Shown here: positions 1 through 64,000 of the stretch, one piece after another
Layout: each line of letters opens with the position of its first letter
Numbering within the stretch: position 1 is the first letter of the stretch
Source: Parvibaculum sp.
GTDB taxonomy: Bacteria; Pseudomonadota; Alphaproteobacteria; Parvibaculales; Parvibaculaceae
Assembly: GCF_030694575.1 (NCBI RefSeq)
Contig: NZ_JAUYUS010000064.1
Span: 28,338 to 92,337, forward strand
Direction: 5' to 3'
DNA length: 64,000 nt
Notes under the pieces: generated by a model
Told to the model about the DNA's origin: nothing
Databases searched by the model: none
What the model saw: the letters and a program-made list of their open reading frames with translations, nothing else
Made by a program: the position numbers and the translations under genes

Positions 1-435
1 ATCCGCGAATTCGGTGAGGCCGTCGGCATCGATTTCCGGTTTGAAAAGATCGAACGGTCGCCGAACACTCTGGACAGCCATCGCCTCATCCGCTGGGCCG
101 GCACCGCCGGATGCCAGAACGAAATGGTCGACATCCTCTTTCGCCGCTATTTCGAGGATGGCGAGGATATAGGCTCCCACGACGTTCTCGCCGACGCGGC
201 GACGGAGGCCGGCATGGATGCCGATATCGTGCGCGATCTCCTCCTCAAAGATGCCGACAAGGAACTGATCCGGCAGGAAGACATGCTCGCGCGGCAGATG
301 GGGATATCGGGCGTGCCGAGCTTCGTCGTCAATTCGAAATGGGTGATGGTCGGTGCGCAGGAACCTGAAACACTCGTGAGGATGTTCAACAAACTCCTCG
401 CGCGCGAAGCCGAGGAAGCGGCTGCGGCTCAATAG
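1..435 (+). CDS. DsbA-family (FrnE-like) thiol oxidoreductase, 5'-truncated by window edge
   Basis: Frame 1 is open from base 1 (IREFGEAVGIDFRFEKIERSPNTLDSHRLIRWA...GISGVPSFVVNSKWVMVGAQ); GVPSFV thioredoxin-fold cis-Pro region. Confidence 0.85.
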   Translation: MREFGEAVGIDFRFEKIERSPNTLDSHRLIRWAGTAGCQNEMVDILFRRYFEDGEDIGSHDVLADAATEAGMDADIVRDLLLKDADKELIRQEDMLARQMGISGVPSFVVNSKWVMVGAQEPETLVRMFNKLLAREAEEAAAAQ

Positions 436-439
436 CGGT

Positions 440-3400
440 TCAGGCAGCCTTGGCCAGCGCGGCAAGCTTCGCGAGCGTCGTCATCAGGCGATGCGTACCC
501 GCGAGCCGTTCCGCCGGCGTTTCCCAATCGCGTTTGAAGACGAGCTTGTGATCCGGGCGCAGCTTCGCATTGCCGCGCTCGTCGTTGATAACCTCGACCA
601 GCGCGCCCGGATTCGGGAACGTATTTTCGCGGAAGGAAAGCACGACACCTTTCGGACCCGCTTCGATCTTCTCAACATTCGCGGCCCGGCAGAGACCCTT
701 GATCTCCACGATCTTGAGCAGGAATTCGACTTCCTGCGGCAACTTGCCGAAACGGTCGATCAGTTCCGCGGCGAAGCCGTCGATCTCGGAGCGCGTTTCG
801 ACGTCGGACAGGCGCCGGTAAAGCGCCATGCGCGCATCGAGGTCGGGAACGTAACCATCCGGAATGAGAACGGGCGTCCCGACATTGATCTGCGGCGACC
901 AGTGGCCTTCATCGTCTTCGATGCCGCCGCGCATGGATGCCACGGCTTCCTCCAGCATCTCCTGATAAAGTTCGTAGCCAACTTCCTTGATATGGCCGGA
1001 TTGCTCGTCGCCGAGCAGATTTCCTGCACCTCGAATATCGAGATCATGGCTCGCGAGAGAGAAGCCGGCGCCGAGCGAGTCAAGCGATTGAAGGACGCGC
1101 AGGCGCTTCTCCGCACCGGCCGTCAGCGTCCTGTTCGCGGGCACCGTGAGATAGGCGTAGGCGCGCGCCTTGGACCGGCCGACACGTCCGCGCAACTGAT
1201 AAAGTTGCGCAAGACCGAACATGTCGGCGCGATGCACCACAAGCGTATTCGCCGTCGGAATGTCGAGGCCGGATTCGACAATGGTCGTCGAAACGAGAAC
1301 GTCGTATTTCCCGTCATAGAACGCGGTCATCTTGTCTTCGATTTCACCGGCGGCCATCTGGCCATGCGCGGCGATGAACTTCACCTCCGGCACATATTGC
1401 CGGAGAAATTCTTCAGCCTCGGCGAGGTCCGCGATGCGCGGAACGACATAGAAGCTTTGCCCGCCGCGATAATGCTCGCGAAGCAGCGCCTCCCGAACCA
1501 CGACGGGATCAAAAGGCGAGACGTAGGTGCGCACGGCCAGGCGGTCGACCGGCGGCGTCGCGATGAGCGACAATTCGCGCACGCCTGACAATGCCAGCTG
1601 AAGCGTGCGCGGAATCGGCGTCGCGGTGAGCGTAAGAACATGAACCTCGGCCCGAAGTTTCTTCAGCTGCTCCTTGTGCACCACGCCGAAATGCTGCTCT
1701 TCATCGACGATGACCAGTCCGAGATTGCGAAACTTTATCTGCTTGCCGAGCAAAGCATGCGTGCCGATGACGATGTCGACCTGTCCGCTGGCAAGCCCTT
1801 CCCTGGCTTCCGTCATGTCCTTCGCCGAAACGAGGCGCGACATCTGACGAAGCTTGACGGGTAATCCCTGAAAGCGGGTTGCGAACGTACGATAGTGCTG
1901 CCGCGCAAGCAGCGTTGTAGGAACGACGACCGCAACCTGGAAGCCCGCCAGAGCGGCGACGAAGGCCGAGCGCAGCGCGACTTCCGTCTTGCCGAAGCCG
2001 ACATCGCCGCAAACAAGCCGGTCCATCGGCCGGCCGCGCGCGAGATCCTCCAGCACGGCATCGATCGCCTGTTCCTGATCTTCGGTTTCGGTAAAGGGAA
2101 AGCGCGCGCAGAATTCGTCGTAGGCGCCGGGCTGGGGCTCCATGGCAGGCGCGCTCTTGAGTTCGCGTGCGGCGGCGATCTTTATGAGTTCCGCCGCCAT
2201 CTCGCGAATACGTTCCTTGAGACGCGCCTTCCGCGCCTGCCAGCCCGTGCCGCCGAGGCGGTCGAGCTGCGCATCCTCATCGTCGGAACCGTAGCGCGAC
2301 AGGAGTTCGATATTCTCGACCGGCAGATAGAGCTTGTCGCCGCCGTGATAGATCAGGAGGAGGCAATCATGGGGCGCGCCCATAACCTCGATCGCCTGCA
2401 GCCGCTCGAACCTGCCGATGCCGTGATCGACGTGCACGACGAGGTCGCCCGGCGACAGGCTCGATGCTTCCGTCAGGAAGTTCTCGGCGCGCTTCTTGCG
2501 CCTCTGCCGGACGAGACGGTCGCCGAGGACATCCTGTTCGCTGATAAGCGCAAGCTCATCCGTCTCGAAGCCGGCTTCCAGACCGAGAACAATCAGCGAA
2601 ACTGCACTTTTGTTAACGGCGTTAACATCGGCCCAGCTATCCGCCAGGAGAACATTTCCGATACCGTGGTCGGCGAGAACATGCTGAAGCCGGTCGCGCG
2701 CGCCCTCACTCCAGCTTGCAATGGCGATGCGCTTGCCGGCACGGCGCAGCCCAAGAATGTGTCCCCCGAGAACCTCGAAAATGTTCACCCCATCCTGAGC
2801 GCGTTCCGGCGCGAAGTTCCGGCCCTGCTTGCCGCCCAGGTTGATACCTGCGGTCTCGGGAACGCTGAACGGCGTCAGTGCGCGTACGCGCCGCTCTCCG
2901 ATCACCTTTCCCCACTCGTCGGCCGTGAGGTAAAGCGCGTCCGGCTTGAGCGGTTTGTAGCTTGGCGCGTCGATGGCGAGCTTGGCTTCACGCGCAGTTT
3001 TGCGGGCTTCGACGCGTGCTTCGTAGTAGTCGCCGATCAATTCGAGGCGCGCGGAATTCGCGTCTTCCGCCTGCGCGTCAAGCGTCACCATGGCATCCGA
3101 AGCGTAATCGAAAAGCGTTTCGAGCCGCTCGTGAAAGAGCGGCAGCCAGTGTTCCATGCCCGCATGCTTGCGGCCTTCGCTGACCGCCTCGTAGAGCGGG
3201 TCGCCGTCGGTTACGGCTCCGAGCGTTGCCACATAGGCCGCGCGAAACCGTCTGATCGCTTCCTTGTCGAGATGTATCTCGCTTGCAGGTACCAGATCGA
3301 GCCCATGTAACTGACCGACGGTGCGCTGCGTGGCGGCATCGAAGCTGCGAATGGCATCGAGCGTGTCGCCGAACATATCGAGCCTGACCGGAAGCTCGAA

Positions 3401-3946
3401 GCCGGATGGATAGATGTCGACGATGCCGCCGCGCACGGCGAATTCTCCAGGCTCGCGGACGGTTCCTGTCCGGCTGTAGCCATTCGCGGCGAGATAGCTT
3501 GTGAGTTCGTCCAGGTCGATCCGGTTACCGGTCCGGGCAGACCATGCTGATGTCTTGACGGTCTCACGGGCGGGAACCCGCTGCAGAACGGCATTGACGG
3601 TCGCGAGGAGTACGAGCGGTTTCTCGCCGGCCCTCTCCTGCCGCGCAACGAGGCGCGACAACGCCGCCATGCGCCGCGCGCTGATATCCACGTTCGGAGA
3701 CACGCGGTCATAGGGAAGGCAATCCCATGCCGGGAAGCTCTCGATTTCGATATCGGGCGCGAAGAACGCTAGCGCCTCGGCGAGCGCAGCCATGCGCGCA
3801 TCGTCGCGCGCGACATGCAGGATCGTTTGCCCTCCCTCGGGCAGGCGCCGCGCCATGTCCGCCAGAACCAGCGCGTCGAAGCCCTCGGGCGTTTCGCCCA
3901 AGGTCAGACGGCCTGGCGCCGAGACGATTTCAGTGAATTTCTTCAA
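440..3946 (-). CDS. mfd: transcription-repair coupling factor
   Basis: 1168 aa SF2 helicase: DRLVCGDVGFGKTEVALRSAF, VDEEQHFGV, TATPIPRTLQ, TRCF C-terminal domain. Confidence 0.97.
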   Translation of the reverse strand: MKKFTEIVSAPGRLTLGETPEGFDALVLADMARRLPEGGQTILHVARDDARMAALAEALAFFAPDIEIESFPAWDCLPYDRVSPNVDISARRMAALSRLVARQERAGEKPLVLLATVNAVLQRVPARETVKTSAWSARTGNRIDLDELTSYLAANGYSRTGTVREPGEFAVRGGIVDIYPSGFELPVRLDMFGDTLDAIRSFDAATQRTVGQLHGLDLVPASEIHLDKEAIRRFRAAYVATLGAVTDGDPLYEAVSEGRKHAGMEHWLPLFHERLETLFDYASDAMVTLDAQAEDANSARLELIGDYYEARVEARKTAREAKLAIDAPSYKPLKPDALYLTADEWGKVIGERRVRALTPFSVPETAGINLGGKQGRNFAPERAQDGVNIFEVLGGHILGLRRAGKRIAIASWSEGARDRLQHVLADHGIGNVLLADSWADVNAVNKSAVSLIVLGLEAGFETDELALISEQDVLGDRLVRQRRKKRAENFLTEASSLSPGDLVVHVDHGIGRFERLQAIEVMGAPHDCLLLIYHGGDKLYLPVENIELLSRYGSDDEDAQLDRLGGTGWQARKARLKERIREMAAELIKIAAARELKSAPAMEPQPGAYDEFCARFPFTETEDQEQAIDAVLEDLARGRPMDRLVCGDVGFGKTEVALRSAFVAALAGFQVAVVVPTTLLARQHYRTFATRFQGLPVKLRQMSRLVSAKDMTEAREGLASGQVDIVIGTHALLGKQIKFRNLGLVIVDEEQHFGVVHKEQLKKLRAEVHVLTLTATPIPRTLQLALSGVRELSLIATPPVDRLAVRTYVSPFDPVVVREALLREHYRGGQSFYVVPRIADLAEAEEFLRQYVPEVKFIAAHGQMAAGEIEDKMTAFYDGKYDVLVSTTIVESGLDIPTANTLVVHRADMFGLAQLYQLRGRVGRSKARAYAYLTVPANRTLTAGAEKRLRVLQSLDSLGAGFSLASHDLDIRGAGNLLGDEQSGHIKEVGYELYQEMLEEAVASMRGGIEDDEGHWSPQINVGTPVLIPDGYVPDLDARMALYRRLSDVETRSEIDGFAAELIDRFGKLPQEVEFLLKIVEIKGLCRAANVEKIEAGPKGVVLSFRENTFPNPGALVEVINDERGNAKLRPDHKLVFKRDWETPAERLAGTHRLMTTLAKLAALAKAA

Positions 3947-3963
3947 GCAGATGGCTGCCCCGG

Positions 3964-4269
3964 CTATCGCTGCCAGAGCGGTCCCTTCATGTGATTGAAC
4001 GTGCGGATTCGGGCCAGCAGCCCTGTATCGTGTTCCGGGGCCACGTTTTCGCGTCCGGTGACCCAGTTGTAAAGCGTCGTATCTTCGACGGCGATCAGCT
4101 CTTCATATTGATCGAGTTCCGAATCCGTCAACGATTCCAATGTGCTGTCGGCAAAATGGCCGAGGATGAGGTCCATTTCCTTGATCCCGCGGTGCCACGA
4201 GCGGAACTTGAGCCGCCGCAGGCGCACATCGCGGTCGAGGTGGTCTCCGGGCTCTCCAGTCTCAGCCAT
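3964..4269 (-). CDS. sdhE: succinate dehydrogenase assembly factor 2 (SdhE family)
   Basis: Internal start MAETGEPGDHLDRDVRLRRLKFRSWHRGIKEMDLILGHFA; RGxxE motif; conserved mfd-sdhE-recG neighbourhood. Confidence 0.9.
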   Translation of the reverse strand: MAETGEPGDHLDRDVRLRRLKFRSWHRGIKEMDLILGHFADSTLESLTDSELDQYEELIAVEDTTLYNWVTGRENVAPEHDTGLLARIRTFNHMKGPLWQR

Positions 4270-4366
4270 GTCTGTCTCCGCGTCGCATGGCCGGGATATA
4301 GACCGTGAGCGCTCCCATGTCATTAGAATGGCCGCATGATTCCCAGCTGTCCCCGGAGCGCGGCCG

Positions 4367-6451
4367 ATGCGGCCTGAAGTGCTTTTTCCCCTTTTCGCGC
4401 CGGCGCGCTCGCTGCCGGGCATCGGACCACGCCTTGAAGCGCTGGTCGAGAAGCTTGCGGGGCCGAAGGTCGTCGATCTGCTTTGGCACCTGCCATCCGG
4501 CCTGATCGACCGCCGCAACCGGCCAGCCATCGCCGAGGTGCGCGACGGCGACATCGCGACCATGGAGGTGACGGTCGGGCTTCACATTCCGCCACGGACG
4601 AAACGGCTCCCTTATCGGGTACATGTCTTCGACGACACAGGCGAGATGCAGATCGTCTTCTTCAACGCGAGACCGGAGCACGTCGCCAAGCTGTTGCCCG
4701 AGGGCCAGCGCCGGATTGTTTCGGGCCGCGTCGAGTTTTATCAGGGCGCGCCGCAGATGACGCATCCGGATCATATGATCGGGCTCGATGAACTGGCTGA
4801 CCTGCCGCTTCTGGAGCCGGTCTACCCGTTGACGGCGGGCCTGCCGCTGAAAGCGATCCAGAAAGCCATTCGGGGCGCGTTGCCGCGTCTTCCGGACCTG
4901 CCGGAATGGCAGGATGGGCCCTGGCTCAAGGCACGCGGTTGGGCACCATGGAAAAACTCGCTCGTCGCAGCGCATGAACCGCAATCCTCCGCCGATCTCG
5001 AATCCGACGCCTCTGCCCGCGCGCGCCTCGCCTATGACGAATTGCTGGCAAACCAGCTGGCGCTCGGTCTCGTAAGATTGCGCATGCGCCGCCTGCCCGG
5101 CCGCTCCATCACCGGCGACGGGCACCTGAGGAAGAAGGTGGAAGCAGCCCTTCCCTTCGCGCTGACGGGCGCGCAGCTTCGGGCCCTCGCGGAAATCTCC
5201 GCCGACATGAAGAGCGAGCACCGGATGTTGCGTCTGCTGCAGGGGGATGTCGGCAGCGGCAAAACGGTGGTGGCGTTGCTCGCCATGCTGAACGCAGTAG
5301 AGGCGGGCTTTCAGGCCGCCATGATGGCACCGACGGAAATTCTCGCACGGCAGCATTACACCACGCTGGCACCGCTATGCACCGCAGCGGGCATCCGCCT
5401 CGAACTGCTGACCGGCCGCGAAAAGGGAAAGCGGCGGGAGGATATCCTCATGGCGCTCGCAAACGGGGATATCGACATACTGGTCGGGACCCATGCGCTG
5501 TTTCAGGGCGATGTCACCTTCAGCGATCTTGCCTTCGCCGTCGTCGACGAACAGCACCGTTTTGGCGTGCATCAACGTCTCATGCTGACGTCCAAAGGCG
5601 GGACGGGCACGGACGTACTGGTAATGACGGCGACGCCGATCCCGCGCACCCTGACGCTCACCGCTTATGGCGACATGGACGTGTCGAAACTCGACGAGAA
5701 GCCGCCAGGGCGAAAGCCCGTCGATACGCGCGCCCTTCCGCTCGACCGGCTGAACGATGTAGTCGCCGGCCTCAACCGCGCACTTGCGCGAGGCGATCAG
5801 GTTTACTGGGTCTGCCCGCTTGTCGAGGAATCCGACGAAGTCGACGCGGCGGCCGCCGAAGAACGTCATCGGCACCTTCAATCGATTTTCGGTGAGAAAG
5901 TCGGGCTGGTGCACGGGCGCATGAAAGCCGCCGACAAGGACGCCGTCATGGCCCGCTTTCAGGCGGGCGAAATTCGTATCCTTGTCGCAACCACGGTAAT
6001 CGAGGTCGGTGTCAACGTGCCGACGGCCACCGTCATGGTGATCGAGCACGCCGAACGCTTCGGCCTCGCGCAGCTTCACCAGTTGCGCGGACGTGTGGGC
6101 CGCGGCGGGGATAAATCGAGTTGCCTGCTTCTTTATCAGGCACCGTTGGGGGAAACGGCTGCCGCCCGCATCAAGATCATGCGCGAAACGGAGGACGGTT
6201 TTCGCATCGCCGAGGAAGACCTGCGGCTACGCGGGGCGGGCGAACTCCTTGGCACACGCCAAAGCGGCTTGCCTTCGTTCCGTCTCGCGAATATCGAAAC
6301 ACAGCAGGAATTGCTGGCCGCAGCCTATGACGACGCACGGCTCATTCTCGACCGCGACGCAGAACTCGAAAGTCCGCGCGGCCAGGCATTGCGCATATTG
6401 CTGTATCTGTTCGAGCGGGACGAAGCGATCCGCTACCTGCGATCAGGATGA
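4367..6451 (+). CDS. recG: ATP-dependent DNA helicase RecG
   Basis: 694 aa; LLQGDVGSGKTVVALLAML, VDEQHRFGVHQR, TATPIPRTL, RGRVGRG. Confidence 0.97.
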   Translation: MRPEVLFPLFAPARSLPGIGPRLEALVEKLAGPKVVDLLWHLPSGLIDRRNRPAIAEVRDGDIATMEVTVGLHIPPRTKRLPYRVHVFDDTGEMQIVFFNARPEHVAKLLPEGQRRIVSGRVEFYQGAPQMTHPDHMIGLDELADLPLLEPVYPLTAGLPLKAIQKAIRGALPRLPDLPEWQDGPWLKARGWAPWKNSLVAAHEPQSSADLESDASARARLAYDELLANQLALGLVRLRMRRLPGRSITGDGHLRKKVEAALPFALTGAQLRALAEISADMKSEHRMLRLLQGDVGSGKTVVALLAMLNAVEAGFQAAMMAPTEILARQHYTTLAPLCTAAGIRLELLTGREKGKRREDILMALANGDIDILVGTHALFQGDVTFSDLAFAVVDEQHRFGVHQRLMLTSKGGTGTDVLVMTATPIPRTLTLTAYGDMDVSKLDEKPPGRKPVDTRALPLDRLNDVVAGLNRALARGDQVYWVCPLVEESDEVDAAAAEERHRHLQSIFGEKVGLVHGRMKAADKDAVMARFQAGEIRILVATTVIEVGVNVPTATVMVIEHAERFGLAQLHQLRGRVGRGGDKSSCLLLYQAPLGETAAARIKIMRETEDGFRIAEEDLRLRGAGELLGTRQSGLPSFRLANIETQQELLAAAYDDARLILDRDAELESPRGQALRILLYLFERDEAIRYLRSG

Positions 6452-7207
6452 CGCCGTCCGTGGATTGGCGACAACGACCGCCTCCGGCGTCTCGCCAGGG
6501 ACCTTGCGCGGCGGCTCGACGAGACCTGCGGAGATGATGAGCTTCGCGCCCTCCTCGATCGTCATATCCAGAATTTGCACATCGGCACGCGGCACAAAAA
6601 GAAGAAAGCCGGACGTGGGGTTCGGCGTCGTCGGCAGGAAGACACTCATGAGATCGTGGCCCGTCCGGTCCACGATTTCGCCCTTTGTCTGGGTTGTGAT
6701 GAAGACGATGCAGTAGATTCCCCGACGGGGATATTCGATGAGACCGACGTCACGGAACGAGGCGTTGGACTGCGAGATCACCGTCTCGAAAATCTGCTTG
6801 AAGGCACCGTAGATGCTTCGCACCACAGGCATCCGGTCGACAAGCCGCTCCCCGAAATTGAGCACCGCCCGTCCGAAGAAATTGGCGGTAAGCGCGCCGA
6901 GCAGCGTCAGCAGCACGAAAGCGATAAGGAGCCCGAGGCCGGGGATATCGAAAGGAAGATAGTTATCCGGCTGATAACGGTCCGGAATGAGCGGCGTAAA
7001 CCAGGTGTCGATCAGGTCGATGAACCAGCGGGTGATCCAGATCGTAAGGCCGATCGGAGCCGCCACGACGATGCCGGTCAGGAAGTAATTGCGGATTCTC
7101 GTCATGAAACCGATGGGCTTGGCAGGCAGAATCAAATGCGGCTCGGTGCCTGGCCGGTTCGGGTCTTCGCTGTGCTGATCGCTCATCTGAACCGCCGCAT
7201 GCCTCAC
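6443..7207 (-). CDS. DUF502 family membrane protein
   Basis: RNYFLTGIVVAAPIGLTIWITRWFIDLID and GRAVLNFGERLVDRMPVVRSIYGAFKQ are typical of DUF502. Confidence 0.85.
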   Translation of the reverse strand: MRHAAVQMSDQHSEDPNRPGTEPHLILPAKPIGFMTRIRNYFLTGIVVAAPIGLTIWITRWFIDLIDTWFTPLIPDRYQPDNYLPFDIPGLGLLIAFVLLTLLGALTANFFGRAVLNFGERLVDRMPVVRSIYGAFKQIFETVISQSNASFRDVGLIEYPRRGIYCIVFITTQTKGEIVDRTGHDLMSVFLPTTPNPTSGFLLFVPRADVQILDMTIEEGAKLIISAGLVEPPRKVPGETPEAVVVANPRTASS

Positions 7208-7380
7208 ATTTTTGCCGCCGCCCCAAGTTGACGCCGGGGCGCGCTGGCCTCGGGCGCGCCGCCTCTTTCATAGCATTGTGCCCCTTCCCTGTCAGGCCTA
7301 TGCGCTTCATCATGCTCCCAATCGGCATAAATCGGGGGCTGGAAGCTCCCGCAAAACAAGCCTTTCTGGGAGAAACAGCA

Positions 7381-8414
7381 TGGCCAGAACTCAACCGGGA
7401 ACAAAGCTTCGGCTCGCACCCGAAGACGAATACACCCACACGCCCGACGCGGCCTCGAACTATAACGAGAGCATGTATTTCAACATGTTCGACCCGGTGA
7501 GAAAGACCGGCGGCTGGTTCCGCCTCGGCAACCGGCCCAATGAGGGCTATGCCGAAATGTCGAACTGCCTCTATCTGCCCGATGGCCGAGTGGCGTTCAT
7601 GTACGCCAAGCCGAAAATTACAGGCAACGAGGAGATGAATGCGGGGGGGATGAAATTCGAAGTGATCGAGCCCCTAAAACGTCTTCGCGTCACTTATTCC
7701 GGCAAGGCGGTCGTTCTCGCCCGGCCGTTCGACATGGCCGATCCGGCCAAAGCCTTCAAGGAGAACCCGGTGGTTCCCTGCGAGGTGGCGCTGGACTACG
7801 AGGGTGTATCGCCGATGTTCGGCGGTGAGACGGTCAAAGAAGACGGGTCGCCGCTCGACCTGGATCCGGAAAAATCATTCGCCAAGGCTCACTATGAGCA
7901 GCACATGGCGGCGAAAGGTTATTTCAAGGTAGGCGACGAGCGTTTCGACGTCTCCGGCTTCGGTCTGCGGGACAAGAGCTGGGGGCCGCGTTACTGGCAG
8001 GCCATCCACTGGTATCGCTGGCTGCCGATGAATTTCGGGCGAGACTTCGGCATGATGATTTCGGTGGTGACGAACGCGGAAGGCAAGCAGCATCAAGGCG
8101 GCATGGTGTTGAAGGACGGCGTCTACGACCTCATAAAATCCTGCAGCATCGAAAGCGACTGGGACGAGAATTGGTATCAGACGGGGCTCCGGGCTCACGT
8201 TGAAACGGAATCCGGCCAGACCTACGACGTAGAGGGCAAGGTGCTGTCGCTCATTCCCCTGCGCAACCGGCGCAAGGGCCCGGACGGAGAAGAACTCAAC
8301 ACCCGCATCACCGAGGGCATGACCGAGTATCGCTGTAACGGACTGACTGGCTATGGCCTGTCCGAGTATCTCGACCAGATCGTGGACGGAGCGCCTGTCG
8401 GCGCGGGGCATTGA
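7381..8414 (+). CDS. DUF7064/DUF7065-like protein of unknown function
   Basis: ATG at 7381 in the 7212..8414 ORF; MARTQPGTKLRLAPEDEYTHTPDAASNYNESMYFNMFDP...; lies directly upstream of a phosphotransferase gene. Confidence 0.7.
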
Positions 8415-8415
8415 A

Positions 8416-9429
8416 ATGGGCGCGGAAGCCAATCCGATAGCGGCACCGCTGGCCCATGTCGTCCGGAACCGCATCGCGGGTGCGACCGGCGTTGCCGGTC
8501 TGAAACGGCTCTCCGGCGGTGCCAGTCAGGAAACCTGGTCCTTCGACGCAATCACCTCCGGCGATCCGGTACAGCTCATTCTGCGCCGTGCCCCCGGGGG
8601 GGAACGAGCGCCGAGCGCCACGGCCGTGCCGCTGGAAACCGAGGCCCGCCTGATCGGCCTGGCCGGCGGCGTGGGCGTACCCGTGCCGACGGTGCGCCAC
8701 ATCCTCGCCCCGGAGGACGGGTTGGGCCATGGCTTTATCATGAACCGCATCGCGGGCGAGACCATCGCAAGGAAAATCCTCCGCGACGATGAATATGCAA
8801 ATGCGCGTCCGAAGCTCGCCCGCCAATGCGGGGAAATCCTCGCCCGACTCCACAACATCGATAAAGCGTCGCTGCCGCCCCTCCGCACATCGCCGGCCCG
8901 CGCTGAAATCGAGCAGTATCTCGGCGTTTACAAGGCGCACGGTCATCCCCATCCGGTATTCGATCTGGCTCTCAGATGGCTGAAGGAAAACGCACCGCCG
9001 GAGTCGACGGACCACACCCTCGTCCATGGCGACTTCCGGAACGGCAATCTCATGATCGGACCCGATGGTGTCCGTGCCGTGCTTGACTGGGAACTCGCCC
9101 ATATCGGCGATCCAATGGAAGATCTCGGGTGGATTTGCGTGAATTCCTGGCGCTTCGGAAATATAGACCAGCCGGTCGGCGGCTTCGGCGCGCGCGAGGA
9201 TATGTTCGAGGGATATGAGGCGGCGGGCGGCGCAAAGGTCGACCCTGCCCGCGTCAAGTTCTGGGAAGTGCTCGGGACGCTCAAATGGGGCATCATGTGC
9301 ACCATCATGGTAACGGCCTTCAAAAGCGGCGCGGACCGCTCCGTCGAACGCGCCACCATCGGCCGCCGCTCATCCGAAACGGAAATCGACTTGCTGCGCC
9401 TTTTGGCGCCGCGCGCGAAGGAGGCATGA
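8416..9429 (+). CDS. phosphotransferase family protein (APH/ACAD10-11/LvaA-like kinase)
   Basis: HTLVHGDFRNGNLMIGPDGVRAVLDWELAHIGDPMEDLGW: APH catalytic and DFG-like motifs. Confidence 0.9.
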   Translation: MGAEANPIAAPLAHVVRNRIAGATGVAGLKRLSGGASQETWSFDAITSGDPVQLILRRAPGGERAPSATAVPLETEARLIGLAGGVGVPVPTVRHILAPEDGLGHGFIMNRIAGETIARKILRDDEYANARPKLARQCGEILARLHNIDKASLPPLRTSPARAEIEQYLGVYKAHGHPHPVFDLALRWLKENAPPESTDHTLVHGDFRNGNLMIGPDGVRAVLDWELAHIGDPMEDLGWICVNSWRFGNIDQPVGGFGAREDMFEGYEAAGGAKVDPARVKFWEVLGTLKWGIMCTIMVTAFKSGADRSVERATIGRRSSETEIDLLRLLAPRAKEA

Positions 9430-9807
9430 ATGCAGGACCAGCCGACAGCGAGCGAACTCGTCGAAGCCGTGGCGGATTTCATCCGCAATCACGCCATGCC
9501 GCAGCTGCAGGGCCATGCCGCTTTTCATGCCCGCGTAGCTGCAAATGCACTCGACATCGTGAAGCGTGAGCTTGAAGTCGCGCCAACGGCCAATCCGGAT
9601 GAGCGCCGGCGGCTGACCGACCTGCTCGGCCATGACGGACCGCTGGAGGAGCTCAACAGCGAGTTGTGCGCAAGGATCGAGGCGGGCGAGATTGGACTCG
9701 ACACACCCGGCCTTGCGGATCACCTGTGGAAGACGACGCTTACCAAGCTCGCGATCGATCAGCCGAACTACTCGGGTTATCGGCGCGCCCTTGAGGAAAG
9801 CCGGTAA
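9430..9807 (+). CDS. DUF6285-like small protein
   Basis: 125 aa, begins immediately after the kinase stop codon; DQPTASELVEAVADFIRNHAMPQLQGHAAFHARVAANALDIVKREL. Confidence 0.75.
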   Translation: MQDQPTASELVEAVADFIRNHAMPQLQGHAAFHARVAANALDIVKRELEVAPTANPDERRRLTDLLGHDGPLEELNSELCARIEAGEIGLDTPGLADHLWKTTLTKLAIDQPNYSGYRRALEESR

Positions 9808-9819
9808 GGGGGACAGAAC

Positions 9820-10968
9820 ATGTTGCGCAAGAGCCTGACGGTACTTCTCGGTCTGGTGGCCATTTTCGCTGTTGGCGCCGGCATTCTCTACTTCAACAAG
9901 CCCGCCCAGTATTTCGTTCTGCTGAAGCCGTGGTCCGGCTTCGATCCGGCGAAGGCGCCACCCGCTGCGGACTACGCTTCCGACGACGCATGGGCGGCAC
10001 TGCCGGAACGAAACGATAAGGCCGATGTTGTTCCCGCATCGAGCACTGCAATGGACAATCAGGCCCATGCGGATGTCGACGTGTTTTTCATTCATCCGAC
10101 GACTTACTACGGCAAGGCCGGCTGGAATGCGCGGTTCGATGAGCCGGGCTTCCCAATGGACCGGCTGGAAAACGGCGTGTTGCGTTATCAGGCAAGTGCC
10201 TTCAACGGCTGTTGCCGCATTTTCGCGCCGCGCTACCGGCAGGCGACTGTCTATGCGTTCATTGGCAAGGGCGCGGACGAACACGCGGCGCTCGACCTGG
10301 CCTACCGGGATGTCGCACAGGCCTTCGAAAATTTCATCGCCGAGCGGAACGATGGCCGGCCCTTCATACTGGCCGGGCATAGCCAGGGAGCCCTTCACGG
10401 ATCGCGGCTATTGCAGGAGAAGATCGCCGGAACGCCGCTCGCCGACCACATGATTGCGGCCTATTTGATCGGTTCCGCCCTGCCTGCGGATCTTGGATTG
10501 GATGGCATCGCGCCGTGTGCCGCGCCAACGGACCTCCATTGCACACTCAACTGGAACTCAATGAACAATGCAGCCCCTCGGGCCGGCTGGACGCAGGAAG
10601 GGACAACCTGGATAGGTGGCGAATACCGGATGGTCGGCGGCGCGCCCATCGCCTGTATCAATCCACTCAACTGGATAGCAGGCGGAGCCGCCGAGGCCTC
10701 GGAAAATCTCGGCAGCCTCCCCTTCACAGGCTCGGACAAGGATTTCCCGGCGGCGCGCAAAGAGCTTACCGGCGCAAAATGTGAAAACGGTATGCTGATC
10801 GTATCCCCACCCGAAGACGCGGAAGGCTTCACCTACGGCGTGCGTACCGGCGATTATCACATTTACGACTACAACCTCTTTTACATGAATATTCGGGCAA
10901 ATCTGGAGGAACGCGTGGCCGCCTTTCTCGCCACCCGAGAACGCGGGCAAGCCCGGCTGGATCAATAA
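9820..10968 (+). CDS. DUF3089 (alpha/beta hydrolase-like) exported protein
   Basis: N-terminal hydrophobic segment; FFIHPTTYYGKAGWNARFD and ILAGHSQGALHGSRLL nucleophile elbow. Confidence 0.85.
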   Translation: MLRKSLTVLLGLVAIFAVGAGILYFNKPAQYFVLLKPWSGFDPAKAPPAADYASDDAWAALPERNDKADVVPASSTAMDNQAHADVDVFFIHPTTYYGKAGWNARFDEPGFPMDRLENGVLRYQASAFNGCCRIFAPRYRQATVYAFIGKGADEHAALDLAYRDVAQAFENFIAERNDGRPFILAGHSQGALHGSRLLQEKIAGTPLADHMIAAYLIGSALPADLGLDGIAPCAAPTDLHCTLNWNSMNNAAPRAGWTQEGTTWIGGEYRMVGGAPIACINPLNWIAGGAAEASENLGSLPFTGSDKDFPAARKELTGAKCENGMLIVSPPEDAEGFTYGVRTGDYHIYDYNLFYMNIRANLEERVAAFLATRERGQARLDQ

Positions 10969-11041
10969 ACACTTACGAACCGGCGAGCGCCAAGTGACGG
11001 TTTGGTAAGCGTTTTCAGGTCAAATCCTCCGGTCCGGCAAA

Positions 11042-11578
11042 TTGTTGCCGGAGGGTTTGTATGAGTACCAGGTTGTTTCAGTGGCTTATCTCGAAGTCGA
11101 TATTTCGGCCATCTCCTCCCGCCATCCTGTCCGCGCTTTCGATACCTACTGGTCGCACCACGCGCTCAGTGCCGGAGTGCCATCCCGCAACCAGATCAAT
11201 CCGGGCGAGATTGCCGGTCTTCTTCGGTGGCTTCTGGTACTGGAGGTGGTCCCTCGACGGGCCGATATAGAGTATCGCTATCGTCTGGCGGGCACAGGCT
11301 GCACCGAACTCTTCGGCATCGACTACACCGGGAAGGTGCTCGGTGAAAATCTGACGCCTGAAGGGGAGGAAATCCGGCGTCTGGAATTCGGCCGGGTGCT
11401 GGAAAATCTCCGGCCCATTTTTTCGACCTCAAGTCTGCCTATCAAGACCAGGGAGTTCATCACCGTTCACCGCGGCGTTTTTCCGGTATCGGCGTCGGGA
11501 GATGGGGCAGATCAGATTTTCGTGGTCGTGGCCCCGACCGTGACCGAATGCGCATTCCGCGCGCCCGTGACGGCCTAA
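11042..11578 (+). CDS. PAS domain-containing protein (start uncertain, possibly GTG at 11078)
   Basis: YWSHHALSAGVPSRNQINPGEIAGLLRWLLVLEVVPRRADIEYRYRLAGTGCTELFGIDYTGKVL. Confidence 0.75.
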   Translation: MLPEGLYEYQVVSVAYLEVDISAISSRHPVRAFDTYWSHHALSAGVPSRNQINPGEIAGLLRWLLVLEVVPRRADIEYRYRLAGTGCTELFGIDYTGKVLGENLTPEGEEIRRLEFGRVLENLRPIFSTSSLPIKTREFITVHRGVFPVSASGDGADQIFVVVAPTVTECAFRAPVTA

Positions 11579-12597
11579 TCCGCCAGCCCTGCCCGAAGTT
11601 CACTGTTATAACTCCCCAAACGTTGCCGATAGATATCTCCCATCTGCCGGGACGAAAGCGCCTTCACATTGAGAGTATCCGGTAGCCCGCCCGAGAGCAG
11701 GGACCGCGCCACGGCCGCGTTGGCCGGTTCGGAGTAATGCGTCCCGTCATATGTGTTCGCCGTGTCGATGGTGAGCGCCGAGGGGACCCCATAGTCTAGG
11801 AAACGGTCGAATTTCTCCGAAGCTGCATGAAGCACATGCACATAATCGCCGAGCCAGCCGGCATCATCGTAGGATTTGATCGCCCATGCGGAGATGGGCG
11901 GCACATAGCCGACAAGTTCTGCGTCCGGAAAGATTTTCCGCATGTCGTCATAGAAACGCACACGCTGCGGGGCATTGAACTTTCCCGCCATCAGATCGCG
12001 AAGCGGCACTCTGGGATCGTAGGCCGGCGCGCCCGGAGCGACGTTACAATTGAAGTTGCGGTCATAGACACGGTCCAGCGGCGACACCCCGAAAAGCGTC
12101 TGTTTGGACATCGAGACGGCGTCGAGTGACAGATAGGTCAGGAACGGAGATTTCGGCGCCCCGCCCTCCTTTATGAATGGAGGGATGTTGACGCCGCCGA
12201 TGCGTTCGCGAAAAGCGGCGGCCGGCACTCCCATGATGACGAGCCTGGGTTTGAAACCCCGCGCCCCGACGTAGCGTGCGAAGGCGACAGCTTCCTCCGC
12301 CTTGCCCGCGGAAAACGCGAAGTTGAAACAGCGATAGCCTTCGATCTTGTCCTCGGGCAGCAACGTCACCCGGCTGTCGCCGAAGATCAGGCAGTCATAG
12401 CGCTCCGGGTCGGCAAGAAACCGGTTGGTCTTGCTCAGACGTTCGTTGAACGCATAGTTGACCGTCCCGAGCTTGTTGCCGCCGAAATACCACATGGGGT
12501 CCACGGCCGCATTGAAGCCGAACGCCAGCAATCCGCACACGACCACAGTCGCGAAGATCGTCGCCAGATAGGCCGGTGCGTATTTGCTCATGTTCAT
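11575..12597 (-). CDS. SGNH/AlgX-like membrane-anchored protein paired with MBOAT acyltransferase
   Basis: N-terminal TM; YDCLIFGDSRVTLL (GDS-like) and DGTHYSEPANAAVARSLL; 3 bp from MBOAT gene. Confidence 0.65.
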   Translation of the reverse strand: MNMSKYAPAYLATIFATVVVCGLLAFGFNAAVDPMWYFGGNKLGTVNYAFNERLSKTNRFLADPERYDCLIFGDSRVTLLPEDKIEGYRCFNFAFSAGKAEEAVAFARYVGARGFKPRLVIMGVPAAAFRERIGGVNIPPFIKEGGAPKSPFLTYLSLDAVSMSKQTLFGVSPLDRVYDRNFNCNVAPGAPAYDPRVPLRDLMAGKFNAPQRVRFYDDMRKIFPDAELVGYVPPISAWAIKSYDDAGWLGDYVHVLHAASEKFDRFLDYGVPSALTIDTANTYDGTHYSEPANAAVARSLLSGGLPDTLNVKALSSRQMGDIYRQRLGSYNSELRAGLAD

Positions 12598-12600
12598 GGG

Positions 12601-14112
12601 TCAGAACTGGAAATAGAGGAATTCACTGATGCGCTGAAGGCTCAGTAAGGACGCGGCGGCGGCGAGCCCAACGGCAACTGCCACGCGCTTGCTCGGACGC
12701 CAGAGCGCAAGGCGAGCGAAGCGCGTACCATCGACCGGCAGCAGCAAGGGGTCGCGGCGGCGGTCCGCCCACTTGTAGTTGAAGGCCGGACGCACCATTG
12801 CCAGCCACTGCTGAGTGTTGGGCCAGAACCACACGATGCCCATCCAGAAGACGAGCCATGCGATATCCTCGATGAGACGGTGCGGGCTAAAATTATCGAG
12901 CGGGAGCGCAACGAGACCTCGATAGATTGCCGTCGCCGCATCGATGTCGACGGCACGGAAGAGAACCCATGCCAGAGCCACGCAAAGGAACGTGAGCGCG
13001 CGCGCAATGCCGCGCGACCACCATGTGTTGATCGGCTTCCGTGGCAACGCATTCCAGCCGTGGTTCACAATCAGCATCAGCCCGTGCGCTGCACCCCACA
13101 ACATGAAGGTCCATGCCGGCCCATGCCAGAGACCGCCGAGTGCCATGGTGATGAAAAGATTGAGATAGCGCCGGACCTTGCCGTGCCGGTTTCCGCCGAG
13201 CGCGATATAGAGATAGTCGCGCAGGAAGCGTGACAGTGTCATGTGCCAACGGCGCCAGAAGTCGGTGATGCTCAGCGCCTGATACGGCGAATGGAAGTTC
13301 AGAGGCAGCTTGATGCCGAAGATGCGCGCGGCGCCGATCGCCATGTCGGAATAGCCGGAGAAGTCGAAATAGAGCTGGAAGGTGTAGGCGAGCATTCCCT
13401 CCCAGGCATCGAAGAACCCGATATCGTTGCCGGCGGCCGCGCTGTTGAAGACGGCTGTCGCGACCGGCGCCGCATTGTCCGCCAGCACAACCTTCTTGAA
13501 GAGACCGATGAAGAAGATCGTGAGTCCGATCGTGACGTTCATCCGGTCGAAGGCGAAGCCCCGGGTCTGTTTGGTCTGCGAAAAAATCTCTTTGTGATGG
13601 ACAATCGGGCCCGCAATGAGCTGCGGAAAGAACATCACGAAGAAGCAATATTCGAGAAAACTGTGCGGCTCCACATCTCCGCGCCGGGCGTCGACCAGAT
13701 AGGCGATCTTCTGGAAGGTGAAGAAGGAAATCGCGAGCGGCAGAACGATATGCTGCAACGGGAAATCCGTTTCGAGAACGGCGTTCGACGTTCCTATCAG
13801 GAAATCCGTGTACTTGAAGAAACCGAGAGCCCCGAGATCGACCGTCACGCCGAAGGCGGTAAGGAAGGTTGCCGCACCGCCTCCCGGCTTCAGCCGCTCG
13901 TTCAGAATGGCCTGCGCCATCAGGAAGTTGAAGATCGCAAGCCCGATCAATAGCGGCAGATAGATGGGATTCCACCAGCCGTAGAAGAAGAGCGACGCAA
14001 GCACGAGGAAACCGAGGCTCGCCTCGCGGCCCATATAGGCGCGAATGACGAAGCACAACAGTGCCGTCAGTGGCAGGAAGCCAAAGAGAAAGATGGGTGA
14101 GTTAAAGAGCAA
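12601..14112 (-). CDS. MBOAT family O-acyltransferase (AlgI-like)
   Basis: LFNSPIFLFGFLPLTALLCF; FYGWWNPIYLPLL; LGGLWHGPAWTFMLWGAAHGLML active-site His region. Confidence 0.93.
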   Translation of the reverse strand: MLFNSPIFLFGFLPLTALLCFVIRAYMGREASLGFLVLASLFFYGWWNPIYLPLLIGLAIFNFLMAQAILNERLKPGGGAATFLTAFGVTVDLGALGFFKYTDFLIGTSNAVLETDFPLQHIVLPLAISFFTFQKIAYLVDARRGDVEPHSFLEYCFFVMFFPQLIAGPIVHHKEIFSQTKQTRGFAFDRMNVTIGLTIFFIGLFKKVVLADNAAPVATAVFNSAAAGNDIGFFDAWEGMLAYTFQLYFDFSGYSDMAIGAARIFGIKLPLNFHSPYQALSITDFWRRWHMTLSRFLRDYLYIALGGNRHGKVRRYLNLFITMALGGLWHGPAWTFMLWGAAHGLMLIVNHGWNALPRKPINTWWSRGIARALTFLCVALAWVLFRAVDIDAATAIYRGLVALPLDNFSPHRLIEDIAWLVFWMGIVWFWPNTQQWLAMVRPAFNYKWADRRRDPLLLPVDGTRFARLALWRPSKRVAVAVGLAAAASLLSLQRISEFLYFQF

Positions 14113-14210
14113 TTGGCGAGACGGGCTCCGGCCCCGGATGGGGTTCGAACTGTACAGGAATCGGGAGAATCCTGCTTCGGAAAAGGAATGTCATTACCAA
14201 CCAAGGCATA

Positions 14211-14239
14211 AAAAAGGCCGGGAACAACCCCGGCCTTTT
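14211..14239 (-). terminator. intrinsic terminator downstream of thiolase gene
   Basis: aaaaaggccggg-aacaa-ccccggcctttt stem-loop; on minus strand followed by TTTTTT. Confidence 0.85.
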
Positions 14240-14262
14240 CCTCGCATGGATTTTCCGGCGGG

Positions 14263-15465
14263 TCAGGCGCCCTGGGCACCGATGATCGTTACCGAGCAGA
14301 CGTTCTGGGAAGGCGCGCCGCCCAGATTGTGGGTAAGGCCGATCTTCGGGTTGGCAAGCTGCCGCTCGCCTGCGCGGCCCTGAAGCTGGAGATACATTTC
14401 ATAGGCCATCCGAAGACCCGAGGCGCCGATGGGATGACCGAAACACTTCAGGCCGCCATCGATCTGGCATGGAACCTTGCCGTCGGCGTCGTAAAACCCG
14501 TCCATGACGTCCTTCACCGCACCACCTTCGGGCGAGATGAAAAGATCTTCCATGGTTACGAGCTCCGTAATCGAGAAGCAGTCATGCACTTCCATCATGC
14601 TGACTTCCTCGCGCGGATTGTCGATGCCGGCTTCCTTGTAGGCCTTCTTGGCCGCGATCCGCGCCGTATGGAAGTAGCTGCCGTCCCAGCTGTTATGCTG
14701 GGATTCGAGGCCGTTCGAAACCGAAAGCTGCATCGCCTTCACGGTGACGATGTCCTTCTTGCCCATGGCCTTGGCAATTTCCGGCGTGGTAACGATCACC
14801 GCCGCCGCGCCGTCGGACACGCCGCAGCAATCGAAGAGACCAAGCGGCTCGGCGATCATCGGGGCATTCATCACCTGGTCTTCGGTCACTTCATTGCGGA
14901 GATGGGCCTTGGGGTTCTTCGCGCCATTGGCATGGCTCTTCACGGAAACATGCGCGATCGCGCGCTTGAGGTCTTCCTTGCTGACGCCATGCTTCGCCCG
15001 ATAGGCGGAGGCGAGCTGCGCGAAGTTGCCCGGCGCGGAGCCCGACGGCGACCATTGCGGATTGAGCGTGCCCATGTTGCCGACCGGCAAGCCGCCATAG
15101 CCCGTGTCCTTGAGTTTCTCGACACCGACCGCGAGTGCGATATCGGCTGCTCCGGAGGCCACCGCATAAACGGCGCCGCGGAAGGCTTCCGAGCCGGAGG
15201 CACAGAAGTTTTCCACGCGGGTCACCGCGATGTTCGGAAGCCGCAGCGCGACCGAAAGCGGCGTGCCGCCCTTGCCGGTGCCGATCTCGTCGATATGGGT
15301 CGAAAACCAGGCCGCATCGAGCTGCGTCGGCTCGATACCGGCATCCTGCATGGCTTCGAGATAGGCCTCGACCATCAGTTCTTCCGGACCCGCATCCCAG
15401 CGTTCGCCGAACTTCGAGCAACCCATGCCGAGGATCGCGACCTTGTCCTTGATACCTGCCGCCAT
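14263..15465 (-). CDS. thiolase family protein (acetyl-CoA acetyltransferase-like)
   Basis: VENFCASGSEAFRGAVYAV; MEVHDCFSITELV; GGLKCFGHPIGASGLRM. Confidence 0.93.
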   Translation of the reverse strand: MAAGIKDKVAILGMGCSKFGERWDAGPEELMVEAYLEAMQDAGIEPTQLDAAWFSTHIDEIGTGKGGTPLSVALRLPNIAVTRVENFCASGSEAFRGAVYAVASGAADIALAVGVEKLKDTGYGGLPVGNMGTLNPQWSPSGSAPGNFAQLASAYRAKHGVSKEDLKRAIAHVSVKSHANGAKNPKAHLRNEVTEDQVMNAPMIAEPLGLFDCCGVSDGAAAVIVTTPEIAKAMGKKDIVTVKAMQLSVSNGLESQHNSWDGSYFHTARIAAKKAYKEAGIDNPREEVSMMEVHDCFSITELVTMEDLFISPEGGAVKDVMDGFYDADGKVPCQIDGGLKCFGHPIGASGLRMAYEMYLQLQGRAGERQLANPKIGLTHNLGGAPSQNVCSVTIIGAQGA

Positions 15466-15477
15466 GTCCGTTTCTCC

Positions 15478-16986
15478 CTATTCGGCCGCCTGGCCCGTTT
15501 GTGATTTTGCTGCATTCGCCGCGACAGGAACCGCCTTCCAGAAATACCGCCGGAAACCGCGCTTCTCGTCGAATTCCTTGATCCGGAAGACGAGCTTCAC
15601 TTCCATGCCGGAATCGACCGTGCCGGCCTCGACATCCGTGAAATCCATCATGATCCGGCCGCCTTCCTCGAACACGACCATGCCGTAATGGTTCGGCGGG
15701 TTCATGCTGAAGGAGAGGAAGTCCGCGGACCAGGAGAGGATTTTCGCCTTCTTCTCGGCGAACTTGTAAGGCTCCTGCGTGTCGACCGTATGGTTGTTCG
15801 GATTGACCGAAATGCGGGACCTGGGGAACTGGATGACACCCGTTTCCGTGCACCGCCCGCCCACGAGACCCATCAGCATGTCTTCGTTGCGGTAGAGCGT
15901 GGTGAGCGCGGTCTTCTTGTCCTGCTCGGCGCGCATTCCCTTTTCCCATTCAATGAGGCCATTGAAGGTCAGGAATTTGAGGTAGTTGGTTTCCTCGGTG
16001 CGATTGGCGAGCGAGCCGACAATGCCGCGCTTGCCGGCCTGGCTCGAGAGCTTGTCGGTCACTTCGAAGACGAGGGCGTCGCAACCGCCGCCGAAATGGA
16101 GAACCATGACCTTGTCGCCCGGCTTCGCTTCCTTCTGCAACGTGTGAACGAGCATGACGAGCGAATGGGCCGCGCCGGTCTCGCCGCAATTTGCCGCAAG
16201 CGTGTCCCGCGCTGCCTCCGGGGCTATGCCCGAACGCTTCGCAAGCTGCTGGACGAACTTGTCGCCGAAACTGCACGGCATAACAAAATGTTTGATATCT
16301 CCGGCACTTACACCGGATTTCTCAAGGGCAGCCTTCACTGCCCGGGGAACGATTTTCGCGAACCCCTCATCGCGAATCCAGCGTTCTTCCCAGTTGTAGT
16401 CGAACTCTTCCGTACCGCCGCGAAAATGGTCGACGAAATCGACGGTGAGGCTCGCCCCGCCGAGATAGGTGGCGATCACATTGTCCGTACCCACCGTTAC
16501 GGCGGCGGCGCCATCGCCGAAATCGAGTTCCTGGGCGGTGACCGCTTTGGTTTTCCGATGATCGGATGCGAGCACCAGCGCGTGCTTCGCCTCCCCGGCC
16601 TTCACTGCCGAAAGCGCCTGCATCAGTGCCGAGGTGCCGGCACGCTGCGTCGACGCCACATCGACCGCGCGAACCTGCTCGCTGAGCGTCAGCGCGGCCG
16701 CGATGATGCCGCTGTTGAGGCGGTCCTTGAACGGCATCGTCGTCGAGCCGAAATAGAGCGCGTCCACATGGCTGCGGTCGTCGTCCGGGCCGAGCAGATC
16801 GCGGGCCGCTTCAACTGCCATCGTGACGGCGTCTTCGTCCCAATTCGCCATCGAGCGCTCGCCCTTCCCCTTGCCGAGGAAGTTGGGCGCCACCCAGGCG
16901 TTTGCCTGTGCAACGGCCTTTCGCTGCAACCGAAGCCGCGGGATATATCCGCCAAATGCTGTAAGTCCCACCGTCTGCTGGGCCAT
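15478..16986 (-). CDS. HMG-CoA synthase/KAS III-like protein fused to C-terminal DUF35-type OB-fold
   Basis: N-terminal TAFGGYIPRLRLQRKAVAQAN; ANCGETGAAHSL; C-terminal GGRCTETGVIQFPRSR...VVFEEGGRIMMDFTDVEAGTVDSGMEVKLVFR. Confidence 0.85.
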   Translation of the reverse strand: MAQQTVGLTAFGGYIPRLRLQRKAVAQANAWVAPNFLGKGKGERSMANWDEDAVTMAVEAARDLLGPDDDRSHVDALYFGSTTMPFKDRLNSGIIAAALTLSEQVRAVDVASTQRAGTSALMQALSAVKAGEAKHALVLASDHRKTKAVTAQELDFGDGAAAVTVGTDNVIATYLGGASLTVDFVDHFRGGTEEFDYNWEERWIRDEGFAKIVPRAVKAALEKSGVSAGDIKHFVMPCSFGDKFVQQLAKRSGIAPEAARDTLAANCGETGAAHSLVMLVHTLQKEAKPGDKVMVLHFGGGCDALVFEVTDKLSSQAGKRGIVGSLANRTEETNYLKFLTFNGLIEWEKGMRAEQDKKTALTTLYRNEDMLMGLVGGRCTETGVIQFPRSRISVNPNNHTVDTQEPYKFAEKKAKILSWSADFLSFSMNPPNHYGMVVFEEGGRIMMDFTDVEAGTVDSGMEVKLVFRIKEFDEKRGFRRYFWKAVPVAANAAKSQTGQAAE

Positions 16987-17127
16987 ACGTCTCCCTTTCC
17001 CAAACCGTCTGGTTATTGTTGGAGGGGAGTTTATCGAGGAATGCCGGTTCGCTACAACCGCCAGGAGGAACTGCCGACATCACCCGCGCTGCCGCTACGT
17101 CATGCACCGAATGAAGCGACCGGCGCG

Positions 17128-18399
17128 CTATCCGTCGACGACGATGCACTCGATCTTGCGCGCTTCGAGAGATTTGCAGGTGGCTCTCGCCTCGCTGACC
17201 CCTTCGAAAGCACCGGTTCTCAGCCGATAAAAAATGCCGCGCTCGCCAAGGTCCGCCTTCTGGATCGCATAGTCGAAACGACCGAGGATAACAGAAGCCT
17301 GGCGGGAGATTTCCTCCCAGGCCTGCGCGGCAAGATCGGGCTCCCGGAAAGCGCCGAGCTGCAGACGGTAGCGCGCATGCCCGGCCGATGACGGGTCTTT
17401 CGAAGCCGCAGCCTGCTTCTTGGTCGCCGGAGCTTGCCGCGCTTCGGGAAGCGCCTCCGCCGGCCTGAGCGATCCGGTTATGAGGGTGTCATTGTCATCG
17501 GCCGCCGCCATGGCCTTCGCGCCGGGCTCCGGCGGCGGAAAACGGGTCGCCGTCGTCCGCCAGCCGCCAACGCTGGCAATGCGGATAACCTTCCCGCCTT
17601 CATGGCCGGAAGACGCGGCCTGGAATGGCGCAACGGTGGATGGCAGAACTTCCGGCACGGGCTTGGCGGACGGCGGCTCATTGTTTTCCGCCGCGGACGC
17701 AAGCTGAGGAGAGAGCGCCGTCAGCTTCGTGTTCGCCAATTCGAATTCCGGGTCCAGGGCAAGGGCTTGCCGGAGATCGGCGGCGGCACGCTCAAGATCG
17801 CCCGTCTGTTCGAGCGCCAGCGCGCGGCCGAATAATGGCAGCTTGCGCTCCCTGCCCTGCATGTTGTCGATGGCGGCCGAATAATGCTCGATGGCCTCCG
17901 CATAGGCCTGCCGGCGCCGTTCCAGATTGGCGAGATTGTGGTAGGCGGCCGCATAGTTGGGTGTCAGTTCGACCGTCTTCAGATAGTCCTTCTCCGCCTC
18001 GTCTCCCTTGCCGGCATTGCCGTAGGCGATGCCGCGGTTGTAATAGGCCCGCGACAGCACCGAGGGCGGCAAGGCGTTTGTTTCGATCGCCCTTGTATAG
18101 TCGGCAATGGCGGCGTCCTGCTGGCCGATCTTCTGGAAGGCGACGCCCCGGTGATGATAGGCGACCGCGCGCCCCTCGGGCGTCAGGCCGCCACTGTCGA
18201 GCGCGTTGGAAAAGTCGACTGCTGCCCTGTCGTACTGGCCGAGTTCAATGGCGTCGGCTCCGGCTTTCATCAGCGCAGCCGCTTCCTCGGCCGCGGTACC
18301 CGCCTGCGCCGGGCGCGAGGTGGTTGGAGAAAGGGCGAAAAACGCCACGAGAAGGGAAACGGCAAAGACGTGCCCTTTTCCGCTCATCTTGCCTCGCAT
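17128..18399 (-). CDS. TPR-repeat and SPOR domain exported protein
   Basis: Signal peptide; several TPR units (YYNRGIAYGNAGKGDEAEKDYLKTVELTPNYAAAYHNLAN); C-terminal YRLQLGAFREPDLAAQAWEEIS SPOR. Confidence 0.9.
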   Translation of the reverse strand: MRGKMSGKGHVFAVSLLVAFFALSPTTSRPAQAGTAAEEAAALMKAGADAIELGQYDRAAVDFSNALDSGGLTPEGRAVAYHHRGVAFQKIGQQDAAIADYTRAIETNALPPSVLSRAYYNRGIAYGNAGKGDEAEKDYLKTVELTPNYAAAYHNLANLERRRQAYAEAIEHYSAAIDNMQGRERKLPLFGRALALEQTGDLERAAADLRQALALDPEFELANTKLTALSPQLASAAENNEPPSAKPVPEVLPSTVAPFQAASSGHEGGKVIRIASVGGWRTTATRFPPPEPGAKAMAAADDNDTLITGSLRPAEALPEARQAPATKKQAAASKDPSSAGHARYRLQLGAFREPDLAAQAWEEISRQASVILGRFDYAIQKADLGERGIFYRLRTGAFEGVSEARATCKSLEARKIECIVVDG

Positions 18400-18567
18400 T
18401 CTGGACGCCGCATCAACCGGCCCTCCCCGACACGCGATAAGCTGGTGACCTGCGGAAAATCTATCACGCCGCTCCAGAGCGCGGAGCAGGAGATGGATTT
18501 GTTATAAATAACAGCTAGTTAGAAGAGAGGGTGGAGTACGGGCTTCGCAAAAAGGACCGAATCGCGA

Positions 18568-20391
18568 CTATTCCACCGTCACCGACTTCGCAAGGTTGCG
18601 CGGCTGGTCGACGTCGGTCCCCTTGGAAACCGCCGTGTGATAGGCGAGCAACTGCACCGGAATCGCGTTCACGATCGGCGCTATGAGCGGATCGACCGGG
18701 GGCACTTCGATGGTTGCCCAGAGACCTTCGCCCGCGCGAGTGATGCCCGCCTTGTCGGCAATCAGAACAACCCGCCCGCCCCGCGCGATCACTTCCTGCA
18801 TGTTCGAGATCGTCTTGTCGAAAAGGGCATCGACCGGCGAGATGACGACGACCGGCACTTCTTCGTCGATCAGCGCGATGGGACCGTGCTTGAGTTCACC
18901 GGCAGCGTACCCTTCGGCGTGGATATAGGAAATTTCCTTGAGCTTCAGCGCTCCTTCGAGCGCGATCGGGTAATTGTGTCCGCGCCCCAGATAAAGCACA
19001 TCCCTCGCTTTGGCGAGATCGGCGCTCAATGCCTGAATCTGTTCGTCGCTCGCCAGCGCCTCCGCCACATGGCGCGGCACCTCCATCAGCGTGCGGACAA
19101 GACGCGCCTCGTCCGCTTTCGCGATTGTACCCCGCGCAAGACCGGTGCGGATGGCAAGCACGGCAAGCGTCGTGAGCTGGCAGGTGAACGCCTTGGTCGA
19201 CGCGACGCCAATCTCGGGCCCTGCAAAAGTCGGCAGGATCGCATCGGAGGCTCGCGCGATGGAAGACTCCGTCACGTTCACGACAGACAGGATTTTCTGG
19301 CCATGCGCACGGCAGTAGTGGAGCGCGGCCAGGGTGTCCGCCGTCTCGCCCGATTGCGAGATGAAGATGGCGAGCCCGCCTTCCGTCAGCGCCGCATCGC
19401 GATATCGGAACTCCGAGGCAATATCCACCTCGACGGCAACCCGGGCATATCTTTCGAACCAGTACTTGGCGACCAGACCGGCGTAATAGGCGGTCCCGCA
19501 GGCGACGATGGTAATGCGCGGAACGGTAGCAAGATCGACCGGCAATGCCTGGCTTCGCAGAGCGTCGTTAAGCGGGTCGAGATACTCCGACAGCGTGTGA
19601 CCTATCACCTCTGGCTGCTCGAAAATCTCTTTCGCCATGAAGTGACGATGATTGCCCTTGTCGACCAGGGCGGCGGAAACATCCGTAATCTTGATCGGCC
19701 GCTTCGCAACCTGTCCCTGAACATCGTAGATGATGGCGGAGGTGCGGGTAATTTCCACACGGTCGCCTTCCTCGAGGAAGGTAACGCGATTGGTCATCGG
19801 TGCGAGCGCGAAAGCATCGGAGCCGAGATACATCGCCGTGTCGCCATAGCCGACTGCCAGAGGACTACCGCGCCGCGCTCCGACCATCAGGTCTTCCTCG
19901 CCGCGAAAGATTATGCCGAGCGCGAAGGCGCCTTCCAGCTCCTTGAGCGTGGCGGCCGCAGCGTCGCGGGGAGAATATCCCCGGTCGAGATAATGCGTCA
20001 CGAGATGCGCGATGACTTCGCTGTCCGTCTCCGTCGCAAAGACAGCGCCTTCGGCCGTCAGCTTCTCGCGGAGCTCCCGGAAATTTTCGATGATGCCGTT
20101 ATGCACGATGGCGACGCGGTCTGTCGCATGAGGATGGGCGTTGCGCTCCGTCGGCGCGCCATGCGTCGCCCAGCGCGTATGGCCGATGCCGATGGTGCCG
20201 TCGAGAGGGTTATCCCCGAGCAGCCGTTCGAGGTTGGCGAGCTTGCCTTCGGCGCGGCGGCGGGAGATTTCCCCACCCGAAAGCGTCGCGATGCCCGCGC
20301 TGTCGTAGCCCCGGTATTCGAGGCGCTTGAGCGCTTCCAGAATGGTGGGCGCGACGGGTTCCGTTCCGATGATACCGACAATGCCGCACAT
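18568..20391 (-). CDS. glmS: glutamine--fructose-6-phosphate aminotransferase
   Basis: MCGIVGIIGTEPVAP start at 20391; GHTRWATHG; SQSGETADTLAALH; C-terminal NLAKSVTVE. Confidence 0.97.
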   Translation of the reverse strand: MCGIVGIIGTEPVAPTILEALKRLEYRGYDSAGIATLSGGEISRRRAEGKLANLERLLGDNPLDGTIGIGHTRWATHGAPTERNAHPHATDRVAIVHNGIIENFRELREKLTAEGAVFATETDSEVIAHLVTHYLDRGYSPRDAAAATLKELEGAFALGIIFRGEEDLMVGARRGSPLAVGYGDTAMYLGSDAFALAPMTNRVTFLEEGDRVEITRTSAIIYDVQGQVAKRPIKITDVSAALVDKGNHRHFMAKEIFEQPEVIGHTLSEYLDPLNDALRSQALPVDLATVPRITIVACGTAYYAGLVAKYWFERYARVAVEVDIASEFRYRDAALTEGGLAIFISQSGETADTLAALHYCRAHGQKILSVVNVTESSIARASDAILPTFAGPEIGVASTKAFTCQLTTLAVLAIRTGLARGTIAKADEARLVRTLMEVPRHVAEALASDEQIQALSADLAKARDVLYLGRGHNYPIALEGALKLKEISYIHAEGYAAGELKHGPIALIDEEVPVVVISPVDALFDKTISNMQEVIARGGRVVLIADKAGITRAGEGLWATIEVPPVDPLIAPIVNAIPVQLLAYHTAVSKGTDVDQPRNLAKSVTVE

Positions 20392-20392
20392 G

Positions 20393-21751
20393 CTATTCGC
20401 CCGACACTTTCTTCTTGTCTTTGTGTTTTGCGTGGAACGCCGCCGCCCAGCCCGGCTTTTCGACTTGTTTCGCGCGGGCAACGGCAAGAGCATTTGCCGC
20501 GACATCCTTCGTCACGACACTGCCGGAACCCAGATAGGCGCCGTCGCCGATCCTGACAGGTGCGACGAGCGAGCTGTTCGAGCCGACGAAGGCACCGGCA
20601 CCGATATCGGTGAAGAACTTGTTGTAGCCGTCGTAGTTGCAGGTGATCGTGCCTGCGCCGATATTCGCTCCTGCGCCGACCCGCGCGTCGCCGATATAGG
20701 ACAGGTGGTTCACCTTGGCCCCGTCCTCGATCTTCGCCTTCTTCGTCTCGACGAAATTGCCGATACGCGCCTTGCGCCCGATCTCCGAGCCGGGCCGGAT
20801 GCGGGCAAAGGGACCGATTTCGGCCCCCTCGTCGATCCGCGCGCCTTCAAGATGCGAGAAGGCCTTGATGGTGACGCCGTCCGCAATGCTGCAGCCGGGG
20901 CCGAAAACGACATTCTGGCCGACCGTCACGTCCTGGCCGAACATGGTGTCGAAGCTCAGATAGGTCGTTGCCGGGTCGAGCAGCGTAACGCCACCCGCCA
21001 TTGCCGCCGCACGCAGCCGTTGCTGCATGGAGGCTTCCGCCGCCGCAAGATCGGCACGGCTGTTGACGCCCTGAATATCCGCCTCCGGACAGAAAACAGC
21101 ACCGCAGGCAAGACCGGCGGCGCGGCCATGCGCGACCATATCGGTCATGTAGAACTCGCCCTGCGCGTTGTCATTCGTGAGCATGGCGAGAAGGCCCGGA
21201 AGGTGAGCCGTCCGAACGGCCATCGGCCCGCCGAAACAAAGCCTGTTCTTCCTTTCCTCGTCCGTCGCATCCTTGTGCTCGACGATGCGTACGACTTCAT
21301 TGCCGTCCAGCACGAGCCGCCCATAACCCGTCGGATCCGCCGCTTCGAAACCGAGGACGACGATGTCGCTGCCTTCCTCGCAACGGCGCGCCATATCGGC
21401 AAGTGTTTCCCGCCGCACGAGAGGCGTATCGCCGAATACGAGCAGAACCACATCCTGCTTTTCACCGATATGCGGCGCGGCGGCACGGACTGCATCGCCT
21501 GTGCCCAGTTGCTTTTCCTGCACGGCGATAGTGAGGCCGGGCACGAGCCCCCGGGCATAACCCGAAACGTCGTCCATACCCGGACCGACAACAAGCACCG
21601 GACGGGCGCCGCCCAGCGCCTCCACGGTGGACAGGACGTGTCCGAGCATCGGCCTTCCGGCGATGGGGTGCAGGGCCTTCGGCAAACGCGATTTCATGCG
21701 CGTGCTTTTGCCCGCAGCAAGAATGACGGCGCATGGAGCGTTCGTCGTCAT
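20393..21751 (-). CDS. glmU: bifunctional UDP-GlcNAc pyrophosphorylase / GlcN-1-P acetyltransferase
   Basis: MTTNAPCAVILAAGKSTRMKSRLPKALHPIAGRPML; left-handed beta-helix hexapeptides. Confidence 0.97.
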   Translation of the reverse strand: MTTNAPCAVILAAGKSTRMKSRLPKALHPIAGRPMLGHVLSTVEALGGARPVLVVGPGMDDVSGYARGLVPGLTIAVQEKQLGTGDAVRAAAPHIGEKQDVVLLVFGDTPLVRRETLADMARRCEEGSDIVVLGFEAADPTGYGRLVLDGNEVVRIVEHKDATDEERKNRLCFGGPMAVRTAHLPGLLAMLTNDNAQGEFYMTDMVAHGRAAGLACGAVFCPEADIQGVNSRADLAAAEASMQQRLRAAAMAGGVTLLDPATTYLSFDTMFGQDVTVGQNVVFGPGCSIADGVTIKAFSHLEGARIDEGAEIGPFARIRPGSEIGRKARIGNFVETKKAKIEDGAKVNHLSYIGDARVGAGANIGAGTITCNYDGYNKFFTDIGAGAFVGSNSSLVAPVRIGDGAYLGSGSVVTKDVAANALAVARAKQVEKPGWAAAFHAKHKDKKKVSGE

Positions 21752-21883
21752 GACCTCAATGTGTCTCCAGTTGGTGCAGGACCGGCTGCGCGAAAATTGC
21801 ACAACCTCCAGTAAACACGGAAATAAATTTATATTTCGCTATGTTGCCCCGATTCCCTGAGGGACCGGTAGAGGGCATGCGGC

Positions 21884-22870
21884 TCAGCGATTGCGCTCGG
21901 CGAGGCGTTTTTCCCAAGCGAGCGCATGGGCGACGATCGTGTCGAGGTCGTCGAAGGCCGGGGTCCAGTCGAGGGTGCTTTTGATCCGGGCAGGATTGGA
22001 AACGACGGAAGCAGGATCTCCGGGCCGGCGCGGCGCTTGACGTATCTCGAAGCCGTGCCCCGCCACCCGCTCGACCGCGCCCAGAACCTCACGCACGGAG
22101 AAGCCGTGGCCGTAGCCGCAATTGGCGACGATGCTGTCGCCACCCTTGCGCAAATAGCCGAGCGCGGCGGTATGCGCCGCCGCGAGATCGCTCACATGGA
22201 TATAGTCGCGAATGCAGGTGCCATCGTTCGTCGGATAATCGTCGCCGAAGACTTCGATATAGGGCCGTTGTCCGAGTGCGGTCTGGCACGCGACCTTGAT
22301 GAGATGGGTTGCGTTGGCTGTCGACTGCCCCACCCGGCCTTTCGGATCGGCGCCCGCGACATTGAAATAGCGCAGCGCTGCGTAGGTCATGTCATGAACG
22401 GCGGCCACATCGCGCAGCATCCATTCAGTCATCAGCTTCGAACGGCCGTAAGGCGACATGGGCTGCAGTATGGCCGCTTCGTCCACCGGCGACTGTTCCG
22501 GCATGCCATAGACGGCGGCGGTGGACGAAAAGATGAAATGCTTCACGCCGCCCGCCACGCAGCGTTCGATCAGCGAGCGCGATTTGGCTGTGTTGTTGAG
22601 ATAGTACTTGAGGGGGTCCGCGACCGATTCAGGAACGATGATCGAGCCCGCGAAATGAATGACGGCTTCGACGGCATGCTCGCGGATGATCCTGTCGACA
22701 AGCGGCGCGTCCGCGATGTCGCCGACATAGAGCCCCTCCGGCTCCTGAACCGCCCAGTCGAACCCCGTGGAAAGATCGTCGATCACGACGACCTTTTCCC
22801 CGGCGTTCATCAAGTCGATAGCAGCGTGGCTGCCGATATAGCCCGCGCCGCCGGTGACGAGAATGCTCAT
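21884..22870 (-). CDS. galE: UDP-glucose 4-epimerase
   Basis: MSILVTGGAGYIGSHAAIDLMNAGEKVVVIDDLSTG; YGRSK; RPGDPASVVS. Confidence 0.95.
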   Translation of the reverse strand: MSILVTGGAGYIGSHAAIDLMNAGEKVVVIDDLSTGFDWAVQEPEGLYVGDIADAPLVDRIIREHAVEAVIHFAGSIIVPESVADPLKYYLNNTAKSRSLIERCVAGGVKHFIFSSTAAVYGMPEQSPVDEAAILQPMSPYGRSKLMTEWMLRDVAAVHDMTYAALRYFNVAGADPKGRVGQSTANATHLIKVACQTALGQRPYIEVFGDDYPTNDGTCIRDYIHVSDLAAAHTAALGYLRKGGDSIVANCGYGHGFSVREVLGAVERVAGHGFEIRQAPRRPGDPASVVSNPARIKSTLDWTPAFDDLDTIVAHALAWEKRLAERNR

Positions 22871-22874
22871 GGAA

Positions 22875-22906
22875 AACCCTGCCTGAACCTGCTTCGAGGC
22901 AGGGTT
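22875..22906 (-). terminator. hairpin between cysNC stop and galE start; terminator- or attenuator-like
   Basis: Perfect 10-bp stem aaccctgcct/aggcagggtt; minus strand reads AACCCTGCCT...AGGCAGGGTTTTCCATG. Confidence 0.55.
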
Positions 22907-24824
22907 ATACCTTGAACTTCATCTCCACATAGTTGACGAGTTTCTCGACCGCTTCCTCGATGGGGGTGGAGGCGGTGTCGACCGTCAACTCCGCATTTTC
23001 CGGCTCTTCGTAAGGCGCTGAAATGCCAGTGAAATCCTTGATTTCGCCAGCGCGGGCCTTCTTGTAGAGCCCCTTCGGGTCGCGCGCCTCGCAGGTGGCG
23101 ACATCGGCCTTGACGTAGATTTCATGGAAATCCGCCTCGGCCGCGGCCCGTGCACGGTCGCGGTCCGACCGGTACGGCGAGATGAAAGAGGTGATGGCGA
23201 TCATGCCCGCACGCGCGAACAGCGCCGACACCTCACCGACACGGCGGATGTTTTCCGCGCGGTCTTCCGGCGAAAAACTCAGATTGGCATTGAGGCCGTG
23301 GCGGACGTTATCCCCGTCCAGAACGAAGACGTTATAACCCTTCTCGAAGAGCTTCTTCTCGAGCGCGACGGCCAGCGTCGACTTGCCCGCGCCGGACAGG
23401 CCAGTGAACCAGAGCACGCCGCCCTTGTGACCGTTGCGGAAGGCCCGCGCTTCGTTGGTGATGCCATGTTCGACGCGGGTGATGTTGGTCGAACGCGACG
23501 TGATGAGGTCGCGCTGGTCGGCATAGCCTTCCATCGAGATGATGCCGCCGCCGGCGATGTCGTATTTGTCGATGAGTACGAAACGCCCGCTCTTCGGCGC
23601 CTTGGTGAACTCGTCGAGTGCAAGCATGCGGCGCGCGCGGATGACGATTTCGGCAACCTGGTTGCGTTCGACCTGATGGGACGAGGAGTTGGAAAGATCG
23701 CTGGTGTCCACAATGCTTTCGATAGACTGGACGGTGACTGGCGCTTCGAGCGTGCCGAGCTTGATGCGGTAGCTCTTGCCTTTCACCAGCGGCTCATGGC
23801 CGAGCCAGAAAATCCGGGCACGGAACACGTCCGTCTCGATGGGAGGATGATCGACATGGCTTATAAGTTCGCCGCGTTCCACGAAAATCTGCTCGTCGAG
23901 CGTGATGCCGACGGACTCGCCGGCGACGGCTTCCGTCGGCGCTTTCTTGCCCGGAACCGTCGACCAGTATTCGATCGACTTCACACGAGCGGTTTTGTTC
24001 GAGGGCGAGAAGACGAGTTCGTCGCCGATGGAGAAACGGCCTTCCTCGACGCGGCCCGCGATGATGCGGCGGTGATCGAACTTGTAGACGTCCTGCACCG
24101 GAAAGCGCAGCGGCCGGTCGACCGGCGACGCGGACGGCATGAAGCTGTCGAGTGCCTTCACGACCGTCGGGCCCTTGTACCAGGGCATCGCGCCCGTCTG
24201 GTTGACGATGTTGTCGCCCTGACGCGCGGAGACGGGAATGACGAAGGTCGGCGTCACGCCGATGGAGGTGAGATAATCGCGGTATTCCTGCTCGATCAGA
24301 TCGAACTGGTCCTTCTCGTAATTGATCAGGTCCATCTTGTTGACGGCAACGGCGACCTGACGGATGCCGAGAAGATGCAGCAGGTAACCGTGGCGGCGGG
24401 ATTGTTCGCGCACGCCTTCGGCGGCATCGATGATGAGCAGCGCTGCGTCCGACTGGGCGGCGCCGGTGATCATGTTCTTCAGGAATTCCTTGTGGCCGGG
24501 CGCGTCGATGATGGTGTAGTCGCGCGCATCGGTCTTGAACCAGATCTGGCTGGTGTCGATGGTGATGCCCTGGTCGCGCTCCGCCTGAAGCGCATCCATG
24601 AGGAACGCCCATTCGAACGGCACGCCGCGCCGCTCGCACATGGCCTTGATGGACTCGTACTTGCCGTCGGGGAGCGAGCCGGTGTCGTGGAACATGCGGC
24701 CGACAAGCGTGGACTTGCCGTGATCGACATGGCCGACGATGACGATGCGCAGGAGATCGCGATAGGAGGCGGGGTTCGTATTCACGGCAGCGAGCCTGAC
24801 TTTCGCTTCGGATGCTTCGGACAT
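22905..24824 (-). CDS. cysNC: sulfate adenylyltransferase subunit 1 / adenylylsulfate kinase fusion
   Basis: [19 protein letters not shown] GTPase; C-terminal [21 protein letters not shown] kinase. Confidence 0.95.
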
Positions 24825-24836
24825 GACTGGATTCCC

Positions 24837-25631
24837 TTACAGATAGCCGTCGGCCCGAAGGCGCTCGAACGCATCTTCCGACTCATGATCCATGGCGCGG
24901 CCCGAACGTTCGGAAACGCGCGTCGTCTGCAGCTCTTCGATGATCTCTTCGATGGTCGTCGCGGTGCTCGCGACCGGAGACGTGATGTCCTTGTCGCCGA
25001 GCGAGCGATAGCGCTTGCCGTCCTTCGCGAAATAGAGCGGGATCGTCGGGATCTGCTCGCGCTGCGTGTAGAGCCAGATGTCGATTTCCGTCCAGTGCAG
25101 CAACGGATGGATGCGGATATGCGTTCCCGGCGGGAAATCGGTCTTGAACTGGTCCCAGAACTCCGGCGGCTGGTCCTTGAAGTCCCACTGGCCGGTGAGG
25201 CCGCGCGGACTGAACACGCGCTCTTTTGCACGGGTCGCTTCCTCGTCGCGGCGGATGCCGGCGAAGAGCGCATTGAAGCCGTGCTTCTTGATCGCGAGCT
25301 TCAGGCCTTCGGTCTTGCGCGCGGCGGAGCGCGCGGCGGGCGGCAGCGTGTCGTCGATCGTATCGAGCGGCGGGCACAGCTCCCGGATGAAGTTCAAATT
25401 CCATTCGGCCGCATAACGGTCGCGGAATTCGTACATTTCCGGGAACTTCTTTTCCGTGTCGACATGCATGACAGGGAACGGCACGTGGCCGAAAAAGGCC
25501 TTTCGCGCCAGCCAGATCATGACGTTGGAGTCCTTGCCGAGAGACCACAGCATCGCGATGTTCTCGATGCGGTTGAAGGCCTCGCGGAAAATGAAAATGC
25601 TTTGGCTTTCGAGCTGGTCCAGACGATCCAT
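24837..25631 (-). CDS. cysD: sulfate adenylyltransferase subunit 2
   Basis: MDRLDQLESQSIFIFREAFNRIENIAMLWSLGKDSNVMIWLARKAF. Confidence 0.96.
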   Translation of the reverse strand: MDRLDQLESQSIFIFREAFNRIENIAMLWSLGKDSNVMIWLARKAFFGHVPFPVMHVDTEKKFPEMYEFRDRYAAEWNLNFIRELCPPLDTIDDTLPPAARSAARKTEGLKLAIKKHGFNALFAGIRRDEEATRAKERVFSPRGLTGQWDFKDQPPEFWDQFKTDFPPGTHIRIHPLLHWTEIDIWLYTQREQIPTIPLYFAKDGKRYRSLGDKDITSPVASTATTIEEIIEELQTTRVSERSGRAMDHESEDAFERLRADGYL

Positions 25632-25676
25632 GACTGCCTTCCTGCATGCGGCGCCGAGCGCCTGCCACACAAAACA

Positions 25677-25721
25677 CACAAAAACAAAGGGATTATTTTT
25701 CAAATCCCCTTTGCGTTTGTG
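25677..25721 (-). promoter_or_regulatory. extended imperfect hairpin in cysD upstream region
   Basis: cacaaa...caaagggatt-loop-aatcccctttg...tttgtg; AT-rich loop; 46 bp upstream of cysD ATG. Confidence 0.45.
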
Positions 25722-25800
25722 ATTTAGTGCGCCCGCATTTTATTTGCAAGCGCGAAATGGTCCAGGGCGACGCCGTGCCAGCGGCCAAATAGCGCGGCCT

Positions 25801-26133
25801 TCAGCGCCGCGCGAGGCCTTTGGCCGGACCGCCCGAGCGCGAGGCCGGAACGAGCTTTTCGGCGCTGCGCCGAACCGGGCGCGAACTGACGACCGCCGGA
25901 TTGAGCCTGCCGCTGCGACCGAGGCTCTTACCCTCGAGTTTCCGCATGAGCGCGTCAACACGGGCCTTGAATTCACGCTCCGATCGCGCCGCTTCCTGCT
26001 TTCTCTGGGCGCGCAGACTGCTCACATGCAGCACCGTCAGAATTAGAAACAGAAGCACCAGTCCGCCTACGGAAACCTGGGTCTCCAGGGACATGTTCCC
26101 GAGGAGTTCAGCAACCGACATATCTTTCCCCAT
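25801..26133 (-). CDS. small hypothetical membrane protein (one TM plus charged segment)
   Basis: SLETQVSVGGLVLLFLILTVLHVSSLRAQRKQEAARSEREFKARVDALMRKLEGK. Confidence 0.6.
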   Translation of the reverse strand: MGKDMSVAELLGNMSLETQVSVGGLVLLFLILTVLHVSSLRAQRKQEAARSEREFKARVDALMRKLEGKSLGRSGRLNPAVVSSRPVRRSAEKLVPASRSGGPAKGLARR

Positions 26134-26349
26134 CGCATCAGCGCGGCCCTCGCGCTCTTGAGCCAGACTCTATGCAGATTTCGGGCCTTTTCCAGTGCAT
26201 CGGCGCATCAACATCTTCGGAAAAGACGCGGCCTGCCGCAGCGGTTATTTCGCAGGCAACTGCCCCGGATTTAGGCAGGAATGTGCGACTTTCCCATGAC
26301 GGGGGGCTCGTGTATGTAGGCCTGACTCAAACTGTGAAGGCAGAAAATC

Positions 26350-26991
26350 ATGGACGCTATCGACAGCCTGATTGCCGGTTACAAGGCCTTCCGCGCCGGC
26401 ACGTATCGCCAGAATGAGGAGCGATATCAGGCACTTGCGGCGAAACGCCAGCAGCCCAAGGCGATGATCATCGCCTGTTGCGACAGCCGCGCCGACCCCG
26501 CCATGGTGTTTTCGGCCGATCCCGGCGAGCTTTTCGTGGTGCGCAATGTGGCCAATCTGGTGCCGCCCTACCAGCCCGACAGCCACTATCACGGCACCAG
26601 CGCGGCGTTGGAGTTTGGCGTCAAAGTCCTTGAAATTGCTGATCTAATCGTGATGGGCCACGCCGGCTGCGGCGGCATCGAGGCGCTCTACGACGCCGGC
26701 TGCGGACACCCGCCGGAGGGCGAATTCATCTCCAACTGGATGTCGCTCGCGACCGGCGTCGAAACCTCCGTGCGCCACAAGCACGGCGAGCTCGAAAAGC
26801 CCCGCCTGCTCCGCATGATGGAGCAAGGCGCCGTGGTGCAATCGCTTGAAATGCTTAGAACTTTCCCCTTCGTCGCGGAACGGGAAGCGGCCGGAAAGCT
26901 GCGCCTCCACGGCTGGTTCTACGGCATCGGCACCGGCATTCTGTCGATCTACGACCCGGCCAAGGACCAGTTCGCCCCGGTCGGCGAATAA
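26350..26991 (+). CDS. beta-class carbonic anhydrase
   Basis: ACCDSRADPAMVF and VMGHAGCGGIEAL zinc-ligand motifs. Confidence 0.95.
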   Translation: MDAIDSLIAGYKAFRAGTYRQNEERYQALAAKRQQPKAMIIACCDSRADPAMVFSADPGELFVVRNVANLVPPYQPDSHYHGTSAALEFGVKVLEIADLIVMGHAGCGGIEALYDAGCGHPPEGEFISNWMSLATGVETSVRHKHGELEKPRLLRMMEQGAVVQSLEMLRTFPFVAEREAAGKLRLHGWFYGIGTGILSIYDPAKDQFAPVGE

Positions 26992-27164
26992 CACCGGAAC
27001 CGGAAAACGGCGCGACTGTCACAATTCAAAATGGGCGTATTTCCGCCATCGTTCCGGTGCCGGTTTTCATTGTCATCGATCTGTCACTAAACCGTCACAA
27101 CGCTCGCGGCACACGGCATCCGGAACCGGACCGGCACGGGGGATAAGTCCCCCTGCCCGCCCCG

Positions 27165-28079
27165 TCAGGAACAGCCGGCGGCCTTGTCCCCGACATATCC
27201 CCGGTAGACCCAGCCGGTCGTGCCGTCGGCGCGCGCGACGTGGTGCCACTGGGCGCCGTCGTTCTGCCCGAGAAGGCGCAGCGGCTCGCACGACCCGAGG
27301 ACGCCGACCACGGCACCCGCATTGGCGGGTTCGGCGCGCAGATAGACATTGCTCGTCGCGAAGGCGCTTGCGCCCGTGGCGAAGGCCTCTGCCCCCGCCG
27401 TGGAAACGGCAGGCGCTTCGGGCGCGGCCGCAACGGCGGGCGCGGCAGGCGGCAGGAGCATCGCCACGAGCTCGGGCGTCACGGGAGACGATCCGTATAC
27501 GGATGGCGCGGCGGCGGGCGCGGCCTCCTGGGCATAGGAGACCTGCTGCGTCGCGGCAGGAGGCACGGCAACATCGGCAACACGCGGCGCAGGTTGCGCG
27601 ATGGGCGTCGAACTGCGGCGATTGCGCAAGGCTTCCGGCTCGAACAGGCTTTCCGCGACGGCGACGGCTTCGTCGATCTCGCTGCGCGGGGTGCCGAAAT
27701 CGAAAACAAGCGCGCCGAGAACCGCCATGCCGATAAAGGCACCCGTCGCCACATAGGCAATCCGCGCGCGCGACACCTGCGACCAGGGAAGCTCGCGCTG
27801 GGAATAATCCGTGCTTTCGATATCACGGTGAACTTCCTCGCCGAGGCGCGACAGCGGCTGCTCGACATCGACATCGAGAAATTTGGCATAGGCGCGCGTG
27901 AAGCCGATCGTCTGCGGCAACGCCGGCAAACGCTCGAATTGTCCGGCTTCGATCGCTTCCAGGAAGACCGGCCTGATCCTGATCCGGTCGGCTATGTCCT
28001 TCAGCGACAGCCCGGCCGCCTGCCGCGCACCGCGCAGCGTCTGGCCGATTTCAACTTTGTGTTCTGCCATACGGGTCAT
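27165..28079 (-). CDS. RodZ-like protein: N-terminal HTH, TM, C-terminal SH3
   Basis: EIGQTLRGARQAAGLSLKDIADRIRIRPVFLEAIEAGQFERLP; IAYVATGAFIGMAVLGALVF; C-terminal NVYLRAEPANAGAVVGVLGSCEPLRLL. Confidence 0.85.
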   Translation of the reverse strand: MTRMAEHKVEIGQTLRGARQAAGLSLKDIADRIRIRPVFLEAIEAGQFERLPALPQTIGFTRAYAKFLDVDVEQPLSRLGEEVHRDIESTDYSQRELPWSQVSRARIAYVATGAFIGMAVLGALVFDFGTPRSEIDEAVAVAESLFEPEALRNRRSSTPIAQPAPRVADVAVPPAATQQVSYAQEAAPAAAPSVYGSSPVTPELVAMLLPPAAPAVAAAPEAPAVSTAGAEAFATGASAFATSNVYLRAEPANAGAVVGVLGSCEPLRLLGQNDGAQWHHVARADGTTGWVYRGYVGDKAAGCS

Positions 28080-28457
28080 CCAAAAGTCCGACGTTCCGTA
28101 ATGAGGCTAGCGGGACATGGTTACCAAGAATGTACTGTTTTGTCCTGCTTTGAGGGCCAAAGAGCATTTTTAAGCGCCGTATATGACGCCAGTGAGGCAG
28201 GATTAACTTTCCGTCAACCATAAGGGCCACAGGCCGCAGGCAAATGCGGCGGCTTTGACAAAGCCCCCGCAAGGGCTAATCTCGCCTCATTATGCGCAAA
28301 GCGAACGCACGCCTTCTTCCGACGCCGGGTACGTTGCTCGCGGGACATTAGCCCCGGGCCGACGCCGCATTTCCATGCGCGCGACGTCCGGGGATCGACT
28401 TCAAACCTCCCTTTTTCATCTTGCCGGCAAGCCCTCGAGGCTCCGCCGCCACGAGGT

Positions 28458-28967
28458 ATGTCCATGTCCATTCGCAACGGCGGCGCGAGCCGTCCGCAAC
28501 TCGTCCTGGCCGCAACCCCTCCACCGGAGCAAAGGCCCCTTCTCACCTCGCATGATTATGCGCGGCTCGAACTCGTCTGTTTCGAGCAGCTCGACCTTCT
28601 GAACCCGATGACGCCCTTCGTGCGGGCGAAGCTCGCCGAGGCGCGCGTGATACCGGGAACGGAAATTCCGGGTACGGTCGCGACGCTCGGCAGCATCGTG
28701 CGCTACCGCATCGAGGACCGGATGCTCGAACGGCGCATCCTGCAGCTCGACGCGCGGCACACGCCCAACGGGCATTACCTGAGCGCGCTGACGCCGATCG
28801 GGCTGGCCCTGCTCGGACGCTCGGCGGGCGACATCTGCGAGGCCGAATTGTTCAACGGCGCGAAACTGAAAATCGCCATCGCGCTTGTCGAACATCAGCC
28901 GGAAGCCGAAATCCGCCGCCGCGCGCAAGGCTCGCGCCCCGGCGGCGACGGACCGGAGGCCGCATAA
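28458..28967 (+). CDS. GreA/GreB C-terminal domain (Rnk-like) protein
   Basis: FVRAKLAEARVIPGTEIPGTVATLGSIVRYRIED...LSALTPIGLALLGRSAGD. Confidence 0.8.
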   Translation: MSMSIRNGGASRPQLVLAATPPPEQRPLLTSHDYARLELVCFEQLDLLNPMTPFVRAKLAEARVIPGTEIPGTVATLGSIVRYRIEDRMLERRILQLDARHTPNGHYLSALTPIGLALLGRSAGDICEAELFNGAKLKIAIALVEHQPEAEIRRRAQGSRPGGDGPEAA

Positions 28968-28968
28968 C

Positions 28969-29400
28969 ATGTCCCCGATTGCCGTCATGGCCGCACCGGA
29001 AAACATGCCGCCGATCATCGTCGCCGAGGAGGAGTTCGACGCGCTGTCGGACATCGCCGAAAGCCTTGCCGGCGTGCTGCCGGAGGTTGCGCATTTCCTC
29101 GAACGGGAACTCGCCCGCGCGCGGCTCCTGCCGATGAACCACGTGCCGCCGAACGTGGTGACGATGAACGCGACCGTCGAATTCACCTTCGGCATGAAGG
29201 GCCGCAGCGAAAAGCTGCGGCTCGTCTATCCGGCGGAAAGCCCGTCGGAGAACGGCAGCGTCTCCATCGCCTCGCCCGTGGGCGTGGCGCTGCTCGGCCT
29301 CGGCGAAGGACAGTCGATCTCGTGGAGCTCGCGCTACGGCGAGCTGCGCTGGCTGAAGGTGACGAAGGTCACGAGGCCGGCCGCCGGGAAACCGGCATAA
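28969..29400 (+). CDS. second GreA/GreB C-terminal domain (Rnk-like) protein
   Basis: Starts at internal ATG 28969, 1 nt after previous stop; FLERELARARLLPMNHVPPNVVTMNATVEFTF...SIASPVGVALLGLGEGQSISW. Confidence 0.8.
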   Translation: MSPIAVMAAPENMPPIIVAEEEFDALSDIAESLAGVLPEVAHFLERELARARLLPMNHVPPNVVTMNATVEFTFGMKGRSEKLRLVYPAESPSENGSVSIASPVGVALLGLGEGQSISWSSRYGELRWLKVTKVTRPAAGKPA

Positions 29401-29436
29401 CGAAGCGGCGCGCGGAGCAACCCGCGCGCCGCGCTT

Positions 29437-29871
29437 TCAAGCGGTCCTGTAAGGCTCGGGCGAGCCTTCCCTGTATTGCGGCAGGCCGTCGCTCAGCATC
29501 AGCCACGGCACCTTGGCGGAGACCCAGATGTGCATTTCCGGATTGATCGCACACGGATCGTCGAGCGTCGCCAGCGGGAAGCCGAGGCGGTCGCCGTCGA
29601 GCGGTTCGAGCGTCACGCGCGTCCCGCATTTCGGGCAGAAGTGACGCCAGAGCCTTTCGGACGAGCGCCAGCGCGCCGTCTCGCCCGTAACCGTGACGGC
29701 TGCTTTCGGAAAGGAAGCGACGGCGAGGAATGGCGCGCCCATCGCCCGCTGGCAGATGCGGCAATGGCAGACGCGCGAGCCGAGCGTCTCCGCCTCGATC
29801 CGATAACGAACGGTCCCGCAGGCGCAGCCGCCTTCATAAGGTGGCGGGAGGTTGAAGGGATTGGCGGGCAT
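29437..29871 (-). CDS. GFA (glutathione-dependent formaldehyde-activating-like) family protein
   Basis: GGCACGTVRYRIEAETLGSRVCHCRICQRAMGAPF; FCPKCGTRV zinc ligands. Confidence 0.92.
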   Translation of the reverse strand: MPANPFNLPPPYEGGCACGTVRYRIEAETLGSRVCHCRICQRAMGAPFLAVASFPKAAVTVTGETARWRSSERLWRHFCPKCGTRVTLEPLDGDRLGFPLATLDDPCAINPEMHIWVSAKVPWLMLSDGLPQYREGSPEPYRTA

Positions 29872-29889
29872 GATGCCTCCTGTCGAGCG

Positions 29890-30411
29890 TCACATCTTCA
29901 TGCGCATCTTGCCGAGGAAATCTCCCTTGCCGATCTTCACGCCCTTTACGCGCAGGATGTCGTAGGCCGTGGTGGCGTGGAAATAGAAGTTCGGGAAGGA
30001 GAAGGAGAGCAGGAAATTCTCCGCCGTGAAGGGAAGCTGGTGCTTGCCGAGATGGAAGACGAGGTCCTTGCCCTGACAGGCGTTGAGCGCATCGGGCGTG
30101 ACCTTCCCGAAGCCCGCTATCGTGTCGTCGACGAGCTTCTGGAGATCGGCATAGGTGTAGGTACCGGGATCCTTGGGCGGATAAAAGGTGCCGCTTTGCG
30201 CGCCTTCGACGGCACCGAGCGAATGATGCGCGACGGATGCGATCTGGAAGCTGAAGGGCAGCATGTCGCCGACAAGGCAGGTCTTGACGATGTCGTTCGG
30301 GTCGGTGCCCTGCTCCTCACAGAAGGCGGCCCCCTTCTTCAGGAAGCCCGAGACGGCGCCGAGCGTTTGCAGGTAGTTCGGGACGGTGAGGTCGTAGAGC
30401 GAGAGCGACAT
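29890..30411 (-). CDS. DUF1993 domain-containing protein
   Basis: MSLSLYDLTVPNYLQTLGAVSGFLKKGAAFCEEQG; NFYFHATTAYDILRVKGVKIGKGDFLG. Confidence 0.9.
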   Translation of the reverse strand: MSLSLYDLTVPNYLQTLGAVSGFLKKGAAFCEEQGTDPNDIVKTCLVGDMLPFSFQIASVAHHSLGAVEGAQSGTFYPPKDPGTYTYADLQKLVDDTIAGFGKVTPDALNACQGKDLVFHLGKHQLPFTAENFLLSFSFPNFYFHATTAYDILRVKGVKIGKGDFLGKMRMKM

Positions 30412-30510
30412 GTCTTCCCCCTGGGTGCGGCGCTCCGACGGCGCGCTTGTTGCGATGGCGGATGCTGTACCGGCGGGTGCGAAAATTCAACAGTGCAGAA
30501 GAAGCGAAGA

Positions 30511-30560
30511 CCCCGGCCTTCGCCGGGGCAGGCGTGGATGGCCCGCGTAAAGCGGGCCAT
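30511..30560. repeat. double-hairpin intergenic repeat-like element
   Basis: ccccggccttcgccgggg followed by atggcccgc-gtaaa-gcgggccat. Confidence 0.7.
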
Positions 30561-30607
30561 GACGATTTTGGGTTGCGGCGCGGCTCCGCCCGGCGGTGAC
30601 CCTCCCG

Positions 30608-31462
30608 TCACTCGCTCCAGTTCATGCCTGCTTTCGTGGTGAGGAAGAGCGAGCCGTCGCGGTGGCTGCAGGGCATGTTTTCGAGGGCATGGACTTCCTG
30701 CCAGCCGGTCATCTGGGAGAACATCCGGATGCCGCCCTTGCCGTGGAGATGCTTGAAGACGATGGCGGCGTTTTCCGGCGTGCCGACTTCGAGCACCGCG
30801 TCCGTCGATTGCCAGGTTTCGAGCGGCAGGCCGGTGAGGAGGTCGGCTTCGTGGCCCTCGATATCGATCTTGGCGAGATCGGCCCAGGCGAGATGCGGTC
30901 CCGCGGCTTCGAGCGGCACCTCGATCGTGTCGAGCTCGCCGTAGGGCGCCGACTTCGCGCCCTTGATGTGGCTGCCCGTGGTATTGCCCAGCACACGGAC
31001 GAACTGCGCCGTGCCGTCCTCGAGAGAGACCGCCGCCTGATGAAGATCGGGTGAGACCTTGTTCAGCCCGCAATTGTAGCGGAAGCGGTCGGCATGGAGC
31101 TGGTCCGGCTCGAAGGAACGGACCTCGTAGCCGCAGCGCGAGAGGACGATGCTGTGAAGCCCGATATTGGCGCCGAAATCGACCACGCGGCGATAGCGCT
31201 TGCGGTTGGCGTGGTAGAAGGCGAAGAGGATGAGCTCGTCCATGCCGAAAAGATGCAGCGAATTGATCGCGCCCATTTCGAAATAGGGAAGAGAGAGAGC
31301 GCCGAAGGGACCGAAGGGATGACCCTCCTCCGCGACATCCCGGAAGCTCGAGGCGACCTCGACCGTCACGCTGCGCTGCAGGACGCGGTAGAGGGGATCG
31401 CGGGGGCTGTGCCGCGCGGCGATTTGCGGCAGCACCGAAAACAGGTCGTCGAAAAAATTCAT
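30608..31462 (-). CDS. FkbM family methyltransferase
   Basis: VVDFGANIGLHSIVLSRCGYEVRSFEPDQLHADRFRYNC; ADLAKIDIEGHEADLLTGL. Confidence 0.9.
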   Translation of the reverse strand: MNFFDDLFSVLPQIAARHSPRDPLYRVLQRSVTVEVASSFRDVAEEGHPFGPFGALSLPYFEMGAINSLHLFGMDELILFAFYHANRKRYRRVVDFGANIGLHSIVLSRCGYEVRSFEPDQLHADRFRYNCGLNKVSPDLHQAAVSLEDGTAQFVRVLGNTTGSHIKGAKSAPYGELDTIEVPLEAAGPHLAWADLAKIDIEGHEADLLTGLPLETWQSTDAVLEVGTPENAAIVFKHLHGKGGIRMFSQMTGWQEVHALENMPCSHRDGSLFLTTKAGMNWSE

Positions 31463-31510
31463 CTTGCCCTCTGGCGGTCAGGAAACGGGAGAGACGCGGG
31501 GCGCGTCTCG

Positions 31511-33307
31511 TCAGTCGATAGGTTCGAGCGATTTCGGCATCGGCGCGACGATCATGCTGGCGAGAAATTCCTCGCGCGGCAGCAGCGGCTCGGAATCCTC
31601 GATCGGATAGCCGAATTTCGATTGCGGATAGACGCCGTGATGCTCGCCGATCTCGACGTCGATGAAAACGGGGCCGTCATGCGCGAAGGCGGCCTTGAGA
31701 ATGCCGCCCGTGTCGGCCGAGGCCTTGAGCGAAAAGGTTTCGATTCCGCAGGAGCGCGCGAGCGCGGCGAAGTCCGGGAAGCCGAGGCCGGTTTCGGCGG
31801 AGGTGCCTGCATTGACGCCGCCGAGCCACTGGCCTTCCGTCTGCCGCACCATCGCATAGCCGCGATTGTTGAGGAGCACGATGCGGACCGGCAGCTTCAG
31901 ATAGGCGATGGTGGCGAGTTCCTGAAGGTTCATCATCAGGCTGCCGTCGCCGACGACGCAGAGCACGGGCGCGCGGCCGAGCGCGAGGGAGCCGGCCATC
32001 GCGGCGGGCAATGCCCAACCCATCGCCGTGTTGTTGAAGTCGTGATAGAGGCGCTGGCCGGGCTTCACGTCGAAGCCCTGCATGAGCCACGCGACCGCGC
32101 AGCCCGTGTCGGAAAAGATGTGCATGCCTTCCGGCGCAGCGGCGCTGAGGCGCTGCATCAGCGCATAAGGATCGATACGGGCATCGGCGCGGGCGGCATC
32201 CGTGCAGACGGGATAGGTTTTCTGCCAGCCCGCGATGCGCGCCTTCCACGCCGCGATGTCGGGCAGCGCGAGTTCGTTGGCCCGGGACTGGAGCGCGCGG
32301 ATGAAATCGCCCGCATCCGCCTCGATGGCGAGATCGAGCGTCTTGCCGAACTGCTCGAACTTGCCGAGTTCGGCGGCATCGAGATCGACGATGACGGTTT
32401 CCGCCCCGCGCGCCCAGCTCGACAGCGGCGAGCCGGTTTCGCGCGTGCTGAGACGCGCGCCGATGGCGATGACGAGATCGGCATTCTGCACGGCGAAATT
32501 GCCCGCGCGCGTGCCATGCGTGCCGAAGGTGCCGACGAAGCCGGCATTGCCGGCCGGCAGGATGTCGCGCGCGGCCCAGCTTGTGAGGACCGGAATGCCG
32601 GTGCGCTCCGCGAGGTCGCGGGCGATCTCGCTCGCGCCGGCAAGCCGGACGCCCCAGCCGAAGATCAGCACGGGCCGCTTCGCCGACTGCATCATGGCGA
32701 GGACCTGCGCGATGTCGTCCGGATCGATGGCGGGCGCGGATTTCTTCTCCGCCGCATCGGGCACGAAACCGGCGAGGTCGGCCGTTTCGATCATGGTGCG
32801 CTGGAGGTCGTCCGGGATGTCGATGAGGACGGGGCCCTGCCGCCCGCTCTTCGCCATGTAGAGCGCCTTCTCGAGTTCCTTGCGGATGTCGAGCGCGTCG
32901 AGAAGCTGCACGCAGTATTTTGTGATCGGCTTCACCATCGGCAGGATTTCGGTTTCCTGGAAACCGAACTGGCGAACCGCGCTTTCGCCCTTCATGCGGA
33001 AGGTCGTGACCTGGCCGGTGATGTAGAGCGCGGGCACGGAATCGAACCAGGCGCCGGCGATGCCCGTAATCATGTTGGTGGCGCCGGGGCCGCTGGTCGC
33101 GATGGCGCAGCCGATACCGCCGCCGACGCGCGAATAGGCCTCCGCCGCCATGGCGCCGGCCTGCTCGTGATGCGGGCAGATATATTCGATGCCGGGATTG
33201 TTGTGCAGCGAATGCAGCAGGTGGATGGAGGCGCCGCCCGACACGATGAAGGCATGGCGGATGCCGTTCCGCACGAGGAAATCGACGACGTAATCGGAGA
33301 GTTTCAT
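31511..33307 (-). CDS. thiamine-pyrophosphate enzyme, acetolactate-synthase-like
   Basis: HEQAGAMAAEAYSRVGGGIGCAIATSGPGATNMITGI; VVGDGSLMMNLQELATIAYLKLPVRIVLLNNRGYAMVRQ (ThDP motif). Confidence 0.92.
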   Translation of the reverse strand: MKLSDYVVDFLVRNGIRHAFIVSGGASIHLLHSLHNNPGIEYICPHHEQAGAMAAEAYSRVGGGIGCAIATSGPGATNMITGIAGAWFDSVPALYITGQVTTFRMKGESAVRQFGFQETEILPMVKPITKYCVQLLDALDIRKELEKALYMAKSGRQGPVLIDIPDDLQRTMIETADLAGFVPDAAEKKSAPAIDPDDIAQVLAMMQSAKRPVLIFGWGVRLAGASEIARDLAERTGIPVLTSWAARDILPAGNAGFVGTFGTHGTRAGNFAVQNADLVIAIGARLSTRETGSPLSSWARGAETVIVDLDAAELGKFEQFGKTLDLAIEADAGDFIRALQSRANELALPDIAAWKARIAGWQKTYPVCTDAARADARIDPYALMQRLSAAAPEGMHIFSDTGCAVAWLMQGFDVKPGQRLYHDFNNTAMGWALPAAMAGSLALGRAPVLCVVGDGSLMMNLQELATIAYLKLPVRIVLLNNRGYAMVRQTEGQWLGGVNAGTSAETGLGFPDFAALARSCGIETFSLKASADTGGILKAAFAHDGPVFIDVEIGEHHGVYPQSKFGYPIEDSEPLLPREEFLASMIVAPMPKSLEPID

Positions 33308-33331
33308 GCGCATGCGGTCTCTTCCTCCGGC

Positions 33332-34144
33332 CTAGTCGGCCGCGCGGCGGCGAAGGCGAAAATAATCGGGATGCCCGGCGAGGCGCGCGGCCAGATCCCG
33401 CCCGCCGTCGCGCCATGCGTCGTGGACGGTGGAGAAATTGCGGCCCCCCGCAACCTCCCGCCCCTGCATCATGCACCAGTTCATGTGGGAATATATCTCG
33501 TCGAGACTCGTTCCGCTCTCGCCCCTGTCGAGAAAATCCTTCGTCTTGCCGAGCGCGTCGCCCGCCGCCGCGCCCGCCCGCAGCGTTTCGTCGTGGATGC
33601 GGGTGCGGACATAGCCCGGTCCGACGATGAAGATGTTCGCGTCTTCCGTCTCGTCGTCGATCAGCTCGCACATCTTGATGAGGGCGATCTTGGACATGCA
33701 GTAGGCGGAATAATTCGTGAACGGATTGTTGGTGCCGCCGCCCGCCATCAGCATGATGTGGGGACGGGGCGCGCGGTGCGTCCAGAGCCCGTGCAGGACG
33801 CGGAGCTGCGCCGTCGAATTGACGGTGACGGAGCGCTCCCACAGGTCGAAGTCGAGATCGAAAAAGGGCCCGATCGGCTCCATCGTGCCGGCGCTGGAGA
33901 CGAAGAGGGACCATTTGTCGCCCGCCGCCGCGAAATCGCGAACGGCGGCGGCAATGCTTGCGGGCGAGGCGAGATCGCAGGCGATGAAACGGAAAGCGGG
34001 ATGGGAGGCGAGAGACGCGACGCGGGCAGCTTCGCGGCCCGCACCCGCGACGCGCCAGCCATCGGCAAGCAGCCGCTCGCAAAGGCCGAGACCGATATCC
34101 GCCGTGGCCCCGAGAACGAACGCCGTTTTGTTTTCTGCGGTCAT
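33332..34144 (-). CDS. SDR family oxidoreductase
   Basis: TAFVLGATADIGLGLCERLLADGWRVAGAGRE; NPFTNYSAYCMSKIAL (YxxxK). Confidence 0.88.
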   Translation of the reverse strand: MTAENKTAFVLGATADIGLGLCERLLADGWRVAGAGREAARVASLASHPAFRFIACDLASPASIAAAVRDFAAAGDKWSLFVSSAGTMEPIGPFFDLDFDLWERSVTVNSTAQLRVLHGLWTHRAPRPHIMLMAGGGTNNPFTNYSAYCMSKIALIKMCELIDDETEDANIFIVGPGYVRTRIHDETLRAGAAAGDALGKTKDFLDRGESGTSLDEIYSHMNWCMMQGREVAGGRNFSTVHDAWRDGGRDLAARLAGHPDYFRLRRRAAD

Positions 34145-34160
34145 GCGGGCTCGGCGTTCT

Positions 34161-35216
34161 CTAGTAGGGACCGGTGAAGCTCGGGTCGGGCGTGTCTTTC
34201 CAGCGGCGATCGGCGGCGGGTTTCGGCAGTTGCGCGGACGAACCGAGCGTGTCGAGCGCGGCCTGCGCGATGTCGGTCGCGTCCGGATAGAAAAGATCGG
34301 CGAGCGCGGGCGTGGTCGGCGTCGGGATATGCGGCAGGGCGACCGACTGCGGCGCGGCCTTGAGATAAGGGAAGGCGCGCTTCATCGCGACCGCCATGAC
34401 CTCCGCCACGACGCCGTAGCTCGCCTGGCCTGTGTCGGCGACAACCAGATGACCCGTCTTCGCGAGCGAGGCGGCGAGCGTGTCGCCGTCGATGGGGGTC
34501 AGGCAGCGGAGATCGATCACCTCCGCCGAGACGCCGGCAGCCGCGAGAAGGTCCGCCGCGCGCAAGGCTTCGATGGTCATGTGCGAGGTGGCGGCGATGG
34601 TGACGTCGCTGCCCTGGTGCAGAACTTCCGCGCCTTCGAGCGGCGAGGTGTAGAGCCCTTCGGGCACGGGGCCTTCGAGATTGTAGAGCCAGCGGTGCTC
34701 GAGAAAGATCACCGGCGCGTCGTCGCGCACGGCCGCGATCAGCATGCCCTTGGCGTCGTAGGGCCGCGTCGGCATGACGACCTTGAGGCCCGGCACATGC
34801 GCGAACCAGGATTGCAGCGACTGCGAATGCTGCGGCCCCTGCCCCCAGCCTCGCCCGATGATCATGCGGATGGTCAAGGGCGCGCGCATGACGCCGCCAT
34901 ACATGTAATGCCACTTCGCGGCCTGGTTGACGACCGGCTCCATGGAGAGGAGCGCGAAGTCGACGCGCATATGGACGAGGATCGGGCGCTTGCCCTGAAT
35001 GGCCGCACCGAGCGCGATGCCGGTCATGGCGTTTTCGGAGGACGGCGTGTCGATGACGCGCTCGGGCCCGAATTCTTCCTGCAGTCCTTTCGTGGTGCCG
35101 AAAATGCCGGTCGGTCCCGGCACGCCGAGACCCGCGACGAGCACGTTCGGATCGTCGGCGAGAAGTTCGCGATGCGCTTCGTGCAGGGCTTCGAAATATT
35201 TGAGCTGGCGGACCAT
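34161..35216 (-). CDS. 2-oxoacid dehydrogenase E1 beta-like (transketolase) subunit
   Basis: RVIDTPSSENAMTGIALGAAIQGKRPILVHMRVDFALLSMEPVVNQAAKWHYMYGG; GWGQGPQHSQSLQSWFAHVPGLKVVMP. Confidence 0.92.
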   Translation of the reverse strand: MVRQLKYFEALHEAHRELLADDPNVLVAGLGVPGPTGIFGTTKGLQEEFGPERVIDTPSSENAMTGIALGAAIQGKRPILVHMRVDFALLSMEPVVNQAAKWHYMYGGVMRAPLTIRMIIGRGWGQGPQHSQSLQSWFAHVPGLKVVMPTRPYDAKGMLIAAVRDDAPVIFLEHRWLYNLEGPVPEGLYTSPLEGAEVLHQGSDVTIAATSHMTIEALRAADLLAAAGVSAEVIDLRCLTPIDGDTLAASLAKTGHLVVADTGQASYGVVAEVMAVAMKRAFPYLKAAPQSVALPHIPTPTTPALADLFYPDATDIAQAALDTLGSSAQLPKPAADRRWKDTPDPSFTGPY

Positions 35217-35224
35217 GCGTACCT

Positions 35225-36235
35225 TCAGACCGGAAAGACGTGCTCGGAAAGCTCGGCGGCTTCCGGATAGGGGCTCGCCTTGGCGAAGGCGACGGCGGCG
35301 GCGACTTCATCCCGCGCCTTTTTCATCAGGTCCGCTTCGGCGGCGGCACCAAGCTCGCCGGCGGCGGCGAGGCGGTCGCGGTAGATCGCGAGCGGATCGC
35401 GTATGCGCCAGTCCGCAAGCTCCTCCGCCGTGCGGTAGCCGAGCGGAATATCGTCGCCGGGGCCGCAATGCTCCATCCAGCGATAGGTCATGCATTCGAT
35501 GAAGGACGGGCCCTCGCCGGCCCGCGCCCGCGCGACCGCTTCCGCCGCATGGGCATGGACGACATCGGCGTCGTTGCCGTCGCAGGTGACGGAGGGCATG
35601 CCATGCGCGGTGCCGAGCAGCGCGATGGGGCGGCCTTCGGGCTGGCGGATGTCCATCGCGGAATGAACGGAATAGAGATTGTTCTCGCAGACGAAGATGA
35701 CGGGAAGCTTGTGGACGGAGGCGAAATTGAGTGCCTCATGGAAGGTGCCCTCCTCCGTCGCACCGTCGCCGAAATAGACGATGCTGACCTGATCGCGGCG
35801 GTCGAGCTTCGCGGCCCAGGCGCTGCCGACGCCGACGGAAATCGTGCTGGAGAGGATCGGCGCCGCGCCCATGAAACCGCAGGCGAGATCGACCAGATGC
35901 TGGCTGCCGCCCTTGCCGCGCGCGCAGCCCGTGACGCGGCCATAGAGTTCGGCGAACATCGCGTTCATGTCGCCGCCCTTGGCGAGATAATGGCCGTGGC
36001 TGCGATGGCCGCTGAAGACGAGATCGTCGCGCGAGAGAAGGACGGAGATGCCGGCCGCGACCGCTTCCTGGCCGATGCAGAGATGGGTCGGGCAGCGGAT
36101 CTCGCCCTCGCCGTAAAGCGCGGCAATGGCCTCCTCGGCGAGGCGGACGCGGATCATGCTTTCGAGGACGGCAAGGCGCGTCTTCGCGTCCGGAAGGACG
36201 GCGGCCGCGCGGATGTCTTTCTGCTGCGTCGTCAT
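35225..36235 (-). CDS. 2-oxoacid dehydrogenase E1 alpha-like (ThDP) subunit
   Basis: GDGATEEGTFHEALNFASVHKLPVIFVCENNLYSVHS; THLCIGQEAVAAGI. Confidence 0.93.
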   Translation of the reverse strand: MTTQQKDIRAAAVLPDAKTRLAVLESMIRVRLAEEAIAALYGEGEIRCPTHLCIGQEAVAAGISVLLSRDDLVFSGHRSHGHYLAKGGDMNAMFAELYGRVTGCARGKGGSQHLVDLACGFMGAAPILSSTISVGVGSAWAAKLDRRDQVSIVYFGDGATEEGTFHEALNFASVHKLPVIFVCENNLYSVHSAMDIRQPEGRPIALLGTAHGMPSVTCDGNDADVVHAHAAEAVARARAGEGPSFIECMTYRWMEHCGPGDDIPLGYRTAEELADWRIRDPLAIYRDRLAAAGELGAAAEADLMKKARDEVAAAVAFAKASPYPEAAELSEHVFPV

Positions 36236-36951
36236 TCGCCCGCTCCTGCCGCCCGCGGCCATTCCCGGTTCGCCAGCGCAAGCGCCTCGGGCGAGCCGAT
36301 GTCCCTGTGATACCCCTCGATAGGGAATGTATATATGCGACCGGCGAGCCTTGGAATGATTTCGGTGCTGAAATCGACCACGGGCTTGCCAAGCGCGGCG
36401 GCGATATCGATCACATCAGGTTCCAGAATATAGACGGCGGCATTGGCGAGCCGGCCCGGCGGATTGGCCACTTTCTCGTGAAAGGCGGTCACGAGGCCCT
36501 CGCCGTCGCATTCGACGATACCGCAGCTTTGCGGGCTGTCGGTCTCGAACAGGGCCATGGTCATCAGGGCGGCCCGGGGGCGGCGCGCATGGGCCCGCTG
36601 GAAGGCCGCGATGTCGATATCGGTGAGATTGTCGGCATGGGCCATCAGCACGGCGCCCGTGCCCAGATGCTGACGGACATTGAGGAGCGTGCCGCCGGTG
36701 CCGAGAAGCTCTTCCTCATGGACGAGGGTAACCCTGTCGCGCCACGGGCTGGCGGCGACGAAGGCCTCGACCTGTTCCGCGAGGTAATGCGTATTGACGA
36801 CGGCATGCTCGACGGCATTGCCGGAGAACAGCCGGTCGAGCCAGAGGCCGAGAAGCGGCCGCCCGCCGATCGGCACCAGGCATTTCGGGATCGTGTCGGT
36901 GACGGGCCGGAGCCGCGTGCCGCGCCCGGCGGCGAGAAGAAGCGCCCTCAC
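36232..36951 (-). CDS. sugar-1-phosphate nucleotidyltransferase (HddC/RmlA-like), GTG start
   Basis: VRALLLAAGRGTRLRPVTDTIPKCLVPIGGRPLLGLWLDRLF; GTG at 36951 overlaps upstream stop. Confidence 0.88.
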   Translation of the reverse strand: MRALLLAAGRGTRLRPVTDTIPKCLVPIGGRPLLGLWLDRLFSGNAVEHAVVNTHYLAEQVEAFVAASPWRDRVTLVHEEELLGTGGTLLNVRQHLGTGAVLMAHADNLTDIDIAAFQRAHARRPRAALMTMALFETDSPQSCGIVECDGEGLVTAFHEKVANPPGRLANAAVYILEPDVIDIAAALGKPVVDFSTEIIPRLAGRIYTFPIEGYHRDIGSPEALALANREWPRAAGAGE

Positions 36952-38444
36952 AACCCGCCTCCGCCATTGGCGGCCGAAAGCCGGCCGAGAACGACGTCGC
37001 GCGTCAGCGGCGTGTTGCCGATGCGCGAGACCTGGCAGGCGGCGGAGACCGCGCCGAGAAGGCTGCTGCACCAGATGTCGCCGCCGGCCGCGAGCGCGAG
37101 CGAGGTGAGGCAGAAGAGCGAGTCGCCCGCCCCCGCCACATCCTTCGGAAACCGGTTGAGCGCCGGCAGGCGGTCGGTCACAAGGCCGCCATCGTGTTCG
37201 GCGCGGATCAGCAAGCCGTCGCCGCCAAGCGTGACGATGACGTTTTTCGCGTTGGCCGCCTCATGCAGGATTTCGCTGATGACGACGAGGCTCGACGTCT
37301 GGTCCTTGAGCGCCATGCGCGCTTCAAGCTCCGTCGGCGTGATGAGGTGCATGTTCCTGAAGCGCGAGATGTCGGAGAGCTGCGAGGAGGCCTGGCTGTC
37401 GGCGGCCATCATCACGCCGCGCGCGGCGGCAAGCTCGGTCAGCCGGGCGACGAAGGACGACGGCAGCGTGCCGTAATTGAAGTCGGAAAAGAGGACGAGG
37501 GAGGTCTCGTCGAGACGCGGTTCGATTTCGGCCAGAAGCCGCGCCGCGATCTCTTCCGAGATGGCGTGCTGACGCAAACGGCTGACGCGAAGGAGGGTCT
37601 TGCCCGCCGCGCGGAACCGCTGCTTGACGGTGGTCGGACGGCTCTCGTCCTCGACCAGCACGCATTCGACCGCATAGTCGCCGAACATCTTGCTGGCATA
37701 GGCACCGGCTTCGTCCTCGCCGACGACACCCAGGAAGGTGACCTTCGCGCCGAGACCGCGCGCATGGGCCGCGACGATGCCCGCGCCGCCGAGGAACCGC
37801 TTTTCGCTGATCGGCGTCACCACGATGGTCGGGTCTTCCTGCGACATGCCGAGCGGATCGCAATCGATATATTCGTCGACGATGATGTCGCCGACCACGA
37901 TGACGTTGACCTTCTCGACCGCGCGGGCGAGATCGCCGAGTGCCTGAACGCTGATCCCGTGACGCCGCATGTAGTCGCGCGGCAGGATGTCGTGCGCGGC
38001 GCCCTGCACTTCATCCGATTCGTCGAGCGGCGACATGGACGACTGAAGCATTTCGCCGGAACTGAAGATGAGCTTGCCGCCATATTGCGCGACGGCGGCG
38101 CGCTCCGGATTGTGCTGCTTCTCGTGTTCCTTTCCCTTGACGACGATGTCGGGCTTGAGCGCGGCGATCACATCCTCGATAGGATCGGCGATCTCGAAGG
38201 CATGCGTCACATTCTTGTTCGACATGACGCCTTCGAGACGCAGTTCCGCCGCAACGGAAACGCCCTCGGCAGAATCCGGGAGCACGCCGACGACGAGAAT
38301 GTCGCCCAGCTCGGCGGCGAAGCGCAGCAGACGGGTATGCCCCGGATGCAGCACATTGAATATGCCCGACACGAAGGCGACGGTGGCGCCCTCGCCAAGC
38401 TTTCCTCTCAGATGTGCGATCGGATCTTTCACGGTGTCAGACAT
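36948..38444 (-). CDS. cytidylyltransferase-PfkB kinase fusion (HldE-like, inverted domain order)
   Basis: N-terminal VAFVSGIFNVLHPGHTRLLRFA (HxGH); C-terminal PfkB FLGGAGIVAAHARGLGAKVTFLGVVGEDEAG and KDVAGAGDSLFC. Confidence 0.88.
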   Translation of the reverse strand: MSDTVKDPIAHLRGKLGEGATVAFVSGIFNVLHPGHTRLLRFAAELGDILVVGVLPDSAEGVSVAAELRLEGVMSNKNVTHAFEIADPIEDVIAALKPDIVVKGKEHEKQHNPERAAVAQYGGKLIFSSGEMLQSSMSPLDESDEVQGAAHDILPRDYMRRHGISVQALGDLARAVEKVNVIVVGDIIVDEYIDCDPLGMSQEDPTIVVTPISEKRFLGGAGIVAAHARGLGAKVTFLGVVGEDEAGAYASKMFGDYAVECVLVEDESRPTTVKQRFRAAGKTLLRVSRLRQHAISEEIAARLLAEIEPRLDETSLVLFSDFNYGTLPSSFVARLTELAAARGVMMAADSQASSQLSDISRFRNMHLITPTELEARMALKDQTSSLVVISEILHEAANAKNVIVTLGGDGLLIRAEHDGGLVTDRLPALNRFPKDVAGAGDSLFCLTSLALAAGGDIWCSSLLGAVSAACQVSRIGNTPLTRDVVLGRLSAANGGGGL

Positions 38445-39477
38445 CCGGATTGATTTCGACGACGGGACGGACCACCCGGCCCTGCTCCAGATCGTCGAGC
38501 GCGTCGTTGATGCGGTCCAGGCTGTAGCGGCGGGAGACCAGACGCTCCAGCGGCAGCTTGCCGGACCTGTAGAGCGCCGCGAAGGCGGGAATGTCGCGGT
38601 CGATATCCGAACCGCCGCCCCAGCTTCCGCGTATCTGCTTGCCGCTGATGAGGGCGTGGGGATCGAGCGCGATCTTGTCGCCGGTCGCGGGATGAGAGGC
38701 GAAAATGGTGATGCCCGTGCGATGCGTCGCCTCGAAGGCCTGTTCGATGACGCGGGCGACACCCGAGGCATCCACCGAATAGTCGACGCCAGCGCCGCCG
38801 GTTTCCTGCCGGATGGCCGCGACGGGATCGGCGGTGCGCGCATTGACGGTGACGTGAGCGCCGAGCGAGGCGGCAAGCGCCAGCTTCTCGTCCGACACGT
38901 CGACCGCGATTACCTTCGCGAAATCGTGCATGGCGCAAGCCATGAGCGCGCACATGCCGATGCCGCCGACGCCGAACACGGCGATCGTCGTGCCTGGGCG
39001 CGGCTGAAGCTCGTGCAGCACGAGACCGGCTCCCGTCGGCATGGCGCAGCCGAACAGCACGGCGACATCGAGCGGCACCCCTTCCGGCAGGAGCGTGACG
39101 CGGTTTTCGGAGACAATGGTCTCGTCGCTGAAGGTGGTGACGCCGCCTGCATTGATGAGTTCGTCGCCGTGAAGATACTGGCAGCCGCCGGCATCGGCAC
39201 CTGTGCCCTTGATCCAGCTCAGCACGACGAGATCGCCCGGTTTTACCTTGGAGACGTCCTCGCCGACCCGCATGACACGACCCGTCGCTTCATGGCCGAG
39301 CATGTGTGGCAGCCAGTTGTCGGCGCCGCGGCGGCCGCGCGCTTCCATCACCTGGCTGTGGCAGACGCCGGTGAACGCGACGCGGACGAGCACCTGCGCG
39401 GGCTTCAGCGGCGGCACCGCTATCCCGTCGACAAGCGCCAGCGGCGCCCCCAGTTCTCTCAGCACAGCAGCCTTCAT
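38437..39477 (-). CDS. MDR-family zinc-type alcohol dehydrogenase
   Basis: MKAAVLRELGAPLALVDGI; TGVCHSQVMEARGR; LGHEATGRVMRVGEDV; VFGVGGIGMCALM. Confidence 0.88.
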   Translation of the reverse strand: MKAAVLRELGAPLALVDGIAVPPLKPAQVLVRVAFTGVCHSQVMEARGRRGADNWLPHMLGHEATGRVMRVGEDVSKVKPGDLVVLSWIKGTGADAGGCQYLHGDELINAGGVTTFSDETIVSENRVTLLPEGVPLDVAVLFGCAMPTGAGLVLHELQPRPGTTIAVFGVGGIGMCALMACAMHDFAKVIAVDVSDEKLALAASLGAHVTVNARTADPVAAIRQETGGAGVDYSVDASGVARVIEQAFEATHRTGITIFASHPATGDKIALDPHALISGKQIRGSWGGGSDIDRDIPAFAALYRSGKLPLERLVSRRYSLDRINDALDDLEQGRVVRPVVEINPDV

Positions 39478-39517
39478 CTCAGGCCTTGTCTCCCCAACTG
39501 TCGGCTTCTTCCCTTCC

Positions 39518-39684
39518 ACCCTCCCCCTGTGGGAGGGTCAAACCGCTGCAAGCGGTTTGGGGAGGGGTTACGACAGAAAGCACAAATAGAGTCGATAACG
39601 CGTTCATCGTGTTGTCGCGGCGTCCCCCTCCCAGAAAAATCCGTGCTTCGCTCGAATTTTTCGACCCTCCCACAGGGGGAGGGT
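39518..39684. repeat. composite intergenic repeat with 22-nt perfect terminal inverted repeats
   Basis: accctccccctgtgggagggtc (39518-39539) and its reverse complement gaccctcccacagggggagggt (39663-39684); internal aaccgctgcaagcggtt hairpin. Confidence 0.85.
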
Positions 39685-39717
39685 ATGACGAAGAAAGCTT
39701 GTAGCAAGCCGCATGGT

Positions 39718-40377
39718 TCACGGAATGAACCAGTAGTAGTCGCCGTCGTAACCGACCTCCTCGAAGAAGGTGACCCACTCATCGACCGACATGATCGTCT
39801 TCGCCGTCAGGTTCCATTTGAACATGCGGTCTTTTTCATTGTCGTCGCGGTAGGCATCAACCGTGATATAGGCGCCCTTGCGCGCGACGCGCGAGATTTC
39901 GCGCAGCGCGGTCGCGCAGTCGTCGCGGTCGAGATTGTGGACCGTGTTAATCGAGATGACGACATCGAAGCTGTTATCCTCGAAGGGCAGTTCGCGCGCA
40001 TCGGCGACCTGCACATGCGGCCGCATGTCCTCGATGGCGTTTTCTATCGCATAGGCCGAGACGTCGACGCCCTTCACGGTGATGCCGGGAATGAGCTCCG
40101 CCATGTCGTGCATCATGAAGCCCTTGGCGCAGCCGACATCGAGCACGGAGCTTTTTTCCGTCAGCCCCCAATGGGACTGGAATGTCGGAATGACGGGCTG
40201 CCAGAAACGCGGCATGTAATTGAAGCCGCCATAACCGTGGCGCCGCTCGCCGTCGAAGAATTCCTTGCCGAAGCGCCGCGCAACGGCGCGATCCTCCTCG
40301 GTTTTCTCCTGTCCCCGCTCGTCGACATTACGCTTGGTGCGCGGATAATTGACGAGAAGATCGATTTCGCGACCCAT
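39718..40377 (-). CDS. class I SAM-dependent methyltransferase
   Basis: KSSVLDVGCAKGFMMHDMAELIPGITVKGVDVSAYAI; FDVVISINTVHNL. Confidence 0.88.
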   Translation of the reverse strand: MGREIDLLVNYPRTKRNVDERGQEKTEEDRAVARRFGKEFFDGERRHGYGGFNYMPRFWQPVIPTFQSHWGLTEKSSVLDVGCAKGFMMHDMAELIPGITVKGVDVSAYAIENAIEDMRPHVQVADARELPFEDNSFDVVISINTVHNLDRDDCATALREISRVARKGAYITVDAYRDDNEKDRMFKWNLTAKTIMSVDEWVTFFEEVGYDGDYYWFIP

Positions 40378-40386
40378 GAACACTCC

Positions 40387-41379
40387 TCAGGGTTTGTGCT
40401 GGTAATGCTGCGGCGACGCCTTGAGCGCTTCGAGATGCGCCTTCACCCAGCCGATGGTCTGCTCGACACCTTCCTCGATGCCGATCCTGTCGGACCAGCC
40501 GAGTTCGCCGCGCAGCTTCGATGAGTCGAGCATGTAGGACTGGTCCTTGCCGAGACGTTCGCCGACGATCTCCACGCAATCCTCGAACTTCATGCCGAGG
40601 CGGGTGAGGACCAGCGCAACGAGATCGCGGATCGTGATCTGCTCGTTGGTCGAAATGTGATAGGTGGCGCCGGGCTCGCCGCGCTCCGCGATCATGCGCG
40701 TCGCCTCGGAAACGTCGTCGATGTGAATGAAGGAACGCGCCGAATGGCCGCCGCCGTGAAGCTGCAGCTTCTGGCCGGTAAGCGCGAAGAGGATGGTGCG
40801 CGGGATGATCCTGTAGAGCTGCTGGCCAGGCCCGTAGACATTCGCCGCGCGTGTGGAGACGACCGGAAATCCGTAAGCCTTGAAATAGGAGGCGAGGCTC
40901 ATGTCGCCCGCCGCGCGCGACACGGCATAAGGCGTGCTCGGATTGAAGGCATGATCTTCCTTCACCCACCCGCCGGTGCTGCCATAGACTTCCGGCGTCG
41001 TGACGTGAACGTAGCGGTCGAGATAATCGAGGTGGCGCAGGCGTTCATGCAGGCGGACGGCGGAGACGACGTTGGTCATCATCCAGTGGTCGGGGTTCTG
41101 CCAGCTTTCCGCGACCATGCTCTGCGCCGCGAAATTCGCTATGACGGAGGGCTTCGTCTCCGCGAGAAGCGCGTCGAGCGCATCGAGATCCGTGTTGAGG
41201 TCGATCCGCTGGAACCGGAAACGGCCCGGCTGCTTTTTCCAGGCATAGGGACGGAAGGGCAACGCCACTTCCTCCGACCGGCTGACGCCGACGACGTCCT
41301 GCCCGCGCGCAAGCAAATGATCGACGAAGCTCGCACCTGAAAAGGAATTCGAGCCGATGACGAGAAAGGTGGAAGTCAC
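40387..41379 (-). CDS. NAD-dependent epimerase/dehydratase (GDP-mannose 4,6-dehydratase-like), GTG start
   Basis: FLVIGSNSFSGASFVDHLLARGQDVVGVSRS; TTPEVYGSTGGWVKEDHAFNPSTPYAVSRAAGDM. Confidence 0.88.
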   Translation of the reverse strand: MTSTFLVIGSNSFSGASFVDHLLARGQDVVGVSRSEEVALPFRPYAWKKQPGRFRFQRIDLNTDLDALDALLAETKPSVIANFAAQSMVAESWQNPDHWMMTNVVSAVRLHERLRHLDYLDRYVHVTTPEVYGSTGGWVKEDHAFNPSTPYAVSRAAGDMSLASYFKAYGFPVVSTRAANVYGPGQQLYRIIPRTILFALTGQKLQLHGGGHSARSFIHIDDVSEATRMIAERGEPGATYHISTNEQITIRDLVALVLTRLGMKFEDCVEIVGERLGKDQSYMLDSSKLRGELGWSDRIGIEEGVEQTIGWVKAHLEALKASPQHYQHKP

Positions 41380-41969
41380 GTCCGCACGTCCCCGACGTCG
41401 TTACGCCGCGAGAAGAGATACTGCAACACCATGTTGCAGACGATCATCTGCAGGTCTTCGGCGATCTGCATGTCGTCGATGTCGAAATGGATCGGATGAT
41501 CGGCGAGCGCCTTGGCGCGGCCGCCGTCGAAGGCAAGGATGGCGAAGCTCTCGACGCCCATCCGCTTCGCCTCTTCGAGCACGGCAAGGATGTTCTTCGA
41601 ATTGCCGCTGCCGGAAAAGACGATCAGAAGATCGCCGGGATTGGCGAGGACGGCAAGCTGCGCCGAGAAGACCTTGTCGTAGCCCTCGTCGTTCGCAAGG
41701 CATGTGAGCGTCGCCGCATTGGCGCTCAGCGCATGAACGCGAATGCCCGAGCCGATGATCTTCGAGACCGGATAGAGGAAATCGTTGGCGAGATGATTGG
41801 CATTGCCGGCGCTGCCGCCATTGCCCGCGAGAAAGACCTGCCGTTTCTCTTTCCAGCACGCCATCATCGCATCGGCAAGCGGCGTGATGCGGTTCCAGTC
41901 GGTGGCCTGGAGAACGCCGCCGAGACGGGTGGCGTAGCTTTCGAAAGTGTCGATGGCGGCGGCCATCAT
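41376..41969 (-). CDS. SIS domain protein (GmhA / sedoheptulose-7-phosphate isomerase-like)
   Basis: VFLAGNGGSAGNANHLANDFLYPV; DLLIVFSGSGNSKNILAVLEEAKRMG. Confidence 0.85.
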   Translation of the reverse strand: MMAAAIDTFESYATRLGGVLQATDWNRITPLADAMMACWKEKRQVFLAGNGGSAGNANHLANDFLYPVSKIIGSGIRVHALSANAATLTCLANDEGYDKVFSAQLAVLANPGDLLIVFSGSGNSKNILAVLEEAKRMGVESFAILAFDGGRAKALADHPIHFDIDDMQIAEDLQMIVCNMVLQYLFSRRNDVGDVRT

Positions 41970-42904
41970 GCAACTCCCTTGAGCTGCATCCATTTGAGGT
42001 TGTGGAACTGCGGCTCGTTCTTCAGCTCGCCCGCATTATAGGCGGCGACGATTTCGGCAATCGCGTCGCGCACGGTCTTCTTCGGACGGAAGCCGGTGGC
42101 GAGAAGCCGGTCGGAATTCAGCCGGTAGGAGCGCGGGTCGTTCGATTCCGTCGTGACGATTTCCGACGGCACATATTCGGCGACCGTCATCGCGATATCC
42201 ATGATCGACATGTTCTCGAAGCCGGCGTTGTAGACGCCCGTCACATGCGGATTGTCGAGCAGGAAGATGTAGAGATCGGTGATGTCGTCCATGTGGATGT
42301 TGGGCCGCGTCTGGTCGCCGCCGAACACCGTGATGCGCCGGTTCTCCAGCGCGTGCATGGTGAGAAGGTTGACCGACACGTCGAGCCGCATGCGCGGCGA
42401 GAGCCCGCAGACCGTCGCCGGACGCACGATCTGCACCGACATGTCGTCCGAATAGGAAAGCAGGATGCGCTCGGCACACATCTTCGTCTTGTTGTATTCG
42501 GAGATCGGCTTCAGCTCGAGGTCTTCGGTAACCTGGTCTTCGTCCTTGACGCCGTAGACGCTGCCCGACGACGCATAGATGAAACGGCCGACGCCCGCGC
42601 GCACCGCCTTGTCGGCGAGCCGCATCGTGGCGAGCGCGCTCACCTCCCAGGTGAGCTTCGGATTGAGGTCGCCGCAGGGATCGTTGGCGATGCTGGCGAG
42701 ATGGATGATGGCGTCGTAGCCGGCGAGATCGATATTCTCGGTGTCGCGGACGTCGCCCTCGACAATGCGGAGCGCATCATGCTGCGGCAGGTAGTTGCCG
42801 AACCACAATGTATCGAGAGCCGTAACCGAATGTCCCTGCGCCAGCAGCTTGGGAACGAGGCACGTTCCCTTGTAGCCGCAGGCGCCCGTAACGAGAACTT
42901 TCAC
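41966..42904 (-). CDS. NAD-dependent sugar epimerase, GTG start
   Basis: VKVLVTGACGYKGTCLVPKLLAQGHSVTALDTLWFG; YASSGSVYGVKDEDQVTEDLELKPISEYNKTKM. Confidence 0.9.
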   Translation of the reverse strand: MKVLVTGACGYKGTCLVPKLLAQGHSVTALDTLWFGNYLPQHDALRIVEGDVRDTENIDLAGYDAIIHLASIANDPCGDLNPKLTWEVSALATMRLADKAVRAGVGRFIYASSGSVYGVKDEDQVTEDLELKPISEYNKTKMCAERILLSYSDDMSVQIVRPATVCGLSPRMRLDVSVNLLTMHALENRRITVFGGDQTRPNIHMDDITDLYIFLLDNPHVTGVYNAGFENMSIMDIAMTVAEYVPSEIVTTESNDPRSYRLNSDRLLATGFRPKKTVRDAIAEIVAAYNAGELKNEPQFHNLKWMQLKGVA

Positions 42905-43002
42905 AATCCCACCCCGAATGCTCTTTCGCCCCTTGCGACTCTTTAGTATCAGCAGTTCACGAAAGCGGCAACACACCGTAGAATGCGTCAAATATCCAGA
43001 TT

Positions 43003-44322
43003 ATGAAAGCTGTCCGGATGCGGGATGTGCCGATGCGACGAGAGGGAACAACTGTACTCCCTCCCCATTCGGACAATATTAATGCGGTATATGCAGACCG
43101 GCAGGCGAAACCGAAACCGCCGACGCTTGCCCGCGGGCTGGGACGGGCTGCGGGCCGCGCCGGGCAGCGGCTGCTCGATCTGATTTATGCGCCCTTCGCC
43201 CTCCTGCTCCGGCTTGCCGGGTACCGCTTCGTCATCATATCGAATCCGGACCGGATCGGCCACCTGGCGGCGGAAGTCGACAACTATCTGAAACAGATCG
43301 AACTGGGCGAGATCGCGCCCGCCAGAGCTCTTCTCCTGCTCAAGCGGGGCAAGCTCGCCAACCGGGCCGTGCTCGAGATGTGGGAGCGACACATCACCGT
43401 CATATCCGGTGGATTTCTCCGCCCGCTTCTCAAACCCTTTCTCCGCTTTCCTTTCATAACGATGAAACTGGGCACCGCCGTGCTCGGCATCGACACGGCC
43501 GCCACCTATCAGACCACGTTGCGGCGCTGGCAGGGCCGCCCGCCGGTCGCGCGGCTGTCCGGCGAACTTGTCGCCCGCGCGCGCGCCGACCTCGCCCGCA
43601 TGGGACTGCCGGAAAATGCCTGGTATGTCTGCATCCATTCGCGCGAAGGCGGCTACTCGCCGCGCGACGAACACGTCCACGAATACCGCAACAGCGACAT
43701 CGAGACCTGCACGCTCGCCATGGACGAGATCCTGGCGCGGGGCGGCTACTGCCTTCGCATGGGCGATACGACGATGGCGAAGCTGGCGCCGAAACCGGGC
43801 GTCATCGACTATGCGACGTCGGCGTTCAAGAGCGACTATCTCGATCTCTATCTCTGCGCGAATACCCGTTTCTTTCTCGGCAATACTTCCGGGCTTTGCA
43901 TCCTTTCGACGATCTTCAACCGGCCGTCGGTGCTGGTGAACATGATTCCCCACGGCGCCTGTTACAGCTCCGCCCCGGGCGACATCTCCATTCCCAAAAA
44001 GCTGTGCGACACGGAAAGAAAGCTGCTGCATTTCCCCGATATATTCGCGAGTGCCGCCGCGAGCTTCCGGCATGCCGGGCTCTATCGCGAGCACGGCATC
44101 GGCATCGTCGACAATACGCCGGAGGAAATCCGCGACGCAGCGGCCGAGATGCTGGACCGGCTCGACGGGACATTCACCGCGACGGCGGAGGACGAGGCGA
44201 GGCAGGAACGTTTCCGGGGATTTCTGCAGCCGCACCATTATTGCTACGGCGCAACATCGCGGATCGGCCGCGACTTCCTGCGGCAGCACGCGGCGTTGCT
44301 GGAACCGTCCGGCGACCGCTGA
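43003..44322 (+). CDS. TIGR04372-like glycosyltransferase
   Basis: WYVCIHSREGGYSPRDEHVHEYRNSDIETCTLAMDEILARGGYCLRMGDTTMAKL; FFLGNTSGLCILSTIFNRPSVLVNMIPHG. Confidence 0.75.
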   Translation: MKAVRMRDVPMRREGTTVLPPHSDNINAVYADRQAKPKPPTLARGLGRAAGRAGQRLLDLIYAPFALLLRLAGYRFVIISNPDRIGHLAAEVDNYLKQIELGEIAPARALLLLKRGKLANRAVLEMWERHITVISGGFLRPLLKPFLRFPFITMKLGTAVLGIDTAATYQTTLRRWQGRPPVARLSGELVARARADLARMGLPENAWYVCIHSREGGYSPRDEHVHEYRNSDIETCTLAMDEILARGGYCLRMGDTTMAKLAPKPGVIDYATSAFKSDYLDLYLCANTRFFLGNTSGLCILSTIFNRPSVLVNMIPHGACYSSAPGDISIPKKLCDTERKLLHFPDIFASAAASFRHAGLYREHGIGIVDNTPEEIRDAAAEMLDRLDGTFTATAEDEARQERFRGFLQPHHYCYGATSRIGRDFLRQHAALLEPSGDR

Positions 44323-44326
44323 AAAG

Positions 44327-44401
44327 TGGTGAGCCCTGATGGGATCGAACCATCGACCTACTGATTAAAAGTCAGCCGCTCTACCGCTGAGCTAAGGGCC
44401 C
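44327..44401 (-). tRNA. tRNA-Lys (anticodon TTT), CCA encoded
   Basis: Reverse complement GGGCCCTTAGCTCAGCGGTAGAGCGGCTGACTTTTAATCAGTAGGTCGATGGTTCGATCCCATCAGGGCTCACCA; 7-bp acceptor, D, anticodon and T arms readable. Confidence 0.96.
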
Positions 44402-44654
44402 GCCGGAAAGGCGGAAAACGCGACCGCCTCTCGAAAGGTGGGCGGAACTTAAGGGGCGCGTCCCATGGGGTCAACAGCGGATGGCGCCCGGGCCAAGTCC
44501 TTTTGTCGCCTCGTCTTTTCAGTTCCGTTGAATTTGCCGCGCCCATGCCGGAGCGAATCCCCCGCACAGCGGAGCGGCAGCCCGCCGACCATGGAACCCA
44601 TTGAGCCGCCCAACCGTTCGAAAGAGAGACCTTCTGGACGCATGGGGGAGCTTC

Positions 44655-47201
44655 ATGACGGAGACACAGCGGACCGGCCGCCCGCAGACCGACTGGTGGA
44701 TCCCCGAAAAACCCCGGCGCGGCATCGGCTGGTGGTGGAGCGGCGTCATCGGCGCCGTGATCACGCTGACGGGACTTCTGCTCGCAGGGGGCGGCATCTG
44801 GCTCCTCGCACTGGGCGGCTCCTGGTACTACGCCATCGTCGGGATCGCACTCGTAGCCGCGGGCATCCTGATGATGTTCCACGACATGGCGGGGCTCTGG
44901 ATCTACCTCGCGGCCTGGGTTTTCACCCTCGCCTGGGCCTGGTGGGAAGCGGGTATGGATGTCTGGGCGCAGGTGCCGCGCCTCGTCGCACCGACCGTGC
45001 TGCTCCTGCTGGTGCTGAGTGCGATACCGGGCCTGCGCCGCCCCCCGATCGAACGGCGCTATCCCCCCGGCGCGGTGCTCGGCGTTCTTGTGCTGCTGGG
45101 TCTCGGCGGCGCGCTGCTGCTGCGCGACGTGGCCCCGCCCGCGTTCGCGAATGGCGGCGAAAAGCGCGAAAGCATGGCGCCGGTGCCGGACGGAGAGAGC
45201 GGAGACGAAAACATCGACATGCCGCCCGAAGTGACCCCCGCACCGACCACGGCGGTGGATCAGGGTCGCATCCTCACCGCCGGGGCCGACTGGCCGGTCT
45301 ATGGTGGCTCCAACCTCGCAACGCGTCACTCGCCGCTGAAGCAGATCACGCCGAAGAATGTCTCGCGGCTGCAGGAGGTCTGGCGCGTCCGCACGGGCGA
45401 CATGCCGAGCGAGACGGCAAAAGGCGAATACTCGCCGGAAAACACGCCGCTCAAGATCGGCAGCCGGCTCTATCTCTGCACGGCCAAGAACATCATGATC
45501 GCCCTCGACGCGGCGACGGGCGAGGAAATCTGGCGCCACGACCCGGAGGTGTCCGATGCGGCCATCCCCTATGGCGCGACCTGCCGGGGCGTCGCCTATC
45601 ACGAGGTACCGCAGGCGGCGGCGGGCGAGACCTGCGCCGCGCGCGTCATGGAGGCGACGCTGGACGCGCGTCTTATCGCCGTCGATGCCGAGACGGGCGC
45701 GCCCTGCCCCGGCTTTGGCGAGAACGGTACGGTCGATCTCAACGAAGGCATCGGAGAGACGGTGCCCGGCTGGTATTCGGTGACGTCGCCGCCAACCATC
45801 GTGCGCGGCATCGCCGTCGTCGGCTCGCAGGTGAAGGACGGACAGGCCGAAGATGCGCCCTCGGGCGTCATCCGCGGCTATGACGCGGTGACGGGCGAAC
45901 TCGCCTGGGCCTGGGACATGGGCCGGCCGGACCGCAAAGGCGCGCCGCCCGAAGGGGAGACCTATACACGCGGCACGCCCAACATGTGGACGATCGCCGC
46001 CAGCGACAGCGCGCTCGGTCTCGTCTACCTGCCGATGGGCAATTCCTCCATCGACTACTGGGGCGGCAACCGCGCCGACTACGAAAACGAATACAGCACC
46101 TCGCTCGTAGCGCTGGACGTGACGACGGGCGACGTCGCCTGGCATTTTCAGACGGTTCACTACGACATCTGGGACTACGATCTCGGTTCGCAGCCGACGC
46201 TGATCGATCTGCCTACGGAAGATGGAGCGGTGCCCGCGCTGATCCTGTCGAGCAAGCAGGGACCAATCTATGTGCTGAACCGCGAGACGGGCGAGCCGCT
46301 CTTTCCGGTGGAGGAGCGGCCGGTGCCGACCGGCGGCGTCGAGCCCGAGAACCTGTCGCCGACGCAACCCTATTCAAGCTATGCGACGCTGAGCAAGGAG
46401 AGGCTCACCGAAAGCGACATGTGGGGCATGACGCCGCTGGACCAGCTCTGGTGCCGCATCGAATTTCGTCGCGCGTCCTACAAGGGCGAATACACGCCGC
46501 CGACCGCCGACCGGCGCTATATCCAGTATCCGGGCTATAATGGCGGCTCGGACTGGGGCAGCGTTGCCGTCGACAGGGAACGCGGCATCCTGATCGCGAA
46601 CTATAACGACATGCCGAATTTCAACCGCCTGATCCCGCGCGCGGAAGCAGACGCGATGGGCCTGAAGCCGATCAACGAAGGCGGCGGCGAGGAAGGCGAA
46701 AAGGGAACCAGCAGCCGCCGCACGGAAGGCGAAGGCGACGCGCAGGCGGGCGCACCCTACGCGATCCACGTCAATGCCGGCTGGCGGATGCCGACGGGCC
46801 TTCTGTGCAAGAAGCCGCCTTATGGCCATATCCGCGCCATCGAACTTGCAACCGGCAAGACGATCTGGGACCGGCCGTTCGGCAGCGCCGAGAACAACGG
46901 CCCCTTCGGCATTCCGACGCGGCTGCCCTTCACCATCGGAACGCCGAACAATGGCGGCCCGCTGCTGACGGCGGGCGGGCTGATCTTCATCGCCGCGACG
47001 ACGGACGACAAGTTCCGCGCCATCGACATCGCGACGGGCGAGACGCTGTGGGAGACGGGCTTGCCGGCGGGCGGGCAGACGACGCCGATCACGTATGAGG
47101 TCGACGGAAGGCAATACGTCGTCATCGCGCCGGGCGGGCATCACTTCATGGAAACGAAGATCGGCGACTACGTGATCGCCTATGCGCTGCCGAAAGAGTG
47201 A
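44655..47201 (+). CDS. membrane-bound PQQ-dependent dehydrogenase (glucose/quinate/shikimate family)
   Basis: N-terminal TM segments; DWPVYGGSNLATRHSPLKQITPKNVSRLQEVWRVRTGD; HYDIWDYDLGSQPTLIDL. Confidence 0.93.
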   Translation: MTETQRTGRPQTDWWIPEKPRRGIGWWWSGVIGAVITLTGLLLAGGGIWLLALGGSWYYAIVGIALVAAGILMMFHDMAGLWIYLAAWVFTLAWAWWEAGMDVWAQVPRLVAPTVLLLLVLSAIPGLRRPPIERRYPPGAVLGVLVLLGLGGALLLRDVAPPAFANGGEKRESMAPVPDGESGDENIDMPPEVTPAPTTAVDQGRILTAGADWPVYGGSNLATRHSPLKQITPKNVSRLQEVWRVRTGDMPSETAKGEYSPENTPLKIGSRLYLCTAKNIMIALDAATGEEIWRHDPEVSDAAIPYGATCRGVAYHEVPQAAAGETCAARVMEATLDARLIAVDAETGAPCPGFGENGTVDLNEGIGETVPGWYSVTSPPTIVRGIAVVGSQVKDGQAEDAPSGVIRGYDAVTGELAWAWDMGRPDRKGAPPEGETYTRGTPNMWTIAASDSALGLVYLPMGNSSIDYWGGNRADYENEYSTSLVALDVTTGDVAWHFQTVHYDIWDYDLGSQPTLIDLPTEDGAVPALILSSKQGPIYVLNRETGEPLFPVEERPVPTGGVEPENLSPTQPYSSYATLSKERLTESDMWGMTPLDQLWCRIEFRRASYKGEYTPPTADRRYIQYPGYNGGSDWGSVAVDRERGILIANYNDMPNFNRLIPRAEADAMGLKPINEGGGEEGEKGTSSRRTEGEGDAQAGAPYAIHVNAGWRMPTGLLCKKPPYGHIRAIELATGKTIWDRPFGSAENNGPFGIPTRLPFTIGTPNNGGPLLTAGGLIFIAATTDDKFRAIDIATGETLWETGLPAGGQTTPITYEVDGRQYVVIAPGGHHFMETKIGDYVIAYALPKE

Positions 47202-47204
47202 GGC

Positions 47205-48344
47205 TCAGACGGGCTCGACGTCCCCGCCCGCCTGCGCGGCCTTGAAGTCGGCCACGAAGGCCTCGAAGCGGTGGTCCGCGATGGCGGCGCGCATATCGGC
47301 CATGAGGGACTGGTAGTAATGGACGTTGATCCAGCTCACCAGCATTGAGCCGAGCATTTCGCCCGACTTGATGAGGTGATGGAGATAGGCGCGGGAATAA
47401 TCGCGCGCGGCGGGACAGGTGCTGGTCTCGTCGAGGGGGCGCTTGTCGGCGGCGTGGCGCGCATTCTTCAGGTTCACCTTGCCGCGCGAGGTGAAGGCGA
47501 GGCCGTGGCGTCCGTTCCGCGTCGGCATCACGCAGTCGAACATGTCGACGCCGCGCGCAACGGACTCCACGAGATCGTCCGGCGTGCCGACGCCCATGAG
47601 ATAGCGGGGCTTGTCTTCCGGGAGCGCGGGCGTCGTGAAATCGAGGACGCGGAGCATTTCCGCTTGGCCCTCGCCGACCGCGAGGCCACCGACCGAATAG
47701 CCGTCGAAACCGATTTCCTGGAGGCCGGCGGCGGAGGCCTTCCGCAAGGGCTCGTAGACGCTGCCCTGCACGATGCCGAAAAGGGCCATGCCCTCGGTGC
47801 GGTGCGTCTGCGCCTCGAACGCCGATTTGGAACGCGCGGCCCAGCGGAGCGAGAGCTCCATCGACTTCTTCGCTTCCTCTTCCGTCGCCGGAAAGGGCGT
47901 GCATTCGTCGAGCTGCATCTGGATGTCGGAGCCGAGCAGGCACTGGATTTCGATCGACCGCTCGGGCGAGAGGAGATGGCGCGAGCCGTCGAGATGCGAC
48001 TGGAAGGTGACGCCCTCCTCCGTCATCTTGCGGAGCTTGGAGAGCGACATGACCTGGAAGCCGCCGCTATCGGTGAGGATCGGATGCGGCCAGTTCATGA
48101 AGGAGTGGAGGCCGCCCAGCGCCGCAATCTCCTCCGCGCCGGGGCGGAGCATCAGATGATAGGTATTGCCGAGCACGATGTCGGCACCCGTGGCGCGGAC
48201 CTGTTCCGGATAAAGCGCCTTGACGGTGGCGGCGGTGCCGACCGGCATGAAGGCGGGCGTGCGGATCTGGCCGCGCGGCGTATCGATGGCGCCGGTACGG
48301 GCGCGGCCGTCGGTGGCGGCGAGGGTGAAAGTGAACTTGCTCAT
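47205..48344 (-). CDS. tgt: queuine tRNA-ribosyltransferase
   Basis: [55 protein letters not shown]. Confidence 0.97.
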
Positions 48345-49393
48345 GTGGCGCCATATATCAGGCAGGCGTCGCCATAGGAATAGAAGCGGTATTTTTCCGC
48401 GACCGCATGGGCATAGGCACGCTTCATCTCCTCCGTCGACCGGAGCGCCGAGACGAGCATGAAAAGCGTCGAGCGCGGCAGATGGAAATTGGTCATGAGG
48501 ACATCCACGGCGCGGAAACGGTAGCCCGGCGTGATGAAGATGTCCGTCTCGCCGCGAAAGGGACGGACGGTGCCCGCCTCGTCCGCCGCGCTTTCAAGGA
48601 GGCGGAGCGAGGTCGTGCCGACAGCGACGATACGGCCGCCCTTCGCTCGCGCCTCATTGATGGCGGCGGCTTCCGCTTCCGTGATCTCGCCGCGTTCGGC
48701 GTGCATTTTATGGGCGTCCGTGTCCTCCGCCGTCACCGGCAGGAATGTGCCCGCGCCGACATGAAGCGTGAGGCGGACGGTCGAGACGCCGCGCGCCGCA
48801 ATGGCGGCCATGAGCGCGGGCGTGAAATGGAGGCCGGCAGTGGGCGCGGCGACGGCGCCCGGTTCATCGGCATGGAGGGTCTGATAGTCGGCGAGGTCTT
48901 CATCGTCCGCCGCGCGCTTGCGGGCGATATAGGGCGGCAGCGGCATTTCGCCCGCTTCCGCAATGGCGGCATCGAGCTTGGGCCCGGAGAGCGAGAAGCG
49001 AAGCCCCGCCTCGCCGCCCTCGCCTTTTTCCTCGACGGCGGCGGAGAGACCGCCCGGGAAGTCTATCGTCTCGCCGATGCCGAGTTTTTTCGCCGGGCGG
49101 AGAAAGGCGCGCCATTCATCGGCGCTTTCGCGCTTGTGAAGCATGACTTCGATGCGGGCCGTGGCTTCGCCGCGCCGCCTGGTGCCGAAGAGGCGCGCGG
49201 GGATCACTTTCGTGTCGTTGAAGACGAGGACGTCGCCTTCGCAGAGATGGGACGGCAGATCGCTCACGGACCGATCCGCGAGCGCGTTCGTCTCCGGGCC
49301 GATGACGAGCATGCGGGCGCTGTCGCGCGGCCTTGCGGGCCTGAGCGCGATCAGCTCCTCCGGCAGATCGAAATCGAAATCCGAGACGCGCAT
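48341..49393 (-). CDS. queA: S-adenosylmethionine:tRNA ribosyltransferase-isomerase
   Basis: [61 protein letters not shown]. Confidence 0.97.
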
Positions 49394-49408
49394 GGGTCTT
49401 CCGTTCAA

Positions 49409-49501
49409 CGTCATTGCGAGCGAAGCGAAGCAATCCAGGAACGGCAAACGCTGTGCAAGCGGCTCCTGGATTGCTTCGTCGCTGCGCTCCTCGCAATGAC
49501 G
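49409..49501. repeat. palindromic dispersed-type repeat (cgtcattgcgagcgaagcgaagcaatccagg...)
   Basis: Arm cgtcattgcgagcgaagcgaagcaatccagga (49409-49440) pairs with tcctggattgcttcgtcgctgcgctcctcgcaatgacg (ending 49501). Confidence 0.85.
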
Positions 49502-49511
49502 AGGCTTATTG

Positions 49512-49985
49512 TTACGCCGCGTCGGCCGCGACGCGCATGGAGACGATGCGGTCGGGGTCGCGCACGGGTTCGCCGCGCTTCAGCTTGTCGACGGCGTCCA
49601 TGCCGGAGATGACCTTGCCCCAGACCGTGTACTGGTTGTCGAGGAAACGCGTGTCGCCGAAGCAGATGAAGAACTGGCAGTCGGCGCTGTTCGGGTCCTG
49701 CGTGCGAGCCATCGAGCAGATGCCGCGCACATGCGGCTCCTTCGAGAACTCGGCCGGGATCTTTTTGCCAGACCCGCCGGAGCCGGTGCCCGTCGGATCG
49801 CCGCCCTGCGCCATGAAACCATCGATGACGCGGTGGAAGGCGACGCCATTGTAGAAGCCTTCGCGCGCCAGTTCCTTGATCCGCGCGACATGCTTCGGCG
49901 CGAGATCCGGGCGCATTTCGATCACGACTTCGCCATGGGGAATTTCCATGATGAGCGTGTTCTCGGGATCCTTGATATCGGTCAT
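49512..49985 (-). CDS. peptidylprolyl isomerase, cyclophilin type, no signal peptide
   Basis: [28 protein letters not shown]. Confidence 0.95.
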
Positions 49986-50006
49986 TTAATTCGGTCCTCG
50001 TTTAAC

Positions 50007-50552
50007 TTACTGGGCGTCGGCCGCGACCTGCATCTTCACGATCTTGTCGGGATTTGCCGGCGGCTCGCCGCGCTTGATGTTGTCGACGAATTCCATGCCT
50101 TCGACGACGCGGCCGAAGAGCGTGTAGTCTCCGTCGAGAAAGCTGGCATCCTCGAAAACGATGAAGAACTGACTGTTGGCGCTGTTCGGGCTCTGCGAGC
50201 GTGCCATGCCGAGCGTGCCGCGCTGGAAGCTCTCGCTGCGGGAGAATTCGGCGCGGAGATCGGGAAGCATCGAACCGCCCATGCCGGTGCCCGTCGGGTC
50301 GCCCGTCTGCGCCATGAAACCGCTGATGACGCGGTGGAAGACGATGCCGTCATAGAAGCCTTCGCGCGCGAGCGTCTTGATGCGCTCGACATGACGCGGT
50401 GCGAGGTCGGGCAGAAGTTCGATGACGACGCGGCCATCCTTCAGGTCGAGATAGATGGTGTTTTCGAGATCGGCGGCGGAAGCCCGTCCCGGCAATCCGG
50501 CCATGCCGGCGGCGAGCACAAGCGCCATGATTATATGTGTCAGTCTCGCCAT
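50007..50552 (-). CDS. peptidylprolyl isomerase, cyclophilin type, with signal peptide
   Basis: MARLTHIIMALVLAAGMAGLPGRASA signal; FYDGIVFHRVISGFMAQTGDPTGTGMGG. Confidence 0.95.
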   Translation of the reverse strand: MARLTHIIMALVLAAGMAGLPGRASAADLENTIYLDLKDGRVVIELLPDLAPRHVERIKTLAREGFYDGIVFHRVISGFMAQTGDPTGTGMGGSMLPDLRAEFSRSESFQRGTLGMARSQSPNSANSQFFIVFEDASFLDGDYTLFGRVVEGMEFVDNIKRGEPPANPDKIVKMQVAADAQ

Positions 50553-50590
50553 GAAAAAACTCCTGTCAGCGAGTTGCGAGGGGCCGCCTC

Positions 50591-51103
50591 TCAGCGGCTC
50601 TTCTTCTGTTCGGCGACGCGCGCCAGCACCTTGTCTTTCACATGCGGCGGCACGAAGGGTGAAATGTCGCCATCCATGGCCGCGATCTGGCGCACCAGCG
50701 TGGAAGAGATGAACTGCGTCTCCGGCGAGGCGGCCAGGAAGACCGTCTCGACATGCGGGTTCATGACGCGGTTCATGCCGACCATCTGCGTCTCGTACTC
50801 GAAATCGACGGCACCGCGCAATCCGCGAACGATGACGGTCGCGCCATGCTCGTCCGCCGCGTTGACGACGAGGCCGGAAAAGGAGGCGGTCGAGATTTTC
50901 GAGCCGAGTTCCTTCGCAATCGGCCCTGCCTCCTGCTCGATGAGCTGGAACCGCTCTTCAAGCGTCAGCAGCGGCGTCTTGGTGGCGTTGACGCCGATGG
51001 CGACGATCAGATGATCGACGAGCTTTAGGCCCCGGCGGATGATGTCGAGGTGCCCGTTGGTCATCGGATCGAAGGTGCCGGGATAGAGCCCGATGCGCGC
51101 CAT
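50591..51103 (-). CDS. coaD: phosphopantetheine adenylyltransferase
   Basis: MARIGLYPGTFDPMTNGHLDIIRRGLKL. Confidence 0.97.
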   Translation of the reverse strand: MARIGLYPGTFDPMTNGHLDIIRRGLKLVDHLIVAIGVNATKTPLLTLEERFQLIEQEAGPIAKELGSKISTASFSGLVVNAADEHGATVIVRGLRGAVDFEYETQMVGMNRVMNPHVETVFLAASPETQFISSTLVRQIAAMDGDISPFVPPHVKDKVLARVAEQKKSR

Positions 51104-51114
51104 GGTTCGCTCTC

Positions 51115-54015
51115 CTATTCCTCGTCCGAGCCGGTTTCCTCGACCCGCTCGACGGAGACGACGCGCTCATCCGGCGCGGTGCGGAAAATCGTGACGCCCT
51201 GCGTCGCGCGGCCCGCCGCGCGCACATCGTCCACCGGGCAGCGGATGAGCTGGCCGGCATCGGTAACGAGCATGATCTGGTCCTGCACATCGACCGGGAA
51301 CGAGGCGACGAGCTTGCCGTTGCGCGGCGTGACGGCCATGGCGATGATGCCCTTGCCGCCGCGGCCCGACGTCCGGTAGTCGTAGGAAGACGAGCGCTTG
51401 CCGAAGCCCTTCTCGCTCACCGTGAGCACGAACTGCTCGCGGGCGCCGAGTTCGGAATAACGCTCGGTCGAGAGCGTCAGGTCTTCCGCAGTCTCTTCAT
51501 CGCCCTCCTCCGCCTCGACGACTTCCGCTTCCGGTTCGTCGCCCTCGCCGGAGACGGCGCGGCGCATGGCGGCAGCCTGCTTGAGATAGGCGCGTGCTTC
51601 CGCCGGGGTGGCATCGACATGGCGCATGATGCTCATGGCGATGAGCCTGTCGTCCCCGCCGAGGCGGATGCCGCGCACGCCGGTCGAATTGCGGCTTGAG
51701 AAGACGCGCACCTCGGTGACGGGGAAGCGGACGCAGCGGCCATTCGCGGCGGTGAGCAGCACGTCGTCGTCTTCCGTGCATATCTGTACGCCGACGATGG
51801 CGTCATCCGCATCCTCGCCCTCGAACTTCATCGCGATCTTGCCGTTGCGGTTGATCTGCACGAAGTCCGACAGCTTGTTGCGCCGCACGCTGCCCTTGCG
51901 GGTGGCGAACATGACGTGGAGGCTGTCCCAGCTTTCCTCGTCTTCCGGCATCGGCATGACGGTGGTGATGTATTCGCCCTGGTCGAGCGGCAGGATGTTG
52001 ATCATCGCCTTGCCGCGCGCCTGCGGCGTCGATTGCGGCAGACGCCAGACCTTGAGCTTGTAGACCATGCCCGTCGAGGAGAAGAACAGCATGGGCGTAT
52101 GCGTATTGGCGACGAAGAGGCGGGTGACGAAATCCTCGTCCTTGGTCGACATGCCGGAACGGCCCTTGCCGCCGCGGCGCTGCGCGCGGTAGGTCGAGAG
52201 CGGCACGCGCTTGATGTAGCCCTGGTGGCTGACCGTAACGACCATGTCCTCGCGCTGGATCAGGTCCTCGTCCTCGAAATCGGTTTCGGATTCGGCGATC
52301 TCGGTGCGGCGCGGCGTCGCGAACTCGGCTCTGATCGCCGTCAGTTCCGTTCGCATGATGTCGAGAACGCGCGACCGCGAGCGCAGGATGTTGAGATAAT
52401 CCTCGATCCGCTCGCCGAGACCTTTCAGTTCATCGCCGATCTCATCTCGGCCGAGCGCGGTAAGGCGCTGCAGGCGCAGCTCGAGGATGGCGCGGGCCTG
52501 TTCCTCGGACATGCGGATGGTGCCGTCTTCGCGCAACTGGTGGCGCGGATCGTCGATGAGCGCGATCAGCGGCGCGATGTCGCGCGCCGGCCAGTCCCGC
52601 TCCATCAGGCTCGCGCGCGCCGACGCCGGATCGGGCGCGGTGCGGATGAGACGGATGACTTCGTCGATATTGGCGACGGCGATGGCAAGGCCGACAAGGA
52701 CATGGGCGCGGTCGCGCGCCTTGTTGAGCTCGAACTTGGTTCGCCGCGAAATCACTTCCTCGCGGAAGGCGACGAAGATCTGCAGGAACTGCTTCAGCGT
52801 CATCGTTTCCGGACGGCCGTGATCGAGCGCCAGCATGTTGCAGCCGAAGCTCTGCTGGAGCGGCGAGAAACGGTAGAGCTGATTGAGCACCACATCGGCC
52901 ACGGCGTCGCGGCGAAGCTCCACCACCACGCGCATGCCGTTGCGGTCGGATTCGTCGCGGAGATCCGCGATGCCCTCGATGCGCTTCTCGCGCACGAGAT
53001 CCGCAATCTTCTCCACCATCGAGGCCTTGTTCACCTGATAGGGAATCTCGGAAATGATGATCGCCTGGCGGTCTTTCCGCACCTCCTCGATCTCGACGCG
53101 GCCCCGCACCACGACCGAGCCCTTGCCGGTGTGGTAGGCCGAGCGCGCGCCCTGACGTCCGAGCATGATGCCGCCGGTCGGAAAATCGGGGGCGGGAATA
53201 TGCTCGATCAATTCGTCGATGGTGATGGCCGGATTGTCGATCAGCGCGATACAGGCGTCGATCACCTCGCCGAGATTATGCGGCGGAATGTTCGTCGCCA
53301 TGCCGACGGCGATGCCGTTGGCGCCGTTGACCAGAAGGTTCGGCAGTTCGGCGGGCAACACGACAGGCTCCCGCTCGGTGCCGTCGTAATTGTCCTTGAA
53401 GTCGATCGTGTTCTTGTCGATGTCGTTCAGCAGCGCATGGGCCGTCTTCGCCATGCGGACTTCGGTGTAACGCATGGCGGCCGGCGGGTCGCCGTCCACC
53501 GAGCCGAAATTGCCCTGCCCGTCGAGCAGCGGCAGGCGCATGGAGAAATCCTGCGCCATGCGCACCAGCGCGTCGTAGATCGACTGGTCGCCATGCGGAT
53601 GATATTTACCGATGACGTCGCCGACGACGCGGGCGGATTTGCGGTAGGGCTTGTTCCAGTCGTAGCCGTTTTCGTTCATCGAGAAGAGAATGCGGCGGTG
53701 AACGGGCTTCAAGCCATCCCGCGCATCGGGCAGAGCGCGGCTCACGATCACGCTCATCGCGTAATCGAGATAGGAACTGCGCATCTCGTCTTCGATGGAG
53801 ATCGGCGAAACGTCACGCTCCGGCGGAGGACCGCCGGCGGACGAGCCGCCCGGACCGCCGGGCGGCGGCGTGCCCGAACCGTTCAGACTGTCCATGCCGG
53901 TATCGTCGCCCGGGCCTGGCTCGTCACCCGGAATGTCGCTGTCTTGCGTATCGGACAAGTGTTTTTCTGACGTTGCGGAGCGTTGTCGCGAAGGCCCTGG
54001 AACCCGGTCGCGCAA
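51115..54015 (-). CDS. gyrA: DNA gyrase subunit A (exact start uncertain)
   Basis: [40 protein letters not shown]-terminal beta-propeller. Confidence 0.96.
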
Positions 54016-54193
54016 TGCCCTGAAAGGAACTGTGAAGAGGTCACCCGGCAGGCGCCGAATCCCTCTCGTTGATTGACCGGAACAGTATCAGTTCCGCCCC
54101 CTCACGGCAACTTCAAACACGCCGGACAGCGGGTTGTAACCCACTGAAACAAAAGAAAAAAATACACCCGAAGAAAGCGCTCGCGGCGCCTTC

Positions 54194-55066
54194 TCATTCG
54201 ACGCGGAAAAGGACCGCCGTCGCATCGTCATGGCACTTGAACCGGGGGTATTCGTGGCAGTCCGGATCCTCCATCGCCTCGACGCGGCGAACCTCGGCGG
54301 CGATGGCACGGAGCCCGTCAATGGCGGCGCGGCGCACCAGCGTTGCCGGGTCCATGCGGTGATAGTCGAAGACAATGGAGCCGAAACCGTCGCTGAAGAG
54401 GAGGCCGGTGACGGGGCGCGCAAGCGGAATGTCCCAATGGCGCATATGGGACACGGCTTCCGGATCGATACCGAGAATCCAGTAGCCCTCATCCGAGTTC
54501 TGGCGGCGGCGGCTTTCGCGCAGGTAAGCCATGATGGCGGCATTGTCGAAAGGCTTTTCCCCAGGCACGAGCGCGGCGATCAGCGCCGCCGTCCGGCTCA
54601 TCGCGCGCGCCTCGCGCGAGGTATGCTGCACACCGAAGACCCGCGCCTCGTCGCTGTCGTCGTCGAGAAGGATAAGGCCGCAATCCGCGAAGTTCGCGCA
54701 AACGAGTTTGTCTTCGCCTGCGTGCCCCTTGCCAACATGAACGAGCGCCATGGCCGCGCTCGGCCATTCGTGGCGTCCGTTCGGCGGACGAAGACGCTCC
54801 TGCACGAAGCGGCGCGACAGCGTCTCGATGGTGAAGCGGACAAGGCCGTGAAGATCGGCACCGTAGCGCGCGGCATTGGCGGCGAAAAGCGCACTCGCCT
54901 CATGCGCGAGCCAGTGCGCACCGGTCTCGTTGCCTATCAGCGGACCGTCGGCAACATCCGTCGCGCCGTCGATCACCCAGGCATGATCGCCCGTGTATCC
55001 GAAGGCGTCTTCATTGGCTTTGCCGGGGATGCCGGGATCGCTCAATGTCTCGACAATGCGGAGCAT
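54194..55066 (-). CDS. PP2C-like serine/threonine phosphatase family protein
   Basis: DPGIPGKANEDAFGYTGDHAWVIDGATDV; GLLFSDGFGSIV; C-terminal DDATAVLFRVE. Confidence 0.75.
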   Translation of the reverse strand: MLRIVETLSDPGIPGKANEDAFGYTGDHAWVIDGATDVADGPLIGNETGAHWLAHEASALFAANAARYGADLHGLVRFTIETLSRRFVQERLRPPNGRHEWPSAAMALVHVGKGHAGEDKLVCANFADCGLILLDDDSDEARVFGVQHTSREARAMSRTAALIAALVPGEKPFDNAAIMAYLRESRRRQNSDEGYWILGIDPEAVSHMRHWDIPLARPVTGLLFSDGFGSIVFDYHRMDPATLVRRAAIDGLRAIAAEVRRVEAMEDPDCHEYPRFKCHDDATAVLFRVE

Positions 55067-55089
55067 ACGGCAACCCGGTGAAGCGAACT

Positions 55090-55566
55090 CTAGAACGGAA
55101 TTTCGTCGTCGAGGTCCTGGCTGAAGCTGCCGCGCGAACCGCCGCCGCTGCTGCCGCCACCGAAGTCATCGGAACTGCCTCCGCCGTAGTCGCCGCCGCC
55201 GGAGGAACCGCCGCCCTTGCTGTCGAGCATGGTCAATGTCGAGTTGAAGCCCTGAAGCACGATTTCGGTTGAATATTTCTCAACGCCGGACTGGTCCGTC
55301 CACTTGCGGGTCTGGAGCGCGCCTTCGATATAAAGCTTCGCGCCCTTCTTCACATATTGCTCGATGACCTTGCAGAGACCTTCATTGAAGACGACGACGC
55401 GGTGCCACTCGGTCTTTTCGCGGCGTTCGCCCGTGTTCTTGTCGCGCCAGCTTTCCGACGTCGCGATGCGGAGGTTGGCGATCGGCCGGCCATCCTGCGT
55501 GCGGCGGATTTCAGGATCGGCGCCTACATTGCCGATCAGGATGACCTTGTTGACGCTGCCTGCCAT
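55090..55566 (-). CDS. ssb: single-stranded DNA-binding protein
   Basis: [38 protein letters not shown]; acidic tail DLDDEIPF. Confidence 0.97.
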
Positions 55567-55656
55567 GTTCTCGCCCTCGCCGGTTGGATGTCTCTTGCGC
55601 GGAACCTAGCCGCAGGGGCGGTCAGGAGCCAGTGCTCACGATAAAAAAGCTGTGGA

Positions 55657-55929
55657 TCAAACGACAAGAGGAATGGCTGCAAGCAGCAAAGTCATCGCGC
55701 CGGCGATCATACCGCCAAACAACACGGTCATTCGCAGGCCATGTCTGGCCATAGCCGTTTCAAGCTCGGACTTCAGAGTGCCCATGCCAGCTCGGAAATC
55801 CTCTTTGGTAACGAGATCGGCGATGACCATGTCGCGCGCCAACTTTGCATGCTCGTCGGCCAACTGCTTGGACGCCCCGGCCGATTGGAGCCTTTCGGAA
55901 TAAGTGAGCGTATCAAAGTTCAAACCCAT
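55657..55929 (-). CDS. small coiled-coil/TM protein (DUF1640/CCDC90-like)
   Basis: FDTLTYSERLQSAGASKQLADEHAKLARDMVIADLVTKEDFRAGMGTLKSELETAMARHGLRMTVLFGGMIAG. Confidence 0.65.
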   Translation of the reverse strand: MGLNFDTLTYSERLQSAGASKQLADEHAKLARDMVIADLVTKEDFRAGMGTLKSELETAMARHGLRMTVLFGGMIAGAMTLLLAAIPLVV

Positions 55930-55958
55930 CTGTCCCCCGCCGCCTTGAAAGTCTATTT

Positions 55959-55973
55959 GTTCTTATTATGTTC
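55959..55973. promoter_or_regulatory. LexA (SOS) box, alphaproteobacterial type GTTC-N7-GTTC
   Basis: gttc ttattat gttc read directly in the uvrA/55929 intergenic region. Confidence 0.8.
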
Positions 55974-56158
55974 TCACAACGTGCAATTTGAGGCAAGATG
56001 CTTCGCGGGTTCTGCGATTCTTTTCTGTCGCGGGGCCTTGGCCCTTGAAGCCGCCCCTGCGGCCCTACATACATGAAGCCTGAGACCAAGCCACATTCCC
56101 CGCAGCGAAAGATGCGCGCAGCCCGCAAGGCAGCCGCGCCCGTGAGAGTTCCGGCCCG

Positions 56159-59100
56159 ATGAGCACCGCCTCGAAAAAATCCGCGTCAACCAAGCATAGT
56201 GACGTGCAGAACCGCTTCATCCGCGTGCTGGGGGCGCGCGAGCACAATCTGCGCGATGTGAGCGTGGAGCTGCCGCGCGACCAGCTGATCGTCATTACCG
56301 GCCTGTCCGGTTCGGGCAAATCCTCGCTCGCCTTCGACACGATCTACGCCGAGGGCCAGCGGCGCTATGTCGAAAGCCTGTCGGCCTATGCACGGCAGTT
56401 CCTGGAGATGATGCAGAAGCCGGATGTCGACCAGATCGACGGCCTCTCGCCCGCCATCTCCATCGAGCAGAAGACGACCTCGCGCAACCCGCGCTCGACG
56501 GTCGGCACCGTCACCGAAATCCACGACTACATGCGTCTCCTCTGGGCCCGCATCGGCATTCCCTATTCGCCTGCTACGGGGCTGCCCATCGAAAGCCAGA
56601 CCGTGACGCAGATGGTCGACCGGGTGATGGCGCTGCCGGAAGGCACACGGCTCTTCCTGCTGGCACCCATCGTGCGCGGCCGCAAGGGCGAGTACCGCAA
56701 GGAATTCGCCGAGCTGCAGAAGAAGGGCTTCCAGCGCGTGAAGGTGGACGGCACTTTCTACGAGATCGCGGACGTGCCCGCCCTCAACAAGAAGCTGAAG
56801 CACGACGTCGACGTCGTGGTGGACCGCATCGTCGTGCGCGGCGATCTCGACAACCGGCTGGCCGACAGCTTCGAAATCGCCCTCGATCTCGCGGATGGCA
56901 TTGCCGTCATCGAGATGGCGGATGGCGCGAAGAGCGACAAGAAGGGCGAAGAGGCCGAGCGGACTATCTTTTCGTCGCGCTTCGCCTGCCCCGTCTCCGG
57001 CTTCACCATCGATGAAATCGAACCGCGGCTTTTCTCGTTCAACAATCCGTTCGGCGCCTGCCCGGAATGCGACGGGCTCGGCACCCAGTTCTATATGGAC
57101 CCGGACCTCGTCGTGCCGGATCACGGACTGTCGCTGAAAAAGGGTGCGATTGCGCCCTGGTCGCGCTCGACCTCGCCCTATTACACGCAAACGCTGATGG
57201 CGCTGGCCAAGCAGTACAAATTTTCGATGACGGCGCCCTGGGCGCAACTGCCGGAAGAAGCGCAGAATGTCATTCTTTACGGTTCCGGCGACGAAGTCGT
57301 GACCTTTGCCTATGACGACGGCATGCGCTCCTACAAGACGAAGAAGCCGTTCGAGGGCGTGATCCCGAATCTGGAGCGGCGCTGGAGCGAAACAGACAGC
57401 GCCTGGGCGCGCGAGGAAATCGAGCGCTATCAGGGCATCACGGATTGCGATGCCTGCCACGGCTTCCGCCTGAAGCCCGAGGCGCTGTCGGTGAAGATCG
57501 CCAAATGCCATATCGGCGAAGTTTCGCAGATGTCGATCCGCGCGGCGGACAAATGGTTTTCCGAACTGAGCGGACACCTGACGGCGAAGCAGAACGAAAT
57601 CGCCGGCCGGGTGCTGAAGGAAATTCGCGAGCGGCTGCACTTCCTCAACAATGTCGGCCTCGAATATCTGACGCTGGCACGCAACTCCGGCACGCTGTCG
57701 GGCGGCGAGAGCCAGCGCATCCGGCTCGCATCCCAGATCGGGTCGGGCCTGACGGGCGTTCTCTATGTGCTGGACGAGCCCTCCATCGGCCTCCACCAGC
57801 GCGACAATGACCGGCTGCTGGACACGCTGAAGCGGCTGCGCGATCTCGGCAATACGGTGATCGTGGTCGAACATGACGAGGACGCGATCCGCGTCGCCGA
57901 TCATGTCGTGGACATGGGCCCGGGCGCGGGCGTACATGGCGGCCGCGTGGTGGCGGAGGGAACGCCCGACGACATCATGGCGAACCCGGAAAGCCTGACC
58001 GGGCAGTACCTGACGGGCTTCCTGCAGATCCCCCTGCCCGCCACGCGCCGCCCCGGCAACGGCAAATGGCTGAAGGTGACGGGCGCGAAGGAAAACAACC
58101 TGAAGGATGTGACGGCGGAAATTCCGCTCGGCACCTTCACCTGCGTCACCGGCGTTTCGGGCGGCGGCAAGTCGACGCTCCTGATCGAGACGATCTACAA
58201 GGCCGTGTCGCGGCGCCTGAACAACACGCGCGACCACCCCGGCGCCTTCGACGAGATTTTCGGGCTCGAACATCTCGACAAGATCATCGACATCGACCAG
58301 TCGCCTATCGGCCGCACGCCGCGCTCCAATCCTGCGACCTATACGGGCTCGTTCACTTTCATTCGCGACTGGTTCGCCGAACTGCCGGAGAGCCGCGCGC
58401 GCGGCTACAAGCCGGGCCGCTTCTCCATCAACGTGAAGGGCGGCCGTTGCGAGGCCTGCCAGGGCGACGGCGTCATCAAGATCGAGATGCACTTCCTGCC
58501 CGACGTCTATGTGGAATGCGACGCCTGCCACGGGCACCGCTACAACCGCGAGACGCTGGAAGTGAAGTTCAAGGACAAGTCGATCGCCGACGTGCTGGAA
58601 ATGACGGTCGATGAAGCGGCGAATTTCTTCAAGGCCGTGCCGGCAGTGCGCGACAAGATGGAAATCCTGCAGCGCGTCGGCCTCGGCTATATCAAGGTCG
58701 GCCAGCAGGCGACGACGCTCTCGGGCGGCGAGGCACAGCGCATCAAACTCGCCAAGGAACTGTCGAAGCGCGCGACCGGCCGCACGATCTACATTCTCGA
58801 CGAGCCGACCACGGGACTTCATTTCCACGATGTGGCGAAGCTGCTCGAAGTGCTGCACGAACTGGTCGAGAGCGGCAACACGGTGGTCGTGATCGAGCAC
58901 AATCTCGAGGTCATCAAGACCGCCGACTGGATTCTCGACCTCGGACCCGAAGGCGGCGATGGCGGCGGCGAGATCGTGGCGGCCGGCACGCCGGAAGAGG
59001 TGGCAGCCGAACCGCGCTCCTATACCGGGCAATACCTGAAAGAGCTCTTCAAGCGGCGGCCGGGCAAGAGCGGAACCCGCAAGGCGAGTGCGGCGGCAAA

Positions 59101-59194
59101 GAGCGTGACCAGCGTCCGCAAAGCCGGTCCCATGCAAACCGCCGGTCGCGGCGCCGGGGCAAAACCGGCCGGAACACGCAAAAAGACCGGTTAG
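56159..59194 (+). CDS. uvrA: excinuclease ABC subunit A
   Basis: [62 protein letters not shown]. Confidence 0.98.
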
Positions 59195-59268
59195 CGCCGT
59201 TCCCGCCGCCTGGCAAAGTCTCTATAACGTCCCCATGGTTTTGAGGCGAGTGTGGGGACCAAGGGCTG

Positions 59269-61395
59269 ATGTCGGGGGTGTCGTTTAACCGGCGCGAATT
59301 TCTGAAGCTGTTTGCCGCCACGGCGGGTTGTTTCGTGGCAACCGCCGCCGCGACGCCATTCGTTCCGTCGCTTGGCACAGCCCGGGCGGCCCCCGGCGCT
59401 TTCCATTTTCCGCAAGGCCTCGCCTCGGCCGATCCCCAGCCCGATGCCGTGATGCTCTGGACCCGCGTCGAGGCGCTGGCTCCGGAAGCGGCCCTGCCGA
59501 ATGGGGACGTCGATCTCTATGTGCAGGTTTCGGCCAACACCGATTTCACGCGCGTGGTCCTGCAACAAGCCGTGCGTGCGACGCGCGACGCCGACCATAC
59601 GGTCCGCGTGTTCGTACGCGGCCTTGTCCCTGACACAACTTACTATTATCGCTTCTATGCAGGCGGCGACAGCTCGGCCGAACCGGGACGCACACGCACT
59701 GCGCCGCGTCCCGGCACGAAGCGCGACGTGCGCTTCGCCACCGTCAGCTGCCAGAACTACGAACAGGGATATTACGGCGCGCTCCGCCGGCTGGTGAATG
59801 ACGACATTGCCGCCGCGCCCGGCGAGCAGATCGACTTCGTGCTGCATCTGGGCGACTTCATTTACGAACGCACCGGCGACGTGCCGGAGGATGAGAGACC
59901 GGCGCGGTTGATCGGCCCCCTGCCCGACGGCACGGAACCCTGGGTACCGGACGGCACGCGGCCCTGGTGGCAGAAGGGCGGACAGGCGGCGGTATCGCTC
60001 GCCGACTACCGCGCGCTCTACAAAACCTATCTCACCGATCCCGACCTGCAGGCGGCGCGCGCCCGCTTCCCCTTCGTGCACACATGGGACGACCATGAAT
60101 TCACGAACGACGCCTGGCAGAGCCACGACACCTATTTCGGCGACGGCGAACCGGCGGCGAAACGGAAAGTTGCCGCTAACAAGGCATGGTTCGAATTCAT
60201 CCCAGCAGTGCTGTCGCAGGCGCCGAAATTCAACGGCATCGAGCGTGCGGCCCACGACTTCCGTCATGCGCGCGTGGAGAATGGCGAGCTTGGGGAGCCC
60301 GATGACAATTACCTCTATCAGGGTACGGATAATCTGAAGGCGATATCGAGCCTGACCATCTACCGCACGCTCCGCTGGGGCGCGATGCTGGACATGGTGA
60401 TAACCGATCTCCGCAGCTACCGGAGCCCGCCCGTCATCACCAAAGAGGTAAAGGCCTTTATCGCGGGGGCGCCCGTGCCACCCGTGCGCCTCGTGAAACT
60501 GCTCGATGCCGGACGCACGGCGAATGACGGCAACCCACCGGAGACGATCAGCTACGGCGGCAAGGAAATGCCGAACCCGCGCGCGAACGCGCCGCGCGGC
60601 ACGCAGATGGGCCTGCCGCAGAAGGAATGGTTCAAGGCGGCGATGAAAGCCTCGACCGCAAAGTGGCGTGTCTGGGCGAATAGCGCACCGGCGCTGCAGA
60701 TGCGGCTCGATTTCTCGCGCATTCCCTTTGCCGGCCTCGAAGACGGCTATGTCGGCACCGATGCCTGGCAAGGCTATCCCGGTGAACTGGCCGAGCTGAT
60801 ATCGTTCCTGAAGGAAGAGAAGATCGGCAATGTCGTCTCGATGGCCGGCGACTACCACGCCTTCGCTGCGGGCCGCCTGCCTGTCGATCCCGACGCGGAA
60901 AACCTGTCCTTCGCCGCCGTCGAGATCATGACCGCAGGCATCAGCTCCGGCTCGATGTATTCCGGCGCCGCCCGCGCCACGCGCAACAGCGGCTTCTTTC
61001 ACCGCGCCGTGGTACTCGACGACGCGGGCACAAAGCGCGAGAACTGGAACAACACACTCGTGAACGGCCTGCGCGCAGGCATTCTCGCGAATTACTCGGC
61101 CTCGGAATATATCCACAACATGTTCCGCAACGAGCGCGCGAGCCCCGGTCTCGACTACATGGATGCCGACGGACATGGCTACACGCTCGTCACGCTGACC
61201 GAGACGGGCATGAAGGTCGAGCAGGTGAATGTCGGCGACGTGACGAAAGATGCAGGCCCGGAGGGGGCGGCGGTATTGCGGCGTGCCCGCTTTGCCGTCA
61301 AGCCTTGGGACGACGGGAACGAGCCGGCGCTCGAGGGCCCCGATTTCGAGGGCCTCCCGCCCTACCCCTGGACCACCGGAAACCACGAAGCCTGA
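59269..61395 (+). CDS. phoD: alkaline phosphatase D family protein, Tat-exported
   Basis: NRREFLKLFAATAGCFVATAAA twin-arginine signal; HLGDFIYER; HTWDDHEFTNDAW; MAGDYHAF. Confidence 0.92.
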   Translation: MSGVSFNRREFLKLFAATAGCFVATAAATPFVPSLGTARAAPGAFHFPQGLASADPQPDAVMLWTRVEALAPEAALPNGDVDLYVQVSANTDFTRVVLQQAVRATRDADHTVRVFVRGLVPDTTYYYRFYAGGDSSAEPGRTRTAPRPGTKRDVRFATVSCQNYEQGYYGALRRLVNDDIAAAPGEQIDFVLHLGDFIYERTGDVPEDERPARLIGPLPDGTEPWVPDGTRPWWQKGGQAAVSLADYRALYKTYLTDPDLQAARARFPFVHTWDDHEFTNDAWQSHDTYFGDGEPAAKRKVAANKAWFEFIPAVLSQAPKFNGIERAAHDFRHARVENGELGEPDDNYLYQGTDNLKAISSLTIYRTLRWGAMLDMVITDLRSYRSPPVITKEVKAFIAGAPVPPVRLVKLLDAGRTANDGNPPETISYGGKEMPNPRANAPRGTQMGLPQKEWFKAAMKASTAKWRVWANSAPALQMRLDFSRIPFAGLEDGYVGTDAWQGYPGELAELISFLKEEKIGNVVSMAGDYHAFAAGRLPVDPDAENLSFAAVEIMTAGISSGSMYSGAARATRNSGFFHRAVVLDDAGTKRENWNNTLVNGLRAGILANYSASEYIHNMFRNERASPGLDYMDADGHGYTLVTLTETGMKVEQVNVGDVTKDAGPEGAAVLRRARFAVKPWDDGNEPALEGPDFEGLPPYPWTTGNHEA

Positions 61396-61405
61396 CCCTT
61401 TTCGA

Positions 61406-61437
61406 CGGCTGACCGTTTGACGGGAGACGGTCAGCCG
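61406..61437. terminator. hairpin between phoD and amidase gene, no clear U-tract
   Basis: Perfect 11-bp stem cggctgaccgt/acggtcagccg. Confidence 0.4.
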
Positions 61438-61477
61438 CTAAGCTTCTGCCGGGCGTAACGCGGGGCGGGAGAAGCGG

Positions 61478-62905
61478 ATGAGCTTTCGGGAATACGCAGG
61501 CTATGACGGTCTCGGGCTTGCGGAGCTGGTGCACAAGGGTGAGGTGAGCGCAGCCGAGCTTGCCGAGGAAGCCATCTCGCGCATCGAAAAGCACAATCCG
61601 GCGATCAATGCGGTCATCCTCAAGCTTTACGATGTGGGCCGAGCGGCAGCGAAGGCGCCCGTGGACGGACCTTTCAAGGGCGTACCCTTCCTGCTGAAGG
61701 ACGCCTTCGGCGATCTCGCCGGAACGACGACGCGCCTCGGCTCGCGCTTTCGGGCAGGCACTGCGGCGACGGAAGACGCGGCACTGGCGAAGCGCTTCAA
61801 GAAGGCGGGTCTCAGCATTCTCGGCAAGACCAACGTGCCGGAATTCACGCTGCTGCCGACGACGGAGTCGGCGCTCTACGGGCCGGCGCGCAATCCGTGG
61901 AATGTGAAACATTCGACCGGCGGCTCATCGGGCGGTTCGGCTGCGGCGGTCGCCGCCGGCATTGTTCCTTTGGCTCATGCGAACGACAGCGGCGGCTCCA
62001 TCCGCATTCCGGCATCGTCCTGCGGCCTCGTCGGCCTGAAACCGACACGCGCCCGGACCTCGCTCGGACCCAACTATGGCGACGTGCTGAGCGGGCTTTG
62101 CCATGAACATGTGGTGACGCGCAGCGTGCGCGACAGCGCGGCGATGCTCGACTGCACACACGGCTACGAACCGGGTGCACCCTACGCCGCGCCGCATGTG
62201 GAGCGGCCTTTTCTCGAGGAAGCCGGACGCAAGCCCGGCAAGCTCCGCATCGCCTTCAGCAAGACGAACCCGGCGGGAAGCCCGCTTCACGCCGACTGCG
62301 TGAAAGGCGTCGAGGAGACGGCGAAGCTGCTCGCCGAGCTCGGCCACGAGGTTGTGGAAGCTGCACCCCCGCTGAAACCGGAGGAACCCGGCAGCATCTT
62401 TCTGCCGATGTGGGCCTCATGGCTCGCCTCGGAAATCGAGGGCGAAGCGCTGCTGCGTGGACGCGGGCCGAAGGAAGATGAACTCGAAGGGCTGACCTGG
62501 GGCCTCTACGAAATCGGCAAGCAGGTGAGCGCCGCTCAATACCTGATGCTGGTGAAGGAGGCACAGGCGATGACCCGGCGCGTGGCGGGCTTCATGGAAA
62601 CCCACGATGTGTGGCTGACGCCGACGCTGGCATCGCCGCCCATTCCGCTCGGCCTTATCGACATCAATGAGCGCGATCCGCTGAAGGCTTTTGCGCCGGC
62701 TGTGGACTACGTGCCATTCACGCCGATCCAGAACCTGACGGGACAGCCGGCGATTTCACTGCCGCTGGCGATGTCTTCGGACGGGCTGCCCATCGGCATG
62801 ATGTTCTCGGCCCGCTTCGGCGACGAGGCGACGCTGTTCCGCCTCGCGGCGCAGCTTGAGGAAGCGCGGCCCTGGAAGGACAGACATCCGGCGATCTGGA
62901 ACTGA
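61478..62905 (+). CDS. amidase (amidase signature family)
   Basis: [61 protein letters not shown]. Confidence 0.95.
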
Positions 62906-62928
62906 CGACGACAATCGGGAGAGAGACG

Positions 62929-64000
62929 ATGGCTTTTACGGAATATGCGGACCATGACGGACTAAGCCTCGGCGAGCTCGTGAAGAAGGGCGAGGTGACG
63001 CCGCTGGAACTGGTCGATGCCGCCATCGAGCGCACCGAGAAGCACAACGGCACGCTGAACGCGGTGGTCTATTCCGCCTTCGACGAGGCGCGGGAGGCCG
63101 CGAAAGGCAAACTGCCGGACGGACCTTTCAAGGGCGTGCCGTTTCTCATCAAGGATCTCGGCACCGAAGTGAAAGGCTGGCCACGCACCAGCGGCAGCAA
63201 ATTCGTCTCGAAGATCGTCGACGACCACGACAGCGAGTTGGTGAAGCGCTTCCGCGCATCGGGCACTGTGCTGTTCGGGAAAACCAACACGCCGGAATAC
63301 GGCATCACCGGCACAACGGAATCCCGCCTGCTCGGGCCTTGCCGCAATCCCTGGGACCCGAACCGTATTTCCGGCGGCTCGTCGGGCGGCGCGGCCTCGG
63401 CGGTGGGTGCCGGCATCCTGCCGCTCGCGCACGCATCGGACGGGCTCGGCTCGATCCGCATTCCGGCTGCCTGCTGCGGCCTCGTCGGCATGAAGGTGAC
63501 GCGCGACCGCAACCCGCAGGGCCCGGACGATTTCGACCGCGCGATCGGCTTCAGCGTCGATCATGTCGTGAGCCGCACCGTGCGCGACAGCGCCGCGATG
63601 CTGGACGCGACCGGCTATCCCGAGCCCGCCTCGCCCTATGCGCCGCCGCCGAAAGAACGGCCCTATATGGAGGAGATCACGAAGAGCCCGGGCAAGCTGA
63701 AGATCGCCTGGTCGAGCGAGACGCCGGGCGGCAAGCCCATCCATCCAGAGATTCAAGCGGCGCTGGAGAAGACGGCCGATTTGCTCGCGAAGCTCGGCCA
63801 CACCGTGATGCCGCGCGGCCTCGGCATCGATTATCGCCAGCTCTACCGCGCGCAAGGCGCCGTTTCGGGCTCGAACTTCGCGGCGGGCATGCTGCGGCGG
63901 TTCGAGACGATGGGCCGCGAGCCGGAACAGGACGAGCTGGAGCCGCTGACCTGGGCGGGCTTCAAGAACGGCAGCAAGCTCACCGGCGCCCAGGCCATGT
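62929..64000 (+). CDS. amidase (amidase signature family), 3'-truncated by window edge
   Basis: MAFTEYADHDGLSLGELVKKGEVTPLELVDAAIERTEKHNGTLNAVV; GGSSGGAASAVGAGILPLAHASDGLGSIRIPA; frame open to 64000. Confidence 0.93.
   Translation, partial: MAFTEYADHDGLSLGELVKKGEVTPLELVDAAIERTEKHNGTLNAVVYSAFDEAREAAKGKLPDGPFKGVPFLIKDLGTEVKGWPRTSGSKFVSKIVDDHDSELVKRFRASGTVLFGKTNTPEYGITGTTESRLLGPCRNPWDPNRISGGSSGGAASAVGAGILPLAHASDGLGSIRIPAACCGLVGMKVTRDRNPQGPDDFDRAIGFSVDHVVSRTVRDSAAMLDATGYPEPASPYAPPPKERPYMEEITKSPGKLKIAWSSETPGGKPIHPEIQAALEKTADLLAKLGHTVMPRGLGIDYRQLYRAQGAVSGSNFAAGMLRRFETMGREPEQDELEPLTWAGFKNGSKLTGAQAM

Follow-up and report, generated by a model that had tools for sequence, protein, structure and literature searches.

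What would be made by a single operon that combines enzymes resembling those of nucleotide-activated heptose synthesis with ThDP enzymes of two different types? This question is raised by twelve minus-strand genes (30608-42904) within a window of 64,000 nucleotides, the whole stretch of Parvibaculum sp. DNA that was analyzed here. A first-pass annotation had assigned the twelve genes to enzyme families, all of which were recovered with Pfam and NCBIfam profiles (Table 1), and had described many of them as overlapping by about 4 nt. The genes are mostly tightly packed and, with refined starts, 4-nt overlaps are seen at four junctions (EPI/SIS, SIS/dehydratase-like, CTase-kinase/NTase and NTase/E1-alpha), with one further overlap of 8 nt (MDR/CTase-kinase) and intergenic gaps of 3-48 nt at five junctions; the remaining gap, 240 nt between the methyltransferase and MDR genes, is filled by a palindromic repeat that is dispersed in the host genome. 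All twelve genes are likely to be expressed as one transcript. The glycosyltransferase gene annotated as divergent from the operon is indeed so placed, and its equivalent is divergently located in a related locus (L051) too.

Table 1. Features of the island and its insertion site (positions in the window).
Feature	Coordinates	Strand	Description
EPI	41966..42904	-	SDR-extended, C4-dehydrogenase-like (Cj1427/6vo6-like); first gene of the operon; Pfam Epimerase, 6vo6 match, refined start
SIS	41376..41969	-	GmhA-like sugar phosphate isomerase with changed active-site residues; Pfam SIS_2
GDPdh	40387..41379	-	NDP-sugar dehydratase/epimerase-like SDR; Thr-Pro-Glu where Thr-Asp-Glu is expected
MT	39718..40383	-	Class I SAM-dependent methyltransferase; at 49/80 related loci
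Dispersed palindromic repeat copy	39500..39717	-	In the MT-MDR gap; 97 matching pieces in the genome
MDR	38437..39477	-	Zinc-type medium-chain dehydrogenase
CTkin	36948..38444	-	Cytidylyltransferase-like domain followed by PfkB/HldE-like kinase domain
NTase	36232..36951	-	Sugar-1-phosphate nucleotidyltransferase (mannose-1-P guanylyltransferase/HddC-like)
E1a	35225..36235	-	ThDP enzyme, E1-alpha-like subunit
E1b	34161..35216	-	ThDP enzyme, E1-beta-like subunit
SDR	33332..34144	-	Classical short-chain dehydrogenase/reductase; adjoins E1b or AHAS in related loci
AHAS-like	31511..33313	-	YerE-like ThDP carboligase; best solved match JanthE 8rph
FkbM	30608..31462	-	FkbM-family methyltransferase; last gene of the operon
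GT	43003..44322	+	TIGR04372-family glycosyltransferase; divergent from the operon
Whole island	30492..44320	.	13.8-kb insertion, ends approximate; from alignment to congener G013
tRNA-Lys (TTT)	44327..44401	-	Adjoins the island

The operon is mobile and is carried by a compact island located beside a tRNA gene. In the closest congener (G013), both flanks of the island align contiguously, with 12 bp between them, and in ten congeners the island is missing from this site, which when empty contains the same tRNA-Lys gene; the twelve enzyme genes and the glycosyltransferase gene were inserted as one unit. A search of the island ends for tRNA-type direct repeats found none.

The first-pass annotation had named conservation of the gene neighborhood as a check on the operon, and the genes do co-occur. 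We compared 80 loci, each around a relative of E1-beta and together spanning more than a dozen phyla, with 20 housekeeping pyruvate-dehydrogenase E1 loci. The other genes of the operon recur around the 80 E1-beta relatives, in recognizable mixes in more than 12 phyla, whereas the gene set is found at 0 of the 20 control loci, apart from one AHAS-like gene; the co-occurrence is far above chance. The gene most often located directly upstream of E1a is EPI (20/80 loci), and, of the 12 loci with the CTase-PfkB fusion, 10 also have a ThDP pair, compared with 0 of 20 for canonical HldE. In relatives of the same family, a split transketolase stands in for E1-alpha/beta, so that the ThDP module looks exchangeable between clusters.

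By family name alone, the ThDP genes could represent central metabolism, that is, a second pyruvate dehydrogenase E1 and an acetolactate synthase that lie by chance among glycan genes, but we regard this as highly improbable. Genes for E2, E3 and LipA were found near the operon-type E1 at none of the 80 loci, compared with 19, 16 and 17 of the 20 controls, respectively, and the pair therefore does not belong to a pyruvate or other 2-oxoacid dehydrogenase complex, in which E2, E3 and lipoylation genes lie beside E1. The genome has its own pyruvate dehydrogenase E1-beta (contig C94) and AHAS (contig C62), phylogenetic trees place E1b apart from pyruvate dehydrogenase E1-beta and the AHAS-like protein apart from the housekeeping enzymes, and the co-occurrence across phyla likewise speaks against a chance association; a housekeeping dehydrogenase or AHAS is ruled out by the control loci and the trees.

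The literature consulted here describes two routes to two-carbon sugar branches, one through E1-like pairs, known from antibiotics, and one through YerE, known from LPS (PMC4425429; PMC4753412; PMC12247030). E1a and E1b retain the ThDP catalytic residues, and a pair with intact ThDP residues, without E2/E3 and within an NDP-sugar cluster, is the gene context of alpha-KADH2 enzymes (AviB1/AviB2 type). By this analogy, the best reading of E1a/E1b is a putative branching pair that would use pyruvate to put an acetyl group on keto sugars. Neither of two Streptomyces E1 pairs taken from plasmid records lies in a recognizable sugar cluster. For the AHAS-like protein, the best solved match is JanthE (8rph, 5e-101), and the tree groups it with JanthE and 5ahk, away from housekeeping AHAS (support 99/97, with some long branches), that is, among the YerE-like carboligases; it is best read as a member of this ketone-accepting class, with the corresponding predicted activity. 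The conserved AHAS arginine (R291 here) was rejected as a discriminator: it is kept in 8 of 24 sequences and in 5ahk and is lost in JanthE. The suggestion of the first-pass annotation that the product is a modified or branched sugar is supported by these assignments and, given that both ThDP systems fall in classes that add carbon branches to keto sugars, gains a candidate mechanism for branching that the annotation had not named.

The annotation had also seen GmhA, a PfkB-type kinase and a nucleotidyltransferase as a heptose route. Heptose-type activation enzymes do lie alongside the ThDP enzymes, but the identity of the SIS protein as GmhA did not hold: its score against the NCBIfam gmhA model is 95 bits (cut-off 209), and it has Asp, Glu and, in the copy in the window, Asn at the positions that we take, together with their roles, to be Glu65, Gln172 and His180 of E. 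coli GmhA. The first two changes are family-wide; the His is kept by relatives. The heptose assignment is weakened by these changes in key residues, and we count them, along with the missed cut-off, against our preferred explanation. CTkin, with conserved HPGH and GAGD motifs, has the domain order opposite to the kinase-then-nucleotidyltransferase order of HldE and scores 183 and 53.5 bits against curated HldE models with cut-offs of 345 and 181.5, respectively. SIS, kinase and NTase are all far below the heptose cut-offs. As already noted in the annotation, the operon encodes no GmhB-type phosphatase; we reject this as a flaw in the pathway, because a GmhB homolog, scoring below the curated cut-off, is encoded in trans on contig C101, beside a canonical HldE. 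The full canonical heptose set is present elsewhere in the genome.

The two SDR-type enzymes at the start of the operon also required reassessment. EPI, previously labeled an epimerase, has 6vo6 as its best solved match (1e-37), 13 orders of magnitude ahead of the next structure (1e-24). We take 6vo6 to be Cj1427, the GDP-heptose C4-dehydrogenase, which would make an NDP-heptose C4-dehydrogenase, rather than an epimerase, the closest characterized relative of EPI. Cj1427 yields GDP-4-keto-heptose; C4 oxidation of an NDP-heptose, with alpha-ketoglutarate for recycling, would be the corresponding predicted activity of EPI. For GDPdh, the family proposed previously (GDP-sugar-dehydratase-like) stands, but the RmlB-type Thr-Asp-Glu triad of dTDP-glucose 4,6-dehydratase does not, the Asp being replaced by Pro in 39 of 42 homologs. 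GDP-mannose dehydratases also lack this Asp, so that dehydratase activity of GDPdh remains compatible with the substitution.

We consider it moderately probable that the island provides the enzymes to make and transfer an unusual surface sugar. This higher sugar would be nucleotide-activated, methylated and C-branched, and its scaffold would probably be a heptose. The substrates, order of steps, product and destination that we infer are as follows. The substrate of SIS would be sedoheptulose 7-phosphate or a similar ketose phosphate, which it would turn into an aldose phosphate. Phosphorylation at C1 by the PfkB domain would follow, the terminal phosphate would be removed by the GmhB encoded at the chromosomal heptose locus, and NTase and/or the CTase domain would add the nucleotide. 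EPI could then oxidize C4 to a ketone, and the resulting keto sugar would be carbon-branched by the two ThDP enzyme classes, with the YerE-like enzyme forming a second C-C bond; this bond would lie at another ketone, perhaps one made by MDR, or its formation would involve a longer keto acid. The new branch may be reduced by SDR, MT and FkbM would methylate, and the TIGR04372 glycosyltransferase would transfer the sugar.

A different order of events, which appears unlikely to us, would place the ThDP enzymes at an early stage, where they would use sugar phosphates to produce an unusual long-chain ketose phosphate by extension without branching, to be activated by SIS, kinase and nucleotidyltransferase. 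The split transketolase of related clusters and the transaldolase genes that adjoin EPI in 10 loci also suit sugar-phosphate chemistry, and SIS-type isomerases use ketose phosphates; yet, in related loci, E1-alpha/beta adjoins the NDP-sugar enzymes EPI and GDPdh more often than SIS, a 1-deoxy ketose derived from pyruvate would not be a normal SIS substrate, and the YerE class works on keto sugars. It is similarly improbable, in our estimate, that the ThDP-branched sugar is built on another scaffold (e.g., hexose, octose or pentose), with SIS and kinase using another sugar phosphate. The altered SIS residues, the low scores and the separate canonical heptose set are in line with such a scaffold, but for SIS, kinase, NTase and EPI alike, the nearest characterized relative is a heptose enzyme. 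Judging from these sequence relationships, a heptose scaffold is plausible.

A bolder version of the branched-heptose reading, which we put forward tentatively and consider somewhat unlikely, is a widespread, exchangeable pathway for doubly ThDP-branched heptoses (at least nine carbons), in which the E1-alpha/beta or split-transketolase pair would determine whether the first ketone receives an acetyl or a hydroxyacetyl group, and a further branch would come from the YerE-like enzyme; these products would form a hitherto undescribed class of surface sugars. The operon joins both known two-carbon branching routes and adds heptose-type activation within a compact island with relatives in more than 12 phyla. 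If the proposed function is correct, existing records would greatly underestimate how common carbon-branched higher sugars are in bacterial envelopes, and chiral tertiary alcohols could be made with the ready carboligase sets that the operon would offer. Because E1-alpha/beta alternates with split transketolases, the proposed, unproven role of the latter in sugar branching becomes testable.

No exact match to a characterized cluster was found in the part of the literature that the searches covered. Caryophyllose-like and 3-O-methylated C4-branched sugars (Mycobacterium marinum, Rhodopseudomonas palustris) and bradyrhizose, branched and partly O-methylated higher sugars of the envelope, are leads to the possible kind of product, likened by the sugar and not by the gene cluster. 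With AviB1/AviB2, Pau11/Pau12 and KbDH-alpha/beta, the alpha-keto acid dehydrogenase 2 enzymes that branch keto sugars in antibiotics, the likeness is one of gene context: an E1-alpha/beta pair without E2/E3 adjoins NDP-sugar genes, and genes for a reductase, methyltransferase or aminotransferase come after it. Unlike those clusters, the operon is of glycan type, includes heptose-type activation and occurs mostly in Gram-negative phyla. With YerE, ErwE and JanthE, the YerE-like decarboxylases for yersiniose and erwiniose of LPS, the operon shares an AHAS-like protein of the same tree group followed by an SDR as the candidate branch reductase, but it additionally has the E1-type pair and lacks CDP-3,6-dideoxyhexose genes. 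Finally, the Campylobacter jejuni GDP-heptose modification pathway (GmhA, kinase, GmhB, HddC, Cj1427 and C4-reductases) has the same types of activation steps and, in what we presume to be Cj1427 (6vo6), the closest match to EPI; the operon differs from it in the CTase-kinase fusion, the GmhB encoded only in trans and the changed SIS, and has ThDP carboligases in place of the epimerase and C4-reductase.

The operon's most likely function is the making and transfer of a ThDP-branched, methylated and probably heptose-based sugar. It consists of twelve minus-strand genes: EPI (epimerase), SIS (GmhA-like), GDPdh (NDP-sugar dehydratase/epimerase-like), MT (methyltransferase), MDR, CTkin (CTase-PfkB fusion), NTase (nucleotidyltransferase), E1a and E1b (E1-alpha/beta-like ThDP pair), SDR, AHAS-like and FkbM. 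The first-pass annotation had recognized this operon, and domain searches bear out all its gene families; its interpretation (a candidate uncharacterised glycan operon combining heptose-type activation with ThDP chemistry) is partly supported: a modified or branched sugar is the most likely product, and a heptose base for it is probable. Literature searches turned up no account of such a combination of genes, the most relevant survey lying outside their scope. After start correction, the previously reported overlaps of about 4 nt stand at four junctions; another is 8 nt, and a 240-nt gap, the only large one in the operon, precedes the MDR gene, following the methyltransferase gene. Within this gap lies one copy of a palindromic repeat that is dispersed over the 3.8-Mb host genome (about 180 bp, with CCCTCCCCC...GGGAGGG ends; 97 matching pieces in one search).

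Features in and around the island (window coordinates)
Feature	Position	Size	Remark
CysN/CysC-type sulfate activation fusion	22905-24824		EF-Tu-type GTPase + APS kinase; some 6 kb from island
Island	30492-44320	13.8 kb	ends next to tRNA-Lys
Operon	42904 (EPI start) to 30608 (FkbM end)		minus strand, 12 genes
Repeat copy	39500-39717		in the 240-nt gap
SIS	41376-41969
Glycosyltransferase, TIGR04372	43003-44322		plus strand, divergent
tRNA-Lys(TTT)	44327-44401		adjoins island end

In one congener, the sequences that flank the operon adjoin each other (the matches to window 26002-30491 and 44301-49135 are just 12 bp apart), and no operon genes were found at the tRNA-Lys/tgt region, itself present, of nine further congeners. 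The insert carries the twelve genes, the glycosyltransferase and no further evident gene. Among 98 related genomes (97 besides the host's own), no relatives were found above 53% identity for E1b or above 38% for the AHAS-like protein. Therefore, the thirteen genes were probably transferred together as a single functional unit. No direct repeats were found at the island ends, and no integrase was seen at the island.

The first-pass annotation had proposed gene co-occurrence as a check, and the gene set indeed recurs around 80 E1b loci, the best of 495 relatives (51-75% identity) in a scan of a species-level genome collection. Their labels span Pseudomonadota, Acidobacteriota, Chloroflexota, Planctomycetota, Verrucomicrobiota, Chlamydiota, Cyanobacteriota, Nitrospirota, Nitrospinota, Myxococcota, Elusimicrobiota, Calditrichota, Actinomycetota and others, single labels being uncertain because most are metagenome-assembled genomes; the named relatives closest to the window operon are mostly alphaproteobacterial. 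Around these best 80 of 495 loci, the counts, which are lower bounds because several contigs are short, are at least 62 for GDPdh, 56 for CTkin, 55 for EPI, 49 for MT, 35 for SIS, 24 for MDR, 21 each for AHAS and SDR, 15 each for FkbM and the glycosyltransferase, and 10 for NTase. All twelve families occur together, in a different order, in a Chloroflexota locus (L079), and eleven in each of L066, L095 and L102. In locus L051, the operon's first nine genes keep their order and are accompanied by a matching divergent glycosyltransferase, with an epimerase-type gene and a methyltransferase in place of SDR-AHAS-FkbM; the E1a-E1b-SDR-AHAS-FkbM block is found in L057 and likewise in L054. Thus, the window operon joins two blocks, each known separately elsewhere. 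L051 (WNWL01000003.1) is labelled Oceanobacillus, yet its G+C content is 70% and its genes are of alphaproteobacterial type; mislabelling or contamination is probable.

E2, E3 and LipA are each absent from all 80 operon-type loci; at 20 control loci encoding housekeeping PDH E1 in related genomes, they are present in 19, 16 and 17 cases, respectively, and the only operon-set gene there is one AHAS-like gene. The two sets separate in the E1b tree (support 99/96). E1b Glu61 and His130 and E1a His265, catalytic residues in E1 enzymes, are invariant in about 100 sequences.

Among solved structures, the AHAS-like protein best matches 8rph (5e-101), then 5ahk, presumably PpYerE, with plant AHAS behind both. 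A tree joins it to both structures and sets the three apart, with 99/97 support, from the AHAS of this genome and from other members of the family. The structure 8rph is JanthE (PMC12188165), of the YerE-like class. For avilamycin and paulomycin, E1-alpha/beta pairs are proposed to add the acetyl groups that branch keto sugars, and in vitro KbDH-alpha/beta joins pyruvate to ketones (PMC12247030; PMC4753412; PMC4425429); only two mechanisms are named for two-carbon branches, AviB1/AviB2 and YerE (PMC4425429). Given the E1-alpha/beta pair and the grouping of the AHAS-like protein with JanthE and 5ahk, the operon is predicted to contain both classes.

A branching ThDP enzyme requires a C4 ketone. 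The structure closest to EPI is 6vo6 (E 1e-37; next structure, 1e-24), which shares an SPRMRLD stretch with it and which we take to be Cj1427, a GDP-heptose C4-dehydrogenase of published structure; no labelled gene lies immediately upstream of E1a more often than EPI does (20 of 80 loci). Because Thr-Pro-Glu replaces Thr-Asp-Glu in GDPdh, it may be a reductase, epimerase or dehydratase. A heptose scaffold is likely rather than established. The nearest relatives of SIS, the kinase domain and NTase belong to the heptose pathway or are mannose-1-phosphate enzymes, at scores well below curated cut-offs. In the SIS family, Asp and Glu occupy the positions of GmhA Glu65 and Gln172, and the window SIS is the sole copy with Asn at His180, kept in close relatives and GmhA, so that its activity is possibly altered or lost. 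The phosphatase step could be supplied in trans by a GmhB homologue on another contig of this genome (C101), where it adjoins the gene for a canonical HldE and lies near a GmhA-like gene.

The domain order of the CTase-PfkB fusion is the reverse of that in HldE. With this fusion as the sole query, 12 loci were found. A ThDP pair is present at 10 of them (split transketolase at eight, E1-alpha/beta at two), as against 0 of 20 loci with canonical HldE. In three same-family relatives, EPI-SIS-GDPdh (56-74% identity) is followed by a split transketolase. A split transketolase lies beside EPI, SIS and the fusion, in the place that E1-alpha/beta takes in other clusters, in L034:3696-5491, L035:6155-7917, L181 and L045-L049. 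This exchange pattern fits ThDP branching of a keto sugar, but the transketolase and transaldolase genes at related loci would also allow for chemistry that acts earlier, on sugar phosphates. As to branching of a keto sugar, a DegT aminotransferase gene, often with a radical SAM gene, follows E1b in L160 (Azospirillum oryzae plasmid), L070, L073, L077, L096 and L153, possibly an amino-sugar variant of the pathway. In antibiotics, acetyl branches are reported to be reduced, methylated or transaminated (PMC12247030), and the DegT and radical SAM genes after E1b in L160 and the other loci parallel these modifications.
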